Shown one piece after another: positions 1-64,000 of a stretch of 64,000 nucleotides of DNA. Both the position numbers and the translations under genes were made by a program. The stretch spans positions 434,001 to 498,000 of the forward strand of contig NZ_CP048437.1 in NCBI RefSeq assembly GCF_010509575.1. Direction: 5' to 3'. Each line of letters opens with the position of its first letter. Position 1 is the first letter of the stretch. The DNA is from Faecalibacterium duncaniae (GTDB lineage Bacteria > Bacillota > Clostridia > Oscillospirales > Ruminococcaceae). The notes under the pieces were generated by a model that was not told the origin of the DNA, did no database searches, and was given only the letters and a program-made list of their open reading frames with translations.

Positions 1-1145
1 GTGGAAAATTGATCTTAGGAGCACTGCATGATGCGGCAGACAGAGGTGTACATATTCGTCTGTTAGTAGATGGAATGGAGAGCTGGATTGATATGGAAGG
101 AAATCCGTATTTCTATGGATTATCTTCCCATGAGAATGTTGAAATTAAACTGTATAATAAGGCCAATCCGTTGAAACCATGGAAGATGATGGGGAGAATG
201 CATGATAAATATTTGATTGCAGATGGTAAGACATATATTCTTGGTGGAAGAAATACATACAATTATTTCCTGGGTGATTTTCCGGGACATAAGAACTATG
301 ACAGAGATGTGTTAGTGGTTTGCGATGAACCTGAGAAAGAAAATTCAGTTAATCAGTTGTTAGAGTATTTTGAAACGATATGGGAACAAGAAGACAGTGG
401 TTATTTTCATGACAATAAAAAACTGGCAAATAGAAAATCTGTAAAGAACGCAGTTTTAGAGCTGCAGAACGGCTATCAGAAATATTTTGAAGAGAATAAG
501 GAAAGAATCTGCGATACCGATTACACGGACGAAACTTTTGAGACAGAAAAGATTGCATTAGTGTCAAATCCTATCCACACAGGTCCCAAGGAACCAGTAG
601 TCTGGTATCAACTGGGAGAACTAATGAAAAATGCAAAAGAGCGCGTGAAAATTCATACACCATATATTATCTGCAATGATATGATGTCTAATACATGGAA
701 AGAGATTGCGGAGAGAGTTCCGGATTTTTCTATCATGACCAATTCGGTTGCCAACAATGGAAATCCATTTGGAGCTGCCGATTATGCGAAAAACAGAAAT
801 AGAATCTTAAGTACAGGAATTAATATCTGGGAATATGAAGGCGGTTATTCATACCACGGAAAAAGTATTCTGATTGACGATGATCTGTCTGTAATCGGTT
901 CCTTTAATATGGACATGAGAAGTGCATATCTGGATACGGAACTGATGCTTGTAATTCGCAGTAAAGATATTAATAAACAGTTGGAAGAGGGCATGATGGA
1001 ATATGAAAGAGTGTCCCGCCAGGTATTGGAAGATGGAACCTATCGTGATCCATATCATGTAGAGCCAATCGAATTAACAAAGAAACGTCAGAGAAAAATA
1101 TTTTTGGTACAGCATCTGCTTGGATGGGCAAGGTATCTGTTTTAA
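1..1145 (+). CDS. Phospholipase D / cardiolipin synthase-like protein, 5' end cut by window
   Basis: The protein has two HKD motifs of the phospholipase D superfamily. The first is MHDKYLIADGK, with His and Lys near residues 65 and 67 counted from the TTG at base 9. The second is YHGKSILIDDD near residue 283. Members transfer phosphatidyl groups, usually to make cardiolipin, or hydrolyse phospholipids. The frame is open to the left edge with no stop, and the N-terminal membrane segments typical of cardiolipin synthases are absent, so the gene starts before the window. It is followed 17 bases later by a response regulator. A neighbouring CDP-alcohol phosphatidyltransferase fits a phospholipid theme. 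Function within the superfamily is inferred. Confidence 0.8.
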   Translation, partial: GKLILGALHDAADRGVHIRLLVDGMESWIDMEGNPYFYGLSSHENVEIKLYNKANPLKPWKMMGRMHDKYLIADGKTYILGGRNTYNYFLGDFPGHKNYDRDVLVVCDEPEKENSVNQLLEYFETIWEQEDSGYFHDNKKLANRKSVKNAVLELQNGYQKYFEENKERICDTDYTDETFETEKIALVSNPIHTGPKEPVVWYQLGELMKNAKERVKIHTPYIICNDMMSNTWKEIAERVPDFSIMTNSVANNGNPFGAADYAKNRNRILSTGINIWEYEGGYSYHGKSILIDDDLSVIGSFNMDMRSAYLDTELMLVIRSKDINKQLEEGMMEYERVSRQVLEDGTYRDPYHVEPIELTKKRQRKIFLVQHLLGWARYLF

Positions 1146-1162
1146 TAAGGAGGAAGGAAAAC

Positions 1163-1834
1163 GTGTTTCAAATATTGATTGTAGAAGATGATAAAGAATT
1201 AAGCCAGCTATTCCAAAAAGTGCTTGAGAAGAATGGATATCAAGTCAAAAGTGCATCGGATGGAGCAGAGGCATTAGAAGTATTGGTTAAGGAATATATT
1301 GATCTGATCATTTCTGATATTATGATGCCGGTTATGGATGGCTATGAACTGGTGTCAGAACTTCGCTCAGCAGGATATCAGATACCAGTGCTTATGATCA
1401 CTGCGAAAGGTTCCTTTGATGATATGCGCCAGGGATTTCTTTCGGGAAGTGACGATTATATGGTAAAACCGGTAAATGTGAATGAAATGGTTTTAAGAGT
1501 CGGAGCACTGCTTCGCCGTGCACAGATACTGAATGAACACAAAATTGTGATCGGTTCAACAGAGTTTGATTATGATGCAATGACGGTTACAACTGATAAG
1601 GAAAGTCTTGTTTTGCCTAAAAAAGAATTCCTGCTTTTATATAAGCTTGCAGCTTCGCCAGGCAGAATATTTACAAAACAACAGTTGATGGATGAAGTAT
1701 GGGGATACGAGACGGAGGCAGACCCACATACGATAGAGGTACATATAGGAAGAATCAGAGAGCGTTTTAAAGATAACCCTGATTTTGAAATCGTAACAAT
1801 GCGTGGAATTGGATACAAGGTGGTGAAAAAATAA
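1163..1834 (+). CDS. OmpR/PhoB-family response regulator
   Basis: This is a 223-residue two-component response regulator. The N-terminal receiver domain has the acidic pair at residues 9 and 10, the phosphoacceptor Asp52 in ISDIMMPVMDG and Lys102 in MVKPVN. The C-terminal half is a winged-helix DNA-binding domain ending in MRGIGYKVVKK. I chose the GTG at 1163 because AGGAGGAAGG lies just before it and the protein then begins FQILIVEDD; an upstream ATG would add an unrelated tail. It overlaps the following kinase gene by one base, so the two are probably co-translated and are a cognate pair. The target genes are unknown; adjacent membrane genes are candidates. Confidence 0.92.
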   Translation: MFQILIVEDDKELSQLFQKVLEKNGYQVKSASDGAEALEVLVKEYIDLIISDIMMPVMDGYELVSELRSAGYQIPVLMITAKGSFDDMRQGFLSGSDDYMVKPVNVNEMVLRVGALLRRAQILNEHKIVIGSTEFDYDAMTVTTDKESLVLPKKEFLLLYKLAASPGRIFTKQQLMDEVWGYETEADPHTIEVHIGRIRERFKDNPDFEIVTMRGIGYKVVKK

Positions 1835-2877
1835 TGGAACAAAAGAAAGAAAAAGGATTGCGGATCCGATCCTGTCTGACTGGTGCAATCTGGCTGGCAC
1901 TTGTATTTTCAACAGTCATATCTGCTTTATTATTTGCTTTTTTGAATCATTTTTTTAATCTGCCTGGTAGCATACCTGTGCTTGGCTGGCTTTTGATTTT
2001 CAATACATTGATTGCAGGGCTGATCACTTCCTTTATTAATGCAAAGTTACTGGAACCAATTACAAGACTTAGTAAAGCAATGAAGGAAGTTTCTCGGGGA
2101 GATTTTGAACAGCATTTGGAAACGAATAGCCGTATAGCAGAAGTTGGAGAATCTTATCAAAGTTTTAACGTTATGACAAAAGAACTTCGTGCAACAGAGG
2201 TGCTGCAGATGGATTTTGTATCTGATGTTTCTCATGAGTTTAAGACCCCGATTAATGCCATTGAAGGATATACAATGCTGCTTCAGGGAGAAGAACTGTC
2301 TCCGGATCAAGAGGAATATGTAGAAAAAATCTTATTTAACACCCAAAGACTTTCCGGATTGGTTGGTAATATTTTGCTGTTATCCAAGTTAGAGAATCAG
2401 AATATACCAATGAAAAAAACGGAATATCGTCTGGATGAACAGATCCGCCAGGCAGTTCTTTCATTGGAAACAAAATGGACAGAAAAAGAAATTGGTTTTC
2501 AGGTAGAATTGGAGGAAGTTAAATATACTGCGAATGAAGGACTTTTTATGCATATCTGGATAAATCTTTTAGATAATGCGATTAAGTTCAGCCCTTCAAA
2601 GGGGACAATTACGATGTTTCTGAAACAAGAACAGGATTCTGTTAAGTTCATTCTGGAAGATGAAGGACCAGGAATAGAGGATGATGTAAAATCCAGAATA
2701 TTTGACAAGTTCTATCAGGTAGATGGATCTCATAAAGCAGAAGGAAATGGCCTAGGTCTTGCACTTGTAAAACGGATTGTAGATAGTGCCGGAGGAACAA
2801 TCAAAGCAGAAAACCGTGAATATGGTGGATGCAGATTTGTTATAGAGCTGCCAAAGCAGAAAGATGAGATTATCTAG
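1834..2877 (+). CDS. Sensor histidine kinase
   Basis: This 347-residue membrane kinase has two transmembrane helices (about residues 15-40 and 47-68) with almost no extracellular loop between them. A HAMP-like linker follows, then a HisKA domain with the phospho-accepting His134 in SHEFKTPIN. The C-terminal HATPase domain shows the N box NLLDNAIKFSP, the G1 box DEGPGIEDD and the G2 box GNGLGLAL. The tiny loop suggests an intramembrane-sensing kinase that detects envelope stress rather than a ligand, which is inference. Its start overlaps the stop of the response regulator by one base, so the pair forms a two-component system. Confidence 0.92.
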   Translation: MEQKKEKGLRIRSCLTGAIWLALVFSTVISALLFAFLNHFFNLPGSIPVLGWLLIFNTLIAGLITSFINAKLLEPITRLSKAMKEVSRGDFEQHLETNSRIAEVGESYQSFNVMTKELRATEVLQMDFVSDVSHEFKTPINAIEGYTMLLQGEELSPDQEEYVEKILFNTQRLSGLVGNILLLSKLENQNIPMKKTEYRLDEQIRQAVLSLETKWTEKEIGFQVELEEVKYTANEGLFMHIWINLLDNAIKFSPSKGTITMFLKQEQDSVKFILEDEGPGIEDDVKSRIFDKFYQVDGSHKAEGNGLGLALVKRIVDSAGGTIKAENREYGGCRFVIELPKQKDEII

Positions 2878-2910
2878 TTTTAAGATAAATTAGAAGATGA
2901 GAGGATTTAT

Positions 2911-3975
2911 ATGACATTTTATCAGGAGTTGCAGTTAAATCAGGCAGGTTCTAAAAACCTGTTGAAAAAGAGTGAAACACTAAAAGAAAAACTATATCAT
3001 ATGTGGGTATATCTGGTGAAGATAGCTGCTACAATGGCATTTTGTTTTTTCTTTGTTAGTATTTTCAGCATCTTATTTGGAAATGAGAACAGCATTGTAG
3101 GTGTAGTAGTCTTATTATGTCTCATGGTGTTTAGGAATGCGGATCTGGGGATCCACACCGGACAATCTACGATGCTTTTGGCTTTGTTCTTTGTAATTAT
3201 GACTGTATGTCCGCATTTAGCAAATCAGTTTTCACCGGTATTGGGAATGCTGTTAAATATTGCGGCACTGGCTGTGTTGATTCTGTTCGGATGCCATAAT
3301 CCATCCATGTTTAATCAATCTACATTGGTTCTTGGGTATCTGCTGCTATATGGTTATGATGTTACGGGAAAAAGCTATCAGATGCGATTAGTCGGAATGG
3401 CTTTAGGTGCAGCACTTACCTGCTTCGTATTCTATCGAAATCATAAAAACAGAACTTATAAAAGAAATCTGAAAGATCTGATACAAGAATTTGATATCAC
3501 TTCTTCCAGAACAAAATGGCAGATATGTCAGATTTTATGCGTACCGATTGTCCTTTGCATTGCAGAACTTTGTAATATGCCACGTGCAATGTGGGCTGGT
3601 ATTGCGGCCATGTCCGTGATTTTGCCGTCTATGGAAGATATGCACTACAGAGTCCGTAAAAGGATTGTCGGAAATATTGCAGGTGTTATATGTTTTACAG
3701 TATTATATTTTCTGCTTCCTTCGTCAATCTATGCATATATAGGAATTCTTGGTGGAATCGGTGTAGGATTTTCAGCACAATATGGCTGGCAGGCAGTATT
3801 TAACACATTTGGTGCTTTAGCCATTGCTGCAGAGACATATGGACTACAAGGAGCGGTTAGTCTTAGAGTGAGTCAAAATGTTTTTGGTGTTGTGTTTGCT
3901 TTAGCATTTTGTGTTATTTTTTATTGGTTTATGCCTAAAAAAAAGGAAAGTGAGGTGACCGTACATGCAGAGTGA
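2911..3975 (+). CDS. FUSC/aromatic-acid-exporter-like membrane protein
   Basis: The 354-residue protein has two blocks of hydrophobic helices (about residues 30-165 and 205-340) separated by a basic cytoplasmic segment rich in Lys and Arg near 165-190. This duplicated layout and the segment PRAMWAGIAAMSVILPS resemble the FUSC (fusaric acid resistance / aromatic acid exporter) superfamily. Such proteins are thought to export small aromatic or cationic compounds. It starts 33 bases after the kinase gene behind the GAGAGGA sequence and may be the regulated output of that two-component system. Substrate unknown. Confidence 0.65.
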   Translation: MTFYQELQLNQAGSKNLLKKSETLKEKLYHMWVYLVKIAATMAFCFFFVSIFSILFGNENSIVGVVVLLCLMVFRNADLGIHTGQSTMLLALFFVIMTVCPHLANQFSPVLGMLLNIAALAVLILFGCHNPSMFNQSTLVLGYLLLYGYDVTGKSYQMRLVGMALGAALTCFVFYRNHKNRTYKRNLKDLIQEFDITSSRTKWQICQILCVPIVLCIAELCNMPRAMWAGIAAMSVILPSMEDMHYRVRKRIVGNIAGVICFTVLYFLLPSSIYAYIGILGGIGVGFSAQYGWQAVFNTFGALAIAAETYGLQGAVSLRVSQNVFGVVFALAFCVIFYWFMPKKKESEVTVHAE

Positions 3976-4536
3976 AGTGAATAAGGAAGAAAATTTGAAT
4001 AGAATTATTACGGTTCCTAATCTTCTTTCTTTTTTCGGCTTTGTCTGATTCCGGTAATTATATGGAGTTATTGTGTAAAGAAAAATCCTCTGTTAGCTGG
4101 TGAAATCTTATTGCTGTCTGGTCTTACGGATCTTGCTGATGGATATATCGCAAGAAGATTCCATAGGATTAGTAATTTAGGAAAAATACTTGATCCGGTG
4201 GCTGATAAGCTGACACAGGCAGCGATGTTAATCTGTCTGTTTACTCGTTTTCCGCATGTGCTTCTTTTAATCGTAATAATGGCAGGTAAGGAGCTGTATA
4301 TGGTAGTCAGTGGATGTCTTGTGATACAAAAGACAGGAAAAGTACATGGTGCAGACTGGCATGGAAAGATAGTAACCTTTTTATTATATGGAACTGCAGC
4401 GGTGCATATTATATGGTTCCACATTACACCGATGGTATCAGATCTGTTGATTGGTTTGTGCGCTATAATGATGGTCATATCGGTCGCTCTGTATATTATC
4501 CAGAATACCAGGACTCTTAAGGAAGAGACTGTATAA
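3965..4536 (+). pseudogene. CDP-alcohol phosphatidyltransferase (PgsA-like), frameshifted
   Basis: The gene starts at ATG 3965, inside the end of the FUSC gene, and reads to NLLSFFGFV before a stop at about 4046. The downstream frame continues the expected FRLCLIPVIIWSY and then the family motif DLADGYIARRF..LGKILDPVADK, which is the metal- and CDP-binding D-x2-D-G-x2-A-R-x8-G-x3-D-x3-D pattern. The two halves are separated by a one-base shift in a run of six T (4030-4035); seven T would restore a single frame. Intact members make phosphatidylglycerol phosphate. A sequencing error, a real mutation or slippage at the T-run would all explain it. Confidence 0.8.
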
Positions 4537-5169
4537 GCAATTTTATATGCGATACAGTTTCTTTTGTCAGGAAATTTCGGAGCAATTTTAACCGTTCTTT
4601 GTTCATCGGTTGCAGGACTTCCGGTGCCATTTGCACCAGTACATTTACTCTTCATTAATCTTTTGACGGATAGTCTTCCGGCAATTGCGTTAGGATTAGA
4701 GCCGGATAGAAGTGAAGTGATGAGTGAAAAACCGAGATTGGCAGATGAGTCGATATTGACAAAAGATTTTCTTAGCAAAATCGGTCTGGAAGGTTTGGTA
4801 ATTGGAGCAATGACAATGATCAGTTTTTTGACAGGATACAACCAGAATGGTACATTGCTTGGAAGCACGTATGCTTTTGGAACTCTTTGTCTGGCACGTT
4901 TGTTTCATGGATATAATTGCAAATCAGATCATCCGGTCATTTTTACAAAAGGTCTCTTTCATAACAAGTGGCTTCAGGGAGCATTTGTGTTAGGTGCAGT
5001 ACTCATTACAACAGTACTGACGGTTCCTGGTTTCCATAACTTATTCAAAGTGGAAACGTTGAATCTGATGCAGCTTGGATGTGTATATTTATATGCTTTT
5101 GCAAGCCTTCTGATTATTCAATTACTTAAGTGTATACGTATGAAACTAAGAAAAAGAGGGGAAAGATAG
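4537..5169 (+). pseudogene. P-type cation ATPase, C-terminal remnant
   Basis: The reading frame begins immediately after the TAA of the phosphatidyltransferase and encodes AILYAIQFLLSGN..AILTVL. It continues with the C-terminal transmembrane block of calcium-type P-type ATPases, including HLLFINLLTDSLPAIALGLE. The phosphorylation motif DKTGT and the whole N-terminal two thirds (actuator, nucleotide-binding and phosphorylation domains) are missing. No good start codon with a ribosome site lies before it; TTG 4564 is only formal. The fragment therefore cannot pump ions and is probably the 3' end left by a deletion. It is in the same frame as the preceding pseudogene. Confidence 0.82.
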
Positions 5170-6386
5170 TGGATTTAAGTAGATGTTCTATGAAAAAAAT
5201 TCGAGAACTGATTGTGTTTACGGCATTTCTTGTAGTTGCTTTGTGGAAATTCGATGTGGTGATTGAAGTGCTGAAGTCAATATGGAAAATTGTGTTTCCT
5301 TTTGCGCTTGGTGGTGCAATTGCCTTTGTGATTAATGTACCAATGAGTTTCCTAGAAAAGAAAATGCTCGGAAAGATAAAAGAAAATAATAAAATAGGAA
5401 AAAAAGCTGCGAGACCGATAAGCCTGCTTCTTACAATTATATTGGTAGCAGGTGTCATTATATTGGTAATGTTTGGTGTGATTCCACAGCTTACACAGAC
5501 CATGGGAAATCTGATGACGAGTATTTCAGATTTTATTCCACAGATGCAAAACTGGATTCGAGAATTTTCACATGATAATCAGGATATTATGAAATTGGTA
5601 GATCAGCTGCAGTTTCAGCCTGATCAGGCAATTAAATGGGGAATAAGTCTTCTTGGAAACGGAGTCGGAAATATGATGAATACGACGATGTCAGCAGTAG
5701 GTTCCATTGCCAGTGGATTAGCGACCTTTTTTATTTCGTTTTCCTTTGCATGCTATATTCTTTTTCAGAAGGAAAAATTACATTTACAGGTAAGAAAAGT
5801 GATTTTCGCTTTTATTCCAAAACAAAAAGCAGATGCAATTCTTAACATATGTTCGCTGACATATCGGACATTTGCAAATTTTCTTGCAGGGCAGTGTCTG
5901 GAAGCAGTAATTCTCGGAATGATGTTTGTTATCACGCTAAGTATTTTAAAAATGCCATATGCACTTTTAATTGGAATTTTGATCGCGTTTACCGCATTGG
6001 TTCCTATCTTTGGAGCCTTTATTGGCTGTGCCGTGGGAAGTTTTCTGATCTTTATGGTAAATCCAAAACAGGCAGTTTTATTTATTATAGTTTTTCTGCT
6101 TTTGCAGCAGATAGAAGGTAATCTGATCTATCCTCATGTGGTTGGCGGATCAGTAGGACTTCCATCAATTTGGGTACTGGCGGCAGTTACAATCGGCGGA
6201 AATCTTATGGGAATTATAGGTATGCTGATTTTCATTCCACTTGTATCGGTATTTTATACTATATTCCGGGAGTTCGTATATCTGCGCCTAAAAAAACAAC
6301 ATATAAAACGAGTAACGAGAACGGATGTGGAAGAGTATGCGGAGGAGGAAATTGCGTCATCCTTTATTGTGCCGAATGAAAAATAA
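5169..6386 (+). CDS. AI-2E family transporter (TqsA/PerM-like)
   Basis: This roughly 405-residue membrane protein belongs to the AI-2E/TqsA/PerM family, whose members export autoinducer-2 or act as sodium/proton antiporters. It shows an N-terminal helix pair, a central soluble stretch (ISDFIPQMQNWI..), and a C-terminal bundle with the family pattern around QQIEGNLIYPHVVGGSVGL followed by PSIWVLAAVTIGG. I prefer the GTG at 5169, which follows AGAGGGGAAAG; ATG 5190 (MKKIREL) is an alternative. The start overlaps the stop of the ATPase remnant by one base. Substrate cannot be told from sequence. Confidence 0.85.
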   Translation: MDLSRCSMKKIRELIVFTAFLVVALWKFDVVIEVLKSIWKIVFPFALGGAIAFVINVPMSFLEKKMLGKIKENNKIGKKAARPISLLLTIILVAGVIILVMFGVIPQLTQTMGNLMTSISDFIPQMQNWIREFSHDNQDIMKLVDQLQFQPDQAIKWGISLLGNGVGNMMNTTMSAVGSIASGLATFFISFSFACYILFQKEKLHLQVRKVIFAFIPKQKADAILNICSLTYRTFANFLAGQCLEAVILGMMFVITLSILKMPYALLIGILIAFTALVPIFGAFIGCAVGSFLIFMVNPKQAVLFIIVFLLLQQIEGNLIYPHVVGGSVGLPSIWVLAAVTIGGNLMGIIGMLIFIPLVSVFYTIFREFVYLRLKKQHIKRVTRTDVEEYAEEEIASSFIVPNEK

Positions 6387-6466
6387 TGATGTGATACAAA
6401 TATAAATGAAGTGTAATGCCGATTATTAAGACGTTATAAAAATAGATTACGAAGGAAGAAGATATT

Positions 6467-7339
6467 ATGAAGAAAATAGGAATCATGACAGACAGCCACA
6501 GTGGAATTTTGAGTGAAGAAGCGCAGAGACTCGGAATTAAGGTACTACCGATGCCTTTTTATATCGGAGAGAAAGTGTATCGTGAAGGAGTAGATCTTTC
6601 CAGAGATGAATTTTATGATATGCTTCGAAAGGGCGTAGATGTATCTACATCTCAGCCGTCACCAACAGAAGTTATGGATATGTGGAAAGAGATGCTGAAA
6701 GAATATGAGGAGATTGTTTATATTCCTCTTAGCAGTGCTTTAAGCGGGTCCTGTATGACAGCAGAAGCCATGGCAAATGAAGATGAATTTGCCGGTAAGG
6801 TGTTTGTCGTAGATAACGGTCGTGTGGCAACCCCGATGCATCGTTCTGTTCTTGATGCAGTAGAAATGGCAAAAGAAGGATACAGTGTAGTCGAAATCAA
6901 GAAAATTCTTGAAGAAACCAGAGAAAAAATGACAATTTATATCGGGCTCAGCACACTGAAATATCTCAAAAAAGGAGGAAGAGTCAGCTCTGTGACAGCT
7001 TTGGCAGCAGATGTCCTGAGTATCAAACCTGTTATGCATTTCAGCACAGGAAAGCTTGATATCTACCAGAAATGCCGTGGTATGAAGAAATCACGTAAAG
7101 TTATGATCGATGCAATGAAGCATGAGCTGGAAACGAATTTCCGAGAAGAATATGCTGCTGGTAAAGTGTACCTGATGGCGGCGTCCAGCAGTACCGATGA
7201 AGTGACAGAAGAATGGGTAAACCAGATTAAAGAAAGTTTCCCGGGAATGGAAGTCATGTGTGATAAACTTTCCTTCGGTTTGTCCTGTCATATCGGTCCG
7301 GATGGACTGGGAATCGGATGCACCTGTAAGCCAGTGTAA
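6467..7339 (+). CDS. DegV family fatty-acid-binding protein
   Basis: This 290-residue protein matches the DegV family over its length. It opens with KIGIMTDSHSGI, has the TSQPSP motif near residue 62 and SSALSGS near residue 90, and continues GRVSSVTALAADVLSIKP. DegV proteins (FakB in staphylococci) hold a fatty acid for phosphorylation by a FakA kinase in uptake of exogenous fatty acids. No FakA partner is in view. A GAAGGAAGAAG ribosome site precedes the ATG. With the PLD and phosphatidyltransferase genes it adds to a lipid-related cargo set. Lipid specificity is unknown. Confidence 0.9.
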   Translation: MKKIGIMTDSHSGILSEEAQRLGIKVLPMPFYIGEKVYREGVDLSRDEFYDMLRKGVDVSTSQPSPTEVMDMWKEMLKEYEEIVYIPLSSALSGSCMTAEAMANEDEFAGKVFVVDNGRVATPMHRSVLDAVEMAKEGYSVVEIKKILEETREKMTIYIGLSTLKYLKKGGRVSSVTALAADVLSIKPVMHFSTGKLDIYQKCRGMKKSRKVMIDAMKHELETNFREEYAAGKVYLMAASSSTDEVTEEWVNQIKESFPGMEVMCDKLSFGLSCHIGPDGLGIGCTCKPV

Positions 7340-7490
7340 AAAACTGCTCCGGAGAAGATAAAATAAAAGATTAGGGTGTCAAAAGGTTTATAGCCTTTGA
7401 TATAAATTTGTACCTTGAAAACTTAACACGATATGTAAAAACATTGGATTCTTTGGTAAAATGTAGGTAGCATTTTATGAGGTGATCTAT

Positions 7491-7990
7491 ATGTCTTTTG
7501 TTAAAAATGATAATCAACAGCTTACTGTTTTAGACAGTACTTTTAATCTTACAGAACGCGAAAAACGAATGTTAGAAAAATCATGGGCAAAAATTTTGCA
7601 GACAAAGTTTTTCCTGCTATTGATGAAAATATTTTTTCTGTTCTTTACAGTAAAAAAGCATCCAGACCTAATACTCCGGTCAATGTGATTGTTGGGGCAC
7701 TGATTCTTAAAGAAGCTCTTAATGTTACTGACGATGAGATCGTTGAAGCTATGGCATTTGATATCCGCTATCAGTATGCACTGCACACAACCAGTTTTGA
7801 AGAGCAGCCAATTAGTGACAGAACCCTCAGCAGGTTTAGAGCAAGAGTTCTTTCTTACGAAACAGAGCATGATGTTGATCTTTTCATGAATGTGTTGTAA
7901 AAATGGCAAAAGAAATATCTGATTTTATGGATATCACTCCGGATTGGCTTACTTGTCAACTGTTTTTTGTAATATTTTTAAAGTTTTTAG
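7491..7990 (+). pseudogene. IS1182-family transposase remnant
   Basis: The frame starting at ATG 7491 (after GAGGTGAT) reads MSFVKNDNQQLTVLDSTF..EKRMLEKSWAK, then shifts near 7590 to NFADKVFPAIDENIFSVLY and VNVIVGALILKEALNVTDDEI (frame of 7583-7900). It shifts again near 7895 to KMAKEISDFMDITPDW. These are the conserved N-terminal segments of IS1182-type DDE transposases (DUF772 region). The catalytic DDE domain is missing. At least two frameshifts and a 3' truncation make it inactive. Terminal inverted repeats could not be defined, so the boundaries are approximate. Confidence 0.8.
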
Positions 7991-8045
7991 GTATAAAAAC
8001 AGTGGCTTTCTATGACAGAAAACCACTAAAATGATGCTTAACTGA

Positions 8046-8237
8046 ATGGCATTGCTTTATCACCACTTTGAAAATGGTTGTTTTATGGCGGATAATCAGA
8101 CAGTTTTGGATATAAGAGATGATCTGGGAGCAACCATGAATGAATGCAGGGAAGTGACCGAAAAGTACCGCACAGGACGGAGTGCATATTTACGGCTCGA
8201 ACAGTTGTTTATGCGATTGTTTGCAGGATTATTATAG
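8046..8237 (+). CDS. Small hypothetical protein, possibly a gene fragment
   Basis: A 63-residue frame between the transposase remnant and the bile salt hydrolase gene. It ends RSAYLRLEQLFMRLFAGLL, and its stop codon lies 12 bases before the hydrolase ribosome site. I do not recognise it. It lacks a clear ribosome site before its ATG, and the ending with an amphipathic helix suggests it may be the 3' end of a gene truncated by the insertion sequence. It could equally be non-coding. Confidence 0.3.
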   Translation: MALLYHHFENGCFMADNQTVLDIRDDLGATMNECREVTEKYRTGRSAYLRLEQLFMRLFAGLL

Positions 8238-8258
8238 CAGAAAGAAGAGGTGTTCGAT

Positions 8259-9248
8259 ATGTGTACAGCAGCAACTTACAAAACAAAAGATTTTTATATG
8301 GGCAGAACGCTTGATTATGAATTTTCCTATGGGGAACAGATCACGATAACGCCAAGAAATTACGAATTTGATTTCCGGTTTGCCGGGAAGATAAAAAGCC
8401 ATTATGCTTTGATCGGAATGGCATTTGTTGCAGAAGGTTATCCGCTTTATTATGATGCTGTTAATGAAAAAGGCCTTGGAATGGCAGGTCTTAATTTTGT
8501 CGGCAATGCGGCATATGAAGAGGCTTTGCCGGAAGATGAAACAGAAGTCAGCCAGGTGGCACAGTTCGAGTTCATCCCATGGACCCTTACACAGTGTGCT
8601 ACTGTAGCAGACGCGAGAGAGAAGCTGGCAGCAATGAGACTGACAGGTACAGCATTCAGTGAACAGCTGCCGACAGCACAGCTTCACTGGATCATTGCAG
8701 ACAAAGACTCCTGTATCGTTGTTGAGTCTATGAAAGATGGGCTGCATGTATATGATAATCCGGTAGGAGTGCTTACCAATAATCCACCATTCCCGAGTCA
8801 GATGTTTGCACTGAATAATTATGCCGGAGTATCCAGAAAACAGCCGGAGAGTACTTTTGCAGGAGTATTACAGCTTGATGCATATAGCAGAGGAATGGGT
8901 GGAATGGGAATACCTGGAGATCTTTCCAGCCAGTCAAGATTTGTGAAAGTTGCCTTTACAAAATTAAATTCGATCTCCGGTGAAGAAGAGGATGAGAGTG
9001 TAAGTCAGTTCTTCCATATCTTAGGATCCGTAGATCAGCAGCGTGGATGCTGTGAGGTGACAGAAGGCAAATATGAGATCACGATATACACGTCCTGTTG
9101 TAATACAGCAAAAGGTATTTACTATTATACGACTTATGATAATCATCAGATCACAGCGGTTGACATGCATGCGGAAAATCTGGATTCAGATCAGCTGATC
9201 TGTTATCCGCTTCTGTCCAAGGGCGAAGTCAGATGGCAGAATAAATAA
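8259..9248 (+). CDS. bsh: Choloylglycine hydrolase family protein (bile salt hydrolase)
   Basis: This 329-residue Ntn hydrolase cleaves the amide bond of conjugated bile acids or related linear amides. The start at ATG 8259 places the nucleophile Cys at position 2 (MCTAATYKTKDF), exposed by Met removal; a GTG nine bases earlier would bury it. Other family marks are GRTLDYE with the conserved Arg and Asp near residues 16 and 19, the LTNNPPF Asn near residue 170, and the SSQSRFVKVAF Arg near 225. AGAAGAGG precedes the start. Penicillin V acylases share the fold, but the length and motifs fit bile salt hydrolases of gut Firmicutes best. It sits on the island cargo, beside an IS remnant. Confidence 0.9.
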   Translation: MCTAATYKTKDFYMGRTLDYEFSYGEQITITPRNYEFDFRFAGKIKSHYALIGMAFVAEGYPLYYDAVNEKGLGMAGLNFVGNAAYEEALPEDETEVSQVAQFEFIPWTLTQCATVADAREKLAAMRLTGTAFSEQLPTAQLHWIIADKDSCIVVESMKDGLHVYDNPVGVLTNNPPFPSQMFALNNYAGVSRKQPESTFAGVLQLDAYSRGMGGMGIPGDLSSQSRFVKVAFTKLNSISGEEEDESVSQFFHILGSVDQQRGCCEVTEGKYEITIYTSCCNTAKGIYYYTTYDNHQITAVDMHAENLDSDQLICYPLLSKGEVRWQNK

Positions 9249-9369
9249 TACGAAAATGCACGGAGAAAGCATAACGCAGAACAACAGGAGGACAATATCG
9301 AGATTGTATGGAATGCAGATGTTAGGTTGATAATTGTGCAAGCACCGCCTGCACAATTTGTGCAACAAA

Positions 9370-9395
9370 AAAGAGGAGCCAGTCCAGACTCCTCA
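9370..9395 (-). terminator. Intrinsic terminator of the minus-strand ImmA gene
   Basis: On the minus strand GAGGAG pairs with CTCCTC around a short loop and is followed by TTTTTTG. It lies just past the stop of the ImmA-like gene. A second inverted repeat TTGTGCA/TGCACAA lies further out at about 9336-9358. Confidence 0.75.
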
Positions 9396-9403
9396 AAGGT
9401 ACG

Positions 9404-9913
9404 TTATTTCAAAAAGTTGCTCTTGTGTTCCAGCGCGTGCAGATTATAGCCAAGTGTAGCCAGGTGCGCTACCTTCAGCGCAACCAGATTGATGTCGGTG
9501 GACATCGCACTGGCGATCTGCTCGGCTGTGTATCCATACTCATAGATGTAGCGAAGAACTTCATCGCTGTCCATCAGGATCTCTGCCGCTACGATGTTGG
9601 CTTCATATTCCGGTTTGGATTTCATGTCGTAGAGCATGAACTCATGAATCGGGGTGGTTTTCGCCATATTCCGGTGAAGCTGGTCATGCCCTAATTCATG
9701 TGCGCACACGATGCGCAGCATATTTTCATCCAGACTGTTATTCAGGAAAATAAAGCGATTCCGCTTAATCACCCGGTACATTCCCTTCAGGGAACCAAAA
9801 TTTTCGCAAAGCATGACATTGATACCAAGCTGCCTTGCAATTTCAAAAGGGTCTCTGGAACCGCAGCGTTTTACCAGTTTCTCACCGACCAGTGAAAGCT
9901 GTTCCGCATTCAT
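9404..9913 (-). CDS. ImmA/IrrE family metallo-endopeptidase
   Basis: The protein is about 169 residues and carries the zinc protease motif HELGHDQLH (residues near 92-100) plus a downstream EYEANIVAAEILM segment that supplies the third metal ligand. ImmA proteases cleave or inactivate partner XRE repressors in mobile elements such as ICEBs1 after DNA damage. The partner here is very likely the XRE regulator just upstream on the same strand. A CCTCC-complement ribosome site (GGAGGTGGTATG on the minus strand) precedes the second Met, which I prefer over the first. The gene ends at a clear terminator. Confidence 0.9.
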   Translation of the reverse strand: MNAEQLSLVGEKLVKRCGSRDPFEIARQLGINVMLCENFGSLKGMYRVIKRNRFIFLNNSLDENMLRIVCAHELGHDQLHRNMAKTTPIHEFMLYDMKSKPEYEANIVAAEILMDSDEVLRYIYEYGYTAEQIASAMSTDINLVALKVAHLATLGYNLHALEHKSNFLK

Positions 9914-9961
9914 CATACCACCTCCAGTTTACAGTATAGCGAAAAGTGTGTACGATAAATA

Positions 9962-10378
9962 TCACTGATCGGATTTTTTACGCCTCGTTTTCGGGGCGTA
10001 TTTTTTATTGTTCTCTTTGGCAATCCAGTAGGCATCGGTCAGAGCTTTATAAGCTCCTTCGATGGCATCTTCGCTTAATTCGCCGCCAGCGAACATACCG
10101 GTCACTTCACTGACCAGTTCTTCAATATCTTTCGCTGCTTTTGCGCCGCCTTTTTCATGGGCTTCTACAACATAGGTGCCGCTGCTTCCCAGCAGATACT
10201 CAGTAGTAGTATTCAGCGCATCCGCGATCTTCTGGATCGTAACCATATTGGATGGTTTACGGCTGCCAAGCTCATAATTCTGAATTGTGCGGGCGGTTAC
10301 ACCGGCCTTCTCTGCAAGTTCTACCTGAGTTAAATTGGCTTCTGTTCTTTTTTCTTTCAACCTTTCTTTGAAGACCAT
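9962..10378 (-). CDS. XRE-family transcriptional regulator
   Basis: This 138-residue regulator begins MVFKERLKEKRTEANLTQVE and has a Cro/CI-type helix-turn-helix (QVELAEKAGVTARTIQNYELG) at about residues 17-40. A C-terminal tail of about 70 residues follows that is not a recognised domain and ends in a basic KTRRKKSDQ. The start at 10378 follows AAAGAGGTATTCCT; a longer frame to 10441 runs through the promoter and is not credible. It is transcribed with the ImmA protease gene (48 bases apart) from a promoter that faces the polymerase operon. Likely role: repressor of that operon, inactivated by ImmA. Confidence 0.9.
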   Translation of the reverse strand: MVFKERLKEKRTEANLTQVELAEKAGVTARTIQNYELGSRKPSNMVTIQKIADALNTTTEYLLGSSGTYVVEAHEKGGAKAAKDIEELVSEVTGMFAGGELSEDAIEGAYKALTDAYWIAKENNKKYAPKTRRKKSDQ

Positions 10379-10403
10379 AGGAATACCTCTTTCTTTTTTG
10401 ATT

Positions 10404-10560
10404 ACGAACACGAACACTTTTTCATAAAAATCTATTGACACGAAAAACTGTGCTTGCTATAATGACGATGAAAACACGAAATATAATTCGTGTAATTATA
10501 GTATCACAAGAAATGCTGTGTGTCAATGCGTTCGTGAAAAGTTGTTCGTGCTTTCGCGAA
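10404..10560. promoter_or_regulatory. Face-to-face promoters over a shared operator with CACGAA/TTCGTG repeats
   Basis: On the plus strand there is TTGACA (10435-10440), a 17-base spacer and TATAAT (10458-10463), a perfect consensus promoter pointing at the polymerase gene. On the minus strand there is TTGACA (complement of 10521-10526), a 17-base spacer and TACTAT (complement of 10498-10503), pointing at the XRE gene. Between them a perfect inverted repeat ACACGAA-6-TTCGTGT (10474-10493) covers both expected start sites. Further CACGAA/TTCGTG half-sites occur at about 10439, 10531 and 10545, CGAACACGAACAC at 10405, and TTCGCGAA at 10553. This is the layout of an XRE-controlled genetic switch. 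Confidence 0.8.
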
Positions 10561-10579
10561 CGGAGAGGAGGAATACGAG

Positions 10580-11815
10580 ATGCAAAGAGTGATCCTTCAC
10601 TGTGATATGAATAATTTCTATGCCTCTGTCGAGTGTATGCTGAATCCGGAACTGAAGAACAAGCCGGTGGCAGTGTGTGGTTCTGTGGAGGAACGGCATG
10701 GTATTGTACTTGCGAAGAACTATGCAGCAAAGGCGTTTGGCGTTTCCACGGGAGAGGCAATCTGGCAAGCAAAGCAGAAGTGCCAGGATCTTGTGATCGT
10801 GGAGCCGCACTATGAGCAATATATGAAGTTTTCAAAGCTGGCTCGTGAAATATACGGTCGCTATACCGATCAGATCGAGCCGTATGGGATGGACGAATGC
10901 TGGCTGGATGTGACCGGAAGCGGCTGTATGGGAACCGGATTTGAAATCGCAGATGAGATTCGTAGAACGGTTAAGTTTGAACTGGGACTTACGATTTCCG
11001 CAGGAGTGAGCTTCAATAAGATTTTTGCCAAGCTTGGGTCGGATATGAAAAAGCCGGATGCGATTACCTGCATCGAAGCAGATTCATTCCGGGAGAAGAT
11101 TTGGTGTCATCCTGCCTCTGACTTGCTTGGAGTCGGCAGAGCGACCGAGAAGGTTCTATCCAGTTATGGGATTCATACCATTGGAGAACTCGCTGCAACA
11201 TCGGATGATTTCCTGAAATGCCGCCTTGGGAAGAATGGACTGGTGATTAAGAAATATGCCAATGGACTGGATGATTCACCGGTTATGCGTTCCGATTATG
11301 TCTCCCCAGTAAAGAGCATTGGGCACGGGATAACGACCATGCAGGATTTGGAGAATAACGCCGAAGTCTGGTGTGTCATGCTGGAACTGGTGCAGGAGAT
11401 CGGAACCAAGCTGCGAGCACATAAAAAGAAAGCTGGCGGAATAGCGATTTCCATCCGCAACAACGAGCTTTACACGAAAGAGTGGCAGTGCCGGATTGGT
11501 ATTCCGACACAAAGCCCTACCTATCTGGCGAAAACTGCATTTGCTCTGTTTGCAAAGAACTATCAGTGGGAGCATCCGATTCGTTCAGTGACGGTTCGGG
11601 CAATCAACCTGTTTGAAGAGGATTGTCCGATACAATACGACCTATTCACTGATGTGAAATCACTGGATCGCCAGGAACGCTTGGACGCAGCGATTGAGCA
11701 GATTCGATTCCGATTCGGGAAAGATGCGATTAAAAATGGGGTACTTTTTCAGAAAAGCAAGATGCCGACAGAGCGAAAAGTGGATTTGGTTATGCCGACA
11801 GGAATGATTGGTTAA
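10580..11815 (+). CDS. Y-family DNA polymerase (DinB/UmuC-like)
   Basis: This 411-residue translesion polymerase opens with VILHCDMNNFYASVE, where the first catalytic Asp and the steric-gate FY lie, and has the second acidic site in YGMDECWLDVT near residue 105. The thumb and little-finger domains follow. The C-terminal part holds QYDLF near residue 357, a typical clamp-binding motif. It bypasses DNA lesions at the cost of fidelity. GGAGAGGAGG precedes ATG 10580. It is the first gene of a plus-strand operon from the consensus promoter at 10435-10463 and is likely held off by the XRE repressor, an arrangement that would give damage induction without LexA. Confidence 0.93.
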   Translation: MQRVILHCDMNNFYASVECMLNPELKNKPVAVCGSVEERHGIVLAKNYAAKAFGVSTGEAIWQAKQKCQDLVIVEPHYEQYMKFSKLAREIYGRYTDQIEPYGMDECWLDVTGSGCMGTGFEIADEIRRTVKFELGLTISAGVSFNKIFAKLGSDMKKPDAITCIEADSFREKIWCHPASDLLGVGRATEKVLSSYGIHTIGELAATSDDFLKCRLGKNGLVIKKYANGLDDSPVMRSDYVSPVKSIGHGITTMQDLENNAEVWCVMLELVQEIGTKLRAHKKKAGGIAISIRNNELYTKEWQCRIGIPTQSPTYLAKTAFALFAKNYQWEHPIRSVTVRAINLFEEDCPIQYDLFTDVKSLDRQERLDAAIEQIRFRFGKDAIKNGVLFQKSKMPTERKVDLVMPTGMIG

Positions 11816-11896
11816 TACAGCACCGGCAGAATCTGGTGAGTTCTTTGCTAAAAGAAGTCAACACATTCGCCGGTTTACAGAGAAGGAGCGTAGAAT

Positions 11897-12157
11897 ATGT
11901 CGGAACAGAAATGTAGAAAAGTATATGTACCTGTGAATTTAGATGTGGATGCAGAGGGAAATATCCGTCCGCGTCTGATTCGGTGGATTGACGGACGGGT
12001 GTATGAGATCGACCGATTGAAGCATAAGTGTCGGGCTGCTTCCACGAAGGTAGGAGGCTGCGGAATCCGCTATACGGTCATGATCGGTGGGCATGAGAGC
12101 TTCCTGTACAACGAAGATGAAAAATGGTTCGTTGAAGCAAAGGAGCAGTGCCTATGA
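11897..12157 (+). CDS. Small conserved hypothetical protein of the polymerase operon
   Basis: An 86-residue protein starting MSEQKCRKVYVPVNLDVD and containing RPRLIRWIDGRVYEIDRL, then a Gly-rich IRYTVMIGG. The strongly patterned beta-strand look suggests a small barrel. It follows the Y-family polymerase by 81 bases behind AGAAGGAGCG, and its TGA overlaps the start of the next gene (ATGA). I do not recognise a named family; proteins with this RWxDGRxYxID pattern commonly sit beside polymerase genes in Firmicutes mobile elements, which is from memory. An accessory role for the polymerase is inference only. Confidence 0.75.
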   Translation: MSEQKCRKVYVPVNLDVDAEGNIRPRLIRWIDGRVYEIDRLKHKCRAASTKVGGCGIRYTVMIGGHESFLYNEDEKWFVEAKEQCL

Positions 12158-12885
12158 TCCTTTCGCAGAAAAACATAGAGGAAATCGCTGTTGCAGTGAT
12201 AAGAGATTTTCAAAAGTCCTTTTTCGGCAGCGAAGCAGATGATCCGACGAGATTCGCGCTTCCGACACCCATTGACCAGTTTGCATCCGATTATCTGAAC
12301 CTGAAGGTGTCATTTCAAAAGTTGTCCTCGGACGGAAGCATCTATGGTCTGACCGCGTATGTGGATACAGAATATCAGATAGAGGTTGATGGAAGTCAGA
12401 GGAGCATCTTCCTGAAAACCAATGATGTGGTTCTGGATAAGAGCTTCATTGAACCGGAGAATATTCGGAAACTCTGCGGAAAACGCAGGTTTACGCTGGC
12501 ACATGAGTGCGCCCACCAGATACTGTTTCAGCTGGATGCCGATGACCGAAAGATAGCCTGCCATAAGAGAACGGAAGTGCGAGAAAATGGCTCCCGCGTT
12601 CTGAGAACGCAGGAGGATTGGAACGAATGGCAGGCCAATGCGCTGGGAGCTGCTATTCTGATGCCTCAGTCAGAGGTGGATCGGGCGATGTGGTTCATTA
12701 ACAGCAGAAAGCCTCTGACTTGTTATGGATGGCATTTTTATGACAAAGACCAGGTGAAAATAGATACTTTCTGTAGTGTCTTTGGCGTTTCGAGATCGGC
12801 AGCTGCTATCCGCTTGGAACAACTGGGCTATTTGAACCGGAAAAAGGATTATGAATATCGTGATCCATTGGAGGTGTGGCCATGA
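12154..12885 (+). CDS. ImmA/IrrE family metallopeptidase (second copy)
   Basis: This 243-residue protein has the zinc motif FTLAHECAHQILF near residues 110-122 and a downstream WNEWQANALGAAILMP that carries the third ligand. It is longer than the minus-strand ImmA at 9404 and has an extra N-terminal part and a C-terminal wing (FGVSRSAAAIRLEQLGYL). I take ATG 12154, which overlaps the previous stop, rather than GTG 12148. The next gene also starts in an ATGA overlap, so these genes are translationally coupled. Having a second protease inside the operon controlled by the switch could give positive feedback on repressor loss. Confidence 0.88.
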   Translation: MILSQKNIEEIAVAVIRDFQKSFFGSEADDPTRFALPTPIDQFASDYLNLKVSFQKLSSDGSIYGLTAYVDTEYQIEVDGSQRSIFLKTNDVVLDKSFIEPENIRKLCGKRRFTLAHECAHQILFQLDADDRKIACHKRTEVRENGSRVLRTQEDWNEWQANALGAAILMPQSEVDRAMWFINSRKPLTCYGWHFYDKDQVKIDTFCSVFGVSRSAAAIRLEQLGYLNRKKDYEYRDPLEVWP

Positions 12886-13142
12886 GCAGGAATATCAGAG
12901 TATCGGAACCATCTGCGGAAATGCAGATTAAAATCATCCGGGCAAAGGATGCAATCGCTTCGCAAAAGCCCAGGACTGTCAGGTGCCCTTATTGCCGACA
13001 CAATTCAATCATCGTCTTTGAGGACACCAGAGGACATGTGCAGACCAAATGCAAGGCCTGCGGACGCGAGACCGTTTTCAATGTTTTGGAGATGAGAAGA
13101 TTACGGAGATTGCAGCTCTACTATTCGTCTTTGAATGGCTGA
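12882..13142 (+). CDS. Small zinc-ribbon protein
   Basis: An 86-residue protein with two CxxC pairs, CPYCRH and CKACGRE (about residues 37-64), separated by 21 residues that read as two beta strands, i.e. a zinc ribbon. The N-terminus is predicted helical, and the C-terminus is a basic helix RRLRRLQLYYSS. It overlaps the ImmA gene by four bases (ATGA) and is the last gene of the polymerase operon. Nucleic-acid binding is the usual role of such ribbons, but no specific function can be given. Confidence 0.78.
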   Translation: MSRNIRVSEPSAEMQIKIIRAKDAIASQKPRTVRCPYCRHNSIIVFEDTRGHVQTKCKACGRETVFNVLEMRRLRRLQLYYSSLNG

Positions 13143-13193
13143 GATGACAATAAATAACCCTATTAACACAATTTTATAAGTCATAGCTGTGCT

Positions 13194-13312
13194 GTGGAGC
13201 CGCTGACAGGCGAAGTCTTCCGAATGCCGCATGAAACAGAATTATGGGATAGCCCATGTTCTGTTTTATCGGCACAGGATTTTTTCTTCACCGTCATGCG
13301 GCTCCTTTTTTG
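13194..13312 (+). promoter_or_regulatory. Nested inverted repeats, possible attenuator or terminator
   Basis: An inner hairpin pairs AAACAGAA (13234-13241) with TTCTGTTT (13259-13266), with ATGGG/CCCAT inside it. An outer stem pairs GCCGCATGA (13226-13234) with TCATGCGGC (13294-13302), followed by TCCTTTTTT. An upstream GGAGCCGC (about 13196-13203) is also complementary to GCGGCTCC (13298-13305), so two outer folds compete. It lies between the polymerase operon and the next XRE gene and could end one transcript and control the other. Confidence 0.55.
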
Positions 13313-13360
13313 ACCTTCCGTCGGTCCGGTTCTGTACCGGCTGTGCGGAAGGAGAAACGT

Positions 13361-13651
13361 ATGTATTTTGACGCAAAAGAGTTTGGTAAGAGACTTCACG
13401 ATGTTCGCACTTCCCGTGGCATTACGCAGGAGGAGCTGGCGGTTCGCCTGGGACTGGCAAGCAAGCAGCATGTCAGCCGTATGGAGAACGGTGAGCGCAG
13501 TTGCTCAATTGATTTGCTGATTGAACTGTCCTGCATCCTCCATGTCAGCACGGATTATCTTCTGATGGGCAGCGAGCCAAGCAAAGAGAAAGTTAAAAAT
13601 GATCTTTTGAGCATTATTTCGGAGCTGTCTACGATTGCGAAGAAAATCTAA
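13361..13651 (+). CDS. XRE-family transcriptional regulator
   Basis: This 96-residue regulator begins MYFDAKEFGKRLHDVRTSRG and is almost entirely one helix-turn-helix domain (ITQEELAVRLGLASKQHVSRMENGER), ending with a short helix. I chose ATG 13361, which follows GCGGAAGGAGAAACGT; the longer frame from 13256 runs through the hairpin region. It stands alone on the plus strand, downstream of a structured leader, and its 3' end overlaps by about 23 bases the convergent pseudogene. Target unknown; regulation of the island is plausible. Confidence 0.85.
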   Translation: MYFDAKEFGKRLHDVRTSRGITQEELAVRLGLASKQHVSRMENGERSCSIDLLIELSCILHVSTDYLLMGSEPSKEKVKNDLLSIISELSTIAKKI

Positions 13652-14125
13652 AAAGCATTAGGCGCAATATAACTGCTGACGGCGTAGAATCATGGTGGCT
13701 AACTTGGTGGATACCTTGATGGGTGTCATCCTCTAAGTTATCATGGGTTGTATCATGGGTTGCGTCATAGGACTTATCATTGGCTGTACCCATGATAGAG
13801 TAAGCATGAGTGATTTGAGCACCCTCACTGCCGTGGGCAATAAGGTGGATACAAAGATTCAAAACTGTGTGTGGGATGTCCGGCGATTTATCTTGCTCAC
13901 TAACTTGGTCATTGACTAAGTTTTTCTGACTAAGTTGGCAATTTACATTTTTCAAGATGACTCTGAAATCTGTTGCCGTTGAGAAAATTTTCGGATTATA
14001 TGCCGCTGTATATCCAGGCGGCTTTTCGGTTTCCCTGACGATTTTGCGTAGGCCGCTTCCATGACACTCCATGTATTTCATGCGGTGGAACGGGTCAGCA
14101 ATCACAGGGCTTGCCATATTGAACG
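13629..14125 (-). pseudogene. C-terminal remnant of an AlbA_2/Schlafen-type ATP-binding protein
   Basis: The minus-strand frame reads SPVIADPFHRMKYMECHGSG, then ETEKPPGYTAAYNP and TATDFRVILKNVN. This is the conserved C-terminal segment of the large family of putative DNA-binding ATPases with an N-terminal AlbA_2 domain and a GHKL-like ATPase. The N-terminal two thirds are absent, and the tail runs into THDTTHDNLEDDTHQG repeats typical of the disordered end of these proteins. The start is formal only. It is a decayed passenger, convergent with the XRE gene. Confidence 0.7.
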
Positions 14126-14175
14126 GATACTTTTTAGTGTCAAAAACAATTTGGAAAATAAAAACGGAAAGTACG

Positions 14176-14204
14176 TTGTTATTTTATGAATTGCGGCGTA
14201 TAAT
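14176..14204 (+). promoter_or_regulatory. Promoter for the first ABC-type ATPase gene
   Basis: TTGTTA (14176-14181), a 17-base spacer and TATAAT (14199-14204) lie 53 bases before the start codon. The match to the vegetative consensus is strong. Confidence 0.7.
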
Positions 14205-14256
14205 AAGATTATAAGAAAATAAAAACGAAAAAACTGTTTTTAGAGGAAGACTACCT

Positions 14257-15408
14257 ATGAAAATACTCCGCATCACCGCACAAGGACTCCAATTATTCAA
14301 AAAAGACTTGGATATTTGCTTTTATACGCAGCAACGTGTTTGCGAAGAGGACAAAGATAATCTTTACCGTTTGATGGATAACTACTATCTCCACTCTGCC
14401 TGTGCTTTCATTGGAATTAACGCATCTGGCAAGACCTCGGTATTAAAGGTCATTAGCTTGGCCTTAAATATTGTGAAAAATGAGCCCATCAATCATGTGG
14501 AGGCAAAAAGCATTCTTGGCGGAACGAAGAAGGCTACAATCCGCACATATTTTTATGATAAGCGTAGCTACGTCTGCTGCTTGGAAACTGTAATTGCGGC
14601 AAAGAAGTCGAAAACAGGGGAATATGTGTATTCGATTCTGTCTGAAAGCCTTTGGGAAAAACCGATTGCAACCGTTAAGTCGAAAAAGTATCTGACAGAT
14701 TTTACAGGAATGAAGCCTGTAGAGCAGCGTAATAACGATGAAGCATACCTTTCTGATGATGTTAGCTTTATCATTGCGCATAATAAAAAAGCGAATGATA
14801 CAGTGGAAATATTTAGCCTGCTTTCCTATACGAATGTGAATGTGCTTCCATTTACCGAAGATATTCCATTGGAGGTAATTGCATTTCTCGATCCGACCAT
14901 TGAGAAATTGTGTTTTGAACAGACAGAGGGAAAAACATTTATCCACTTGAAGTTTAAGGATGAAAAAGAGATTATCCTGAATAATGCGGCAGACCTTGAG
15001 CAGTATCTGTCCTCTGGTACGATTAAGGGTATTATTACATTCTCGATGGTAAAGGAAGTTCTTCATTCAGGTGGTTATCTTCTGGTAGATGAAATAGAGA
15101 ATCATTTCAACAAGGAAATTGTAACGACCTTAGTGCGCTTCTTTATGGACAGCCGACTGAACAAAAATGGCGGAACGCTTATTTTCACTACGCATTATCC
15201 GGAACTGCTGGACGAATATGACCGAAATGACGGAATTTGCATCGTTAGAAACCGTAATGGCATCACAGCAGAAAATTTGAGCTATATATTGAAACGTAAT
15301 GATATTAAAAAGAGTGATGCTTACCAGAGCGGCTTCCTTGAGGGAACAACGCCAGCATATGAAGCGTATATGCGCTTGAAGAAAAGCCTGGCTGCTTCAA
15401 TCAATTAA
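14257..15408 (+). CDS. ABC/OLD-type ATPase, AAA family (putative defence)
   Basis: This 383-residue protein is an SMC/ABC-type ATPase. It has a Walker A GINASGKTS (residues 53-61), an ABC-signature-like LSSGTIKG near residue 250, a Walker B YLLVDEIEN near residue 274 and an H-loop FTTHYPELLD near residue 311. It resembles the ATPase half of OLD, RloA and AriA-type proteins and has no TOPRIM domain of its own. It is followed by a strong ribosome site and a seven-codon stub (15421-15444), as if a partner gene had been lost. Proteins of this group often act in phage defence with a separate effector. Role inferred. Confidence 0.8.
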   Translation: MKILRITAQGLQLFKKDLDICFYTQQRVCEEDKDNLYRLMDNYYLHSACAFIGINASGKTSVLKVISLALNIVKNEPINHVEAKSILGGTKKATIRTYFYDKRSYVCCLETVIAAKKSKTGEYVYSILSESLWEKPIATVKSKKYLTDFTGMKPVEQRNNDEAYLSDDVSFIIAHNKKANDTVEIFSLLSYTNVNVLPFTEDIPLEVIAFLDPTIEKLCFEQTEGKTFIHLKFKDEKEIILNNAADLEQYLSSGTIKGIITFSMVKEVLHSGGYLLVDEIENHFNKEIVTTLVRFFMDSRLNKNGGTLIFTTHYPELLDEYDRNDGICIVRNRNGITAENLSYILKRNDIKKSDAYQSGFLEGTTPAYEAYMRLKKSLAASIN

Positions 15409-15498
15409 GGAGGTAGCAGAATGGAGTTAGAACTAACAGTATGAGGAACAATATACTGCATGAATGTAAATATTGCTTGGATATGTGGACTATTGTCC

Positions 15499-15527
15499 TT
15501 GAAATGCTCCTTTAAATATGATATCAT
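15499..15527 (+). promoter_or_regulatory. Promoter for the ATPase-TOPRIM pair
   Basis: TTGAAA (15499-15504), a 17-base spacer and TATCAT (15522-15527) lie 41 bases before the ATG at 15568. This gives the second ATPase and its partner their own transcription start. Confidence 0.65.
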
Positions 15528-15567
15528 TAGTTCGTACAAGGCGAAATAATGAAATGGAGGCTCTGAC

Positions 15568-16671
15568 ATGATCGTTTTAGACCTTGAGTTAAAGGAAATC
15601 TATGGATTTAATGATTTTCATATCAATTTCAGTTATCCCAAAAAGATTGTCAATTCGATTATCGATCAGGAACATCTGAAAGGAAGAGAGCGATTTCGCT
15701 ATAAGAAGGCTGTAATTCTTATGGGTGCAAATGCTACCGGAAAGACCAGCCTTGGAAAGGCTTTGCTTCGTATTTTTGGATATATGACTGATGGAAATCC
15801 AACACCGCTGTATGAGATGGTTGCAGGCGATAAAGGATACTTCAGTATTGATTTTGTGAATGGTGATTATCGCCTGCAGCGGTTGTCAGCTCAGATTGAT
15901 GCATCCAGTCAGGAGATTGACATTCAGTATCAGACCGCAGACATTGATACGATGGATTCGTATGAAAAATGTGTAAAGAAGCTGAAAGATCAAACGATAG
16001 AGGCAACCAGAACCGCTACAGCACTTAAGAAGCTGGTAGGTGCTGTTCGATATCGTTTTGCATATCCTGAAATAGAAAAATCTTTGAAACTTACAGGTGC
16101 AAATAAAAGCATTTTGTTAAAGACACTGCGTGCTGTTATTGGAACGCTTGATCCTACATTGCAGGACGTTAGTTTATCAAAAGATTTGAAGGATACCTTT
16201 ATTATTCGGCGCGGTGGAACGGAAATCATCATTCAGGAAGGTAAACTGCTGAATCGGGAGATACTGTCCAGTGGTACAGCAGAAGGAATAGATGTCGCAA
16301 TGTTCCTTGCTGCAATGGCGACAAAAGAAAGCAGTTTCTATTATTGTGATGAACATTTTTCTTATATTCAGAGCGATATTGAAAAACGGATTTTCGGTAT
16401 TATGCTGGATCGTATCGGAGACGATGAACAATTGATTTTTACAACGCATAATACAGATATGCTGGATTTGAACCTGCCGAAACATAGTTATGTGTTTTTG
16501 CGTAAGCATCTGGAGGAAGATGTATATCAGGTTTCTGCTGTTTCTGCATCGGATGTACTGAAACGAAATACAGACTCTTTACGCTGTGCGGTCGAGAATG
16601 ATGTGTTTGCCTCGCTTCCGCAGGATTCCCTTTTGGACGAGTTGGAAATGGGGTGGGAAGATGAACAATAA
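15568..16671 (+). CDS. AAA/ABC-type ATPase of a two-gene ATPase-TOPRIM module
   Basis: This 367-residue ATPase has a Walker A MGANATGKTS (residues 52-61), a signature-like ILSSGTAEGID near residue 231, a degenerate Walker B FYYCDEHFSYI near residue 257 and an H-loop FTTHNTDMLD near residue 291. The central insert is about 120 residues and helical. It is closest in look to RloA/AriA-type AAA_15/AAA_21 ATPases. Its stop overlaps the start of the TOPRIM-like gene by 11 bases, so the two are translated together. Such pairs sense phage products through the ATPase and release or activate a nuclease. The specific trigger is unknown. Confidence 0.82.
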   Translation: MIVLDLELKEIYGFNDFHINFSYPKKIVNSIIDQEHLKGRERFRYKKAVILMGANATGKTSLGKALLRIFGYMTDGNPTPLYEMVAGDKGYFSIDFVNGDYRLQRLSAQIDASSQEIDIQYQTADIDTMDSYEKCVKKLKDQTIEATRTATALKKLVGAVRYRFAYPEIEKSLKLTGANKSILLKTLRAVIGTLDPTLQDVSLSKDLKDTFIIRRGGTEIIIQEGKLLNREILSSGTAEGIDVAMFLAAMATKESSFYYCDEHFSYIQSDIEKRIFGIMLDRIGDDEQLIFTTHNTDMLDLNLPKHSYVFLRKHLEEDVYQVSAVSASDVLKRNTDSLRCAVENDVFASLPQDSLLDELEMGWEDEQ

Positions 16672-17170
16672 GTGCATCTATTATGTAGAAGGCCCCTGTG
16701 AACAACAACTGATTGCAGCCTTAAAAGAAGCACCGGAAAGATTGATCCCGGGGAAGATAAAGGTCTTCAATGTGGTGCAGAATTTGATTCCTAAGTCACA
16801 GATGTTGTCTATTCAGGCGGGAACGACTGTCGTTTTGGTATTTGATACTGATGTGCCACAGACATCAAACCTTAAAAAGAACTTGGAACTTCTCACCCGG
16901 TATTGCGGAAAGCTGAAAATCATTTTTCTTCCACAAGTTCTGAATTTGGAGGATGAATTGGTTCGGTGTACAGACGTGCGAACTGCGATGGAACTGACCA
17001 AAAGTGGAAGCGTTAAAAATTTCAAGACGGACTTTTGTAAGATGAAAACAAAAGATTGTCGTTCTATGCTTGAGCGTCATAAGCTGGATTATGCACGATT
17101 GTGGATGACAAAAACGCCTGAAGCATTTAGTTTTGTGGAGAATAATAGTTCTCAAATTAAAACATTATAA
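16661..17170 (+). CDS. Small TOPRIM-like protein, partner of the ATPase
   Basis: This 169-residue protein starts MNNKCIYYVEGPCEQQLI, where the Glu near residue 10 fits the first acidic residue of a TOPRIM fold, and has VVLVFDTDVPQ near residues 54-64, matching the DxD of the second strand. NLEDELVR near residue 100 could supply the last acidic site. This is the arrangement of RloB, OLD-nuclease and AriB TOPRIM domains, but the protein is shorter than AriB (DUF4435). ATG 16661 follows GGGGTGGGAAG inside the ATPase gene. A terminator follows directly. Effector nuclease of a defence pair is the best inference. Confidence 0.75.
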   Translation: MNNKCIYYVEGPCEQQLIAALKEAPERLIPGKIKVFNVVQNLIPKSQMLSIQAGTTVVLVFDTDVPQTSNLKKNLELLTRYCGKLKIIFLPQVLNLEDELVRCTDVRTAMELTKSGSVKNFKTDFCKMKTKDCRSMLERHKLDYARLWMTKTPEAFSFVENNSSQIKTL

Positions 17171-17177
17171 TCTTTGA

Positions 17178-17212
17178 TGCCTCGTTGGGAAACCAACGGG
17201 GTATTTTTTTGC
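17178..17212 (+). terminator. Intrinsic terminator after the ATPase-TOPRIM pair
   Basis: CCTCGTTGG and CCAACGGGG form a GC-rich stem with a GAAA-like loop, followed by TATTTTTTTG. Confidence 0.8.
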
Positions 17213-17731
17213 CTCAATCTGGCTGTATAGAACACTGAAAAAGTCAAAACGAACCGTAGGTAGTCCTGCAAGGACAACCAAAGTGCGCCTACGAGGCCAA
17301 CGCGAAATCGGAGGATTCTTGTTAAACTTACTTTGTAAGGACGAAAGTCCGGATGTTCCTTGAAAACTGAATACTCATTCTTCAGGTACATTCCTGTTTG
17401 GTCGAGCCTTCGACTGCACGCCATGAAGCCCATCGGGGCGATAGCGGTTTCGCAGAAGCAAATGCCGGATTGCAACCGGCGGCGGTGTTAAAACCAGACA
17501 GGGACAATGATACTTCCGTAATTCGCGGTCCGGCCATAAGGAAGGCGGGATGGTTAAATTCCAATGGAGCAGTGAAGCACACTGCCGCCTGTGAGAAATC
17601 CTACATCTCTGGGGTGATAAGAAAAAGTACAGAGAAACCATATTTTCAGAAAGCACTGCTGGGTGCTGTATCAGCATGATACCTGGCAGGCTTTATCCAT
17701 ATCAGTGTATGGAGATTGGAGACAACAGCAA
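17213..17731 (+). other. Non-coding stretch with many hairpins before the MazF gene
   Basis: No frame here gives a recognisable protein; the 93-residue frame at 17398-17679 has no family look and spans the hairpins. Local stems include GTCGA/TCGAC, GCCGG/CCGGC, GCG/CGC and GCCC/GGGC packed between about 17398 and 17490, plus AGGACGAAAGTCC near 17340. The density of stems suggests a structured RNA or a long leader of the toxin gene. I see no known RNA class. Confidence 0.45.
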
Positions 17732-18154
17732 ATGAAAGAAAACTGGGTTTATCGGCGAGGTGATTTATATCTCGCCAATCTCGGTGTTCCGGTCGGATCA
17801 AAGCAGGGCGGTGTTCGTCCTGTTGTGGTTCTTCAGAATGATGTCGGCAATTATTATGCGCCGACGATCACGATTGCTCCGCTGACATCGAAAATTGAGA
17901 AGAAGCGAAAGCAGCCAACACATTTCTTTCTCCGTAAAGCAAAGGGACTGGCAAAACCGTCTATGGTATTGGCAGAACAGCTCGACACCTGCGACAAGAT
18001 ATGCGTGATTCGCTATCTTGGGCGGGTAAGTAAGGGGCAGATGCGTGGGATTGACGAAGCTGTAAGGATTCAGCTTGGTTATTATATTCCGGAACAGGCA
18101 GAGAAAAAAAGACAGGGCAAATGCCGAAAGGATGGCGAAGAAGGCGATGGATAA
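17732..18154 (+). CDS. MazF/PemK-family endoribonuclease toxin
   Basis: This 140-residue protein has the MazF fold marks: YRRGDLYLANLG at the start, the GGVRPVVVLQND segment, TIAPLTS and the RYLGRVSKGQM end. MazF toxins cut mRNA at short sequence sites and stall growth. The preferred start is ATG 17732 (MKENWVYRRG); the longer frame from 17663 has no ribosome site. No separate antitoxin is seen upstream. The gene downstream overlaps it and is excisionase-like. In Lachnospiraceae conjugative elements a lone MazF-like gene often stands next to xis and int, so it may serve element maintenance (recalled, not checked). Confidence 0.88.
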   Translation: MKENWVYRRGDLYLANLGVPVGSKQGGVRPVVVLQNDVGNYYAPTITIAPLTSKIEKKRKQPTHFFLRKAKGLAKPSMVLAEQLDTCDKICVIRYLGRVSKGQMRGIDEAVRIQLGYYIPEQAEKKRQGKCRKDGEEGDG

Positions 18155-18377
18155 ACTGATTACAAGGAAGGAAGCAGCCAGTATATTGGGAATCAGCGTA
18201 AAAACACTGGATGCTGCAAGAACAGACGGGTTGATCTCCTATGTTCAGTATGTGGAAAACGGCTGCGTTTATTTCACGGAAGTGGGGATTCAGGAGTACA
18301 TTGCAAAATGTACGCACCGTGCAAAACCGATGGAACGTGCTGCGACATATCGCAAACCTCGAAGCTTTCGGCGGTGA
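18147..18377 (+). CDS. Excisionase-like helix-turn-helix protein
   Basis: A 76-residue protein beginning MDKLITRKEAASILGISVKT, a MerR/HTH_17-type DNA-binding domain, followed by a wing with VENGCVYFTEVGIQEYI and a basic tail. It overlaps the end of the MazF gene by eight bases; ATG 18132 in the same frame is an alternative start. Position directly before two integrase genes and fold fit an excisionase (recombination directionality factor). Confidence 0.75.
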   Translation: MDKLITRKEAASILGISVKTLDAARTDGLISYVQYVENGCVYFTEVGIQEYIAKCTHRAKPMERAATYRKPRSFRR

Positions 18378-18448
18378 AAATCGACATCGTTGAGTATGAA
18401 CGATGAATCCGCAATAATGAAAGCAACAACAGGATTGGAGGTAATGAT

Positions 18449-19657
18449 ATGGCGGCAAGAAGAATGATGCTTCCCGATTATGGTACGGTGAGTATGAAGG
18501 GAACGCAGTATTATCGAACCCGTGTGACAGATCAGCAGGGACGGCGGGTTTCCTTATATGCAAGAACGAGAGAGGAACTGTACCAGAAGGAACAGGAAGC
18601 GATCCAGCAGATTGAGAACAAGACGTATCGCCGCAGTACACCTACAGTGGAGGAGTATTGCGAGAAATGGCTGCTGATGCAGTCGGCACAGATCAGGATG
18701 ACAACGCTGATTGACTATACATCGAAAGTGAAGAACTACATCATTAAGCCATTGGGCGATATGCATATGGGAGATGTAACAGCAGATGACATTCGCCTGG
18801 CACTGCTGGCGGCATCAAAAAAGTCGGCATCCGTGTACAAATCGGTGAACGTTATATATAAGTGTATTTTTACGGCAGCAATGGAGAGCAAGATCATTGA
18901 TGAGAATCCGACCATCTATCTGAAGAAGAATGTGGGAGGGATTCCCCAGAAGGACCGCCTCCCGCTTACGGATGAGCAGGTGGATAAGCTGCTGGATGCC
19001 ATTTACGGCTTGCCGCCGTATGTGTTTGTGATGCTGGGGCTGTACGCAGGATTGCGGAGAGAAGAAATCCTCGGACTTCAATGGGATTCGGTGTATCTTG
19101 ATTGCGAGGCTCCGTACCTTACCGTTCGGAGAGCCTGGCATACGGAGCATAATCGTCCGGTGATTCTGACAGAGCTGAAAACAAAGGCAGCGCATCGGAA
19201 CGTCCCACTTCCGGACAATCTTCTGGAATGTCTGAGAGAGGCGAAGAAGACATCAACATCGGATTATGTGGTTGCAAACCGGGATGGAGACCCTTTGTCC
19301 TATACGCAGTTCAAGAGATTATGGCAATATATCGTAACCCGTACCACCAAGGAACGCTGCTATTATCGCTATGAAGATGGCAAGAGGGTAAAGCATACAG
19401 TGAAGCCGGTTCTGGGACAAAAGGCAGCACACAATGGAAATGTGGTTTACAGTCTGGACTTTGAGGTGACTCCACATCAGCTGCGGCACACCTATATTAC
19501 GAATCTGATTCATGCTTCGGTTGATCCGAAGACAGTTCAGTATCTTGCCGGTCATGAAAGCAGCAAGATCACCATGGATATTTACGCCAAGGTGAAATAT
19601 AATCGCCCAGAGCAGCTCGCAGGAGTGCTTGAAGATGCTTTTGCATCGTGGGATTAA
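18449..19657 (+). CDS. int: Tyrosine recombinase / integrase (copy 1)
   Basis: This 402-residue integrase has an N-terminal AP2-like arm-binding part (YGTVSMKGTQYYRTRVTD), a SAM-like core-binding domain (PTVEEYCEKWLLM) and a C-terminal catalytic domain. Catalytic residues visible are Arg in YAGLRREEILGL, His and Arg in TPHQLRHTYITN, His in LAGHESSKIT and the nucleophile Tyr in MDIYAKVKYN. AGGATTGGAGG precedes ATG 18449. It is strongly similar throughout to the integrase immediately downstream, so one gene is a duplicate or the remnant of a second element stacked at the same site. Confidence 0.93.
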   Translation: MAARRMMLPDYGTVSMKGTQYYRTRVTDQQGRRVSLYARTREELYQKEQEAIQQIENKTYRRSTPTVEEYCEKWLLMQSAQIRMTTLIDYTSKVKNYIIKPLGDMHMGDVTADDIRLALLAASKKSASVYKSVNVIYKCIFTAAMESKIIDENPTIYLKKNVGGIPQKDRLPLTDEQVDKLLDAIYGLPPYVFVMLGLYAGLRREEILGLQWDSVYLDCEAPYLTVRRAWHTEHNRPVILTELKTKAAHRNVPLPDNLLECLREAKKTSTSDYVVANRDGDPLSYTQFKRLWQYIVTRTTKERCYYRYEDGKRVKHTVKPVLGQKAAHNGNVVYSLDFEVTPHQLRHTYITNLIHASVDPKTVQYLAGHESSKITMDIYAKVKYNRPEQLAGVLEDAFASWD

Positions 19658-19678
19658 GAGTAAATCAGAAAAAACTTG

Positions 19679-19712
19679 GGGCAGGGATGGTCAAAAATCC
19701 CTGCCCTTTTTA
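19679..19712 (+). terminator. Terminator between the two integrase genes
   Basis: GGGCAGGGA pairs with TCCCTGCCC and is followed by TTTTTAC. It separates the transcription of the two integrases. Confidence 0.85.
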
Positions 19713-19804
19713 CATACATTCGACATCCTTGAAGGAAGTGGTGTACGCCATGATAATAAGAGTAGCAACACCCAATGTATGAAGATAGACGAGGAGGAGA
19801 ACAC

Positions 19805-21016
19805 ATGGCTAAAGGAAAAAAGCGCCCTGCTGAACTTCCGGAATACGGAACAGTGATGATGAAAGGGGTACAGTATTACCGCACCCGGATTACAGATGCA
19901 GACGGAAAGAGAGTGGCGATTTATGGGCTGACACGCGAAGAATTATATGACCGGGTGGAAGATGCCCAGAAGAAAATTGCAGAAGTGGTTTTCCACAGAG
20001 AGAATCCGACCGTGGAAGAGTACTGCGAAAAATGGCTGCTGATGCGGTCTGGAACGGTAAGAACCAATACGTTGGAGGGATACGAGCGGATGGTGAATCG
20101 GTACATCGTGGGGCCGATTGGACAGATGTATATGGATGAGGTGACCACAGATGACCTGCGGCTGCTGATGGTTCCGCTATCAAAAGGTTCTTCCGGAATG
20201 TATGGCCAGCTCAATATGCTGATTAAGAACATTTTTAATTCGGCAGAAGAGAGCAAGGTGATCAAAGAAAATCCATCCAAAACGATTTGTGCAAGAGGCG
20301 GAAAGCCTGCGAAACGGCGCGAAGCTTTGACGGATGAACAGACTGCCATTTTGCTGGATAGCATTCGTGAGCTTCCACCGTATGTTTTCGTGATGATCGG
20401 CTTGTACGCGGGACTGCGTAGAGAAGAGATTCTCGGATTGAAATGGGACTGTGTATTCCTGGATGAAAAAACACCGTACATTTCCGTAAGGCGTGCATGG
20501 CACGTAGAAGGCGGTGCACCGGTAGTCAACACACTTTTGAAGACTCCGGCAGCGAAGCGAGATGTTCCGATTCCCAAATGCCTGGTAGCCTGTCTCAAGG
20601 AAGCAAGGGAAAAATCAGAATCGGAATATGTGATCTCGAATTCGAAGGGAACTGTTTTGACGGAAACACAGTTTGTGAGGGCCTGGAAGTACATAACAGT
20701 CCGTTCTACCGCAGAACGCTGTTATTACACTTATGTAAATGGACAGTCCATCAAGCATAGAATAAAGCCAAGGCTTGGTGAGCATCAGCCGAATAATCCC
20801 AAGCTGGTGTATACGATGGACTTCAAGGTGACTCCGCACATGCTGCGGCACACCTATATCACCAATCTGATTTACAAAGGTGTTGATCCTAAGACGGTGC
20901 AGTATCTGGCAGGCCATGAGAACAGCAAAACGACTATGGACATCTATGCGAAAGTCAAGTATAATAAACCAGAAGAATTAAGCAGCGTTGTGAATGCTGC
21001 ATTCGGGCTGCGTTAA
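19805..21016 (+). CDS. int: Tyrosine recombinase / integrase (copy 2, att-proximal)
   Basis: This 403-residue integrase begins MAKGKKRPAELPEYGTVMMK and follows GAGGAGGAGAACAC. It has the same three domains as copy 1, with catalytic Arg in YAGLRREEILGL, HxxR in TPHMLRHTYITN, His in LAGHENSKTT and Tyr in MDIYAKVKYN. Its stop is about 105 bases from the rpsI fragment, the usual place for the integrase that targets the site. It is therefore the best candidate for the enzyme that put this island into rpsI. Confidence 0.93.
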   Translation: MAKGKKRPAELPEYGTVMMKGVQYYRTRITDADGKRVAIYGLTREELYDRVEDAQKKIAEVVFHRENPTVEEYCEKWLLMRSGTVRTNTLEGYERMVNRYIVGPIGQMYMDEVTTDDLRLLMVPLSKGSSGMYGQLNMLIKNIFNSAEESKVIKENPSKTICARGGKPAKRREALTDEQTAILLDSIRELPPYVFVMIGLYAGLRREEILGLKWDCVFLDEKTPYISVRRAWHVEGGAPVVNTLLKTPAAKRDVPIPKCLVACLKEAREKSESEYVISNSKGTVLTETQFVRAWKYITVRSTAERCYYTYVNGQSIKHRIKPRLGEHQPNNPKLVYTMDFKVTPHMLRHTYITNLIYKGVDPKTVQYLAGHENSKTTMDIYAKVKYNKPEELSSVVNAAFGLR

Positions 21017-21039
21017 ACGGCACCAAAAATTTCGCGATT

Positions 21040-21122
21040 TCGTGGGTTTACCTATGGGTTTACTGAGAGATGGAAGCCCGAAAACCCGCATGAATACTGG
21101 ACTTTTTGGATCATGGTCAGGT
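21040..21122. promoter_or_regulatory. Candidate integrase arm-type repeats next to the attachment site
   Basis: GGGTTTAC occurs twice in direct orientation (about 21046 and 21056), and AACCCGC lies in opposite sense near 21080. Short direct repeats between an integrase gene and the junction are typical of arm-binding sites. Confidence 0.4.
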
Positions 21123-21173
21123 GAATACGGTCTGAAGGCTGCACGTCGTGCACCCCAGTTCTCCAAGCGCTGA
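21123..21173 (+). other. rpsI: 3' end of rpsI (ribosomal protein S9), right attachment site
   Basis: The 17 codons read EYGLKAARRAPQFSKR and stop, which is the invariant C-terminus of ribosomal protein S9. The residues before it (TGLFGSWSG) are not S9, so the junction is at about 21123-21129. A strong terminator follows, as expected at the end of the rplM-rpsI operon. The rest of rpsI should lie left of the island, where the insertion supplies an equivalent 3' end. Confidence 0.85.
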
Positions 21174-21193
21174 TTTGTTTCAGATGTATCTTT

Positions 21194-21222
21194 ACGGCTC
21201 TGCTTCGGCAGAGCCGTTTTTT
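21194..21222 (+). terminator. Terminator after rpsI
   Basis: ACGGCTCTGC and GCAGAGCCGT form a ten-pair stem closed by TTCG and followed by TTTTTTG. Confidence 0.9.
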
Positions 21223-21244
21223 GTTTGTTACGTTCGTGCGCACA

Positions 21245-21283
21245 AAAAGAACACCCCCGCGCCTTTGGGCCGGGGGTGTTCTG
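21245..21283 (-). terminator. Terminator of the sigma-factor operon
   Basis: AGAACACCCCC pairs with GGGGGTGTTCT. On the minus strand it is followed by TTTTTGTG, placing it just past the sigma-factor stop codon. Confidence 0.85.
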
Positions 21284-21298
21284 CTGTGATAGGGAATG

Positions 21299-21784
21299 TC
21301 AGGTGGAAGCGGAAAGCATCTTTTGCAGCTGGGTCTTGGCCCGGTAGTAGGTCACCCGGGCCCATGCGGCGTTGTGGCCGAAGATCAGCCCGATGCGCTC
21401 AAAGGGCAGCTCGCCGAATACCCGGAGGCTGAACACCTCTTTGTAAGGCTCGTCCAGCGTGTGCAGGCACTGATGTACAGTGAATGCCGCATCCCGGTCC
21501 ACCAGCAGCTGGGCAATGTCCGGAGTGTCGGCGGGGGCGGTTTCGGCATCTTCCAGCGGGGCAGTGCGCTTTGTCCGGCGGCAGTGGGAATAATAGGCGT
21601 TGCGGGCCACCGTGAACAGCCATGCCCGTACATCCTGCCGGTCATCGTAGTCCTTCAGACCGTCCAGTGCCTTGAAGAAAGTTTCCTGCGTCAGCTCCTC
21701 GGCCAGCGCTTCGTTGTGGGTCAGGCCCTGCAGGAACAGAAACACATCCCGGAAATAGAGCCGGTAAACGCTGTCGATGTCCAT
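21299..21784 (-). CDS. RNA polymerase sigma factor, sigma-70/ECF family
   Basis: This 161-residue protein begins MDIDSVYRLYFRDVFLFLQG. Region 2 shows LAEELTQETFFKAL and VRAWLFTVARNAYYSHCRR; region 4 shows LDEPYKEVFSLRVFGELPFERIG. That is the ECF layout with no regions 1 or 3. It sits four bases after the stop of the anti-sigma gene, which is upstream in the same transcript, so the order is the reverse of the common sigma-then-anti-sigma order. It probably directs an envelope or stress regulon; target promoters are not identifiable here. Confidence 0.9.
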   Translation of the reverse strand: MDIDSVYRLYFRDVFLFLQGLTHNEALAEELTQETFFKALDGLKDYDDRQDVRAWLFTVARNAYYSHCRRTKRTAPLEDAETAPADTPDIAQLLVDRDAAFTVHQCLHTLDEPYKEVFSLRVFGELPFERIGLIFGHNAAWARVTYYRAKTQLQKMLSAST

Positions 21785-21788
21785 AGGC

Positions 21789-22475
21789 TCAGCCCTTCTT
21801 ATAGTCGATGCCGTATTCCTGGTCGGTGCCGTAGGCGTAGTCAAAGGTACCGTCCGGGTTTTCCTGCACGATGTAGCGGTCTACCAGCTGTCCATCGCGG
21901 TAGTACAGGGTCTGGTCTGCGCAGTCCACGGTCAGCAGCTGGGTGCGAGACACCATGACCCATACAGTGGATCGATCAGAATCCACCAGGGCTGTCAGTA
22001 CCCGATGCACGCCCGGAAAGCGGTAGCGCATGGCCCGCACAGTGATCTGCGGCTTGCCCCAGCTGAAGGTGCCCTCCATATCCAGCCAGACACCCTCGCC
22101 CTGCACTTCCAGAATGCAGATGTCAGCGCCATTCTCTTTGCGGTTGTATGTCCAGAAATGAGCCTGCTCTGTGGTGGCCGGGACGCGGGCAGTGCCCATC
22201 CAGAATATCATTGCCAGAGCGCACAGGGCTGCCAGCACAGAGCCAATCGCTGCACGGATGCTCCTTCTTTGCAGGGCGGCCCTGATCCTGCGCAGGGGCG
22301 CATCCGGCTGCGCTTCCGGCCGCACCGCCACCGGCTGCTCCATCTGTTCCAGCTCGGCGCGGCAGGCTTCACATTCGGCCAGATGCTCTTCCACCAGCGC
22401 GTTGCTGGCCTCACTGGTGATGTGCTCCGCATACAGCGGCAGCAGGTCACGGATGATATCACAATTCGTTTTCAT
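21789..22475 (-). CDS. Anti-sigma factor with zf-HC2 domain
   Basis: This 228-residue protein has an N-terminal zinc-binding anti-sigma domain: DIIRDLLPLYAEHITSE followed by EEHLAECEACRAEL, the HxxxCxxC motif. One transmembrane helix (about residues 81-100, IGSVLAALCALAMIFWM) leads to an extracytoplasmic domain. It would hold the partner sigma factor at the membrane until a signal arrives. I chose ATG 22475 after AGGAGGGCAAAAGACG on the minus strand. It is co-transcribed with the sigma gene and stands first. Confidence 0.88.
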   Translation of the reverse strand: MKTNCDIIRDLLPLYAEHITSEASNALVEEHLAECEACRAELEQMEQPVAVRPEAQPDAPLRRIRAALQRRSIRAAIGSVLAALCALAMIFWMGTARVPATTEQAHFWTYNRKENGADICILEVQGEGVWLDMEGTFSWGKPQITVRAMRYRFPGVHRVLTALVDSDRSTVWVMVSRTQLLTVDCADQTLYYRDGQLVDRYIVQENPDGTFDYAYGTDQEYGIDYKKG

Positions 22476-22564
22476 CGTCTTTTGCCCTCCTTTTTCATGG
22501 CCTTTCACCCCAATAACGCAGAAAAGGAGAAAGCGTTACAGGTTTCTGCAAATTTTTTGCAGGA

Positions 22565-23869
22565 TCAGCCCTTCTCCTGCCAGAATAACCCGCCGCTGGT
22601 CTGGAACAGGGGCCAGGGGTTCACGCTCTTGCTGCCGAGTTTGAAGTCCATGGTCAGCTCCTCGCCCAACACGCCGACAGCCTGCCCCCGCTCCACAGTC
22701 TGCCCGCGGGTCACGGAGAGCTCCTGCAGGCCATACAGATAACTGCGCACGCCGCAGCCGTGGTCGAGGACCACGGTGCTGCCGGTGAGAGCCAGATCGC
22801 CCGCAAAGACCACCACGCCGCCTGCCGGGGCGCGGCAGGGCTCACCGGGGATGGTGTAGAGCCGGGTGGAGTTGGAGCGGCTGCCCTGCTGGCCGCCGGT
22901 CACCTTGACCTGACCGAAATCCACCAGCGTCATGTAGTTTTCTGCCGGGCAGAGGAAGGCACCGGCCCAGAGTTTTTCCCGCACGGGCTGCTCGTACAGG
23001 GGCCAGATGTTGTTCCGGAACTCGGTGTTGGCAGCCTCGGTGGATGCAGGTTCCGGCTCCACCTCCACGGTACCGAAATCCTTGGGCAGAACGGTCAGCG
23101 TCCGGGCAAAGGTCTCGCCGTTGACGGTAACGTTGACCGTGTGCCCGCCCGCCGAAGCGTTGTAGGCGGCGGGGATGTAGGCACGCCAGCCGCTGCCCAG
23201 CCGGACGCACTGAACGCTGCCCAGGTCGGTCTCCACAGCGGGAGCGGTCTCGCCGGTCAGGCCGGTGATGGAAAGCGCCGCCACGCCGCCCTGCTCCAGC
23301 CGCTCGGTGGAAAGGGCGACCTCCGCGCTGGCCTGCAGGGTGAACCGGAAGGAGTAGCTGTACCAGCCCGTGGGTTTGGCCGGGTGCTCCACGCCCAGGT
23401 TCTTGCGGATGGCACCGGTGGAGCCGCCCTCAAACTGGGTGGCAAGATAGTCCTGCGGCAGCCGCCAGACCGTCAGCTTTGCCTTGTAATTCCCGTTGGC
23501 AGGGAAGAGAAAGTCCTCGTACTGAGAGGCTGACCCCGCAAATACGATGCTGCCGATGTCGGTTTCAATGGTCAGGGTGGTGTAGCTGGCCCAATCGGGC
23601 AGGGCGAGGGCTGGGTGTGCGTCATACAGCACGCCCAGTTTCTGCACGGTGAGCGTTTCGGGGCTGGTGAACACCTTATCGAACACGCCGCCCAGCAGCG
23701 GCACCTGCCAGCAGGAGCCGTTTACTTCCAGCGCCTGCCCGCCGAACTGCGTGTCTGCCGCCGGGCGGGAACCCTCGCCGGTAAAGGAATAGCTCACGGT
23801 CATCACCGCGCCCAGCAGCACGGCAATGCCCAGAATGACACCAACGACCCACAACAAAAATCGTTTCAT
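22565..23869 (-). CDS. Degenerate M23-type (LytM) peptidase-like protein
   Basis: This 434-residue protein has an N-terminal membrane anchor (residues 4-28) and a large extracytoplasmic region of beta strands. It ends in a domain shaped like an M23 peptidase: GEPCRAPAGGVVVFAGD, VVLDHGCGVRSYLYGL and VERGQAVGVLG. The zinc ligands appear lost: the usual HxGxD becomes STRLYTIPG, the H-L pair after the hairpin reads YGL, and the HxH motif reads LTMDFK. It is thus probably a non-catalytic LytM domain that activates or places another cell-wall hydrolase. It precedes the anti-sigma gene on the same strand by about 90 bases. Confidence 0.8.
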   Translation of the reverse strand: MKRFLLWVVGVILGIAVLLGAVMTVSYSFTGEGSRPAADTQFGGQALEVNGSCWQVPLLGGVFDKVFTSPETLTVQKLGVLYDAHPALALPDWASYTTLTIETDIGSIVFAGSASQYEDFLFPANGNYKAKLTVWRLPQDYLATQFEGGSTGAIRKNLGVEHPAKPTGWYSYSFRFTLQASAEVALSTERLEQGGVAALSITGLTGETAPAVETDLGSVQCVRLGSGWRAYIPAAYNASAGGHTVNVTVNGETFARTLTVLPKDFGTVEVEPEPASTEAANTEFRNNIWPLYEQPVREKLWAGAFLCPAENYMTLVDFGQVKVTGGQQGSRSNSTRLYTIPGEPCRAPAGGVVVFAGDLALTGSTVVLDHGCGVRSYLYGLQELSVTRGQTVERGQAVGVLGEELTMDFKLGSKSVNPWPLFQTSGGLFWQEKG

Positions 23870-23892
23870 GGATATGTACTCCTGTTACAAAG

Positions 23893-23963
23893 CCGCATCT
23901 CTGCACCTGGCTCCCCTGCCAGGGGAGCTGGCCGCGCCGGAGCGGGGAATGAGAGGTTGATTT
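23893..23963. repeat. Dispersed palindromic repeat, copy 1 (partial)
   Basis: It contains TGGCTCCCCTGCCAGGGGAGCT and ends GAATGAGAGGTTG, matching the core and right end of the repeat family seen at six other intergenic places. Confidence 0.65.
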
Positions 23964-23987
23964 CAAATCAATGCGGCGTATAAAAAA

Positions 23988-24030
23988 GCGCACCACAGCT
24001 TGCAGGGACAAGCCGGGTGCGTTTTTTGGT
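23988..24030 (-). terminator. Bidirectional terminator
   Basis: AAAAAAGCGCACC and GGGTGCGTTTTTT can pair across a loop of about 20 bases. It lies just past the stop of the small membrane protein gene. Confidence 0.65.
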
Positions 24031-24037
24031 GTTTGGT

Positions 24038-24244
24038 TTATTCTGCGGCATCCTCGGCAGAAGGATCTTCTGCGGGCTGCTCTGCGGCAGGCTCAACGGT
24101 CTCAGCCTTATCCTCGCCAAACAGCAGACGCTCGTACTCGTCCAGCTCCTTCTCACGGCGGTGCAGATAGACAGCCACGGCGGCCAGCGCACCGGCCACA
24201 GCGGCCAGCGTGGCGATAACAGCGATCAGACAGGATTTCTTCAT
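24038..24244 (-). CDS. Small single-pass membrane protein
   Basis: A 68-residue protein: MKKSC, a transmembrane helix (about residues 6-26, Ala/Val-rich), a charged stretch HRREKELDEYERLLFG, then an acidic tail rich in Ala, Glu and Pro. It follows AAAAGGAGTGTG on the minus strand and has its own terminator. I recognise no family. Topology suggests a short cytoplasmic tail of about 40 residues that could bind a partner. Confidence 0.7.
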   Translation of the reverse strand: MKKSCLIAVIATLAAVAGALAAVAVYLHRREKELDEYERLLFGEDKAETVEPAAEQPAEDPSAEDAAE

Positions 24245-24371
24245 AGGACACACTCCTTTTCTGGTGGGGAACGGTGGTTCATGGAACCGGAGTTCATTTT
24301 GATAAGGCTATTATACCCGGAAAAGCAAAAAATTACAATCCGAAATGCAGAAATTTCATCAATCCGGGCAA

Positions 24372-25427
24372 TCACAGCAATTTGGTCAGCAGCAGCTTTT
24401 TGTAGGCCTTGAAGGCACCGGGCAGGGTGTACGCGGCCTCCAGCTGCTCCTTTCCGGCCCAGACGCAGCCTGCGGGGGCGGGCTGCTCCGGCACAGTGAG
24501 GAAATAGCCGCTCTGGTGCCACTCGATGTGGGTGAAAATGTGCTTGGCCGCAGGCAGGGGCGTGAAATGTGCCCCTGTGCAGTCCAGCCCCAGGGCAGCA
24601 AGGCGGGCGGCGGTCTCTGCGGCGGTGAGGGTGGTATCCTCCCACAGCACCGGCTGCCACAGCCCGGCCAGCAGGCCCTTGGCGGGCCGCTGCTGGAGCA
24701 GCACCCGGCCCTCGTTCAGCACCAGCGCCACCGTGACCGGTGTGATGCGCCGGGCCTTGGGGGGCGTTTTCTGGGGCAGGGAGAGGGCGGTGCCTGCGGC
24801 CCGGGCCCGGCAGAGCGTGCCCAGCGGGCACTGCTCACACAGAGGTGCGCCGTTGGGCAGGCAGACCAGCGCACCCAGCTCCATCAGGGCCTGATTGTAG
24901 TCTCCGGCTTTTGCGGGCGGCTGGTGCTCCATGACCCGTGCCGTGAACTCCCGCTTCACCTGCGGGTCGGTGACCAGCCGGGGGTCGTTGTAGAGCCGGG
25001 CAAACACCCGCAGAACGTTGCCGTCCACGGCGGGAACCGGGAGACCGAAGCTGATGGAGGCAATGGCCCCCGCCGTGTACTCCCCGATGCCGGGCAGGGC
25101 CAGCAGGGCGTTGTAATCAGCAGGCAGCTGCCCGCCGTACTGGGCGCAGACGATCTTCGCTGCCTTCTGCAGATTGCGCACCCGGCTGTAATAACCCAGC
25201 CCCTCCCACAGCTTGTGCAGCTTTTCCTCCTCACATCCGGCCAGCGCGGGGATATCCGGCAGGGCGGCAAGGAAGCGCTCGTAGTAGGGCAGCGCCGCCG
25301 AGACCCGGGTCTGCTGCAGCATGATCTCGCTCAGCCAGACATGGTAGGGCGTGGGGTCCTCCCGGAAGGGGAGGATGCGGCGGTTGGCGTAGAACCAGTC
25401 CAACAGGGCAGGAGCGATATTTTCCAC
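24372..25427 (-). CDS. mutY: A/G-specific adenine glycosylase
   Basis: This 351-residue base-excision repair enzyme removes adenine mispaired with 8-oxoguanine. It has the Glu-containing LSEIMLQQTRV, the helix-hairpin-helix LPGIGEYTAGAIAS, the catalytic Asp in PAVDGNVLRVFARL and an iron-sulphur loop with four Cys (CLPNGAPLCEQCPLGTLC). The C-terminal Nudix-like domain that reads 8-oxoguanine starts near residue 230 (TVALVLNEGRVLLQQRP). The length is normal. It stands alone on the minus strand, bounded upstream by a dispersed repeat. Confidence 0.95.
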   Translation of the reverse strand: MENIAPALLDWFYANRRILPFREDPTPYHVWLSEIMLQQTRVSAALPYYERFLAALPDIPALAGCEEEKLHKLWEGLGYYSRVRNLQKAAKIVCAQYGGQLPADYNALLALPGIGEYTAGAIASISFGLPVPAVDGNVLRVFARLYNDPRLVTDPQVKREFTARVMEHQPPAKAGDYNQALMELGALVCLPNGAPLCEQCPLGTLCRARAAGTALSLPQKTPPKARRITPVTVALVLNEGRVLLQQRPAKGLLAGLWQPVLWEDTTLTAAETAARLAALGLDCTGAHFTPLPAAKHIFTHIEWHQSGYFLTVPEQPAPAGCVWAGKEQLEAAYTLPGAFKAYKKLLLTKLL

Positions 25428-25449
25428 TTGTATTTATCTCCTTGTTGAA

Positions 25450-25587
25450 AACAACCCTCTCCGTCATTGCTCCGCAATGCCACCTTTCCCGAGGGGAGAG
25501 GCTATGCTGCCTTTATCCAAGAGCCGCAATAGGCTCCCCCTTCGGGGGAGCTGGCAAAGCCGACAGGCTTTGACTGAGAGGGTTGAA
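25450..25587. repeat. Dispersed palindromic repeat, copy 2
   Basis: It begins CAACCCTCTCCGTCATTGCT, has an inner GGCTCCCCCTTCGGGGGAGCT hairpin and ends TGACTGAGAGGGTTG, so the two ends are inverted repeats. Confidence 0.8.
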
Positions 25588-25595
25588 TTTAATCC

Positions 25596-26984
25596 TTAGA
25601 AACCGTAAGCGGTGCGGGGGAAGGGCAGCACGTCACGGATGTTCTGGATGCCCGTGAGGTACATGATCATCCGCTCGAAGCCCAGGCCGTAACCGGCGTG
25701 CTCCACGCCGCCGAACTTGCGCAGGTTCAGGTACCACTCGTAGTTGGTCTTGTCCATGCCCAGCTCGTCCATGCGGGCTACCAGCTTGTCGTAGTTCTCC
25801 TCGCGCTGGCTGCCGCCGATCAGCTCGCCGATGCCGGGCACCAGCATATCAGCTGCGGCCACGGTCTTGCCGTCCGCGTTCATCTTCATGTAGAAGCTCT
25901 TGATCTCCTTGGGGTAATCGGTGACAAAGACGGGCTTCTTGAACACGACCTCGGTCAGGTAGCGCTCGTGCTCGGTCTGGATATCCACGCCCCACTCCAC
26001 AGGGAACTGGAACTTCTTGTTGTTCTTCTTCAGGATCTCAATGGCCTCAGTGTAGGTGATGCGGCCGAACTCGCTGTTTGCCACCAGCTCCAGGCGCTCG
26101 ATCAGGCCCTTGTCGATGAACTGGTTGAAGAAGGCCATCTCATCGGGGCAGTTGTCCAGCACGTAGCAGATGACGAACTTGGTCATGGCCTCGGCGGTGT
26201 CCATGTAGCCCTTCAGGTCGCAGAAGGCCATCTCGGGCTCGATCATCCAGAACTCGGCGGCGTGGCGGGTGGTAAAGCTCTTCTCCGCACGGAAGGTGGG
26301 GCCGAAGGTGTACACCTTGCCAAAGGCCATGGCCATGGCCTCAGCCTCCAGCTGGCCGGAAACGGTCAGGTTGACGGGCTTCTCAAAGAAGTCCTGGCTG
26401 TAATCCACGGTGCCGTCCTCGTTCTTGGGCACGTTCTGCAGGTCCAGCGTGGTGACCTGGAACATCTCACCGGCACCTTCGCAGTCGGAAGCGGTCAGCA
26501 GGGGAGAGTGGGAGTAGATGAAGCCATTCTCCTGGAAGAACTTGTGGATGGCGTAGGCAGCCACGCTGCGCACGCGGAATGCGGCGTTGAAAGTGTTGGT
26601 GCGGGGGCGCAGGGTGGGCATGGTGCGCAGATACTCCATGCTCATCTTCTTTTTCTGCAGGGGGTACTCGTCTGCGGGGCAGTCGCCCAGGATCTCCACG
26701 CTGTCGGCGTTCAGCTCAAAGGGCTGCTTTGCCTGCGGGGTCAGGACGATGCGGCCCACGATGCGCAGGCTGCTGTACAGGCCGGTGTGGATGACCTCCT
26801 CGTAGTTTGCCAGCTTGCCTGCCTCCAGCACGACCTGCAGGGTCTTGAAGCAGCCGCCGTCCGACAGGGCGATGAAGCCGATGTTCTTGGAATCACGGAT
26901 GTTCTTGGCCCAGCCGCACACGGTGACCACCGTGCCGTCGGCGGGAGTGTTCTTGTACAGCGAGACGATCTCAGTACGTTCCAT
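25596..26984 (-). CDS. asnS: Asparagine--tRNA ligase
   Basis: This 462-residue class II aminoacyl-tRNA synthetase charges tRNA-Asn. It has an N-terminal OB-fold anticodon domain ([19 protein letters not shown]). Motif 2 is [20 protein letters not shown] with WMIEPEMAF, and motif 3 is [15 protein letters not shown]; it ends [10 protein letters not shown]. The length is normal for the family. It is preceded on the minus strand by a T-box leader, so its transcription should rise when uncharged tRNA-Asn builds up. Confidence 0.96.
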
Positions 26985-26993
26985 CTTTTTTTC

Positions 26994-27295
26994 CTCCGAT
27001 ATAAAAATAAAAAGACAGCTTTGCCCTGAATTTTCAGGGCGAACAAGCTGTCTTGTAATGTCCGCGGTGCCACCTGAATTACCGGAAGTGTCCGGTCGCT
27101 CGCGCGCTCCAATAAGCGCTGCCCTGGTAACGCTGGGCTTTGCGGCGCACCTACTGGCGGCGGAATGCCGTGTTCAGTTTGCAGCTCCCGGGTGTTCATT
27201 CGCGCACTGGCCCGCACGCGGCTCTCAGCTGCTGCCGCGCTCTCTGGAGCGTCCGGAATGCGTTACTTTTCCCGATCCTTGCTTTTCAGTAATTC
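26994..27295 (-). promoter_or_regulatory. T-box leader of asnS
   Basis: On the minus strand the T-box core AGGTGGCACCGCGGAC is present (complement of about 27060-27075). It is followed by a terminator made of AAGACAGCTTG..GCCCTGAA/TTCAGGGC..AAGCTGTCTT and a T-run. Upstream lie the stem I region and an AAC triplet (complement of 27173-27175, in ACTGAACAC) that fits an Asn specifier; a second AAC near 27191 is an alternative. This matches the gene it precedes. Confidence 0.9.
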
Positions 27296-27451
27296 TAAAA
27301 ATAGCACAGCAGCACCGGTTTGTCAATCGGCTTTTTGTGGAAAAACGGTTGAATTCTGCCGGAAAGAATGATATTATTTATTCTGCTATAGTATGTGCAT
27401 TGCACAAAACGGAACAAACATGAAGATTGGCTTTGTCCTGAGGAGTAGAGC

Positions 27452-28936
27452 ATGAACGAAAATCAAACCACTTACCCCACCGGCGCACAGGATGAGGAAG
27501 AGATCGACCTCGTCGCGCTCATGGTGACCCTTCTGCACAAGCTCAAGCCCATCCTGCTGACCGCGGTTGTCTGTGCTGTGATCGCTGGCGGCCTTGCCGG
27601 GGTAAAGATCCTGCGCGGCGGCGCTGTTTCGGCAGAAGATCAGGTTGCTTATGAAGAGGCTCTGGCTGAGTATCAGCAGAAAAAGAAGGATTATGAGTTT
27701 GCTGTGCAGCAGTACGAGCTGACGGCGAAGAGCAACGAGGATGCGCAGTCTAGTGTGCAGGAAGCACTGAAACAGGCACAGGACTATGCAGAAAAGTCGC
27801 TGCTAAAAAATCTGGACGTTTATAATGTCTGGACGGCGCAGGCTGACCTTTATATTGACAGCGGCTACAAAATCCAGCCGGGTTCTGCGTATCAGAATGT
27901 TGACCCGACCGGTGCGTTGCTGGCTGCATATCAGAAACAGCTGGTCAGCGGTGACTCCATGAATGCTGCCGCTGATGCCGTAGGGGTAGATGTGCGCTAC
28001 CTGAAGGGCGTGGTCACGGTAGAACTTTCCCAGAACGACAGTGGCGAGTATAACGGCGTGATGACCTTGCAGGCGTATGCTGCAGATCAGCAGACCGCAG
28101 AGAAAATTCTGAACGTGCTGCTGGGTCGTCTGGATCTGATCCATGATAAAGCGGCAGCTGCTGTGTGCAGCCACAGTGTACGCGTGATTGATCAGAGCGT
28201 GACACAGGGGGTCTCCACGGAACTGCGTGCGTTGCAGCAGACGAGCGATGAAGATGTTCAGAATCTGCAGAGCCAGCTGGTGGAACTGCAGAGTGCCCGT
28301 CAGGCGCTGGATGACAATCTGGCTTCTGCTAAGAGTACTTGGGAGAGTGCGGAGGAGCCCGCACTGGGCGGCGGCGCTGCCTCCTCGGTGGCAAAGTACC
28401 TGCTCATTGGCTTCCTGCTGGGCGGTGTGCTTGCCTGCGGCGTGGTCGTGGTCAAGTTCCTGCTGGACGGCATGGTCTACTCGGCCAGCGAGCTGAACCG
28501 CTCCACCGGCCTGCCCGTGCTGGGCGCGCTGGCCAGCGACCGCACCAAGAAAGCCGGAAAGCTGGATGCAAAGCTCTATCAGATGGAGGGCCGCCCCGAT
28601 GGCAGCGCGGACGCTGAGATGCTCTGCCTGATGGCTCAGACCATCCGCAGCCGCGCCCCGGAGGCGAAGAATATTCTGGTCACCGGCGATCTGCCTGCGG
28701 ACCAGCTGGAAGCACTGGCCGCTGCCCTGCAGGCCACGGAGCCCCTGCGCGGCCAAAGCGTGACCGCCGCCGAGAGCATCCTCAAGGTCGCTGCCACCGT
28801 GCCCCATGTGGTGGCTGCCGATGCCATTGTGCTGGCTGCCGACTGCACGGTCACCCGCACCGATGCCGTGCGGGAGCAGAACGAGAAGATCGTTCGGCTG
28901 GGCAAGCAGATCCTGGGCTGCATCGTATACGAATAA
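27452..28936 (+). CDS. Wzz-type polysaccharide co-polymerase with kinase-like C-terminus
   Basis: This 494-residue membrane protein has two transmembrane helices (about residues 34-54 and 315-337) that flank a long extracytoplasmic region with coiled coil (EEALAEYQQKKKDYEFAVQQ). That is the layout of chain-length regulators of surface polysaccharide. The cytoplasmic C-terminus resembles a BY-kinase fold but lacks a Walker A motif (KNILVTGDLPADQLEALAAA) and a Tyr cluster, so it is probably not catalytic. No glycosyltransferases are adjacent. ATG 27452 follows GAGGAGTAGAGC. Confidence 0.75.
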   Translation: MNENQTTYPTGAQDEEEIDLVALMVTLLHKLKPILLTAVVCAVIAGGLAGVKILRGGAVSAEDQVAYEEALAEYQQKKKDYEFAVQQYELTAKSNEDAQSSVQEALKQAQDYAEKSLLKNLDVYNVWTAQADLYIDSGYKIQPGSAYQNVDPTGALLAAYQKQLVSGDSMNAAADAVGVDVRYLKGVVTVELSQNDSGEYNGVMTLQAYAADQQTAEKILNVLLGRLDLIHDKAAAAVCSHSVRVIDQSVTQGVSTELRALQQTSDEDVQNLQSQLVELQSARQALDDNLASAKSTWESAEEPALGGGAASSVAKYLLIGFLLGGVLACGVVVVKFLLDGMVYSASELNRSTGLPVLGALASDRTKKAGKLDAKLYQMEGRPDGSADAEMLCLMAQTIRSRAPEAKNILVTGDLPADQLEALAAALQATEPLRGQSVTAAESILKVAATVPHVVAADAIVLAADCTVTRTDAVREQNEKIVRLGKQILGCIVYE

Positions 28937-28950
28937 GCAGAAATAAAATA

Positions 28951-29053
28951 AACCTCTCAGTCTCGCATTCGCTCGCCAGCTCCCCTGATAGGGGAGCCCT
29001 TGGCAAAGAGGGCAGGTCCTACTTGCCAAAGAAGCAGATGCGGACTGGGAGGT
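28951..29053. repeat. Dispersed palindromic repeat, copy 3
   Basis: It begins AACCTCTCAGTCTCGCATTC, contains AGCTCCCCTGATAGGGGAGC and a CTTGGCAA/TTGCCAAG pair, and ends GGACTGGGAGGTT. Confidence 0.8.
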
Positions 29054-29054
29054 T

Positions 29055-30164
29055 TTACTGTTTTAATGCAGAAATCAACCCTTGGGCCGCCAGCTGCCCG
29101 GCATAGAGGGCCTCGTTCAGGTTGTTGCCGTGCCCGCCGATCTCTATGAGCAGGCTGCCGGGGGTCAGATCCTGATTGTAGAACCGATAGCTGAACAGAA
29201 CCGGGCGGGTGAAGCCGGGGTACAGGCCCTCCATGGCGGTTTCCCAAGCAGCGGCAAAACGGAGGTTGAGCCGGTAGTTGGGCAGGCTGACCGTGGTGCC
29301 GTTGTCGCACCCGCAGATGATCATCACCTGCGCCGCCTGCCGCCCGTTGACGGTGCACACCGGGGCCATGCGGGAGCCGTTCTCAGTCTCGATGGCATCC
29401 CGGTGGACATCCAGCACGATCTTGATGCTGGGATACTGTGATAAGTATTGCTGCACCACCGCGCGGCTGTTGGCGTAGCTGCCGGTGTAGCTGGGGTAGT
29501 CGTTCAGGGTCTCGTCGTGCAGGGTATTGAGCCCGGCGGCGTTGAGGGTGTCCGCCATCACCCGGCCCACAGCGCACATGTTGAGGTCCCGGTCGGTGGT
29601 GCGGGAACCGTCCCCCGGGCGGTACCACAGCCCTGCCGAGAGCCGGTAATCCTCGGTGGCATGGGTGTGCATGATGAGGATCTGCGGGTCGGGGCTGTTC
29701 CACTCCACCGCAAAGGGGAGCGGGTTGGTGATCTCGGCGGCAATGTCGGCGCTGGAGACGTTGGTGTTGTTCTTGATGCTGCCGCTGCCGCAGGGAATGT
29801 ATTTCTCCCCGCTGCCCTGCGGATAGTTCTTTTCCAGGATGGCACCGGCTCCCTCCGGGCGGGCCTCATCGCCTTCCAGTGGAACAAGGTAGGCTTCAAT
29901 GTCACCGGCAGGCAGGGCGGGAGCCTCCTGTGCAGGCTCTGCCTGTGTTTCCTGCGCGGGTTCGCTCACGGCCTGTGCGGCAGCCTCGGAGAGGTCTTTC
30001 CGGCTCAGGTAAAGGGCGGTCTGCACGGCGGGCAGCGGCCCGATGACCACTGCTGCCAGCGTGAGGAGCAGCTGGTGCGCAAACAGTGCCAGCCCCAGCG
30101 CAAGGCCTGCCGCCGCTGCAAAAGGCAGGGGATGCCCGCACCCCGCCATTTCCCGCCTGCGCAT
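29055..30164 (-). CDS. spoIIP: Stage II sporulation protein P
   Basis: This 369-residue protein has an N-terminal membrane anchor (about residues 13-46), a low-complexity Ala/Glu/Pro linker and the SpoIIP amidase-like domain. Visible zinc and catalytic positions are MHTHATEDY, LDVHRDAIE and LIEIGGHGNN. In spore formers SpoIIP cuts stem peptides from peptidoglycan in the engulfment complex with SpoIID and SpoIIM. It lies beside gpr and the divergent rpsT, the same neighbourhood as in Bacillus. A dispersed repeat now separates it from gpr. Confidence 0.92.
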   Translation of the reverse strand: MRRREMAGCGHPLPFAAAAGLALGLALFAHQLLLTLAAVVIGPLPAVQTALYLSRKDLSEAAAQAVSEPAQETQAEPAQEAPALPAGDIEAYLVPLEGDEARPEGAGAILEKNYPQGSGEKYIPCGSGSIKNNTNVSSADIAAEITNPLPFAVEWNSPDPQILIMHTHATEDYRLSAGLWYRPGDGSRTTDRDLNMCAVGRVMADTLNAAGLNTLHDETLNDYPSYTGSYANSRAVVQQYLSQYPSIKIVLDVHRDAIETENGSRMAPVCTVNGRQAAQVMIICGCDNGTTVSLPNYRLNLRFAAAWETAMEGLYPGFTRPVLFSYRFYNQDLTPGSLLIEIGGHGNNLNEALYAGQLAAQGLISALKQ

Positions 30165-30195
30165 GGAACCTCACCCCCTTCTGCAAAATAGATAT

Positions 30196-30321
30196 GAGAG
30201 AACCGCTCCATCAATGCGAACGGATTGCTGCCTCTCCCAGTAGGAGCAGCAGGCCGGCAGCAGCATAAAACTGGCCCCCTTATCAGGGGAGCAGGCGAGC
30301 GAAGGCGGGACCGAGAGGGTT
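30196..30321. repeat. Dispersed palindromic repeat, copy 4
   Basis: It contains CTGCCTCTCCCAGTAGGAG, a CCCCCTTATCAGGGGAGC hairpin and an ACCGAGAGGGTTA right end, and fills the gap between spoIIP and gpr. Confidence 0.7.
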
Positions 30322-31105
30322 ACCCCACCAGCCAGCACAACTGCGCCACACTCAGCTTTGGCTGCAGGGCCCGGTTGATGGCAGCCCCCAGCAGGGCCGC
30401 ACCGTGGGCGATGACTCCGTCCAGATCCCGGGGCGTGACGACCAGATCCCGGCCCTCCTCGGCCTGCATCAGGGTGGGGATGCCCGCCGCAAGGACAGGC
30501 ACACCCAGCCGGGCGGCATCCAGATGCCGGGAGTGGTCGGGCTGAGCCGGGTGGAGCCCGGTGTCTGAAAACTGGAGCGTTCGGCCCAGCCGCTCCGGCT
30601 CAGCAGAGCAAAGGCTGTCCACACAAAGCAGGGCGGCGGGGCGCAGCTCCCGTACCAGTGCCCCGGCCAGCTGCTGTAAGCTCAGGCCCGTTGCCGCTGA
30701 TACCCCCGGAGCCACAGCCGCCACCGGCCGGATGCCCTGCACCGGTACGGTGCGCGGCCCCATGGTCACGAACACCTTCTGCACCGTGCGGGGGCCCAGA
30801 GCATCCGCCGTGACCCGGCGGTTGCCCACCCCCAGCACCAGCACCGGGCCTTCGGGCGGCAGCAGGGGCCGCAGCTCTGCGGCGGCGGCTTCGATCACGG
30901 CGCTGTCCCGCTCGTCCAGCAGGCTCACGCTGGGGACCTCCAGCGTCACATACCGGCCCCGCGGCCGCGCCAGCCCCTCCCGCGCGATCTCTACCCGGGT
31001 GATCGTCACGCCGCCCTGACGGGCCGTTGCCACGCGCACCCCGGCGGGCAGGGCGGTTTTGCCCGGCTGGCCGAACAGTTCATCGGCAAGGTCAGTTTCC
31101 CGCAT
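30320..31105 (-). CDS. gpr: GPR spore endopeptidase (germination protease)
   Basis: This 261-residue protein begins MRETDLADELFGQPGKTALP and has the A25 family segments TRVEIAREGLARPRGRYVTLE and VLGVGNRRVTADALGPRTVQK. It also has CVDSLCSAEPERLGRTLQFSDTG. GPR degrades small acid-soluble spore proteins at germination. It is shorter than typical GPR proteins of about 320-370 residues, mostly at the N-terminus and in loops. ATG 31105 follows GGATGGGGGATG. No SASP gene is seen in this window. Confidence 0.9.
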   Translation of the reverse strand: MRETDLADELFGQPGKTALPAGVRVATARQGGVTITRVEIAREGLARPRGRYVTLEVPSVSLLDERDSAVIEAAAAELRPLLPPEGPVLVLGVGNRRVTADALGPRTVQKVFVTMGPRTVPVQGIRPVAAVAPGVSAATGLSLQQLAGALVRELRPAALLCVDSLCSAEPERLGRTLQFSDTGLHPAQPDHSRHLDAARLGVPVLAAGIPTLMQAEEGRDLVVTPRDLDGVIAHGAALLGAAINRALQPKLSVAQLCWLVG

Positions 31106-31214
31106 TTTGCATCCCCCATCCGGCTGAATTTCCGTATTTGGGCGCTTTTCCTGCCCAAACGGTACCAGAAGTATGGGAAAATGAAAAAATTCTAAACAAA
31201 AATTCAAAAAAGGC

Positions 31215-31243
31215 TTGCGCTGGTACGGCAAATATGGTATCAT
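31215..31243 (+). promoter_or_regulatory. Promoter of rpsT
   Basis: TTGCGC (31215-31220), a 17-base spacer and TATCAT (31238-31243) precede the rpsT start by 38 bases. Confidence 0.65.
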
Positions 31244-31281
31244 AAGGTGCGCTGTTATAGGTAGCCAAGGAGGTGGAACGA

Positions 31282-31542
31282 ATGCCTAACATCAAATCTC
31301 AGAAGGACCGCGTCGTGCAGGCTGCTGCAGAGCAGGCTCACAACAAGGCCATTAAGACCAACCTGAAAACAGTCGTCAAGAAGGCAGACGCTGCCATCGA
31401 TGCTAAAGCCGCTGACAAGGACGCAACTGTCCTGGCTGCTGTTTCCGCGATCGACAAGGCTCGCGCTAAGGGTGTCATCAAGAAGAACACCGCTTCTCGC
31501 AAGATCAGCCGTATGGCCAAGCGTGCAAACAAGAACGCCTGA
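31282..31542 (+). CDS. rpsT: Small ribosomal subunit protein S20
   Basis: This 86-residue basic protein starts MPNIKSQKDRVVQAAAEQ and ends NTASRKISRMAKRANKNA, the typical S20 pattern of three Lys/Ala-rich helices. It binds 16S rRNA in early small-subunit assembly. ATG 31282 follows CAAGGAGGTGG; ATG 31273 in the same frame lies on the ribosome site itself and is rejected. The gene is monocistronic, divergent from gpr and closed by a terminator. Confidence 0.96.
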   Translation: MPNIKSQKDRVVQAAAEQAHNKAIKTNLKTVVKKADAAIDAKAADKDATVLAAVSAIDKARAKGVIKKNTASRKISRMAKRANKNA

Positions 31543-31543
31543 T

Positions 31544-31825
31544 TTACGACAGATCAAGTGATCGACTGACGAACAAAACCTCTGTATCGGGAACCCGATA
31601 CGGGGGTTTTTGTTTTTCCAGCAGCTGTTCCGGGGGCAGGGGCGCGGGCTGCTCTGCCAGCGCCCAGAACGCCCAGCCTGTAGGCACAGCAGCCGCCAGT
31701 ACCAGCCCGGGCCAGAGCACGGCGGGATATGTAAGGGCCTCGCTGCCGGGCAGGAACACCGCCGCCGCGCAGAGCACAAGGGCTGTCCAGCCCTCCCATA
31801 AGATCGTTGCAAGAGTCTCGCGCAT
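31544..31825 (-). CDS. Small two-helix membrane protein
   Basis: A 93-residue protein beginning MRETLATILWEGWTALVLC, with two hydrophobic helices (about residues 10-27 and 36-55, WPGLVLAAAVPTGWAFWAL) and a basic, Pro-rich cytoplasmic tail. ATG 31825 follows AAAGGAGATGATAGTC on the minus strand. It lies after spoVAE in the same direction with a gap of about 105 bases. I recognise no family. Its 3' end runs through the convergent rpsT terminator. Confidence 0.6.
   Translation of the reverse strand: MRETLATILWEGWTALVLCAAAVFLPGSEALTYPAVLWPGLVLAAAVPTGWAFWALAEQPAPLPPEQLLEKQKPPYRVPDTEVLFVSRSLDLS
31577..31616 (+). terminator. Terminator after rpsT
   Basis: CCTCTGTATCGGG pairs with CCCGATACGGGGG and is followed by TTTTTGTTTTT. 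It overlaps the end of the convergent minus-strand gene. Confidence 0.85.
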
Positions 31826-31931
31826 GACTATCATCTCCTTTTCTGGAAAAGTATACCATGCAGAGGGCGCGAATCGGCGCAGAAAAGGACGATACACGAA
31901 AAAAGTGTATCGTCCCAGGAAGAGTTCTGCT

Positions 31932-32288
31932 TCAGTTCTGGTCGTGGCTGCGGCCCACCAGCGAACAGACCACGCCGCAGACAAGGCTGGTGGTGATGCC
32001 TGCAGCCGCGGCGGTCAGCCCGCCGGTCAGGATGCCGATGGCTCCCTCTTCGGCAAGGGCAGTGCGCACGCCTTTGGCAAGCAGATGCCCGAAGCCCAGC
32101 AGGGGAACGGTGGCACCGCAGCCTGCAAACTCAGCCAGCGGCGCGTACCACCCAAGGGCCGAAAGCACCACACCCGCCACCACATAGCCTGTCAGGATGC
32201 GGGCGGGGGTCAGGGCGGTCAGGTCGAGAAAGAGCTGGCCCACCACGCAGATGGCCCCGCCTGTAACGAATGCCCAGAAATAGTTCAT
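31932..32288 (-). CDS. spoVAE: Stage V sporulation protein AE
   Basis: This 118-residue membrane protein begins MNYFWAFVTGGAICVVGQLF and has the SpoVAE segments GYVVAGVVLSALGWY and CGATVPLLGFGHLLAKGV. It is part of the SpoVA channel that moves dipicolinic acid into the forespore and out at germination. ATG overlaps the spoVAD stop (ATGA). The order spoVAC, spoVAD, spoVAE along the minus strand is the common Clostridia order. Confidence 0.92.
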   Translation of the reverse strand: MNYFWAFVTGGAICVVGQLFLDLTALTPARILTGYVVAGVVLSALGWYAPLAEFAGCGATVPLLGFGHLLAKGVRTALAEEGAIGILTGGLTAAAAGITTSLVCGVVCSLVGRSHDQN

Positions 32289-33313
32289 GTGTTCCCTCCG
32301 TTCTGTTCCTCCGGGGCAGCAAGCTCCACTAGGTGCGAGATGGCGGGGATGCTCTCCTTCTGCAAAAAGGTGGTCTGGCTCATCAGCGCGCCTGTGGCCA
32401 GAAAGAGCACCCGGCGCTGCCCCCGCCGCTCCAGCCGGGGCAGGAGATGCCCGCAGAGCACCGCTGCGCAGCACCCCGGCCCAGAAGCGCCGCTGTGCAC
32501 CGACTGGCCCTCGGCATCATAGAGGAGGGAACCGCAGTCCACATGGTTCTTGAGAAGCAGGCCCTCGGCGGCCAGCAGCTCCCGGAACAGCTGACTGCCC
32601 ACATGGCCCAGGTCGCCGGTGCAGATGGCATCGAACTTCTGCGGCTGGGTGTTGGTATCAGTGAGGTAGCGCAGGAGCGTTGCCGCCGCAGCAGGAGCCA
32701 TGGCGGCCCCCATGTTGTTGATGTCCCGGATGCCCAGATCCTGCACCCGGCCAAAGGTCACGGCCCGGATGCCAACCCCCTGCCCGGCGGGGCGGAGCAG
32801 GCAGGCTCCTGCTGCCGTGGCAGTCCATTGGGCGGTGGGGGTGCGCACGGCTCCGTAGGAAAGCGGGGTGCGGAACTGCCGCTCGGCGGTGCAGAAGTGG
32901 CTGGAGGTCATGGCCAGCAGGCCGTCTGCCATTCCGGCGCTGCACAGGCAGGCCCCAACACCCAGCGCCTCGGCCATGGTGCTGCAGGCCCCGAACAGCC
33001 CCGCAAAGGGCAGGCCCAGCGCCCGGGCCGCATAGCCCGAAGCCGTGCACTGGGCCTGCAGATCTCCGGCCAGCAGGAGGCTCACATCCTTTTCGGTGGC
33101 GTGGGCTTTTTTCAGGCAGAGCCGCGCCACCTGCAATTGCAGCTGCGTTTCAGCGGCCTCCCAGCTGGCCTGCCCGAGGCGGTTGTCACTGTGCAGCTCA
33201 TCGAATTCTGCCGCCAGCGGGCTTTCGCCCTCCTTTTTGCCGCCGATGCAGGCGTGTGCAGCGATGACAGGCGGTTTTGGGAAGATCAGGGTATCACCCC
33301 GGCGGGTCGCCAT
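32285..33313 (-). CDS. spoVAD: Stage V sporulation protein AD
   Basis: This 342-residue soluble protein has a thiolase-like fold, with LFGACSTMAEALGVGACL around the position of the thiolase Cys, TPTAQWTATAAGACLL and DLGHVGSQLFRELL. SpoVAD binds dipicolinic acid and caps the SpoVA channel. The length is normal. It is translated into spoVAE by an ATGA overlap and follows spoVAC after a 135-base gap. Confidence 0.93.
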   Translation of the reverse strand: MATRRGDTLIFPKPPVIAAHACIGGKKEGESPLAAEFDELHSDNRLGQASWEAAETQLQLQVARLCLKKAHATEKDVSLLLAGDLQAQCTASGYAARALGLPFAGLFGACSTMAEALGVGACLCSAGMADGLLAMTSSHFCTAERQFRTPLSYGAVRTPTAQWTATAAGACLLRPAGQGVGIRAVTFGRVQDLGIRDINNMGAAMAPAAAATLLRYLTDTNTQPQKFDAICTGDLGHVGSQLFRELLAAEGLLLKNHVDCGSLLYDAEGQSVHSGASGPGCCAAVLCGHLLPRLERRGQRRVLFLATGALMSQTTFLQKESIPAISHLVELAAPEEQNGGNT

Positions 33314-33448
33314 GAAAAAATCCCCCTTTCAGGGCTGTTTTTCTTTGGGATTTGTGCTATAATAGCGCTCGTGCGATATTCTGCTCCATCCGCTCTGCCG
33401 GAAAACTGCAATTTTTGCATCCCGGCAGGCGTATTGTAGACAGAGCGG

Positions 33449-33889
33449 TCAGCCGCCCAGCAGCCAGAGCACCCCACCGTAGACCACAGCGGCCAGCGTG
33501 CCGTACACGATGACTGGCCCTGCAATGGTGAACATCTTGGCTCCGGTGCCACAGACCCTGCCCTCGGGCTTGAACTCGATGGCGGCGCTGACCACGGCGT
33601 TGGCAAAGCCCGTGATGGGCACCAGCGAGCCTGCCCCGGCTTTGGCGGCAAGCTTCTGGTAGAGCCCCAGCGTGGTCAGCAGGGCCGACAGCACGATGAG
33701 GGTGCAGCTGGTCAGGGTACCGGCAAGCTGGGCTTCCAGCCCCATGCCAAGATACCACCCGCGCAGCACCTCGCCCAGCAGGCAGATGCCGCCGCCCACG
33801 CAGAAGGCCCACAGGCAGTCGGAGCCCAGAGGGGAGCGGGGGCCGACCTGTTTCACCCGCCGCGCGTATTCTTCCGCTGTCATCTTCAT
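33449..33889 (-). CDS. spoVAC: Stage V sporulation protein AC
   Basis: This 146-residue membrane protein begins MKMTAEEYARRVKQVGPRSP and has the SpoVAC segments LWAFCVGGGICLLGEVLRG and LVPITGFANAVVSAAIEFKPEG. SpoVAC is reported as a mechanosensitive part of the dipicolinate channel. ATG 33889 follows CCCGAGGTGACAGCG. The much longer frame running to 35305 is a GC-bias artefact that crosses two plus-strand genes. Confidence 0.93.
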   Translation of the reverse strand: MKMTAEEYARRVKQVGPRSPLGSDCLWAFCVGGGICLLGEVLRGWYLGMGLEAQLAGTLTSCTLIVLSALLTTLGLYQKLAAKAGAGSLVPITGFANAVVSAAIEFKPEGRVCGTGAKMFTIAGPVIVYGTLAAVVYGGVLWLLGG

Positions 33890-33964
33890 CGCTGTCACCT
33901 CGGGTTTAGGATGCCCCCGGAGAAACATAATATACAGAAAACGAACCGAGAAAGAAGGTCTCTT

Positions 33965-34885
33965 ATGAATCAGCAGCAACCCATCCACCGCCGCCGCCTG
34001 ACCCGGGCAGAGATCCGGAGGCGGCGACGCAACCGCACCATCCGCCGCATCGCCGGGCTGACCCTTGTGGTCTGCGTGGCCGTGGGCGGTGTGTCCTTCC
34101 TGCTTTCCCACCGCAAGGCCCCGGTGCCCACGGCAGATGCCGCCGGGAGCGCCGCCAGTAGTGCGGCCAGCAGCCTGCCGTTGGCTGCACCGAGCAGCAA
34201 GGCGGAGAGCAGTGCCGTGAGCGGAGCCGCCGCCGAGAGCGTGGAGAGCCGGGACAACCTGCTGGGCCTGACTGCCGCCGAGGCGAAGGCCATGCTGGCC
34301 GACCCGCTGATGATCCTTGTGAACCACACCAATAAGATGCCGGAAAACTACACCTTTGAGACCGCCGAGTGCGGCTCCAAGACCGCAGTGAACAGGACCC
34401 TGCAGACCGTGGCCTGCAATGCCTTTCTGGAGCTGCAGAAGGCTGCTGCCGCGGAGAACGTGACCGTCTGGATGCAGAGCGGCTACCGCAGCGTGTCCTA
34501 CCAGACCAATCTCTACGAGAAAAAGACCAACTATTATAAGCAGCAGGGCTATGACGATGCAAAGGCGAAGGAAATGGCTGCTGCCATCGTCAATCCGCCG
34601 GGCTATTCTGAGCACAACTGCGGCCTGGCTGCAGACCTGAACAGTCCCGAGCACACCGGCCTGGACGAGGGCTTTGAGAACACGGCTGCCTTCCGCTGGC
34701 TCTGCCAGCACGCCGGGGAGTACGGGTTCATCCTGCGCTACCCCAAGGGGGCCGAGGAGAAGACCGAGATCACCTACGAGCCCTGGCACTGGCGCTATGT
34801 GGGCGTGGAAAATGCCGCAAAGATCAACGCCAGCGGCCTGTGCTTTGAGGACTATATCGCCGCCCTGCAGCAGATCGCGGGCTGA
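33965..34885 (+). CDS. VanY-type D-alanyl-D-alanine carboxypeptidase
   Basis: This 306-residue protein has a very basic N-terminus, one membrane anchor (about residues 29-48), a Ser/Ala-rich linker and an M15 zinc peptidase domain. The domain shows SGYRSVSYQ, SEHNCGLAADLN (zinc ligands His and Asp near residues 217 and 224) and YEPWHWRYVG (catalytic Glu and zinc His near 272-275). It trims terminal D-Ala from peptidoglycan stem peptides outside the cell. ATG 33965 follows AGAAGGTCTCTT. It is divergent from spoVAC. Confidence 0.92.
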   Translation: MNQQQPIHRRRLTRAEIRRRRRNRTIRRIAGLTLVVCVAVGGVSFLLSHRKAPVPTADAAGSAASSAASSLPLAAPSSKAESSAVSGAAAESVESRDNLLGLTAAEAKAMLADPLMILVNHTNKMPENYTFETAECGSKTAVNRTLQTVACNAFLELQKAAAAENVTVWMQSGYRSVSYQTNLYEKKTNYYKQQGYDDAKAKEMAAAIVNPPGYSEHNCGLAADLNSPEHTGLDEGFENTAAFRWLCQHAGEYGFILRYPKGAEEKTEITYEPWHWRYVGVENAAKINASGLCFEDYIAALQQIAG

Positions 34886-34931
34886 GCGGCAAAGCGCTGG
34901 TGAAGAAACCGTAAAATCTTCTGCCTGCCGT

Positions 34932-34960
34932 TTGCAATTCGGGCTTTGATATGGTAAGAT
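34932..34960 (+). promoter_or_regulatory. Promoter of the DUF4358-like lipoprotein gene
   Basis: TTGCAA (34932-34937), a 17-base spacer and TAAGAT (34955-34960) lie about 74 bases before the start codon. Confidence 0.6.
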
Positions 34961-35033
34961 AACAATGGTTCGTTGTCGGAAACTCTTCCGCGTGGGCGAA
35001 CCGGTGTAAAATAGATAAAAGAGGGAATAATCC

Positions 35034-35606
35034 ATGAAACTTCGTGCTAAAATCATTCTGACCGCTGCTTCTCTGGCCCTGAGCTGTGCTCTGCTGGCCG
35101 GCTGCGGTTCTTCTTCCGGTTCTACCGCTTCTTCTGCCGCATCCTCTGAGCCTGCCTCCACTGTGCTGAGCCAGGCCTCCAGCATCCCGCTGGGCGAGGA
35201 CAACAGCACCGATGCCCTGAACGCACCGTTCGAGACCCTGCTGGATGCCAACCCCATCTCCAACCAGTTTGAAATCGCTGCCATGAACATTGAGTACGAT
35301 TTCAACCTGCCTGCTGAGGATGTGGTGAGCTACAAGGGCGTGAAGAGCAACGACAACGGCGATGCCGGCATGGTGCTGGTCGTGGAAGCTGCTGACGGCA
35401 AGGCTGAGGAGGTTGCAAACCAGCTGACTGCTTACCAGCAGGATCAGGTGGCGTTCTACGGCAACTACGCTGAGTTCGCACAGGCCCAGGAAAATGTGGA
35501 GAACGCCGTGATCGCCTTCAAGGACAACACCGTGGTCATGGTCATCGCTTCCAACGAGTGCACTGCCGATCTGGACAGCGCGGTGGACAGCGCACTGGGA
35601 GAGTAA
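35034..35606 (+). CDS. DUF4358-like lipoprotein
   Basis: This 190-residue protein has a lipoprotein signal with lipobox LLAGC (Cys near residue 24), a Ser/Ala-rich linker and a globular domain containing EIAAMNIEYDFNLPAEDV and VVEAADGKAEEVANQL. This pattern matches DUF4358, a small secreted family of Clostridia of unknown function. GAGGGAATAATCC precedes the ATG. A dispersed repeat follows directly. The family assignment is from memory. Confidence 0.7.
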   Translation: MKLRAKIILTAASLALSCALLAGCGSSSGSTASSAASSEPASTVLSQASSIPLGEDNSTDALNAPFETLLDANPISNQFEIAAMNIEYDFNLPAEDVVSYKGVKSNDNGDAGMVLVVEAADGKAEEVANQLTAYQQDQVAFYGNYAEFAQAQENVENAVIAFKDNTVVMVIASNECTADLDSAVDSALGE

Positions 35607-35631
35607 AATAAAACTGAATGGGGCTGCTGCA

Positions 35632-35708
35632 GGCCCTCTCCGTCAATGCTCCGCACTGCCGCCTCTCCCAAAGGGAGAGCTGACGAGCGCAGCGAGTGTG
35701 AGAGGGCA
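35632..35708. repeat. Dispersed palindromic repeat, copy 5
   Basis: It begins GCCCTCTCCGTCAATGCTCC, has CCTCTCCCAAAGGGAGAGC in the middle and ends GTGTGAGAGGGC. Confidence 0.8.
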
Positions 35709-35745
35709 TTTGCAGCAGCTCTTTTTTTAAAAGGAGGTCGAAGCC

Positions 35746-37164
35746 TTGGTTTTCAGCACCATCATCTTTCTGTTCCGGTTTCTTCCCATCACGCTGGCGC
35801 TGTATTACCTTGCGCCCGCAAAGCTCAAGAATACGGTGCTCTTTGTGTGCAGCCTGGTGTTCTACTGCTGGGGTGAGGTCCGGTTCTTCCCGGTCATGCT
35901 GGCCCTGATCCTCATCAACTATCTCTGCGGCCTGGGGTTGGAAGCGTTTGACGCAAAGCCCGGCGTGCGCAAGGTGCTGCTGCTGGTCGCCCTTGCAGCC
36001 AGCCTGGGGATGCTGTTCTACTTCAAGTACGCAAACTTTGTCCTGCGCAGCATCAACAGCCTGCTGGGCACCGGATTTGCGGCCATTCAGGGCATCAGCG
36101 TCCTGCCGCTGGGCATCAGCTTTTATACCTTCCAGACTCTTTCCTACACCATTGATGTCTACCGCCGGGAGGTAAAGACTGAGCACAACATCATCGACTT
36201 CGGCGCTTATGTTGTCATGTTCCCCCAGCTCATCGCGGGCCCCATCGTCAAGTATCGGGATGTCTCGGCCCAGCTGCACGTTTACAAGCATCGTTACAGC
36301 TTGCAGCAGATCGAGGAAGGCATGACCCTGTTCACCTTCGGTCTGGCAAAAAAGGTCTTGCTGGCGGATGCCGTCGGCGCGCTCTGGACGGATATCATCG
36401 GCATTGCCGACAGCCCTTCCGCCACCTTTGTGGGCCTTGCCAATGCGTCCACGCCGCTGGTCTGGCTGGGTGTCATCGCCTACTCGCTCCAGCTCTACTT
36501 TGATTTTTCCGGTTACTCCATGATGGCCATCGGTATGGGCAAGATGCTGGGCTTTGATTTCCCCCAGAACTTCAACTTCCCCTATATCTCCCGCTCCATC
36601 ACCGAGTTCTGGCGGCGCTGGCACATGACCCTTTCCGGCTGGTTCCGCGAGTATGTCTATATCCCGCTGGGCGGCAACCGCAAGGGCCTGAAGCGGCAGA
36701 TCTTCAACTTGTTCGTGGTGGAGCTGCTCACCGGCATCTGGCACGGTGCAGACTGGAACTTTATCTGCTGGGGCCTGTACTACTTTGTTTTGCTGGCTAT
36801 CGAAAAGCTGTTTTTGCTCAAGTATCTGGAAAAAGGCAGGATCTGGCCCCACATCTACACCATGTTCCTTGTGGTGGTGGGCTGGGCCATGTTTGTGGGC
36901 AATGAGGCCGGGGTGGGCTTCGGGCTGCTGTTCCGCAAGCTCTTCCTCCCCTCGGGCGGTGCGTCTCCGGTCTACTTCCTGCGCAACTACGGCGTGCTGC
37001 TGGCGGTCAGCATCCTGTGCTGCACCCCGTTCATTGAGAAGATCTGGAACGCCCTGCGCAAACACACCGTGACCCGTGTGGCTGCGGTGCTGGTGCTGCT
37101 GGTGCTCTCCACGGCGTATGTGGTGGGCAGCACCAACAGCCCGTTCCTGTATTTCAACTTCTGA
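35746..37164 (+). CDS. MBOAT family O-acyltransferase (AlgI/DltB-like)
   Basis: This 472-residue polytopic membrane protein belongs to the MBOAT family. It shows VLPLGISFYTFQTLSYTID, FPQLIAGPIVKYRD, the motif EFWRRWHMTLSGWFREY and the catalytic His in LLTGIWHGADWNFI. Members move acyl groups, often acetyl, across the membrane to polysaccharide or teichoic acid. The start is TTG 35746, set by AAAGGAGGTC seven bases before. It is paired with the DHHW gene 13 bases downstream, the arrangement of AlgI with AlgJ/AlgX. The acceptor is unknown. Confidence 0.92.
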   Translation: MVFSTIIFLFRFLPITLALYYLAPAKLKNTVLFVCSLVFYCWGEVRFFPVMLALILINYLCGLGLEAFDAKPGVRKVLLLVALAASLGMLFYFKYANFVLRSINSLLGTGFAAIQGISVLPLGISFYTFQTLSYTIDVYRREVKTEHNIIDFGAYVVMFPQLIAGPIVKYRDVSAQLHVYKHRYSLQQIEEGMTLFTFGLAKKVLLADAVGALWTDIIGIADSPSATFVGLANASTPLVWLGVIAYSLQLYFDFSGYSMMAIGMGKMLGFDFPQNFNFPYISRSITEFWRRWHMTLSGWFREYVYIPLGGNRKGLKRQIFNLFVVELLTGIWHGADWNFICWGLYYFVLLAIEKLFLLKYLEKGRIWPHIYTMFLVVVGWAMFVGNEAGVGFGLLFRKLFLPSGGASPVYFLRNYGVLLAVSILCCTPFIEKIWNALRKHTVTRVAAVLVLLVLSTAYVVGSTNSPFLYFNF

Positions 37165-37177
37165 GGAGGGGAACTGA

Positions 37178-38347
37178 ATGGACAAGCATACAAAGAAAAC
37201 TCCCTCTCTGTTCCGGTATCCGGTGCTGGTGGCCTTCGGGCTGTTCTTTATCGGGCTGTTCGTGCTGGATATGGCCACGCCCGACCGCGCGTACAGTGAA
37301 CTGGAAAACACCACCCTGACCCAGCGGCCCAGGCTGACCGCCGTTTCCGCCGACGGGCTGAACAACTACTTCACCAGCTACACCCGATACGTCAAGGATC
37401 AGGTGTTTGGCCGCGACCAGTGGATCAGCCTGCAGAGCGCGGCGGAGACCACCCTCTTCCAAAAGACCCAGAGCGGCGGCATCCTGCTGGGCCGGGAGCA
37501 CATGATGTTCGCCCGGCATTACAGCATCCTGAAAAATGAGGAAAAGGGGATGGCCAAGAACCTTGCCGCCGTCCAGAGCCTTGCCCAGCGCTACCCGGGC
37601 AGGGTGAACCTCATGCTGGTGCCGTCGGCCTCGGTGGTCTACCCTGAGAATGTCCCGGCGGGGGCACCCCAGATCGATGAGAAGGGCATTCTGGAAGGCG
37701 TTGCCGCACAGGGGGAGGCCTACGGGCGGTTCATTGATGTTCTGCCCGCCCTGACGGAGCACAAAGAGGAATACCTCTACTACCGTACCGACCACCACTG
37801 GACGACGCTGGGGGCCTACTACGCCTACCAGCAGTTCTGTGAGACGCTGGGCCTGACCCCCTTTGACCGGGATGTCCACACGGCCGAGACCTGTGAGGAT
37901 TTCTACGGCACCCACTACTCCAAGACCCGCACCTGGAATGCCGAACCCGACACCATTACCTGGTACGACCTGCAGAACAGCCTGACGATCTGGAACGTCA
38001 CCGGCCCGGGCCAGCCCACCGAGGGTACCACCACCGGCCTGTATGATCTGGACAAGCTGAAGGTGTATGATAAGTACGCCATGTTCCTGCACGGCAACAA
38101 CGGCCTGAGCCGGGTGGAGGGTGATGGCGAGGGAAAGATCCTGGTCATTAAGGACAGCTATGCCAACAGCTTTGTACCCTACCTGACAGCCAACTATGCG
38201 GCCATCGACGTGGTGGATTTCCGCAACTATAACTATGGGCTGGACCAGCTCATTGCGGCCAACGACTACGACCAGATCCTTGTGCTGTACAGCTATGCCA
38301 GCTTTACCACCGACCCGTATCTCTACCGTGCGGGCGTGGCAGGCTGA
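37178..38347 (+). CDS. DHHW/AlgX-type SGNH-like protein
   Basis: This 389-residue protein has one N-terminal membrane anchor (about residues 16-33) and an extracytoplasmic domain with the DHHW motif in YYRTDHHWTTLGAYYAY. Near the end is a Ser-containing KDSYANSF that looks like an SGNH-hydrolase active site. Such proteins complete O-acetylation with an MBOAT partner: the MBOAT exports the acyl group and this protein puts it on the polymer. GAGGAGGGGAACTGA precedes ATG 37178. Co-transcribed with the MBOAT gene. Confidence 0.9.
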   Translation: MDKHTKKTPSLFRYPVLVAFGLFFIGLFVLDMATPDRAYSELENTTLTQRPRLTAVSADGLNNYFTSYTRYVKDQVFGRDQWISLQSAAETTLFQKTQSGGILLGREHMMFARHYSILKNEEKGMAKNLAAVQSLAQRYPGRVNLMLVPSASVVYPENVPAGAPQIDEKGILEGVAAQGEAYGRFIDVLPALTEHKEEYLYYRTDHHWTTLGAYYAYQQFCETLGLTPFDRDVHTAETCEDFYGTHYSKTRTWNAEPDTITWYDLQNSLTIWNVTGPGQPTEGTTTGLYDLDKLKVYDKYAMFLHGNNGLSRVEGDGEGKILVIKDSYANSFVPYLTANYAAIDVVDFRNYNYGLDQLIAANDYDQILVLYSYASFTTDPYLYRAGVAG

Positions 38348-38435
38348 GTGGGAAATTATTGCAGTGCTTTTCACCAAACTTTCGTTTGTTTTTTCATGCG
38401 ACTTTCCGATTTTTGATGGTTTTTCACAAAATCCA

Positions 38436-38464
38436 TTGCATGAAACTGTGTGATGTAGTAATAT
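38436..38464 (+). promoter_or_regulatory. Promoter of the double-glycine peptide genes
   Basis: TTGCAT (38436-38441), a 17-base spacer and TAATAT (38459-38464) lie about 75 bases before the first peptide gene. Confidence 0.65.
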
Positions 38465-38539
38465 AAGGCTGGAAACCGGATGGTAAATTGGGAAAGAACA
38501 CCATCGGTTCAAGCTGCTCAAAAAAGGAGTATGAGACCT

Positions 38540-38884
38540 ATGAACAAGAACATGAATCTGCCTGCTGAATACGCAGTGCTTTCCGAAGAAGAGATGACCT
38601 ATACCCAGGGCGGTTCCGATATTGGCGGCTTTGCAACCACTGCCGCTACGGTCGTGGGTGCTGTGGTGCTGGGTGCCAGCTATATCTGGGGCATTTCCGC
38701 TTCCAAGGACTGGCTGAACAAGAAGAGCAACCGTGAGGGCAACCTCTTCACCGTTCTGGGCCGTGCCGCAGATGCTGTCGGCGAGGATATGTCCAAGTCC
38801 GCAGCCAACTTTGTCCGGGATGCCGTTTCCAGCACCATGGTGGTGGCGCTGGCTCCCCTGAGCGCTGTTCTGCTGATCCTGTAA
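38540..38884 (+). CDS. Double-glycine leader peptide, bacteriocin-like (copy 1)
   Basis: A 114-residue protein that begins with a leader ending LPAEYAVLSEEEMTYTQGG; the Gly-Gly lies at residues 24-25. The remaining 89 residues contain a hydrophobic helix (GAVVLGASYIWGIS), a basic stretch DWLNKKSNREGN, an amphipathic helix and a hydrophobic end. Such leaders are cut by C39-peptidase ABC transporters during export of bacteriocins and signal peptides. I prefer ATG 38540 (MNKNMN), ten bases after AAAAGGAG, over ATG 38531. The next gene encodes a homologue of the same length. No exporter is in the window. Confidence 0.75.
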   Translation: MNKNMNLPAEYAVLSEEEMTYTQGGSDIGGFATTAATVVGAVVLGASYIWGISASKDWLNKKSNREGNLFTVLGRAADAVGEDMSKSAANFVRDAVSSTMVVALAPLSAVLLIL

Positions 38885-38973
38885 GCCGGGAAAGTGGGAT
38901 ACCGGGTCTGTTTTCTGTAACTTGCGGTGTACGATGCACCGTGCAATAAATGCTTTTGTAAAGGAGTATTATT

Positions 38974-39318
38974 ATGGAAAAGAAGCTCATGCTGCCCGCG
39001 AACTACAACGTGATGAACGAAGAAGAAATGACCTATACCAGCGGCGGCGACGGTTTTACCGCTCCGTTTGCTGTGGGTTGGACGATTGGCGCAGTCATTT
39101 CTGTTGCAAACCTGATCTGGGGTCTGGATCAGACCCGTACCTGGATCAAGAACAACAAGAAGAACGGCGAGAATATCACCGATCTGGCAGCAAAGGGCAT
39201 CAATGCCGCTGCCGATTACATGGGCAAGTCCATCGGCAACGCAATCGTTGGCGTTTACACCGCTCTGAACCTGACCGGCTGGTGGCCCGTTACCGCGATC
39301 GCCTGGGTCACGGCCTGA
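38974..39318 (+). CDS. Double-glycine leader peptide, bacteriocin-like (copy 2)
   Basis: A 114-residue homologue of the gene 90 bases upstream, with leader LPANYNVMNEEEMTYTSGG and Gly-Gly at residues 24-25. The mature part again has a hydrophobic helix (VGWTIGAVISVANLIWGL), a basic Asn/Lys-rich stretch TWIKNNKKNGEN, an amphipathic helix and a Trp-rich hydrophobic end. The leader is better conserved than the mature part, as expected of substrates of one transporter. AAAGGAG lies seven bases before ATG 38974. A two-peptide bacteriocin or a paired secreted signal is possible; no immunity gene is evident. Confidence 0.75.
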   Translation: MEKKLMLPANYNVMNEEEMTYTSGGDGFTAPFAVGWTIGAVISVANLIWGLDQTRTWIKNNKKNGENITDLAAKGINAAADYMGKSIGNAIVGVYTALNLTGWWPVTAIAWVTA

Positions 39319-39361
39319 TCGCTCTGACCAGACAGCCCGGAGAACTCCAAAGAACAACACA

Positions 39362-39402
39362 GGGCGGCGGCTCTCCCCAAGCGGGCGGGCCGCCGCCTTT
39401 TT
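39362..39402 (+). terminator. Terminator after the peptide genes
   Basis: GGCGGCGG pairs with CCGCCGCC with a further GC-rich inner stem, followed by TTTTTTG. Confidence 0.85.
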
Positions 39403-39533
39403 TGTTCACAGATTGTTTCTGGAAAAATCCTGTCGTTTGGGGTATACTAGAGCCATAAGTAAGAATCACTCCTTCTTTTGAGGGAACTGACCGCCCCCGC
39501 AGAGGGTGCGGATAAAAAATGGAGGGAACCGAT

Positions 39534-39842
39534 ATGGCTGTTGTTACCATTACCAAAGAAAATTTTGAAGCCGAGGTGCTGCACAGCACAAAGCCTGTTT
39601 TGCTGGACTTTTGGGCCACCTGGTGCGGCCCCTGCCGGATGCTGAGCCCCATCGTGGACGAGGTGGCCGAGGAGCGCACCGATGTCAAGGTGGGCAAGGT
39701 CAATGTGGATGAACAGCCCGAGCTGGCCTCCCAGTTCGGCGTGATGAGCATCCCCACCCTGCTGGTGTTCCGCGACGGTAAGCTTGTGAATCAGGCTGTG
39801 GGTGCCCGCCCCAAGGCCGGTGTGCTGGCGCTGCTGGGCTAA
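39534..39842 (+). CDS. trxA: Thioredoxin
   Basis: This 102-residue protein has the thioredoxin fold with the active site WATWCGPCRM near residues 27-36, the cis-Pro segment MSIPTLLVFRDGK and an acidic VNVDEQPEL. It reduces protein disulphides using electrons from thioredoxin reductase, which is not in view. ATG 39534 follows ATGGAGGGAACC; the in-frame ATG 39519 overlaps that site. Length is normal. Confidence 0.95.
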   Translation: MAVVTITKENFEAEVLHSTKPVLLDFWATWCGPCRMLSPIVDEVAEERTDVKVGKVNVDEQPELASQFGVMSIPTLLVFRDGKLVNQAVGARPKAGVLALLG

Positions 39843-39905
39843 AAGAAAAAGAATCGAGCTGCATGGCCGCTGCCTGTTTTCGAATGGGCGGCGGCCTTTT
39901 TGCAC

Positions 39906-39934
39906 TTGACAATATGGCATATCTGCCATATACT
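39906..39934 (+). promoter_or_regulatory. Promoter with embedded operator of the toxin-antitoxin pair
   Basis: TTGACA (39906-39911), a 17-base spacer and TATACT (39929-39934). The spacer contains a perfect inverted repeat TATGGCA-4-TGCCATA (39913-39930), a clear site for self-repression by the antitoxin. Confidence 0.85.
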
Positions 39935-39965
39935 AAAAGGGGAAAAGTGTAGGGAGGATTTTGAA

Positions 39966-40349
39966 ATGGGACCGTTCGTGGTGGAATTTTATGAAACAAG
40001 AGATGGCCAGCGCCCTGCGGAAGATTTTTTGGATGAACTGGATATCAAAATGCGGAGCAAGCTGGTAATGACCCTAAAGGTTTTACAGGAACAGGGAAAC
40101 CGTCTGAGGGAGCCATACAGCAAGCATCTGGATGATGGGATTTTTGAGATCCGCGGAAAAGTTGGAACGGATATTTCGCGGGTCATGTATTTCTTCTATT
40201 ATGGAGGAAGGATCATTCTGACGAACGGCTTTATCAAAAAGACCCAGAAAACACCCAAGAGTGAAATTGAACGGGCAAAACAGTATCGGAAAGATTTTTT
40301 GGAAAGAGAGGGAGAAACAGATGAAAACACTGGATCTGTATTTGAATGA
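39966..40349 (+). CDS. HigB/RelE-type toxin (phage-derived Gp49-like)
   Basis: This 127-residue basic protein reads FVVEFYETRDGQRPAEDFLD, EPYSKHLDDGIFEIRGK, SRVMYFFYYGGRIILTNGF and KKTQKTPKSEIERAK. That is the HigB/Gp49 branch of the RelE-type mRNA interferases that cut mRNA on the ribosome. AGGGAGGATTTTGAA precedes ATG 39966. Its 3' end overlaps the antitoxin gene by 29 bases, so the toxin is first in the operon, as usual for HigBA. Confidence 0.9.
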   Translation: MGPFVVEFYETRDGQRPAEDFLDELDIKMRSKLVMTLKVLQEQGNRLREPYSKHLDDGIFEIRGKVGTDISRVMYFFYYGGRIILTNGFIKKTQKTPKSEIERAKQYRKDFLEREGETDENTGSVFE

Positions 40350-40626
40350 ACAGCTGAAAAATGAGGAGTTCCGCAAGGAGTGGGAAGAGAACCAGCCGGA
40401 AATGGATATCATCCGGGCGATGGCAGATGCACGCATTTCTCAGAACCTGACCCAGAAGGAGCTGGCCGAACGCACCGGCATCAATCAGGCGGATATCAGC
40501 AAGCTGGAAAATGGAACACGCAACCCATCTTTGAAGCTGCTGAAGCGTCTGGCAGACGGAATGGGAATGGACCTGAAGCTTGTGTTCACACCCAAAGAGC
40601 CGCAGAATCTGAAGCTTGCAAAATAA
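40321..40626 (+). CDS. HigA-type antitoxin, XRE family
   Basis: This 101-residue protein has a short N-terminal helical part that should bind the toxin and a helix-turn-helix QKELAERTGINQADISKLENG near residues 47-67. ATG 40321 follows GGAAAGAGAGGGAGAAACAG inside the toxin gene. It should neutralise the toxin and bind the palindrome in the promoter at 39913-39930. The helix-turn-helix pattern is well preserved, so the pair looks intact. Confidence 0.9.
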   Translation: MKTLDLYLNEQLKNEEFRKEWEENQPEMDIIRAMADARISQNLTQKELAERTGINQADISKLENGTRNPSLKLLKRLADGMGMDLKLVFTPKEPQNLKLAK

Positions 40627-40734
40627 GAAAGATGCCGGGTCGGTTTCCAATGCAGGAGACTGGCCCGGCCTTTTTGCATCCCCGGTTTTCGCTCTCCATC
40701 ATCTGTTTTGGCGCTGGGGTGAAATGATTTCGCC

Positions 40735-40818
40735 TTTCTGTACAAACGCACAGAAAAACGGTAAGATAGGGCTGAAAAGCTGTCACTTTCATACTTTACA
40801 ACTTTATCTTGATAAAGT
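40735..40818 (+). promoter_or_regulatory. Leader of the his operon with two palindromes
   Basis: TTTCTGT-8-ACAGAAA (40735-40756) overlaps a weak -35 (TGTACA, 40739-40744), with TAAGAT (40762-40767) 17 bases on. A second perfect palindrome ACTTTATC-2-GATAAAGT lies at 40801-40818. These are candidate operators. No T-box core or His-codon leader peptide was seen. Confidence 0.5.
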
Positions 40819-40870
40819 AAAATAAACAAAAGAAGTGGGAAATACGCAGAGAGGGAACGAGGAGATCGAG

Positions 40871-42463
40871 ATGGAATTCAGTCTGGACAGTTTGCAGCCC
40901 AAGGAGCGGGCCTCCTTTGCGCTGCGGGCGCTGTATGAGGCGGCGGGCTGCCGCAAATATCACATGGGCCGTTTTGAGGAGTACGGGCTTTATCAGGAGA
41001 ACCGGAGCTTTTTGTCTTCGGAGCAGGTCATCACCTTCACCGACCTGGATGGCCGTCTACTGGCGCTCAAGCCTGATGTGACCCTGTCTATCGCCAAGAC
41101 GGCCCAGCCCGCCCCCGGCGAGACCCTGCGGTATTACTACCATGAGAACGTCTACCGCCCCTCGGCAGAGAGCCACACCTTCCAGGAAATCTCCCAGATG
41201 GGCCTTGAGATGCTGGGCGCGGTGGGGGAGGCACAGGTGCAGCAGGCGGTCCGGCTGGCAGCGCAGAGCCTGGCCCAGCTGGGGGCCGCGTGGGTGCTGG
41301 AAGTCAGCCACATGGGCTATCTGTTCGGCCTGTTCGACGCACTGGGCGTGCCGGAGAATGCCCGCCCCGGCCTGCTGGAAAAGCTGCGGGAAAAGAATGC
41401 GCACGAGCTGCGCCGCGCCGCGCAGGTCGCCGGGCTGGATGCCGCCGGGGCCGATGCCCTGACCGGCCTGCTGGAGCTTTCCGGCAGCTGCGAGGAGACG
41501 CTGGCAAAGGCAGAGAGCGCCTGCCGCAACGACCGGATGCGCGCCGCCGCCGCCGAGCTGCGGGCACTGGCCAAAACGCTGGAGGCCTCCGGCGGGGCGG
41601 TCCGCCTTGACCTGAGCCTTGCCGGTGAGATGGAATACTACAACGGGCTGGTCTTTCAGGGCTACCTGCAGGGTCTGCCGCGGCCCCTGCTCAAGGGCGG
41701 CCGCTACGACCTGCTGATGCAGAAGTTCACCCCCGGGGCCGGGGCCATCGGCTTTGCGGTCTATCTGGACGAGCTGGACCGCCTGAGCGCCCCCACCCCG
41801 CCGGTACAGAGGAACAGCACGGGCCGGGTCATGCTGAATGTGGCCCTGCCCAAGGGCCGTCTGGGTGACAGGATGTATGACCTGCTGGCCCGCATCGGCT
41901 ACGGCTGCACCGAGGACTACAACGCCACCCGAAAGCTGGTGGTGGAGAACTCTGCGGCGGGCATCCGCTATTTCCTTGTCAAGCCCAGCGATGTGGCCAT
42001 CTACGTTGAGCACGGCGCGGCAGATGTGGGCATCGTGGGCAAGGATATCCTCACCGAAGCCTCTGCCGATGTCTACGAGCTGCTGGATACCGGCCTTGGC
42101 AGGTGCCGGATGTGCGTGGCTGCCCCGGCGGATTACAAGGATGATCCCAGCCGCCCGGTGCGGGTGGCGACCAAATTCGTCAACATTGCAAAGAGCTACT
42201 ATGCATCCATCGGGCGGGATATCGATATCATCAAGCTGAACGGCTCCATTGAGCTGGCCCCCATTCTGGGCCTTTCCGATGTCATTGTGGATATCGTGGA
42301 GACCGGTACCACCCTGCGGGAGAACGGCCTGCGGGTGGTCACCGAGTTCATGCCCATCTCGGCCCGGTTCATTGCCAATAAGGCCAGCTACCAGTTCAAG
42401 CACAACGAGATGGATGCCATGCTGGAAGCGCTGCGCAAGACCTTGCAGGAGGAAACAAAATGA
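40871..42463 (+). CDS. hisG: HisZ-HisG fusion: ATP phosphoribosyltransferase regulatory plus catalytic subunit
   Basis: This 530-residue protein joins two enzymes that are normally separate. Residues 1 to about 310 are HisZ, a HisRS-like regulatory subunit (ERASFALRALYEAAGCRKY; LKPDVTLSIAKT; LLKGGRYDLLM). Residues from about 317 are the short form of HisG (MLNVALPKGRLGDRMYDLL; DVGIVGKDILTE; DIVETGTTLRENGL). It condenses ATP with PRPP, the first and feedback-controlled step of histidine synthesis. There is no stop between the halves. ATG 40871 follows GAGGAGATCGAG. It is the first gene of the his operon and overlaps hisD by four bases. Confidence 0.92.
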   Translation: MEFSLDSLQPKERASFALRALYEAAGCRKYHMGRFEEYGLYQENRSFLSSEQVITFTDLDGRLLALKPDVTLSIAKTAQPAPGETLRYYYHENVYRPSAESHTFQEISQMGLEMLGAVGEAQVQQAVRLAAQSLAQLGAAWVLEVSHMGYLFGLFDALGVPENARPGLLEKLREKNAHELRRAAQVAGLDAAGADALTGLLELSGSCEETLAKAESACRNDRMRAAAAELRALAKTLEASGGAVRLDLSLAGEMEYYNGLVFQGYLQGLPRPLLKGGRYDLLMQKFTPGAGAIGFAVYLDELDRLSAPTPPVQRNSTGRVMLNVALPKGRLGDRMYDLLARIGYGCTEDYNATRKLVVENSAAGIRYFLVKPSDVAIYVEHGAADVGIVGKDILTEASADVYELLDTGLGRCRMCVAAPADYKDDPSRPVRVATKFVNIAKSYYASIGRDIDIIKLNGSIELAPILGLSDVIVDIVETGTTLRENGLRVVTEFMPISARFIANKASYQFKHNEMDAMLEALRKTLQEETK

Positions 42464-43749
42464 TCAAGCTGTATAATTTTGATGAGCTCAGGCCCGAGGA
42501 GATCCTGAACCGGGACATCCGCGCGGAGAAAAACGTGGAGGATGTGGTGGACGGCATCATTGCCGAGGTCCGCGCCCGGGGCGACGAGGCGCTGAAGGAG
42601 TACGCGCTGAAATTTGACGGGGCAAAGATCGACGACCTGCAGGTGACGCAGGCGGAGATCGATGAGGCCTTTGCCAATATGGACCCCTATTTCCTTGAGA
42701 CCCTGCGGGAGGCTGCCGCCAACATTGAGAGCTTCCACCGCCAGCAGGTGCACAAGAATTTCGTGATCAACGAGAAGCCCGGCATCGTGCTGGGCCAGAA
42801 ATATACCCCCATTGAGAAGGCGGGCGTGTATGTGCCCGGCGGTACGGCGGCCTATCCCTCCACCGTGCTGATGGATGTCATCCCGGCCAAGGTCGCGGGC
42901 GTGTCGGAGATCGTGATGACCACCCCCGCCGGAAAGGACGGCAGGGTGAATCCGGTCATCCTTGCCGCCGCCGCCACCGCCGGTGTGACCAAGATCTTCA
43001 AGACCGGCGGGGCACAGGCCGTGGCCGCGCTGGCCTACGGCACCCAGACCATCCCGGCGGTGGACAAGATCGTCGGCCCCGGCAACATCTACGTTGCCAC
43101 CGCCAAGCGGAAGGTGTTCGGCAAGGTGGGCATTGATATGATCGCCGGCCCCAGCGAGATCCTGGTGCTGGCCGACGGCGGCTGCAACCCCGCCTGGGTG
43201 GCGGCAGACCTGCTGAGCCAGGCCGAGCACGACAAACTGGCCAGCCCTGTTCTTGTCACCGACAGTCCGGCGCTGGCCAGGGCCGTGCAGGCAGAGCTGG
43301 AGGTGCAGATCCCCCAGCTGCCCCGTGCCGCCATTGCCCGCGCCAGCGTGGACGACAACGGGAAGATCATCGTCTGCACCGACCTGCACAAGGCCATTGA
43401 GGCCTGCAACATCATTGCGCCGGAGCATCTGGAGGTCTGCGTGGAGAACCCCTTCGGGGTGCTGAACGAGATCAAAAACGCGGGCAGCATCTTCCTGGGC
43501 CGCAATGTGCCCGAGGCTCTGGGCGATTACTTTGCAGGCCCCAACCACACCCTGCCCACCAGCGGCACGGCCCGCTTCTCCAGCCCGCTGGGTGTGGACG
43601 ACTTTGTGAAGAAGTCCAGTTTCCTCTATTACACCCGCGAGGCGCTGGGCGAGGTGGCACCCCGCATTGCCGATTTTGCCGAGCGCGAGGGCCTGCACGC
43701 CCATGCGAAGAGTGTGACGATCCGGTATGAGGACAACAGCAATGAGTAA
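42460..43749 (+). CDS. hisD: Histidinol dehydrogenase
   Basis: This 429-residue enzyme oxidises histidinol to histidine in two NAD-dependent steps. It shows VYVPGGTAAYPSTVLMDVIP, VDKIVGPGNIYVATAK, DMIAGPSEILVLADG and SQAEHDKLASPVLVT, where the zinc-site His lies. It ends with the HLEVCVENPFG and GPNHTLPTSGTARFSS blocks. The length is normal. The start ATG overlaps the hisZG stop (ATGA), and the end overlaps hisC by eight bases, so the genes are translationally coupled. Confidence 0.96.
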   Translation: MIKLYNFDELRPEEILNRDIRAEKNVEDVVDGIIAEVRARGDEALKEYALKFDGAKIDDLQVTQAEIDEAFANMDPYFLETLREAAANIESFHRQQVHKNFVINEKPGIVLGQKYTPIEKAGVYVPGGTAAYPSTVLMDVIPAKVAGVSEIVMTTPAGKDGRVNPVILAAAATAGVTKIFKTGGAQAVAALAYGTQTIPAVDKIVGPGNIYVATAKRKVFGKVGIDMIAGPSEILVLADGGCNPAWVAADLLSQAEHDKLASPVLVTDSPALARAVQAELEVQIPQLPRAAIARASVDDNGKIIVCTDLHKAIEACNIIAPEHLEVCVENPFGVLNEIKNAGSIFLGRNVPEALGDYFAGPNHTLPTSGTARFSSPLGVDDFVKKSSFLYYTREALGEVAPRIADFAEREGLHAHAKSVTIRYEDNSNE

Positions 43750-44803
43750 ATATTTATCAGAGCGCTTGGCAGCTCTCACCCCCTACACCCCGGGGGAGCA
43801 GCCGCAGGACCAGCAATACATCAAGCTGAACACCAACGAAAGCCCCTATCTGCCCAGCCCGGCGGTGGTGGCGGCGGTGAGCGAGCACGAGGCGGAAAAG
43901 CTCCGTCTCTACTCCGACCCCGCCTGCACCGACCTGCTGAAAACGGCGGCGGCGCACTTTGGCCTGCAGCCGGATCAGATCATGCCCGGCAACGGCAGTG
44001 ACGAGAACCTTTTCTTCGCCCTGCGGGCCTTCTGCGACGAGAACCACCCCCTGGCCTATGCCGACATCACCTATGGCTGTTACAGCGTCTGGTGCGGGCT
44101 GATGCACATCCCCAGCCATATCATCCCGCTGAAGGAGGATTTCACCCTTGACCCTGCCGATTACTACGGCCTGAATGAGACCATCGTCATCGCAAACCCC
44201 AACGCCCCCACCGGCTTGGCCCTGCCCCGCAGTGCCATCGAGGGCATCCTGAAAGCGAACCCTGACAATGTGGTCATTGTGGATGAGGCCTATGTGGACT
44301 TTGGCGGCGAGAGCTGCGTGCCGCTCATTGACCGGTACGACAACCTGCTGGTGGTGCAGACCTTCTCGAAATCCCGCCAGCTGGCCGGTGCGCGGCTGGG
44401 CCTTGCCATGGGCAGCGCCAGCCTCATCGCGGACCTGAACCGGGTCAAGTTCAGCCTGAACCCCTATAACATCAACCGCCTGACCTTGAAAGCAGGGCAG
44501 GCCGCGCTGGAAGATACCGTTTATTTTGAAAAGACCCGTGCCGCCATCGTGGACACCCGCACATGGACAAAACAGCAGCTGGAAGCCCGGGGCTTTGCGG
44601 TGCTGGACAGCCGCTCCAACTTCCTGTTTGCCTCTACACAAAAGAAAAACGGCGGCGAATTGTACCGGAAGTTGAAGGAAAAGGGCGTTCTGGTGCGCCA
44701 CTTTGATGCCCCACGCATTGAAAACTGGCTGCGCATCACGATCGGCACGCCGGAGCAGATGCAGATCTTCCTGAACACCCTTGACAAAATAATGGAGGAA
44801 TGA
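43742..44803 (+). CDS. hisC: Histidinol-phosphate aminotransferase
   Basis: This 353-residue PLP enzyme of fold type I has the N-terminal KLNTNESPYLPSP, the DENLFFALRAFCDENHP region, NPNAPTGLALPRS, VIVDEAYVDFGGES and the PLP Lys in TFSKSRQLAGARLGLA. It converts imidazole acetol phosphate to histidinol phosphate. ATG 43742 lies inside the end of hisD; the longer frame start is not needed. It is followed three bases later by hisB. Confidence 0.95.
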   Translation: MSKYLSERLAALTPYTPGEQPQDQQYIKLNTNESPYLPSPAVVAAVSEHEAEKLRLYSDPACTDLLKTAAAHFGLQPDQIMPGNGSDENLFFALRAFCDENHPLAYADITYGCYSVWCGLMHIPSHIIPLKEDFTLDPADYYGLNETIVIANPNAPTGLALPRSAIEGILKANPDNVVIVDEAYVDFGGESCVPLIDRYDNLLVVQTFSKSRQLAGARLGLAMGSASLIADLNRVKFSLNPYNINRLTLKAGQAALEDTVYFEKTRAAIVDTRTWTKQQLEARGFAVLDSRSNFLFASTQKKNGGELYRKLKEKGVLVRHFDAPRIENWLRITIGTPEQMQIFLNTLDKIMEE

Positions 44804-44806
44804 CCC

Positions 44807-45397
44807 ATGCGGGAAGTGACACTGGAACGCAACACCAACGAGACCCAGATCGAGCTGACCCTGAATCTGGACGGTGCAGGCCGCTATGAGGTGGACACCG
44901 GCTGTGGGTTCCTGAACCACATGCTGGAACTGTTTGCCCGCCATGGCCGGTTTGACCTGGTGCTCACCTGCCACGGGGATGTGGAGGTGGATTACCACCA
45001 CACGGCTGAGGATATCGGCATTGCACTGGGGCAGGCCTTTGCCCGGGCGCTGGGCGAGATGCGGGGCATCCAGCGGTATGGCAGCTTCTACCTGCCCATG
45101 GATGAGGCGCTGGTGCTCTGCGCGGTAGACCTTTCGGGCCGGTGCACCCTGAACTGGGATGTCCACTGCAAGACCGAAAAGGTGGGCGATTTCGATGTGG
45201 AATGCGCCTCGGAGTTCTGGCTGGGCTTTGCCCGCAATGTGCCCGCTACGCTCCACTTTGTACAATTTGCAGGGGAAAATACCCACCACATTCTCGAAGC
45301 CTGCTTCAAGGGGGCAGGCCACGCGCTGGCTGCGGCAGTCGCCATTGATGCCGCCCACCGGGACGAGATCCCCTCCACGAAAGGACTGCTGGTATGA
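44807..45397 (+). CDS. hisB: Imidazoleglycerol-phosphate dehydratase
   Basis: This 196-residue enzyme dehydrates imidazole glycerol phosphate using two manganese ions. The duplicated half-domains show TGCGFLNHMLELFARHG, DYHHTAEDIGIALGQA, PMDEALVLCAVDLSGR and THHILEACFKGAGHAL. It is the monofunctional form with no phosphatase domain, consistent with a separate PHP phosphatase at the end of the operon. The stop overlaps hisH by four bases. Confidence 0.96.
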   Translation: MREVTLERNTNETQIELTLNLDGAGRYEVDTGCGFLNHMLELFARHGRFDLVLTCHGDVEVDYHHTAEDIGIALGQAFARALGEMRGIQRYGSFYLPMDEALVLCAVDLSGRCTLNWDVHCKTEKVGDFDVECASEFWLGFARNVPATLHFVQFAGENTHHILEACFKGAGHALAAAVAIDAAHRDEIPSTKGLLV

Positions 45398-46002
45398 TCG
45401 CGATCATCGATTACGGCGTGGGCAACCTGTTCAGCCTGCGCTCCAGCCTGACGCATCTGGGGCTGGAGGCCGTTGTGACCGCCGATGCACAGACCATCCG
45501 CAAGGCTGACCGGCTCATCCTGCCGGGGGTGGGGGCCTTTGGCGATGCCATGGACAAGCTCTCGGCTACCGGTCTGGTGCCGGTCATCCGGGAGCAGGCG
45601 GCGCAAAAGCCCCTGCTGGGCATCTGCCTGGGAATGCAGCTGCTCTTTGAAAAAAGCTATGAGTACGGTGAGCATGGGGGCCTGGGCTTTGTCAAAGGCG
45701 AGGTCTGCCCGCTGGAGCCTGACCTGAAAGACAAAACCCTCAAGGTGCCGCAGATCGGCTGGAACGCCCTGCACATCGTACGGGATGACCCGCTTTTCCG
45801 ATACATCCGTGAGGGTGAGTATGTCTATTACGTCCACAGCTACTACGGCAAAAATTGTACCGAGAGTACACTTGCTGTCAGCGATTACTCCATCCCCGTG
45901 ACCGGCGTGGTCAGGGCGGGCAGGGTGTACGGCACCCAGTTCCACCCCGAAAAGAGCGGGGAGACGGGGCTGCGGATCTTGAAGGCGTTCAGTGAGCTGT
46001 AG
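45394..46002 (+). CDS. hisH: Imidazole glycerol phosphate synthase, glutaminase subunit
   Basis: This 202-residue class I glutamine amidotransferase makes ammonia for HisF. The nucleophile Cys is in LLGICLGMQLLFE near residue 80, and the catalytic His and Glu are in GTQFHPEKSGETG near the C-terminus. ILPGVGAFGDAMDKL is the oxyanion-strand region. Start overlaps hisB. A 140-base palindromic repeat separates it from hisA. Confidence 0.95.
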   Translation: MIAIIDYGVGNLFSLRSSLTHLGLEAVVTADAQTIRKADRLILPGVGAFGDAMDKLSATGLVPVIREQAAQKPLLGICLGMQLLFEKSYEYGEHGGLGFVKGEVCPLEPDLKDKTLKVPQIGWNALHIVRDDPLFRYIREGEYVYYVHSYYGKNCTESTLAVSDYSIPVTGVVRAGRVYGTQFHPEKSGETGLRILKAFSEL

Positions 46003-46018
46003 TGGAAAGGCCCTGCTC

Positions 46019-46158
46019 CGTACAACCTCTCCGTCAATGCTAACGCATTGCCACCTCTCCTAGTAGGAGAGGCCTTGGCAGTCAGGGAAAGTTTCCCGTT
46101 TTGCCAAGGGCTCCCATACTAGGGGAGCTGTCGAACGAAGTGAGACTGAGAGGTTGTA
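46019..46158. repeat. Dispersed palindromic repeat, copy 6, inside the his operon
   Basis: It begins ACAACCTCTCCGTCAATGCT and ends GACTGAGAGGTTGT, with inner CTCCTAGTAGGAG, CTTGGCA..TGCCAAG and CTCCCATACTAGGGGAG pairs. It lies between hisH and hisA and could fold into a long hairpin in the his mRNA. Confidence 0.85.
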
Positions 46159-46192
46159 CGAAGGAAAAGCTAAAATTAGGAGGGAATCTAAT

Positions 46193-46912
46193 ATGCAATT
46201 GTTTCCCGCAATTGATTTAAGGGACGGCAAAGTTGTCCGCCTGACGCAGGGAGATTACGACCGTATGACCGTTTACGGGGAGGACCCCTGTGCACAGGCC
46301 TGGCAGTTTGTGGAGGCCGGGGCCAGGTATCTCCACGTTGTGGATCTGGACGGCGCAAAGGACGGCACCCTTTCCAACTACGGATCCATTGCCGCGCTGG
46401 CAGAGCAGGGGGGCTTGTACATCGAGGTGGGCGGCGGCATCCGCACGGAGGAGCGCATTGAAAAATACCTTTCTTTGGGCGTGGATCGCTGCATCCTAGG
46501 CAGCGTGGCCGTGACGGATTTTGATTTCACGGCCCGGATGCTGAAGCGCTACGGCGAACGGATCGCCGTGGGGGTGGATGCCAAAGATGGATTTGTTGCC
46601 ATCCATGGGTGGAAGGAGGTCAGCGCCGAAAAAGGCGTGGACTTCTGCAGGCGGCTGGCAGATGCCGGATGCACGGCCATCATCTACACCGACATTGCCT
46701 ATGATGGTGCCATGCAGGGCACGAATCTGGCGCTGTACCGCCAGCTGGCGGCAGAGGTGCCGGGCGTGGCCTTCACGGCCAGCGGCGGCATCTCGTCGGA
46801 AGCCGAGCTGCTGGAACTGAAAAAGATGGGCACCGCTGCCGCGATCCTGGGCAAGAGCCTGTATACCGGGGCGCTGGATCTGAAACGTTGTGTAGAACTG
46901 GTGCAGAATTAA
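46193..46912 (+). CDS. hisA: ProFAR isomerase
   Basis: This 239-residue (beta-alpha)8 barrel opens MQLFPAIDLRDGKVVRLTQG, with the catalytic Asp in the first strand, and has EVGGGIRTEERIEKYL and the second Asp in YTDIAYDGAMQGTN. It isomerises the aminoaldose ProFAR to the ketose PRFAR. ATG 46193 follows TTAGGAGGGAATC. It is separated from hisH by the dispersed repeat but is still in the same direction. Confidence 0.95.
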   Translation: MQLFPAIDLRDGKVVRLTQGDYDRMTVYGEDPCAQAWQFVEAGARYLHVVDLDGAKDGTLSNYGSIAALAEQGGLYIEVGGGIRTEERIEKYLSLGVDRCILGSVAVTDFDFTARMLKRYGERIAVGVDAKDGFVAIHGWKEVSAEKGVDFCRRLADAGCTAIIYTDIAYDGAMQGTNLALYRQLAAEVPGVAFTASGGISSEAELLELKKMGTAAAILGKSLYTGALDLKRCVELVQN

Positions 46913-46928
46913 ACGGAGGGGAACGAAA

Positions 46929-47684
46929 ATGATCACAAAACGCATCATTCCCTGTCTGGATGTCCGGAATGGCCGGGTGGTCAAGGGCACGAATTTTGAG
47001 GGCATCCGGGATGTGGCCGACCCGGTGGAGATGGCCCGGATGTACAACGCCGCCGGTGCCGACGAGCTGGTGTTCTACGATATCACCGCCAGCTTTGAGG
47101 GCCGTGCTCTGTTCACCGATATCCTGACCCGGGTGGCAAGCGAGATCTTCATCCCGCTGACCGTAGGCGGCGGCATCAACACGCTGGAGGATTTTGACCG
47201 GGTGCTGAAATGCGGTGCCGATAAGGTCAGCGTCAACTCGGGCGCTCTGCGGGACCCCGGCCTCATCCCGGCGGCGGCCCAGAAATACGGCGATCAGTGC
47301 GTGGTGCTCTCGGCGGACGTGAAGCGGGTGAACGGCCAGTTCCGGGTGTTCGCCAAGGGTGGGCGCGAGGATACCGGTCGGGACGCGCTGGACTGGATCA
47401 GCTGGTGCGTGGCGCATGGCGCGGGGGAGATCTGCCTGAACAGCATTGACACCGATGGTGTCCGCACCGGCTTCGATCTCGAGATGCTGGACGCGGTCGC
47501 TGCCCGGGTGAATGTGCCCATCATCGCCAGCGGCGGCGCGGGCAAAAAGGAAGATTTCCTTGAGCTGTTCCACCACAAGGGCATCGACGCGGGCCTTGCG
47601 GCGGGCATTTTCCACCAGAAACTGCTGACCATCCACAATCTGAAAACCTATCTGAATGAAAATGGTGTCGAAATGCGGCTGTAA
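46929..47684 (+). CDS. hisF: Imidazole glycerol phosphate synthase, cyclase subunit
   Basis: This 251-residue barrel opens MITKRIIPCLDVRNGRVVKG and has ITASFEGRALF, TVGGGINTLEDFDRVLKCGADKV and the second catalytic Asp in NSIDTDGVRTGFD. It joins ammonia from HisH to PRFAR to give imidazole glycerol phosphate and AICAR. It lies 16 bases after hisA behind ACGGAGGGGAACG. The length is normal. Confidence 0.96.
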   Translation: MITKRIIPCLDVRNGRVVKGTNFEGIRDVADPVEMARMYNAAGADELVFYDITASFEGRALFTDILTRVASEIFIPLTVGGGINTLEDFDRVLKCGADKVSVNSGALRDPGLIPAAAQKYGDQCVVLSADVKRVNGQFRVFAKGGREDTGRDALDWISWCVAHGAGEICLNSIDTDGVRTGFDLEMLDAVAARVNVPIIASGGAGKKEDFLELFHHKGIDAGLAAGIFHQKLLTIHNLKTYLNENGVEMRL

Positions 47685-47750
47685 GCTCTTGCGTTTCGGG
47701 CAACTTTAGGATAAACTGTAAGTATCCCCTTTGGGGAGGGAGTATGGACC

Positions 47751-48386
47751 ATGGAACTGAAATTTGATGAAAAGGGCCTCATTCCTGCCATCGTGCAGGA
47801 TCACTACACCAAAGAGGTGCTCACCCTTGCCTACATGAACGCCGAGACGCTGGCACTGACCATTGCCGAGGGGCGTACGGTGTTCTGGAGCCGGAGCCGT
47901 CAGGAGATCTGGCGCAAGGGCGATACCAGCGGCAATGTCCAGCATGTGGTGTCCATCACCGCAGACTGCGACAAGGACGCACTGGTGGTGGAGGTGGTCA
48001 AGGATGGCCCTGCCTGCCATACCGGTGCCGAGAGCTGCTTCTTCAACGAAGTGTATGTCTCGCCGGAGCTTAAACAGTTCAGCTGGCAGGGGCTTTACGA
48101 ACTCATCCAGGGACGCAGGGATCATCCTCAGGAAGGCAGCTACACCACCTACCTGTTCGAGAAGGGCAAGGAGAAGATCCTGAAAAAGGTGGGCGAGGAG
48201 TGCACCGAGGTCATCATTGCGGGAGAAAAAGAGGACAAGGCCGAGACCATCTATGAGATCAGCGACTTGGCTTACCATGTGCTGGTGCTGATGGTGCAGG
48301 CGGGCATCACGGTGGAAGAGATCACCCGTGAGCTGGAAAAACGACACGTTATTGACCACAAGGTCAAACAGGAAAGGATGCAGTGA
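47751..48386 (+). CDS. hisIE: Bifunctional phosphoribosyl-AMP cyclohydrolase / phosphoribosyl-ATP diphosphatase
   Basis: This 211-residue fusion carries HisI at about residues 1-105 ([33 protein letters not shown]; the zinc Cys in ITADCDKD and [12 protein letters not shown]). HisE follows at about 112-205 ([33 protein letters not shown]). It carries out steps two and three of the pathway. GGGGAGGGAGT precedes the ATG. It follows hisF by 66 bases. Confidence 0.95.
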
Positions 48387-48393
48387 TTTAGTT

Positions 48394-49218
48394 ATGGCAG
48401 ATTATAAGAAGTCCAGTGTTCATTGCCACTCGACGATGTGCGATGGCAAAAATACCTTGCAGGAAATGGCCAGTGCCGCCTGTGCACAGGGCCTGACGAC
48501 CCTGGGCTTCTCCGGCCATAGCTATACGCAGCGAGACCGCGAGTACTGCATGAGCCCCAGCCGCACCGCCCAGTACAAGGCCACCATTGCAAAGCTCAAG
48601 GCAGAGTATAAGGGCAAGGTGGACATCCTCTGCGGCATCGAGTGGGACAGCCTGAGCGAGGACAAGCCCGAGAACTACGATTACTGGATCGGTGCGGCCC
48701 ATCACCTGTACGGCAAGAACACCGGCAAGTACTACGAGATCGACTTCCGCCCGCAGGATCTGCACGACTGCATCTTTGATGATTTCGACGGTGACCCGCT
48801 GGCGGCTGTGGAGGCCTACTTTGCAGAGGTGGAGAAGGTTGCCGCCAAGGGACCGGACATTCTGGCCCACATCGACCTCATTAAGAAGCTGAACGGCGAG
48901 GGTGAGTTCTTTGATGAAGAGGCTCCCCGCTACCGGGCCGCTGCCCTCAAGGCTCTGAACGCAGCCAAAGAGCACATCTGCCTGCTGGAAGTGAACACCG
49001 GCGGCGTTTACCGCGGCTACCGCAAGGACTTCTACCCCAGTGCATGGATGCTGGAGGAGTGGAACAAGATGGGCGGCAAGGTCATCATCACCTCCGACTC
49101 CCACGATGTTTCCAGCCTGACCTTCGGCTTTGAGGAAGCCGCCGCCGCCATCAAGGCAGCCGGCTTCACCAGCGTGGAGGTGCTGACCGGCCACGGCTTT
49201 GAGACCCAGGAGCTGTAA
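48394..49218 (+). CDS. hisK: Histidinol-phosphatase, PHP family
   Basis: This 274-residue PHP-domain hydrolase has SVHCHSTMCDGKNTLQEM at the start, GFSGHSYTQRD, CGIEWDS and the later metal ligands LAHIDLIKK and TSDSHDVSSLTFGF. It removes phosphate from histidinol phosphate, the step not covered by the monofunctional HisB, and so completes the pathway. The start at ATG 48394 is seven bases after the hisIE stop; AAAGGATGCAG is a modest ribosome site inside hisIE. Confidence 0.92.
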   Translation: MADYKKSSVHCHSTMCDGKNTLQEMASAACAQGLTTLGFSGHSYTQRDREYCMSPSRTAQYKATIAKLKAEYKGKVDILCGIEWDSLSEDKPENYDYWIGAAHHLYGKNTGKYYEIDFRPQDLHDCIFDDFDGDPLAAVEAYFAEVEKVAAKGPDILAHIDLIKKLNGEGEFFDEEAPRYRAAALKALNAAKEHICLLEVNTGGVYRGYRKDFYPSAWMLEEWNKMGGKVIITSDSHDVSSLTFGFEEAAAAIKAAGFTSVEVLTGHGFETQEL

Positions 49219-49233
49219 AAGAAAAATAAAGCA

Positions 49234-49277
49234 CAACCCTCTCCGTTTTTGCTGTGCAATGCCGGGGAGGGTTGTTT
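49234..49277. repeat. Dispersed palindromic repeat, copy 7 (short form)
   Basis: Only the ends remain: ACAACCCTCTCCG and GGGGAGGGTTGT around a short centre. It can act as a terminator hairpin after hisK. Confidence 0.75.
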
Positions 49278-49299
49278 TCCGTAAACTGTGAGGAACCTT

Positions 49300-50670
49300 A
49301 TGACCCAAACTGCGAAAAAATCCCCCTTCAGCATGAATGTGGACCTGATGCACGGGCCCATTTTCAAAAACCTGCTGCTGTTCATGCTGCCCATCTTCAT
49401 CTCCAGCCTGTTCCAGCAGCTCTATAACACCGTGGACACCATGATCGTGGGCAATGTGCTGGGCGATACCGCCCTTGCCGCCATTGGCTCCTGCGGCTCG
49501 ATCTACGAGCTTCTGGTCGGTTTTGGCCTCGGTATCGGCAACGGCCTTGCAATCGTTGCAGCGCGCTCCTACGGGGCGCAGGATCACGATCTGCTCAAAA
49601 AGACCGTGGCAGGCTCACTGGTCATCGGTCTGGTGGCTTCCCTCTGCATTACGCTGGCGGGTGTGCTGGGCCTGCACCCGCTGCTCCTCATGCTGGACAC
49701 CCCGGCGGAGATCCTGGACGATGCGTACCGCTACATTTTGACCATCGATCTGGGCGTGCTGGTCATGTTCGCCTATAACCTCTGCGCGGGCCTGCTGCGC
49801 GCCATTGGCAACAGCGTGATGCCGCTGGTGTTCCTGCTCATCTCCTCGGGCCTGAATGTGGTGCTGGATCTCCTGTTCATTGCAAGAATGGGCATGGGGG
49901 TGCAGGGAGCGGCTGTGGCAACGGTCATCTCGCAGGGCGTTTCGGTGGTGCTCTGCATCCTGTACATCTTCCTCAGAGTGAAGATCCTGCTGCCGGAAAA
50001 ACAGCATTTCAGGGTGGGCAGCCACCTTTACTGGGAGCTGTTCAGCCAGAGCATCTCCATGGGTCTGATGAGCAGCATCGTCTCGGCTGGCTCGGTGGTG
50101 CTGCAGTATGGCATCAACGGGCTGGGCACGCTGGTCATTGCCGGTCACACCGCCGCCCGGAAGCTGTTCTCCTTTACCAGCATGCCGGTCATGGCCATGG
50201 CATCGGCATGCTCCACGTTTGTTTCCCAGAACTGCGGCGCAAACCAGCCGGAGCGTGTCCGCAAGGGCATGAAGGAGATCGCCCTGTACAGCGTGGCGGT
50301 GGCCGTGCTGGCGGTCCTTCTGATGCAGCTGGGCGCAGAGTGGATGGTGCAGCTCATCTCTGGCTCCAACGAGCCTGTGGTGCTGGAAAACGGCGCACGG
50401 TATCTGCTCTGGAACGCGCCCTTCTACTCGGTGCTGGGTGTCCTGCTGGCCACCCGCTACGCCCTGCAGAGCCTGGGGCAGAAGGTCCTGCCCCTCTTCT
50501 CCAGTGTCATCGAGCTGGTGGGCAAGGTGGTATTCGTGCTCTTCTTCATCCCGAAGTTTGCCTATAACGCCGTCATCCTCTGTGAGCCCATCATCTGGTG
50601 CTTCATGGCGGCGTACCTCGTGCTGGTCTACCTGCACGACCCGTTTGTGTTCCCGAAAAAAGCAGAATAA
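49300..50670 (+). CDS. MATE family multidrug/sodium antiporter
   Basis: This 456-residue protein has about twelve transmembrane helices in two homologous halves, with the MATE segments FQQLYNTVDTMIVGNVLGDTA and GIGNGLAIVAARSYGAQ. It exports cationic drugs or metabolites using sodium or proton gradients. ATG 49300 follows TGTGAGGAACC; GTG 49288 is an in-frame alternative. It stands alone after the his operon and is closed by a terminator. The substrate is unknown. Confidence 0.93.
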   Translation: MTQTAKKSPFSMNVDLMHGPIFKNLLLFMLPIFISSLFQQLYNTVDTMIVGNVLGDTALAAIGSCGSIYELLVGFGLGIGNGLAIVAARSYGAQDHDLLKKTVAGSLVIGLVASLCITLAGVLGLHPLLLMLDTPAEILDDAYRYILTIDLGVLVMFAYNLCAGLLRAIGNSVMPLVFLLISSGLNVVLDLLFIARMGMGVQGAAVATVISQGVSVVLCILYIFLRVKILLPEKQHFRVGSHLYWELFSQSISMGLMSSIVSAGSVVLQYGINGLGTLVIAGHTAARKLFSFTSMPVMAMASACSTFVSQNCGANQPERVRKGMKEIALYSVAVAVLAVLLMQLGAEWMVQLISGSNEPVVLENGARYLLWNAPFYSVLGVLLATRYALQSLGQKVLPLFSSVIELVGKVVFVLFFIPKFAYNAVILCEPIIWCFMAAYLVLVYLHDPFVFPKKAE

Positions 50671-50671
50671 G

Positions 50672-50709
50672 AAAAAGACCCGGCTGCCAATGACAGCCGG
50701 GTCTTTGTG
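50672..50709. terminator. Bidirectional terminator between convergent genes
   Basis: AAAGACCCGGCTG and CAGCCGGGTCTTTG form a twelve-pair stem between the MATE gene and the phosphoribosyltransferase-like gene. Confidence 0.85.
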
Positions 50710-50747
50710 TCTGCGGGAAGTGGATGAAACGGATCGGGCAAGGGGGC

Positions 50748-51383
50748 TTACAGTGCCGAATAGCCGAAGCTGTTGACCAGTGCATCGATATGCTGGCCCG
50801 CCTTGCACATGGGGCACTCGCGGGAATCGAAGCTGGCATAATCGGGCAGGTTGGAGGGGTCAAAAATAGAGGTGACCGGGATGCCCAGGCACTCGGTGGC
50901 GGTGGCGAAGATGGCGCTCAGGCCTGCCACAGTGCCGCCGTAGTAGTTGATCGCCTCAATCGCAGCCTGCACGGTGTAGCCGGTGGTGATAGAAGCAGCC
51001 AGGATCAGCACATGCTTGCCCTTGACCATGGGGGCCAGATTGTCGCGCAGGATGATCTGGCTGCCGGTGGTGTACTCCGGGGTGATGACATAGATGGTCT
51101 GGTGGGCGTTCATGTTGGCAAAGCCGTCCTTGGTCAGCTCGTTGGCAAGGCAGGTGCCGATGACCTGTGTGCCGTCCAGGCAGAGAACGGTATCCACGAT
51201 GGTGTTGTGCTGGTAGGCGGCCACCAGCTCTTTTGCCACAGCCTTTGCCTCGGAAAGGCGGGACTTCTGGGTGGTGACATCGATATAGTAATTGATGTGG
51301 CTGTGGCTGGTTGCGAAATGGCCCTTTGCCACACGCAGGAACAGATTGCTCTTGTTGGTGGGAAGCTTTACCATGTTGATCAT
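50748..51383 (-). CDS. Phosphoribosyltransferase-like protein with C-terminal CxxC
   Basis: This 211-residue protein looks like an orotate-type phosphoribosyltransferase: TVLCLDGTQVIGTCLANEL, YVITPEYTTGSQIILRDN and VLILAASITTGYTVQAAIEA. The last segment aligns with the PRPP loop, but the usual two acidic residues (VDDxxTTG) are replaced by AAS. A CPMCKAGQ motif near the end suggests a metal site. It may bind nucleotides or regulate rather than catalyse, or use another substrate. The ATG follows AACAGGAGTGTTGCAG on the minus strand. Confidence 0.75.
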   Translation of the reverse strand: MINMVKLPTNKSNLFLRVAKGHFATSHSHINYYIDVTTQKSRLSEAKAVAKELVAAYQHNTIVDTVLCLDGTQVIGTCLANELTKDGFANMNAHQTIYVITPEYTTGSQIILRDNLAPMVKGKHVLILAASITTGYTVQAAIEAINYYGGTVAGLSAIFATATECLGIPVTSIFDPSNLPDYASFDSRECPMCKAGQHIDALVNSFGYSAL

Positions 51384-51582
51384 AACTGCAACACTCCTGT
51401 TCTGTCAAACTACGGCCCATTGGCCTTTTTCAGGCGGAAACACAAACAGCGCGGCGGCCCCTGCCGCTGCGCTCCCCTTCTTTTCCATGAACCTATGGTA
51501 TCAGAAAATGCGGGTGTGCACAAGATACAGAATTGCTGAAAATTTGAAGAAAAATTGAGACACTTTGCCAGCACAAACGGCA

Positions 51583-51617
51583 CAAAAAAGCCGCCCGGCT
51601 TTTCCGGACGGCTTGGG
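51583..51617 (-). terminator. Terminator of the Tat-lipoprotein gene
   Basis: On the minus strand CCAAGCCGTCCGG pairs with CCGGGCGGCTT and is followed by TTTTTG. Confidence 0.8.
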
Positions 51618-51633
51618 ATGTACGTTGGGGAGA

Positions 51634-52191
51634 TTACTTGGTGGTGGTAGAGCCGGAGCTGGCGCTCGCAGCACGAGCCAGAACCCAGTTCATGGAATAC
51701 TCGGCATACTGCAGGTCGGGGCAGTAGGTAAAGACCAGCTTTTCGCCCTCAGCCAGAGAGGCGTTGAGCGTGATGGTGCCCTTATTGATAGCGCTGTTTG
51801 CCAGGTTGGTGTCCAGCAGGGAAGCGTCGATCTTAAGCTCGTTGCTGGTTCCACCGACATACTTTGCCTTCTGCTTGCCGTCCTTACCGTAGACGATCGC
51901 CTTGAAGTTGCTGGGCTGGATGGGCAGGTTGTTGGTGCGGCCAACGGTGATCTGGAAGGGGAAGGTAATGGAATTGCCGGTCAGGTCAATATCCTTGTAC
52001 TTCTTGGCATTGTCATCGTAGGTACCAAGAACGGCATTGATCTGCAGAACAGTAATGGAACCGGCACCATCGCAGTACAGGTTCTTGGTATCGGTCTGAT
52101 CACAGCCGGAGAAGAGGCTGGCACCCGCAACGGCCACAGCTGCAACAGCGGAGTATTTCAGGAAAGAGCGGCGAGAAAATGCTAACGACAT
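51634..52191 (-). CDS. Tat-signal lipoprotein A
   Basis: This 185-residue protein has a twin-arginine signal (FSRRSFLKYSA) that ends in a lipobox LFSGC, so it should be exported folded and anchored as a lipoprotein. The mature part is beta-rich (SITVLQINAVLGTYDDNA; NSITFPFQITVG; KLVFTYCPDL) and ends in a Ser/Thr tail. It resembles the small immunoglobulin-like secreted domains near DUF4352/DUF5067, a tentative link. AAGGAGGAACGATT precedes the start. Function unknown. Confidence 0.75.
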   Translation of the reverse strand: MSLAFSRRSFLKYSAVAAVAVAGASLFSGCDQTDTKNLYCDGAGSITVLQINAVLGTYDDNAKKYKDIDLTGNSITFPFQITVGRTNNLPIQPSNFKAIVYGKDGKQKAKYVGGTSNELKIDASLLDTNLANSAINKGTITLNASLAEGEKLVFTYCPDLQYAEYSMNWVLARAASASSGSTTTK

Positions 52192-52349
52192 AATCGTTCC
52201 TCCTTATAATGTGCAAAACGCACGAAATGCCAAAAGGCTCTGCCTATACAATAGGCGAAACGGGGGCGAATGTCAATGGTTTTCACAAATCTTTTGTGAA
52301 AATTTCCCACCGCCGCCGTGCAAATCATACGAAATTTCGTCCTGATCGA

Positions 52350-52973
52350 TCAGGCTTTGGTCAGGTCAGAGGCGTTGATGGTAAAGTTCAGGGTCTTGCC
52401 GGAAACAAAGGTCGGGGTGTAGGTCACGCCGATCTGCTGCCAGGTGGTGGGCACCATGCAGACCAGCTCAATGTAGCCTGCACCCTGCGGGGGAATGGCA
52501 GAGGCCGTGGTAAAGCTCTCGGTGGTGCTGTCGTACAGCTGGACATAAGCGCCGCCCTCGGCTGCCTGACCGTCGCAGGTGAAGGAGAAGTCGGTGGTGG
52601 AAGCGGACAGAGCGTGGAAGTAACCGGCAGTGTTGGCAGCGATCTGCTCCGGGGTATCCAGAGGATAGGCCTCACCGATCTCCTGAATGTTCTGTGCGCC
52701 GATGGCAAAGGTGTCGCGGCTGGAACGGTTTGCAGAGGTGATCAGCATGGCAATGTACTCATAGCCCTCGGCATCGGGGGCACTTGCCAGAGTAAAGACG
52801 CTGGTCAGCTGGACCGCCAGATTGTTCCAGTTGCTGATCTTATCGCCGACCTTGACCTCGATGGAAGAGTTATCGCCGGCCTGGCAGCCGCCCAGCACAG
52901 CAGCAGCGCCCAGAGCAGCGGCAGAAGCACCGGTGACCTTGAGGAAGGTGCGGCGGGAAATCTTGTTCGACAT
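52350..52973 (-). CDS. Tat-signal lipoprotein B
   Basis: This 207-residue protein has a twin-arginine signal (KISRRTFLKVTG) and lipobox VLGGC. The mature part has VKVGDKISNWNNLAVQLTSV, YEYIAMLITSANRSSRDTF and a final TLNFTINASDL, a beta-sandwich pattern like the DUF4352/DUF5067 group. Start 52973 follows AAGGAGGCAAGCTTT; the frame extends further but without a ribosome site. It is a neighbour and likely distant paralogue of the 51634 and 54892 genes. Function unknown. Confidence 0.75.
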   Translation of the reverse strand: MSNKISRRTFLKVTGASAAALGAAAVLGGCQAGDNSSIEVKVGDKISNWNNLAVQLTSVFTLASAPDAEGYEYIAMLITSANRSSRDTFAIGAQNIQEIGEAYPLDTPEQIAANTAGYFHALSASTTDFSFTCDGQAAEGGAYVQLYDSTTESFTTASAIPPQGAGYIELVCMVPTTWQQIGVTYTPTFVSGKTLNFTINASDLTKA

Positions 52974-53092
52974 AAAGCTTGCCTCCTTAATCAATGGCAG
53001 AAATCTTTTTCTTCGCTGATTCGTTTATAGCATTTTTTACCGGAAATTGCAAGGCCCTGGGCACAGAATTAACAGGAGTTTCACACAGAAGC

Positions 53093-53788
53093 TCACTGGT
53101 TGGGGTCCAGGCCGCGCACATGGGTCTCGCTGGTCTTGACCAGATTCAGCAGGCTGGGGGTGTACAGCGGGTATTCCCGGGTCAGGCTCTCGGTGGTCAT
53201 GGCAAGGCAGGAGGGGTCTTTCACGCCCTCGGCACCGTTCAGGTCCTCACCGGCCAGCAGGTCCTCCACGTTGCTCTCGCTCATCCGCATCACGGCATCG
53301 GAGTAGCCGGGCCAGCGGCGGGCCTCCACGCTGAACAGGCTCTGGGCGTTGTGGGGCTCGGCGGAGTAGAGCAGGCGGAACATCTTGGCCACGGCCATCA
53401 TCAGGTAGGTGCTGACCTCGGTGGTCAGGGCCTTGCTGTGGCACTCGGCGATCTTGGCATACAGCACGTTCAGGCTGTTGGAGATCAGCTTTTTGTTCAT
53501 GGTGGGCAGAACGCTGCCGTGGTAGACGTTGTCCTTCATCTTATCGGGGTTGGGCAGGTCATCGGCGTTCAGCATCATGCCGTTGCGCTCAGCCGAGCGG
53601 CCCAGCAGATAATCGCAGGACACATTATAGTAATCCGCTACCCGGACAACAAAGTCCAGACCGCACTCGCGGATGCCCTTTTCGTAGTGGGAGAGCAGTG
53701 CCTGGGACACCCCAAGGTCTTCGGCGGCCTGCTTCTGGGTGATGCCGCGCTCCTTGCGCAGCAGCTTGATGATACGGTTGAATTCCAT
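53093..53788 (-). CDS. XRE-family transcriptional regulator with long C-terminal domain
   Basis: This 231-residue protein starts MEFNRIIKLLRKERGITQKQ with a helix-turn-helix (QKQAAEDLGVSQALLSHYEKG, residues 18-38). Its remaining 160 residues are helical and unrecognised, with KLISNSLNVLYAKIAECHSK and VSTYLMMAVAKMFRLLY. It could act as a sensor or dimerisation domain. It is flanked by Tat-lipoprotein genes on the same strand and a divergent phosphatase gene, so it may control either. No ligand can be proposed. Confidence 0.85.
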   Translation of the reverse strand: MEFNRIIKLLRKERGITQKQAAEDLGVSQALLSHYEKGIRECGLDFVVRVADYYNVSCDYLLGRSAERNGMMLNADDLPNPDKMKDNVYHGSVLPTMNKKLISNSLNVLYAKIAECHSKALTTEVSTYLMMAVAKMFRLLYSAEPHNAQSLFSVEARRWPGYSDAVMRMSESNVEDLLAGEDLNGAEGVKDPSCLAMTTESLTREYPLYTPSLLNLVKTSETHVRGLDPNQ

Positions 53789-54070
53789 GATTTTGGACTC
53801 CTCAGTAGTGGAAATTGAACTTCTTTGAGTTTTGGTTTACAACATGTTGATTATACACAGTGGAAAACCAAAAGTAAAGCAAGAAAAGTGACGGAAATTC
53901 TCGTCATTTTTCGTCATTTTTGTCAAAAGGCTTGCCCCGGATACCATATCTATGCTAAACTAAAGACAATCAACGCATATTTTGTGGCGCACGGCCCGGG
54001 CAGGATGCCCACTGCCGGTGCGAAATTTTACAGCAAAGAGGAACTCTTTGCCAGATAGAGGTGTTTTTCC

Positions 54071-54745
54071 ATGAAAACGTTCAAACTTCATCTCATCCGC
54101 CACGGCATGACGGCCGGTAATCTGCAGGGCCTGTACATCGGCAGCGGTACGGACATCCCCCTGTGTGATGAGGGCCGCGCCCAGCTGAAGGAGCTGAAGG
54201 AGCGGTTCGAGTATCCGCAGGTGGACACGGTGTTCTCCTCCCCGTTGGTGCGCGCTGTGGAGACAGCGAACATTCTGTTCCCCAATGCAGGCCACCAGTT
54301 CACAGTGCACGACCTGCGGGAAGCGGGCTTTGGCGTGTTTGAGAACCGCCCCGTGAAGGATCTGGTCAAGGAAGAGGATTTCAAGAAGTGGATCACCCCC
54401 GGCTCCGGCTTTGTGCCCGAGGGAGCAGAGCCCACCGAGCAGTTCCATGCCCGCTGCGCCGAGACCCTGCTCAAGCTGTTTGAGTATATGATCCGGATGG
54501 ATGTGACCGAGGCTGCCTGCGTGACCCATGGCGGCGTGATCATGAGTATGCTGAGCCAGCGCGCGCTGCCCTCCCGCCACCCGGAACAGTGGATGGCCGA
54601 CCCCGGCTGCGGCTATACCGTCCAGACCGACGTGCAGCTCTGGATGCGCGACCGTCTGGTGGAGGCCATCGACATCGTCCCCTTTGGTTACGCCGATACC
54701 CTGCGCGGGCAGGCAGAAGCCGAGGAAAACGAGGCATTTGAGTAA
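54071..54745 (+). CDS. Histidine phosphatase family protein
   Basis: This 224-residue protein opens KLHLIRHGMTAGNLQGLYIG, the RHG motif whose His is phosphorylated, and has SSPLVRAVETANILFP, LREAGFGVFENRP with the acid residue, and CVTHGGVIMSML with the second catalytic His. That is the phosphoglycerate-mutase-like phosphatase fold (cobC/PhoE/GpmB group). The substrate is not predictable. GAGGTGTTTTTCC precedes the ATG. Confidence 0.92.
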   Translation: MKTFKLHLIRHGMTAGNLQGLYIGSGTDIPLCDEGRAQLKELKERFEYPQVDTVFSSPLVRAVETANILFPNAGHQFTVHDLREAGFGVFENRPVKDLVKEEDFKKWITPGSGFVPEGAEPTEQFHARCAETLLKLFEYMIRMDVTEAACVTHGGVIMSMLSQRALPSRHPEQWMADPGCGYTVQTDVQLWMRDRLVEAIDIVPFGYADTLRGQAEAEENEAFE

Positions 54746-54824
54746 GAATCTTTGCCGCGCCGCCCTGAAAATATCCAAAACACGTAAAAACGCGGAAGAA
54801 CAGGTAAAATTCCGGGCAAATCTC

Positions 54825-54853
54825 TTGACAGAAAGCCAGGAATTTACTATTGT
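54825..54853 (+). promoter_or_regulatory. Promoter of the Tat-signal protein C gene
   Basis: TTGACA (54825-54830), a 17-base spacer and TATTGT (54848-54853). The -35 is perfect and the -10 is weak; TACTAT two bases earlier is an alternative. Confidence 0.5.
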
Positions 54854-54891
54854 ATAAAGAGAACTTATTTTCCCGTTAGGAGGAATCCCCG

Positions 54892-55497
54892 ATGTCACAA
54901 TCCCTGTCCCGCCGCTCGTTCCTGAAATATGCCGGTTCCGGCGCAGTCAGTCTGGCTGCTGCCCTGCTCACCGGTGTTTCGGGCGCGGCTCTGACCCCCT
55001 GCTATGAGGGCGAACCTGCTCTGTTGGACGGCAAGGCGGCAGTGGAGCTGCTGGGCTATGCGCCTGCCCCGGAGCTGGACAGCACGCTGGTCTATCTGTC
55101 GGTGGAGAACCTCTCGGCCCGGCCGCTGGCTGTGGGGGCCAGCTACCTGCAGAGCCGCGGCCTGGACAGCAGGAATGCCCTGTACAGCCTGGGCACCGGC
55201 CTGACTGCCCTGTGTGATGGCAGACAGGTGCGGGTGGGCAGCTTTGCAGCTCCCCTCTACGGTGAGAATGCGGCAGATGCCTCTGCCTTTACCTTGAATC
55301 TTTCCGCAGGGCGCGGGGCGATGCTCCACTGCTTCTGCGAGACCCCGGCGGACTGGCAGACGCTGGAGCTGATCTATCAGCCCGACTTTGCCGCAGGCCA
55401 GACCGTCCATTTTGTGGTGCGCCGGGATGCCGATGAGGTCCATCTGGGCGTGGTGCCTGCCACCCTTGCCGAGGTGGGCAGCGTGGTCGATCTGTAA
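54892..55497 (+). CDS. Tat-signal secreted protein C
   Basis: This 201-residue protein has a twin-arginine signal (LSRRSFLKYAGSG) but no Cys lipobox, so it is probably released or held by its signal. The mature part is beta-rich: STLVYLSVENLSARPLAVGA, ASAFTLNLSAGRGAMLHCFC and TLELIYQPDFAAGQTVHFVV. Layout and length match Tat proteins A and B nearby, so the three are likely paralogues. GTTAGGAGGAATCCCCG precedes the ATG. Function unknown. Confidence 0.75.
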   Translation: MSQSLSRRSFLKYAGSGAVSLAAALLTGVSGAALTPCYEGEPALLDGKAAVELLGYAPAPELDSTLVYLSVENLSARPLAVGASYLQSRGLDSRNALYSLGTGLTALCDGRQVRVGSFAAPLYGENAADASAFTLNLSAGRGAMLHCFCETPADWQTLELIYQPDFAAGQTVHFVVRRDADEVHLGVVPATLAEVGSVVDL

Positions 55498-55514
55498 AAA
55501 ACATAGCGTAAAAA

Positions 55515-55553
55515 GAGACGGTTCTGCATCGGATTGCAGGACCGTCTCTTTTG
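55515..55553. terminator. Bidirectional terminator
   Basis: AAAAAGAGACGGTTCTGCA and TGCAGGACCGTCTCTTTTG pair over about 14 bases between two convergent genes. Confidence 0.85.
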
Positions 55554-55554
55554 C

Positions 55555-56640
55555 TTATAACAGGCTTTCCCCGGTGGAGTTCTGCACAGTGAGCTCCTGC
55601 CCGGTCAGGCTGGACACCAGCGCCAGATAGCTGCGGCCTGCCGTCAGGGTCAGGGGGCGGCCGTTGGAATCATACAGGAAGAAGGTGGTCTCGCTGCCCT
55701 GCGTCCAGGTGATGTTCCACAGGTGGCCCTCGTTGAGCCAGACACCGCCGCCCATGGTCAGGTCGTAATCCAGCGTCACACCATCGTCACGCAGGGTGGA
55801 TGCACTGAACAGAATGAGCAGGTTGTCGAAATCTGCCTGCTGGCCGTTGTTGGCATCCAGCTGCGGTGTGCCGTCTGCGTGGAGCATCCGGTAGGTCTTG
55901 GTGTCGGCATCGTAGGTGAAGCCGGTGGCGTTCTGCGCATCAAACTGGACCCGGACACTCATTGCGTCCGAAGCATCTGCATCGGGCAGCTTGCCGCTTT
56001 CCTGCATGGGCAGCAGACCCGGAACGGAGAGGAGGGTTCCGCTCTCGCTGTCGGAGCTGCTGGAAGAGGTGTCCGTGACGCGGGATTCTGTCAGGGCCGG
56101 GGAGATGTTCAGGCTGCCCAGCACACCCGAAAGTGCTGCACCGCTGGTATGCCACAGCGGGACATTCTGCCAATTGGTCTCACAGGAAAAGGCATTGGTG
56201 CCCACCTCCAGTGCGTCTACCGCGCGCAGAGAGTAGTAATCAAGGTAGTTCTGGTCAAACTGCCCGCCGCCCCGCTGCACCGGCAGTACCTGCTGGCCCA
56301 CCAGCAGCCGCCAGTAGAGGTCCTGCCCGGCAGAGACAGGCCCGACCTGCGGCACGGCCCCCACGGCAGGGTAGACCAGACAGAGCCTGGTGGACTGCTG
56401 CTGTGCGGTCAGGGCTTCCAGCACCAGCGAGGCTGTGGAAAGCCCCCACTGAGTGGTGCTGGCGGCCGCGTTGTCAATGGTGATGGCGACCGGCCGCTGG
56501 CCCGGCCAGACAAGTTCCTGCCCAGTGAGCGGGTCAGTGGGACTTTCAGCGGGCTGGGAGCTGGGGCTGAGCGCACAGCCTGTCAGCAGTGCGGCGCTGA
56601 GCGCAAAACAGAGCAAAGCGCGCATCCAAAAGCGTTTCAT
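55555..56640 (-). CDS. DUF3048 lipoprotein (YerB-like)
   Basis: This 361-residue lipoprotein has signal and lipobox LLTGC. It carries an N-terminal DUF3048 domain (RPVAITIDNAAASTTQWGL; SLVLEALTAQQQSTRLCLVY; VGPVSAGQDLYWRLLVG) and a C-terminal DUF3048 part (FDNLLILFSA; GGGVWLNEGHLWNITW; TFFLYDSNGRPLTLTAGRSY). The family is common in Firmicutes and has no firm function. It is diverged from the copy just upstream at 56675, from which it is separated by 34 bases, so both are in one operon. Start chosen at MKRFW, 56640. Confidence 0.85.
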   Translation of the reverse strand: MKRFWMRALLCFALSAALLTGCALSPSSQPAESPTDPLTGQELVWPGQRPVAITIDNAAASTTQWGLSTASLVLEALTAQQQSTRLCLVYPAVGAVPQVGPVSAGQDLYWRLLVGQQVLPVQRGGGQFDQNYLDYYSLRAVDALEVGTNAFSCETNWQNVPLWHTSGAALSGVLGSLNISPALTESRVTDTSSSSSDSESGTLLSVPGLLPMQESGKLPDADASDAMSVRVQFDAQNATGFTYDADTKTYRMLHADGTPQLDANNGQQADFDNLLILFSASTLRDDGVTLDYDLTMGGGVWLNEGHLWNITWTQGSETTFFLYDSNGRPLTLTAGRSYLALVSSLTGQELTVQNSTGESLL

Positions 56641-56674
56641 CGGTTTCCCTCTTCTGCCCCGGAGGGCGGGTGAT

Positions 56675-57934
56675 TTAGTAGCTGAAATTGCTCCACTCAT
56701 CATTGTCCACCAGTGCCAGATAGGTCTTGCCCCGGTTCAGGGTCATCTCCTCGCCGGTTTCGGTGTAGAGCTTGAGCGGATGGGTGGGATGCGGCTTCTC
56801 CCAGCGGCCCACCTGCACGCCGCCCCGTGTGAAGAGGTACGCCTGCCCACCGGCCACATAGTTGACCGACTGGACATCGTGAGAATCGCCCGCATAGGCG
56901 GCGATATCGGCAAAGCAGACCACCACGTTGTCAAAGGTCAGCTGCTTGCCGGTCAGCTCGTCCACGGTGTTCTCATAGGCTTTTTTGGAGCGGTTGTACA
57001 TTTCCAGCTTGTAGCTGCGGCCCCAGCTGTTGTAGGTCAGGCGGGTCCTGTAGCTCTCGGAGTGGGTGATGCTGATGGTTTTGGCCGCAGGGGCACCGGG
57101 AAGGTCATTGGAGGCCGCGGTGCGGTAGTCGGCAAAGTGGAAGAAAGGCGTTTCGTTGGCGTAGGTCAGGCCGATGCCGGCGTTGCCGGCCGCCTGTTTG
57201 ATCTCCTTGCCGGAGGTGAACTCGGTGTGTTCGTAGGCTACATTGCGGCCGCGGCTGTCACGGTGGGCAACGTGGGGGTGGACCGGCGTGTTGAAGTAGC
57301 TCTTGCCGCCGATGTTCAGGCCGGAGTAATCGTATACATTGATGAACTGGGTGCAGAAAATGCTCTCGCCATCGTGGTAATAGAGGGCCTGATGGGGCAT
57401 GAGCAGCTGCAGGAACTGGTCGCGGCCGGAGCGCAGCGGCCCGACCTCCGGGATGGTGTCCGCATCCCGGAACACGGCACACAGGCGGGTGATGCCGCCC
57501 TCTACTTTGCTCTCAATGAGCAGGTCTGCCGAGCCGATGCCGCGCTGGGGGCGTGCGTTCTGCTTTTCGGAGTTGGCGATGTTGTTGATCATCACACCCA
57601 CCATCCGGCCGGTGCTCTTGCGGGCTTCGCCGGTCAGAGGGTCAGCGTCGTAGGCTGGCAGAAGGCTGAGCGCAGAGCTTGCAGCTTCGCTGGACGCTGC
57701 CGAGGAGGCGGCTGCCTCACCAGCTGCGGCCTCACCGGCTGCGACCACAGAGGATGCAGCGGCCTCAGAAGAAGCAGAAGAGGATGCCGCCGAGCCGCAG
57801 AACAGGCTCTTCATCCAGTCGGGCAGGTCACCGCCCAGAATGGCACTGCCGGGGCTTGCAGAGCAGCCGGTGAGCGCCAGCAGCGCCGCCGTCAGCCCGG
57901 AATAGCGAAGTACGGACCGTCGAGAAATTTTCAT
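56675..57934 (-). CDS. DUF3048 Tat-signal lipoprotein
   Basis: This 419-residue protein has a twin-arginine-like signal (KISRRSVLRYSG) and lipobox ALTGC, a long Ala/Ser/Glu linker and a well conserved DUF3048 domain. Visible blocks are RMVGVMINNIANSEKQNARP, PRSG-like VGPLRSGRDQFLQLLMPH, YHDGESIFCTQFINVYDYSG and VNYVAGGQAYLFTRGGVQVG. It is the better preserved of the two DUF3048 genes and is first in the operon. Role unknown, probably envelope-linked. Confidence 0.88.
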   Translation of the reverse strand: MKISRRSVLRYSGLTAALLALTGCSASPGSAILGGDLPDWMKSLFCGSAASSSASSEAAASSVVAAGEAAAGEAAASSAASSEAASSALSLLPAYDADPLTGEARKSTGRMVGVMINNIANSEKQNARPQRGIGSADLLIESKVEGGITRLCAVFRDADTIPEVGPLRSGRDQFLQLLMPHQALYYHDGESIFCTQFINVYDYSGLNIGGKSYFNTPVHPHVAHRDSRGRNVAYEHTEFTSGKEIKQAAGNAGIGLTYANETPFFHFADYRTAASNDLPGAPAAKTISITHSESYRTRLTYNSWGRSYKLEMYNRSKKAYENTVDELTGKQLTFDNVVVCFADIAAYAGDSHDVQSVNYVAGGQAYLFTRGGVQVGRWEKPHPTHPLKLYTETGEEMTLNRGKTYLALVDNDEWSNFSY

Positions 57935-58179
57935 GGAAAAAGCCCTCCTATCGGATCGGCTTGCCCGGCGCGGAAGTGCGCCCGGCAGGTCGGTTGCAGT
58001 TTTGTAATGAACTGCTTTGATTGTACTGGTTCTTGCCCGGTTTGTAAAGGGGCAGTTCGTGGCAAAATCTGCCCGATGACAGCTTTGGGAAAGTTTTTTG
58101 TGCAGAAAGCTTGCTTTTTGCCCGGGAGTATGGTAATATTATTCGGCAGTATCGTGTTATACTGCGCTTTATAATGTAT

Positions 58180-58255
58180 GCGCTCGTAGCTCAGCCGGTA
58201 GAGCATCTGACTTTTAATCAGAGGGCCAGGGATTCGAGTTCCCTCGAGCGCACCA
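58180..58255 (+). tRNA. tRNA-Lys (anticodon TTT)
   Basis: The 76-base gene has acceptor arms GCGCTCG and CGAGCGC, a D-arm with AGCTCAG..GGTAGAGC, an anticodon stem TCTGA/TCAGA with loop CTTTTAA, a T-arm CAGGGATTCGAGTTCCCTC and an encoded CCA. Its 3' end is the likely attachment site of the element that follows. Confidence 0.97.
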
Positions 58256-58256
58256 A

Positions 58257-58308
58257 AGAAAAACCCACGATTAACCGTTGAAAACGCGGTGCAAATCGTG
58301 GGTTTTTC
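58257..58308 (+). terminator. Terminator after tRNA-Lys
   Basis: AAAAACCCACGAT pairs with ATCGTGGGTTTTT across about 23 bases. Confidence 0.75.
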
Positions 58309-58339
58309 TGTTTTACAAGGGGTGCGAAACAGCCAGAAT

Positions 58340-58401
58340 GTGCCTTATTTGTGCCTTACTCTTGAAAAAATGCCTTGCCGTGTGCCTTACGCTGTGCCTT
58401 G
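58340..58401 (+). repeat. Five GTGCCTTA-type direct repeats, candidate integrase arm sites
   Basis: GTGCCTTA occurs at 58340, 58351 and 58382, ATGCCTTG at 58370 and GTGCCTTG at 58394. Spacings are 11, 19, 12 and 12 bases, near one or two helical turns. They lie about 85 bases from the tRNA 3' end. Confidence 0.65.
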
Positions 58402-58409
58402 CTTCTGAT

Positions 58410-59333
58410 GCCCGGCGGTGTGGGCGGGGCGGTTCAGGCTACGAGATTTGCGGGCGGTCTGGGGGTGGCCGCTACACGTGCCGGGCGGTGTCCACCGGGG
58501 GCCATAGCAGGGACGGGGGCAACGTGGGCCGGTCTGCCTGCTGGTGTGGGGCGGTCTGATCGTGTGCGTGGTTGCTGCTACTCCCGGCGGGGTCTGCGGT
58601 CGGCTTCCAGTGCGGGCCCGCTCTTGTTGGGTGCGGGGCTGTGGTCGTGCTGGTGGTTCTCTCCTTGCCTGATCTGTGGCTGATCTCCCCGGCGGAATAT
58701 GGATGCAGCGGGCAATGCGGGCGGCGGTCTGGCTGTGTGGTTCTTCCCAATTGTTTCCGCCGGGCGGCGTCCGGCTCCATCATGCAAAAGAAAAAGCCTG
58801 TCCTGCTTGATAGTCGGGCGGGCTTTCGTGCTGTCTGGGGGCCTAATCGTGTGGGGCTGCGGGTGCTGCACAGCTTCCAGCGTGGGCGGCTGGGTGTCTG
58901 ATCTGGGCTGTGTGGGTGTGTGCTGCGTGTGTCCGGGATGCCGCCGGGCGGTCTGATCGTAGGTGTGCGGGTGGTGCTGGGCGTTCTGTTGCCGGTGCTG
59001 CGGCGGGGTGTGGTGCTGCTGATCTGTGCATGATTTCCCCCGGCGGGGTACGTTGGCTGCGTGCATCAGAGTGCGGGCCGGGTGCGTGCTGCGGCGCTGC
59101 CAGAGCGGGGCGGCTATGTGGGTTTGGGATTCTTCCCAACAAGTTCTTGCAACGCAAGGGGCCGTGTATGTACAGGGCCATTGCTTGCAAGAGCAGCGTA
59201 TTGTATATACGTCTGCCCTGCTTGCAAGCACTAGGCCCTCTGCAAGAGCACACGACTTTCCGTGAAAGTCTAGTGTGTTACACCTCGCCGCCGGGCGGGG
59301 TGTACGTTCTCGGTGTGCTCCCGGGTGTGTCCA
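58410..59333. other. GT-rich non-coding stretch with internal repeats
   Basis: About 0.9 kb rich in G and T and poor in A on the plus strand. Several frames are open by composition alone, but none gives a recognisable protein or a ribosome site. Repeated pieces include GGTCTGATCGT (58553, 58950), CTGATCTGTG followed by ATTTCCCC-like sequence and CGGCGG (58668, 59019) and CCCGGCGG. Four TTGCAAG/CTGCAAG words lie at about 59151-59247, and a small hairpin ACTTTC/GAAAGT is near 59255. Confidence 0.6.
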
Positions 59334-59567
59334 TCATCCAATTTGTCGGATGCCGTGGGCGGTCTGGCTTTGCTCTGCCGGGGCCGGGTCGCCCTGCTCA
59401 AAGTACCGGGCTAGGCTGTCCAGATTCACAAGCCAGCCGCGCCCGGCATTCACATACCGGACTTTGCCGGTCCTGCAAAGCCGCCGGATATAGTGGGGTG
59501 ACAGTCCGTAAATTTCAGCGGCCTGCTTTACGGTTCCCATGTTCGGGTAGCGGATCGTATTGTTCAA
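59334..59567 (-). CDS. Excisionase-like helix-turn-helix protein (copy 1)
   Basis: This 77-residue protein contains KQAAEIYGLSPHYIRRLCRT and RYVNAGRGWLVNLDSLARYF, the HTH_17/excisionase pattern, and ends with a short acidic tail. It is clearly homologous at DNA and protein level to the gene at 63234-63479. The start is uncertain: TTG 59567 sits well behind AAAGAGGTG, while GTG 59576 overlaps that site. It stands alone within the coding-poor stretch. Role: excision control or regulation of the element. Confidence 0.7.
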   Translation of the reverse strand: MNNTIRYPNMGTVKQAAEIYGLSPHYIRRLCRTGKVRYVNAGRGWLVNLDSLARYFEQGDPAPAEQSQTAHGIRQIG

Positions 59568-59576
59568 GCAATGCAC

Positions 59577-60756
59577 CTCTTTTTCTGCTGGTCGGTTTGT
59601 GTCGTTCTCTGTGTGCCTGCATTAAACCATGGGGCGGGCCATTTTGCAAGAGGGCCGAACGCGGGCGGCGGTGCAGCGGAATGTAGCATTGATGAACGGG
59701 AATCCTTACGCCTATTGGGAACAACGTGGAATCTCTTTGCATCTGATGCCATGGGGTGCCGTCCTGTGTCGTGGGGTGCCGTGGCTTGCATCAGGTTTTC
59801 CCGGCGGGCTATGGACAGATGGGGCGGCGTTCAGTCGGGCCGAATGTTTGATGAAATTAAATCGTTTTTGTAATGAAAGATTCTTGTGTGTAAAATGTGG
59901 AAAGTTTCAGCTTGCAATTGTTCAATATGTCAAATAAAAGTACGCGGAAATATTTTTCTTTGCATAGGTGCATTCAGCAGGCAGGGGGCGGGCTATGCGC
60001 GCGCAAATGAAACAGCTTCCGCAAGCCCGAAAAGTTCCATGGAAAAACAACTTGCGAATAGATCAGGGCAAAAGAATGTCACAGGCAAAAGGACAAGGCA
60101 CACAGCCAGAAAACAGGACGGCGCATACTGTACCCGACATGATTACAAAACACCCGGCGGCAAGCAAGGGACAAAGCGTCATTACATAGTGACAATGCAG
60201 AGTATAGGCGGCTCTATTCAGCGGACTATACACACCACCCGGCGGAACAGATAAACAGGGGCAGCACATTCCAATTGGGGCGATATGCACAGCGGCGGCG
60301 GATGATTGCCACAGCCTGCCCGATCATATCCAGCGGCTAGGGGTCAACGGCTACAATGTGCGCATGAAAACCATTTCCGCAAGTGTTGAAACCCCGCCAG
60401 AAAAACAAACTTGCGAATACAGCAGAGCAAGGACGCAGTACAAGCAAAAAAGCAAGGCGGGAAGCGAGAAAACAGGCGGGGCCTATCGCGCAAGAATGAT
60501 AACAAAACCATGCAGAACCGGACGTTTGAGCGTAGCTATAGTGTAACGATGTGAGCGTATTGTGCTATTTGATATCATTTTGTTGATTTTCTGCTCAGCA
60601 TGGCGGTTGCACTATGGGATGATCTTCCCCAAGGCGTTAAGGTACTGGGGCGCTCTTTTGAAAACTATGCGGGTCCAGAAGCGCGAAATAATTTTAGACG
60701 GCAGGGATTTTTTTCACTTCCGCAAAAAATGGCCGTGAAAAATCTGCCGGGGGTCA
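59577..60756. other. Coding-poor stretch with two copies of a ~185-base unit
   Basis: No convincing gene is seen in either strand. From about 59.95 kb the plus strand changes from GT-rich to AC-rich. A unit at about 60003-60150 (TTCCGCAAG, AAAAACAACTTGCGAATA, GAAAACAGG, ATGATTACAAAAC) recurs at about 60363-60515 (TTTCCGCAAG, AAAAACAAACTTGCGAATA, GAAAACAGG, ATGATAACAAAAC) with the same order of blocks. Confidence 0.6.
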
Positions 60757-60803
60757 AAAAAGCCGCCTGCCCTCTATAGCTCAGAGGGGCGGCGGCTTTA
60801 GAT
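60757..60803 (-). terminator. Terminator of the HTH gene
   Basis: On the minus strand AAAGCCGCC..CCCCTCTGAGC pairs with its complement ..GAGGGCAGGCGGCTT and is followed by TTTTTTG. Confidence 0.85.
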
Positions 60804-60808
60804 GTCAA

Positions 60809-61153
60809 TTACTTGAACAGCGGCCCAAGGTCATAAGGGCTATAATCAGCAAGAACGTTGAAAGCATCAGAAAATCCACAAGTCTGATTTGCATAGTCCC
60901 CATGGTATGCCTTCCAAGGGCTAGTTGCTGTAATTAACAGGGAGTTGGGCGAAACATCCAGCCCGGCGGCAATGCGATTCAGGGTATCAAGATGGATTTT
61001 CCCGGCGGCGCGTAATGGCTTAATTTCCGCTGGGTCAAAGCCTGTACGCTGTTGCAGTTCGGATAGTGTACAATCCTGCTCACAAAGCTGCTGCAACAGG
61101 TTGAACGGGTCAACACGCAAGCGGGAACGCTGGTGGCCTTTTTTCTTTTTCAT
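60809..61153 (-). CDS. XRE-like helix-turn-helix protein
   Basis: This 114-residue protein has a very basic start (MKKKKGHQRSRLRVD) and a helix-turn-helix-like region (TLSELQQRTGFDPAEIKPLRAAG; LNRIAAGLDVSPNSLLI). Its C-terminal 35 residues (WKAYHGDYANQTCGFSDAFN) have no family look. ATG 61153 follows AGAAAGGAATCCT on the minus strand. It is probably a regulator of the element and is closed by its own terminator. Confidence 0.65.
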   Translation of the reverse strand: MKKKKGHQRSRLRVDPFNLLQQLCEQDCTLSELQQRTGFDPAEIKPLRAAGKIHLDTLNRIAAGLDVSPNSLLITATSPWKAYHGDYANQTCGFSDAFNVLADYSPYDLGPLFK

Positions 61154-61328
61154 AGGATTCCTTTCTGGATGTTGTGAAAACCTATGCTTTGCCCTCTCTC
61201 CCCGATTGTGGTATACTATTGGGGGAAGATAGACACGCAAGTTATTTTCCTTTGTTCCTACGGATGGGACTTTCAAAGTAGCATGAGAGAAGCGGGGCAG
61301 CTTGTACCATGCGAAACGAAAGCCCTTT

Positions 61329-61517
61329 TTATTTTTGCGGGTGATTCATTCGCCAGTTGTTGGCGGCGCGGGTAATGACCAAACGCCGGAAGAAAATGAT
61401 GTGTCCAGCGCTTGCATATTCCTTTTCAATCATATCGTAGTATTCTGCTACAGAGTGCCGCGTGTCCTCTTTTTCTCTGCGGCTTGATGCTGTGCCGGTT
61501 CCGGCTCCCGTTGTCAT
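61329..61517 (-). CDS. Small hypothetical protein coupled to upstream gene
   Basis: A 62-residue frame whose ATG overlaps the stop of the 61514-61966 gene (ATGA), which suggests translational coupling. It has a Ser/Thr/Gly-rich start, an acidic helix SVAEYYDMIEKEYAS and a basic end. No family is recognised. Confidence 0.5.
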   Translation of the reverse strand: MTTGAGTGTASSRREKEDTRHSVAEYYDMIEKEYASAGHIIFFRRLVITRAANNWRMNHPQK

Positions 61518-61966
61518 GCTTTCTTCTCCTTTTCGGCGTTCTCCATCATCTTTGCAAGTATTGCGTCAACTTCCGGCGGGATTGTGACCTGTCGGCCTTT
61601 CTGTGTCCGTGCCGGGGCAAGATGAATGGTGTTCCGGCGTTCCTGATCGTAATAGTCGCATTCTTCCAGAACGACAGACAAACGGTTGGTGATGCTTTCG
61701 CAAAGATGCTGACAGGACTTCAACTGCATTTCCAGTGTAACGCAATTTTCATTCAGCCATTCGCCGGACTCAAGTTCGGCAAGGGTCTTTCTGTGGAAAG
61801 GGATATTCAAGATAGATTCGGTATACTGAATCCGGCGCATAGCGTATTCCGTTATTTCGCCCTTTTTCATGAAAAGCTGGTAAGTTGCTTCCGCCCAACG
61901 CTCGGCGGCTTTCGCTTCCTCGAGAACAGACTTCAAAAAGTCCGCGTCAACTGTACAGCGTGGCAT
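61514..61966 (-). CDS. Hypothetical helical protein
   Basis: This 150-residue protein is nearly all helix by pattern (LKSVLEEAKAAERWAEATYQ; MQLKSCQHLCESITNRLSVVLEE), with a final IPPEVDAILAKMMENAEKEKKA. It follows AAAAGGAGTGGTGAAGAATC on the minus strand. No family is recognised. It belongs to the minus-strand cluster of small genes of the element. Confidence 0.65.
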   Translation of the reverse strand: MPRCTVDADFLKSVLEEAKAAERWAEATYQLFMKKGEITEYAMRRIQYTESILNIPFHRKTLAELESGEWLNENCVTLEMQLKSCQHLCESITNRLSVVLEECDYYDQERRNTIHLAPARTQKGRQVTIPPEVDAILAKMMENAEKEKKA

Positions 61967-62019
61967 GATTCTTCACCACTCCTTTTCAAAAATGATTGAT
62001 GGTAAGTTGCTCTTTGTGG

Positions 62020-62241
62020 TTACAGCGCGGCAAGTTCGGCTTTCAGGCGTTCCAATTCTTCCCGCTGATCTGCAAGAATGGCGGTGCGGATTCGGGTTTC
62101 CTGCTCTGTGCTGGGCTTCCAGTCAAACCCACGCACCTTTACTTCCTCAATGCTGTTCTTCTCGAAGATGGTCAAAAGCTGCTCGATCTTCTGGATTGTG
62201 GTGTAAAGGTCAGTTGCGTGTAAAAGTGTTTCTTTTGTCAT
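62020..62241 (-). CDS. Small coiled-coil protein
   Basis: A 73-residue protein with two helices, TIQKIEQLLTIFEKNS and REELERLKAELAAL, separated by VKVRGFDWKPSTEQE. CAAAGGAAAGAACC precedes the ATG. It is typical of small accessory genes in phages and ICEs. No function can be given. Confidence 0.6.
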   Translation of the reverse strand: MTKETLLHATDLYTTIQKIEQLLTIFEKNSIEEVKVRGFDWKPSTEQETRIRTAILADQREELERLKAELAAL

Positions 62242-62341
62242 AATGGTTCTTTCCTTTGGTTTTGTTTGTGCATAGACACACAGAATGATATTTTCATCAG
62301 GTGATTTATGTGCATCCAGCAGGCCGGGGCAAAATGCACTT

Positions 62342-62548
62342 TTATGCGGCCTGCCAGAGTTTGACCATGCTGCCGTCTGCGTTCAGCAACACCCGGCGGG
62401 CTTCATCGGTATCAAGGCGGCGGCACTCTACCACACAGGACACCCGGCGGACAGCGGCATAGGCTCGGGCGGTGCGCATGGCCTGCTCAAGCAAGGGCGT
62501 TTGGCCTAAAGTCTCGCCGGTGAGTGTATAGAGGGTGTAAATAAACAT
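62342..62548 (-). CDS. Small hypothetical protein
   Basis: A 68-residue protein (MFIYTLYTLTGETLGQTPLL..ARAYAAVRRVSCVVECRRLD..) with the look of a single small alpha-beta domain. ATG 62548 follows AAAGGAGTATGCCCC. No family is recognised. It is about 58 bases downstream of the DUF6291-like gene in the same direction. Confidence 0.6.
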   Translation of the reverse strand: MFIYTLYTLTGETLGQTPLLEQAMRTARAYAAVRRVSCVVECRRLDTDEARRVLLNADGSMVKLWQAA

Positions 62549-62606
62549 GGGGCATACTCCTTTCTTTTGGCTGTGAGGTCTGGCCGCTTGCTCTATCGGC
62601 GGAGAA

Positions 62607-63215
62607 TCAGCCCGGCGGGGGCTGGGCATATTCCGCCGGGGTGGGCTGTTCTTCCGTTGCTCTGTCCTGTCGAAACGCCTTTTTCAATTCGGCGGTCTCT
62701 GTGTCCTCTTGTTGTGTCTGCGGCTGGGCGGCTATTTGCTCTGCTGCCTTTTCAATCTTTGGTATCTGCCGCTTTTTCAACTCTTCCGTTCCAGCGTAGC
62801 CGATTCTATTTGTGCCGCTAGGCAGGCTTGAAAAGACTGCCGTTTGCGGCTTTTTCTCATTCCGCGCTTGGCGCGTTCTCCTTTCTCCTTTACCTTCTCT
62901 TTTATCTTTCTCCTTTTCTTTATCCTCAGATATATTCTTGAGGGAATCGGAACCAGTGGTTATATCATCATCAAAACCAGTGGTTTTTTGTGGTCTGCCG
63001 CCTTTTGACCCATCTGCGTACTTTTTGTTATTGGAATCAATCAAAGGCTTTGCAAACTCCCAACATATTGCGGCATTATGGGGCAAGGAAGTTTCTTGAC
63101 CGGTGAACGCATACTGCGCAAGTGCGTCATAAAATGCAAGCCTTTCACGAGGTTTTAGCTTACTTCCTCCACTCCAAAACGACCGATAGAACAAAAAACT
63201 TTTACGTTCTTCCAT
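62607..63215 (-). CDS. DUF6291-like protein, possible replication-associated gene
   Basis: This 202-residue protein begins MEERKSFLFYRSFWSGGSKL, with PRERLAFYDALAQYAFTGQE and then a GSKGGRPQK segment. That is the conserved N-terminal domain (DUF6291) seen in small proteins of Firmicutes phages and plasmids, often near replication genes. The rest is low complexity, rich in Lys, Glu, Gln and Arg. GAGGGGGAACAC precedes ATG 63215. Role unknown; replication initiation or primosome help is a guess. Confidence 0.7.
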   Translation of the reverse strand: MEERKSFLFYRSFWSGGSKLKPRERLAFYDALAQYAFTGQETSLPHNAAICWEFAKPLIDSNNKKYADGSKGGRPQKTTGFDDDITTGSDSLKNISEDKEKEKDKREGKGERRTRQARNEKKPQTAVFSSLPSGTNRIGYAGTEELKKRQIPKIEKAAEQIAAQPQTQQEDTETAELKKAFRQDRATEEQPTPAEYAQPPPG

Positions 63216-63233
63216 GTGTTCCCCCTCAATTCA

Positions 63234-63479
63234 TCAGGGGCACACCCGGCGGACGCTGGGAGCTGCGGGGGTCAGCTCCACCGGGGCAGGGTCGCCCTGC
63301 TCGAAGTACCGGGCAAGGCTGTCCAGATTTACAAGCCAGCCGCGCCCGGCATTTACGAACCGAATCTTACCGGCTTTGCACAGGCGGCGGATGTAATAGG
63401 GCGATAGGCCGTAAAGCTGGGCGGCTTGTTTGACCGGGGCCATGTTGGGCAAACGGGGATAGCTAATGCACTCGCCCAT
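63234..63479 (-). CDS. Excisionase-like helix-turn-helix protein (copy 2)
   Basis: This 81-residue protein contains KQAAQLYGLSPYYIRRLCKA and RFVNAGRGWLVNLDSLARYF and closely matches the gene at 59334-59567. ATG 63479 follows GAAAGGAGCATTGACC. It begins right behind a short XRE gene on the same strand. Likely a recombination directionality factor or regulator. Confidence 0.8.
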   Translation of the reverse strand: MGECISYPRLPNMAPVKQAAQLYGLSPYYIRRLCKAGKIRFVNAGRGWLVNLDSLARYFEQGDPAPVELTPAAPSVRRVCP

Positions 63480-63481
63480 GG

Positions 63482-63688
63482 TCAATGCTCCTTTCCATCT
63501 TCCAACAGGCTTTCCACAGTCACGCCCAAAGCGGAAGCAACACGGCGAACGGAGTTTGCGTTACAACTTTTTCCGCCACGCAATGCCGTTATAGTGGCGC
63601 GGGAAACAGTGGCCCTTTGGGACAGGTCTGCAACGCCCACATCCTGCCGGGCCATTTCAGCGATCAGTTTTACACGGTCGATTCTCAT
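63482..63688 (-). CDS. Short XRE/Cro-type regulator
   Basis: This 68-residue protein is a minimal helix-turn-helix: MRIDRVKLIAEMARQDVGVA, DLSQRATVSRATITALRGGK and a closing VRRVASALGVTVESLLEDG. It is the size of phage Cro proteins. GAAAGGAAGCTTG precedes its ATG. It is divergent from the XRE gene at 63824, so the pair resembles a Cro/CI switch. Confidence 0.85.
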   Translation of the reverse strand: MRIDRVKLIAEMARQDVGVADLSQRATVSRATITALRGGKSCNANSVRRVASALGVTVESLLEDGKEH

Positions 63689-63794
63689 ACAATCAAGCTT
63701 CCTTTCATATTCATTTGCTTCATTTTAACATAAGCGTTTGAATAAATCAAGCCGAAAGATTATTCTTTTGCTTTTTTTCTTGTGAGAACTGTGT

Positions 63795-63800
63795 TATACT
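63795..63800 (+). promoter_or_regulatory. -10 element of the right-hand XRE gene
   Basis: TATACT preceded by TGTGT lies 24 bases before the GTG start. No good -35 is seen, so an activator or extended -10 may be used. Confidence 0.4.
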
Positions 63801-63823
63801 AAAAAAGAAAGGTGGTGCGGCTG

Positions 63824-64000
63824 GTGTCAATAGGCGATAACATCCGGACTGTGAGAAAACTTCAAGGGCTGACACAAAAAGAACTTGCAAGGCGATTAGG
63901 AATTTCCCCGGTTGGTGTTGCACAATGGGAAAACGGCTTAAGAAACCCAAAACACGAAACCATAAAGCGAATTGCAAGTGCTCTAGGGGTAAGTGTGACA
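63824..64000 (+). CDS. XRE-family repressor, cut by window end
   Basis: The frame from GTG 63824 (after AAAGGTGGTGCGG) reads SIGDNIRTVRKLQGLTQKEL, ARRLGISPVGVAQWENGLRN and PKHETIKRIASALGVSVT and is still open at the window end. It is a CI-type helix-turn-helix domain. Divergent orientation against the Cro-like gene suggests it is the lysogeny-type repressor of the element. Confidence 0.85.
   Translation, partial: MSIGDNIRTVRKLQGLTQKELARRLGISPVGVAQWENGLRNPKHETIKRIASALGVSVT

Follow-up and report, generated by a model that had tools for sequence, protein, structure and literature searches.

We analysed a window of 64,000 nucleotides from Faecalibacterium duncaniae (contig NZ_CP048437.1, positions 434,001 to 498,000), in which an XRE repressor and the ImmA1 protease, both carried on an ICE-type element, probably form a toggle: ImmA1 would remove XRE after DNA damage or in response to single-stranded DNA (ssDNA), derepressing a Y-family polymerase. 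The genes, the predicted promoters, the operator pattern, the two kinds of controller, and the mobility of the element are supported by sequence and comparison; we infer the binding, the cleavage, the signal, and the bistability.

Gene content and mobile setting of the module

The six genes of the module are as follows.

9404..9916, minus strand: ImmA1, an M78 (ImmA/IrrE) metalloprotease of 170 aa with the motif HELGH (PF06114, 51.8 bits)
9962..10378, minus strand: XRE repressor (HTH_3), with its ATG at 10378 (PF01381, 53.7 bits)
10580..11815, plus strand: Y-family (UmuC/DinB type) polymerase of 411 aa (PF00817, 149.1 bits)
11897..12157, plus strand: small protein of 86 aa, all-beta by prediction
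12154..12885, plus strand: ImmA2, an IrrE-like metalloprotease of 243 aa with the motif HECAH, optional cargo (PF06114, 29.9 bits)
12882..13142, plus strand: zinc-ribbon-like protein of 86 aa with two CxxC pairs (CxxC-x18-CxxC, from sequence; all family matches below cut-off)

Pfam cut-offs were exceeded by ImmA1 (M78), XRE (HTH_3, scanned with an input 3 bases longer than 9962..10378), the polymerase (IMS and IMS_C), and ImmA2 (M78). The XRE gene adjoins an M78 protease gene in the same orientation in the window, as a sequence-only reading of this DNA had described for the left transcript. That reading also placed the rightward genes in a transcript with ATGA couplings; two such couplings exist, between the small protein and ImmA2 (12154) and between ImmA2 and the CxxC protein (12882), but the polymerase and small protein genes are 81 bases apart.

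The IMS domain with its conserved carboxylates identifies the product of the gene at 10580 as a Y-family DNA polymerase. We take these carboxylates to be D9, which is conserved in 81 of 83 aligned rows (the other 2 are gaps), and D105 and E106, conserved in all 83, and the sequence QYDLF presumably resembles a clamp motif. Against NF002848 (the PRK03103 subfamily) the protein scores 339.1 bits, under the cut-off of 381. Profile searches with the small protein gave no family over cut-off, and its own family turned up in 45 of the 291 genomes sampled from the class.

ICE genes surround the module, and positions 4581-17812 of the window are 99.99% identical to a contig from Roseburia inulinivorans (strain DSM 16841), which upholds the earlier description of the element as mobile; by its sequence, the element has moved between families recently. 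Among the matches listed, it also bears a BREX set and AbiLi-like ATPases (ten other genes). A mainly phage-borne polymerase module was set aside, as one scan of viral contigs with the polymerase gave 2 relatives; carriage by phages is still plausible because ImmA2 has relatives in 40 phage records and a PHROG family is matched by the polymerase.

Facing promoters and candidate operators

The region between the XRE and polymerase genes contains two converging predicted promoters and several operator-like sites.

-35 at 10435-10440, 17 bp spacer, -10 at 10458-10463, plus strand: right promoter TTGACA-17-TATAAT of the polymerase operon (sequence, promoter scoring)
-35 at 10521-10526, 17 bp spacer, -10 at 10498-10503, minus strand: left promoter TTGACA-17-TACTAT of the XRE-ImmA1 operon (sequence, promoter scoring)
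10438-10457: candidate O1 in the right-promoter spacer, with three mismatches to O2
10474-10493: candidate O2, the palindrome ACACGAA-6-TTCGTGT between the promoters
Within 10498..10526: candidate O3, a weak operator-like site in the left-promoter spacer
10404..10415, plus strand: additional half-sites (ACGAACACGAAC) resembling the operator, in the XRE leader
10530..10561: more half-sites and a one-mismatch palindrome in the polymerase leader

Both opposing promoters of the sequence-only reading are present, with 34 bases rather than 35 between their -10 boxes. The palindrome had been said to cover both start sites; with these predicted ~7 nt past each -10 box, only the left one falls inside it, and the right one lies ~4 nt upstream of its first base. 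Six CACGAA/TTCGTG half-sites, with first bases at 10409, 10439, 10475, 10487, 10531, and 10545, lie within 200 bp, a density reached in 0 of 2000 shuffles (mean 0.26, maximum 3). The second palindrome, at 10544-10561, is perfect in six related loci (L059-L064).

The 3.1 Mb genome contains a single perfect CACGAA-N6-TTCGTG, and a wide regulon was rejected on that basis. Within three mismatches, the window has one other match, which falls in the chromosome part (56182), and no further operator-like site lies in the window's element part at that threshold or, in a genome-wide search allowing up to 1 mismatch, near the element. This distribution bears on whether the pair is an ICEBs1-type immunity switch, with XRE-ImmA1 chiefly controlling excision and transfer of the element and the polymerase along for the ride. 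The repressor-protease pair is the same as ImmR/ImmA, ICE genes are its neighbours, and activation of the ICE TnSmu1 is under ImmR/ImmA-like control according to the available part of PMC10233336. However, the perfect operator is restricted to one intergenic region, and profile searches of the module's six proteins found no excisionase or transfer family, and we consider such a switch unlikely.

The sequence-only reading had suggested a search for the same operon elsewhere, and the layout recurs widely. A divergent XRE gene is found at 57 of the 83 polymerase loci examined; of the other 26, some are truncated at contig ends, four have LexA-like controllers, and the rest have other or no clear controllers. 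Near-consensus facing promoters were predicted, with promoter weights that are approximations, in 32 of 32 non-redundant regions (the window included), each scoring above all 100 of its dinucleotide shuffles, so that the XRE-ImmA pair faces the polymerase operon across converging promoters in every region. The gap between -10 boxes is 25-60 bp, and at most 40 bp in 31 regions. The module regions all score 26 or more, a range that 2 of 32 control pairs reach (other non-redundant divergent gene pairs at these loci); scored for the opposite, diverging layout, the module regions came out somewhat above this control (medians 22.5 and 19.8). Facing promoters were also predicted in all 7 polymerase-less loci tested (approximately three of them distinct); the switch core occurs without this cargo as well.

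Three zones within each region are mutually similar at p ≤ 0.05 in 27 of the 32 regions (100 single-base shuffles). Taken alone, the middle zone has a palindrome at this level in 5 of 32, and perfect palindromes were rejected as a general rule. Operator similarity tracks the recognition helix of XRE (r = 0.45, 0 of 2000 permutations), with r = 0.07 against polymerase relatedness; the partial correlation is 0.37 (0 of 2000 permutations), in a test that does not fully remove relatedness. Some pairs combine similar operators with unlike helices (the window with L098 and L114). From these patterns, we infer that XRE operators lie within and between the facing promoters and co-vary with the recognition helix.

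Two kinds of controller and the two proteases

No SOS box (GAACNNNNGTTC) is found in the window's region, and LexA control of its operon was rejected for that reason; one of the 32 non-redundant regions (L114) has such a box. The earlier label "LexA-free" fits the window, although the host genome may still encode a LexA. PF01726 has no match there, but this profile catches only 2 of 9 LexA-like proteins from the related loci and is matched in 100 of 148 sampled genomes of the family. No host protein passes the lexA equivalog cut-off, with three XRE-S24 proteins below it.

In some related loci, a LexA-like S24 repressor precedes the polymerase (L096, L100, L104, and L118) or the ImmA2-type protease (L043, L044, L045, L052, and L093). 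PF00717 is present in all nine of these repressors, eight of which pass the lexA equivalog cut-off, and the four polymerase cases require two changes on a quick tree. A LexA-type repressor in the place of XRE is suggestive rather than conclusive evidence of damage control, and the best explanation of the sequence comparison is that XRE-ImmA1 plays for the cassette the part of the LexA-type repressor in related loci. The damage signal suggested by LexA-like controllers before the same cargo speaks against a zygotic switch, in which the trigger is entry of a single strand into a repressor-free cell and the polymerase aids establishment rather than damage tolerance. We regard that reading as quite improbable, even with a strong right promoter that would be free to fire without repressor and an element recently transferred between families.

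Wherever the locus has room for it, ImmA1 is found with XRE (29 of 29 non-redundant loci), although more than 1 kb separates the two in L080 and L094. The M78 domain of ImmA1 spans residues 28-137 of 170, and the protein has no PDB sequence match. ImmA2 has no Pfam domain beyond M78 in its 243 aa and aligns with IrrE over 219 columns; its residues H117, E118, H121, and E158 are invariant (28 of 28), Foldseek matches it to IrrE (3dti/3dte), and the four PDB sequence matches of its profile include CapP and IrrE. ImmA2 was seen in just half of the non-redundant loci that could hold it (13 of 26), a count that could miss strongly diverged copies, and elsewhere stands behind LexA-like repressors. 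Therefore, we dropped the earlier proposal that two ImmA proteases form one feedback design at the core of the switch, and ImmA2 is best read as cargo rather than a required antirepressor. A defence-linked or toxin-antitoxin module of the CapH/CapP type, sensing DNA stress to arm defence genes with the polymerase incidental, could draw on the CapP match, the BREX and AbiLi-like genes of the element, and the core's occurrence without polymerase, but is highly unlikely given an operon with no known defence family in family searches (PADLOC not among them) and a perfect operator unique to the XRE/polymerase intergenic region.

Proposed switch and its relation to known systems

In the proposed XRE-ImmA1 toggle, the left transcript would yield XRE and ImmA1, and the right transcript the Y-family polymerase, the small beta protein, the second IrrE-like protease, and the zinc-ribbon-like protein. 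The facing promoters may be so close that RNA polymerase at one excludes RNA polymerase at the other. XRE, judging from the co-variation of operator and helix, would bind half-sites in both spacers and between the promoters, holding the right promoter off in the resting state. Damage or incoming ssDNA would activate ImmA1, which, by analogy with IrrE/DdrO and CapP/CapH, would cleave XRE; with XRE gone, the right promoter would fire, and the facing layout would sharpen the change.

Element-borne or non-LexA control of Y-family polymerases has precedents in HdiR-UmuC of streptococci and rumAB of SXT/R391, which use an autocleaving S24-type repressor rather than XRE with an M78 protease. We found no publication on an XRE-ImmA/Y-family polymerase cassette in a partial literature collection. 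ImmR/ImmA of ICEBs1 and TnSmu1 likewise combines an XRE repressor, an adjacent M78 protease, and a counter-transcribed target operon on an ICE. In ICEBs1, however, PimmR and Pxis diverge and the target is xis (PMC11318856, available part), whereas the window has facing promoters and a polymerase cassette as target. The prophages phi5 and phi12 of Clostridium clostridioforme likewise have ImmR/ImmA-like genes and predicted convergent promoters, but are lysogeny modules, and the terms "UmuC" and "polymerase IV" are absent from the available main text (PMC11318856). The lytic and lysogenic promoters of P2 and 186 are also face-to-face, 40-60 bp apart by a measure that may differ from the 25-40 bp that separate the -10 boxes in all but one of the 32 regions here, with interference described for 186 (PMC7498355, in the part available). 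The module shares the geometry of P2/186, two converging predicted promoters with close start regions, but its repressor is presumably removed by a protease.

Deinococcus IrrE(PprI)/DdrO likewise pairs an M78 protease with an XRE repressor and controls DNA repair genes after damage, but it governs a multi-gene regulon and its protease has a GAF-like domain. By Pfam and by length (170 and 243 aa), ImmA1 and ImmA2 have no C-terminal GAF-like domain, PprI's route of response to ssDNA, for which ImmA1 has no room. According to the available part of PMC10904395, ssDNA activates PprI/IrrE and CapP, including, as cited there, the similar CapH/CapP repressor/protease pair of CBASS; that pair controls CBASS genes, whereas no CBASS family is among the module's six proteins. 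The DnaE2 translesion cassette of Deinococcus is under LexA/RecA control (PMC8072749, available part).

Tentatively, the module may be a portable, LexA-independent SOS unit of Clostridia. LexA-type repressors and XRE-ImmA1 with its facing promoters would have been exchanged at least twice before one mutagenic-polymerase cassette, and the operator code would have shifted along with the recognition helix without loss of the promoter clash. On ICEs, ssDNA itself may be the signal, so that damage and conjugation would both trigger mutagenic synthesis, with the small beta protein and the paired ImmA2 and CxxC proteins as possible new effectors.

The many naturally varied promoters and operators make it testable what a facing layout adds to a repressor switch, and a single cargo with two kinds of controller allows LexA-type and XRE-ImmA control to be compared directly. 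Gut Clostridia swap ICEs across families, and if mutagenic synthesis is governed by the element and not by the host SOS response, the mutation rate under stress would be a transferable trait.

The module and its element

The window covers bases 434001-498000 of a 3.10 Mb single-contig genome. Its G+C content is low in the first 20 kb (0.37-0.48 per 2 kb step) and climbs to about 0.6 beyond ~21 kb. The region around the module is an ICE-type element, because conjugation genes, encoding a VirD4-type coupling protein, a MobA/MobL relaxase, PrgI, a topoisomerase, and ParB, sit upstream of the window.

9404-13142: module, with leftward XRE and ImmA1 genes and rightward genes for a Y-family polymerase, an 86-aa protein, ImmA2, and a CxxC protein
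10474-10493: palindrome between the facing promoters
ending at 21016: two tandem tyrosine integrases

The same element carries a BREX set (brxA, brxB, brxC, pglX, pglZ, brxL) outside the window at G000:C1:417562-431178 (L143:3562-17178). Within the window, two adjoining AAA ATPase genes at 14257-16671 match the AbiLi/AriA models of PADLOC, positions 17732-18154 encode a toxin of the PemK/MazF type, and the chromosomal part has a strong AT skew (about -0.25) at 58001-60000 and 61001-63000.

Facing promoters and candidate operators

The facing promoters, palindrome, and half-site cluster described in the sequence-only reading were all recovered: both promoters are near-perfect, with 34 bases between their -10 boxes; the palindrome occupies 10474-10493; and the six CACGAA/TTCGTG half-sites within 200 bp are a count reached by none of 2000 shuffles. 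We compared 58 regions (57 loci and the window), cut down to 32 non-redundant ones by shared 8-mers, using approximate promoter-scoring weights. In all 32, the best facing pair outscored all 100 dinucleotide shuffles, with a gap of 25 to 60 bp (at most 40 bp in 31 regions). The controls were 32 non-redundant pairs, out of 38, of other divergent genes in these loci, scored with a margin that was a little shorter; only 2 of the pairs reached a facing-promoter score of at least 26, compared with 32/32 module regions. For the opposite, diverging layout, median scores were 22.5 for the module and 19.8 for the controls. All seven polymerase-free regions tested also have a facing pair (0/200 shuffles each), although five are near-copies, so that about three are distinct.

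Transcription start sites are predicted at 10470 and 10491, about 7 nt past each -10 box. RNA polymerases at both sites would have overlapping footprints, so the facing promoters would exclude one another. At rest, XRE would silence the right promoter, and the switch would be thrown once the protease became active. An account of P2-like face-to-face promoters gives their spacing as 40-60 bp and, where it treats phage 186, describes inhibition of pL by pR through interference with no reverse effect (PMC7498355).

Exact CACGAA-N6-TTCGTG occurs once genome-wide, and allowing one mismatch adds two further places, compared with 7 for the pattern reversed as a control. The 20-mer palindrome with up to three mismatches has four matches in the window, three of them in the promoter region, a count of four or more also found in 6 of 100 window shuffles. 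Comparison of three zones within each region (right spacer, middle, left spacer) showed mutual resemblance at p<=0.05 in 27/32 regions (100 single-base shuffles), with a middle-zone palindrome at p<=0.05 in just 5/32. By eye, recognition-helix classes of XRE pair with particular half-sites: NTISNYE..TYPQN with CACAAAC, RRVICSYEND with GAAGTT, RT[IV]TNYE with ACGCAA, and RTIQNYE[LM]GSRKP with CACGAA. Over all pairs of the 32 regions, operator similarity correlated with recognition-helix identity (r=0.45, 0/2000 permutations) and hardly at all with polymerase identity (r=0.07). Controlling for polymerase and for XRE outside the helix left a partial r of 0.37 (0/2000); as exceptions, the window operators score equally high against L098 and L114 despite helix identities of 0.44 and 0.31. 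The operator-helix correlation, from which kinship is partly removed, is the best evidence for XRE binding at the predicted sites.

A probable constant switch with variable cargo

The comparison covered 83 loci: the top-scoring 80 of the 134 relatives found by scanning genome contigs with the polymerase, plus three loci known from before that scan. A divergent XRE gene is present in 57. Among the 26 without one, several begin at or near a contig end (e.g. L074, L076, L106), four carry a LexA-like gene, L129 lacks a recognized ORF for the polymerase, and the remainder have other or no clear controllers. The polymerase frame is split in two pieces in L067 and L068. Eight loci, from Roseburia, Blautia, Brotaphodocola, Pseudoflavonifractor, a Lachnospiraceae MAG, Faecalibacterium, Enterocloster, and Gemmiger, are 95.5-100% identical in aligned module DNA (two over part only), and window positions 4581-17812 match a Roseburia contig at 99.99% identity. 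A polymerase-free version, with ImmA1-XRE facing small protein-ImmA2-CxxC protein, was found in L035 (same genome), L036-L039, and a Vescimonas plasmid. This second copy in the host lies at G000:C1:2960584-2963114 (L035:4085-6615), and its ImmA2 is 56% identical.

ImmA1 is present in 29/29 non-redundant loci with room for it; in L080 and L094 its distance from XRE exceeds 1 kb. The small protein is found in 20/26, ImmA2 in 13/26, and the CxxC protein in 14/26 such loci, some by weak matches. With ImmA1 constant and the other parts optional, XRE-ImmA1 is the predicted switch, and the small protein, ImmA2, the CxxC protein, and other parts its apparent cargo. The single role that had been proposed for both proteases is not supported by these counts.

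The HExxH motif and downstream E of ImmA2 are invariant in 28/28 aligned sequences. Its predicted model (pLDDT 86.5) has IrrE as sole structure match at E<=0.001, and its profile reaches four PDB sequences, including CapP and IrrE. A Streptococcus suis phage protein (L057:714-2600) fuses an ImmA2-type protease to a C-terminal XRE domain. The small protein is all-beta by prediction (pLDDT 86.4), fold comparison of its model gave no clear match, and its family is present in 45/291 sampled genomes of the class.

LexA-type controllers and the possible signal

Of the LexA-free switch proposed earlier, the XRE-ImmA1 switch stands and appears independent of LexA: the host genome has no PF01726 match and no lexA equivalog over the cut-off. 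The PF01726 result is not proof, because this model matched just 2 of the nine LexA-like proteins described below. The other same-genus genome among those listed (G081) likewise lacks a PF01726 match; 100/148 sampled family genomes have one. A polymerase-free core is also present in G140, a genome with a PF01726 match. Three XRE-S24 proteins (L009, L010, L011) are present in the host.

According to the relevant part of one account, ssDNA stimulates repressor cleavage by PprI/IrrE and by CapP, and ssDNA activation of PprI needs its GAF-like domain (PMC10904395). Whereas PprI has this domain, ImmA1 lacks room for one, and its signal may therefore differ from the ssDNA of PprI.

An S24-peptidase-domain gene lies upstream of the polymerase in L096, L100, L104 (upstream sequence GAACAAATGTTC), and L118, and upstream of an ImmA2-type protease in L043, L044, L045, L052, and L093 (840-2720). 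PF00717 matches all nine of these LexA-like proteins, and 8/9 pass the lexA equivalog cut-off, with that of L093 below it. Two changes are needed to account for the four LexA-type rows on a quick tree of 57 polymerases, which is unrooted and has weak forks as well as long branches. L093, a single MAG contig, carries both a LexA-like-controlled set (840-2720) and an XRE-ImmA1-controlled one (4836-8798), a few kb apart. The presence of LexA-type controllers before like cargo is supporting evidence, though no proof, that XRE-ImmA1 has a role in the response to damage, because DNA damage is the signal that LexA-type repressors answer to.
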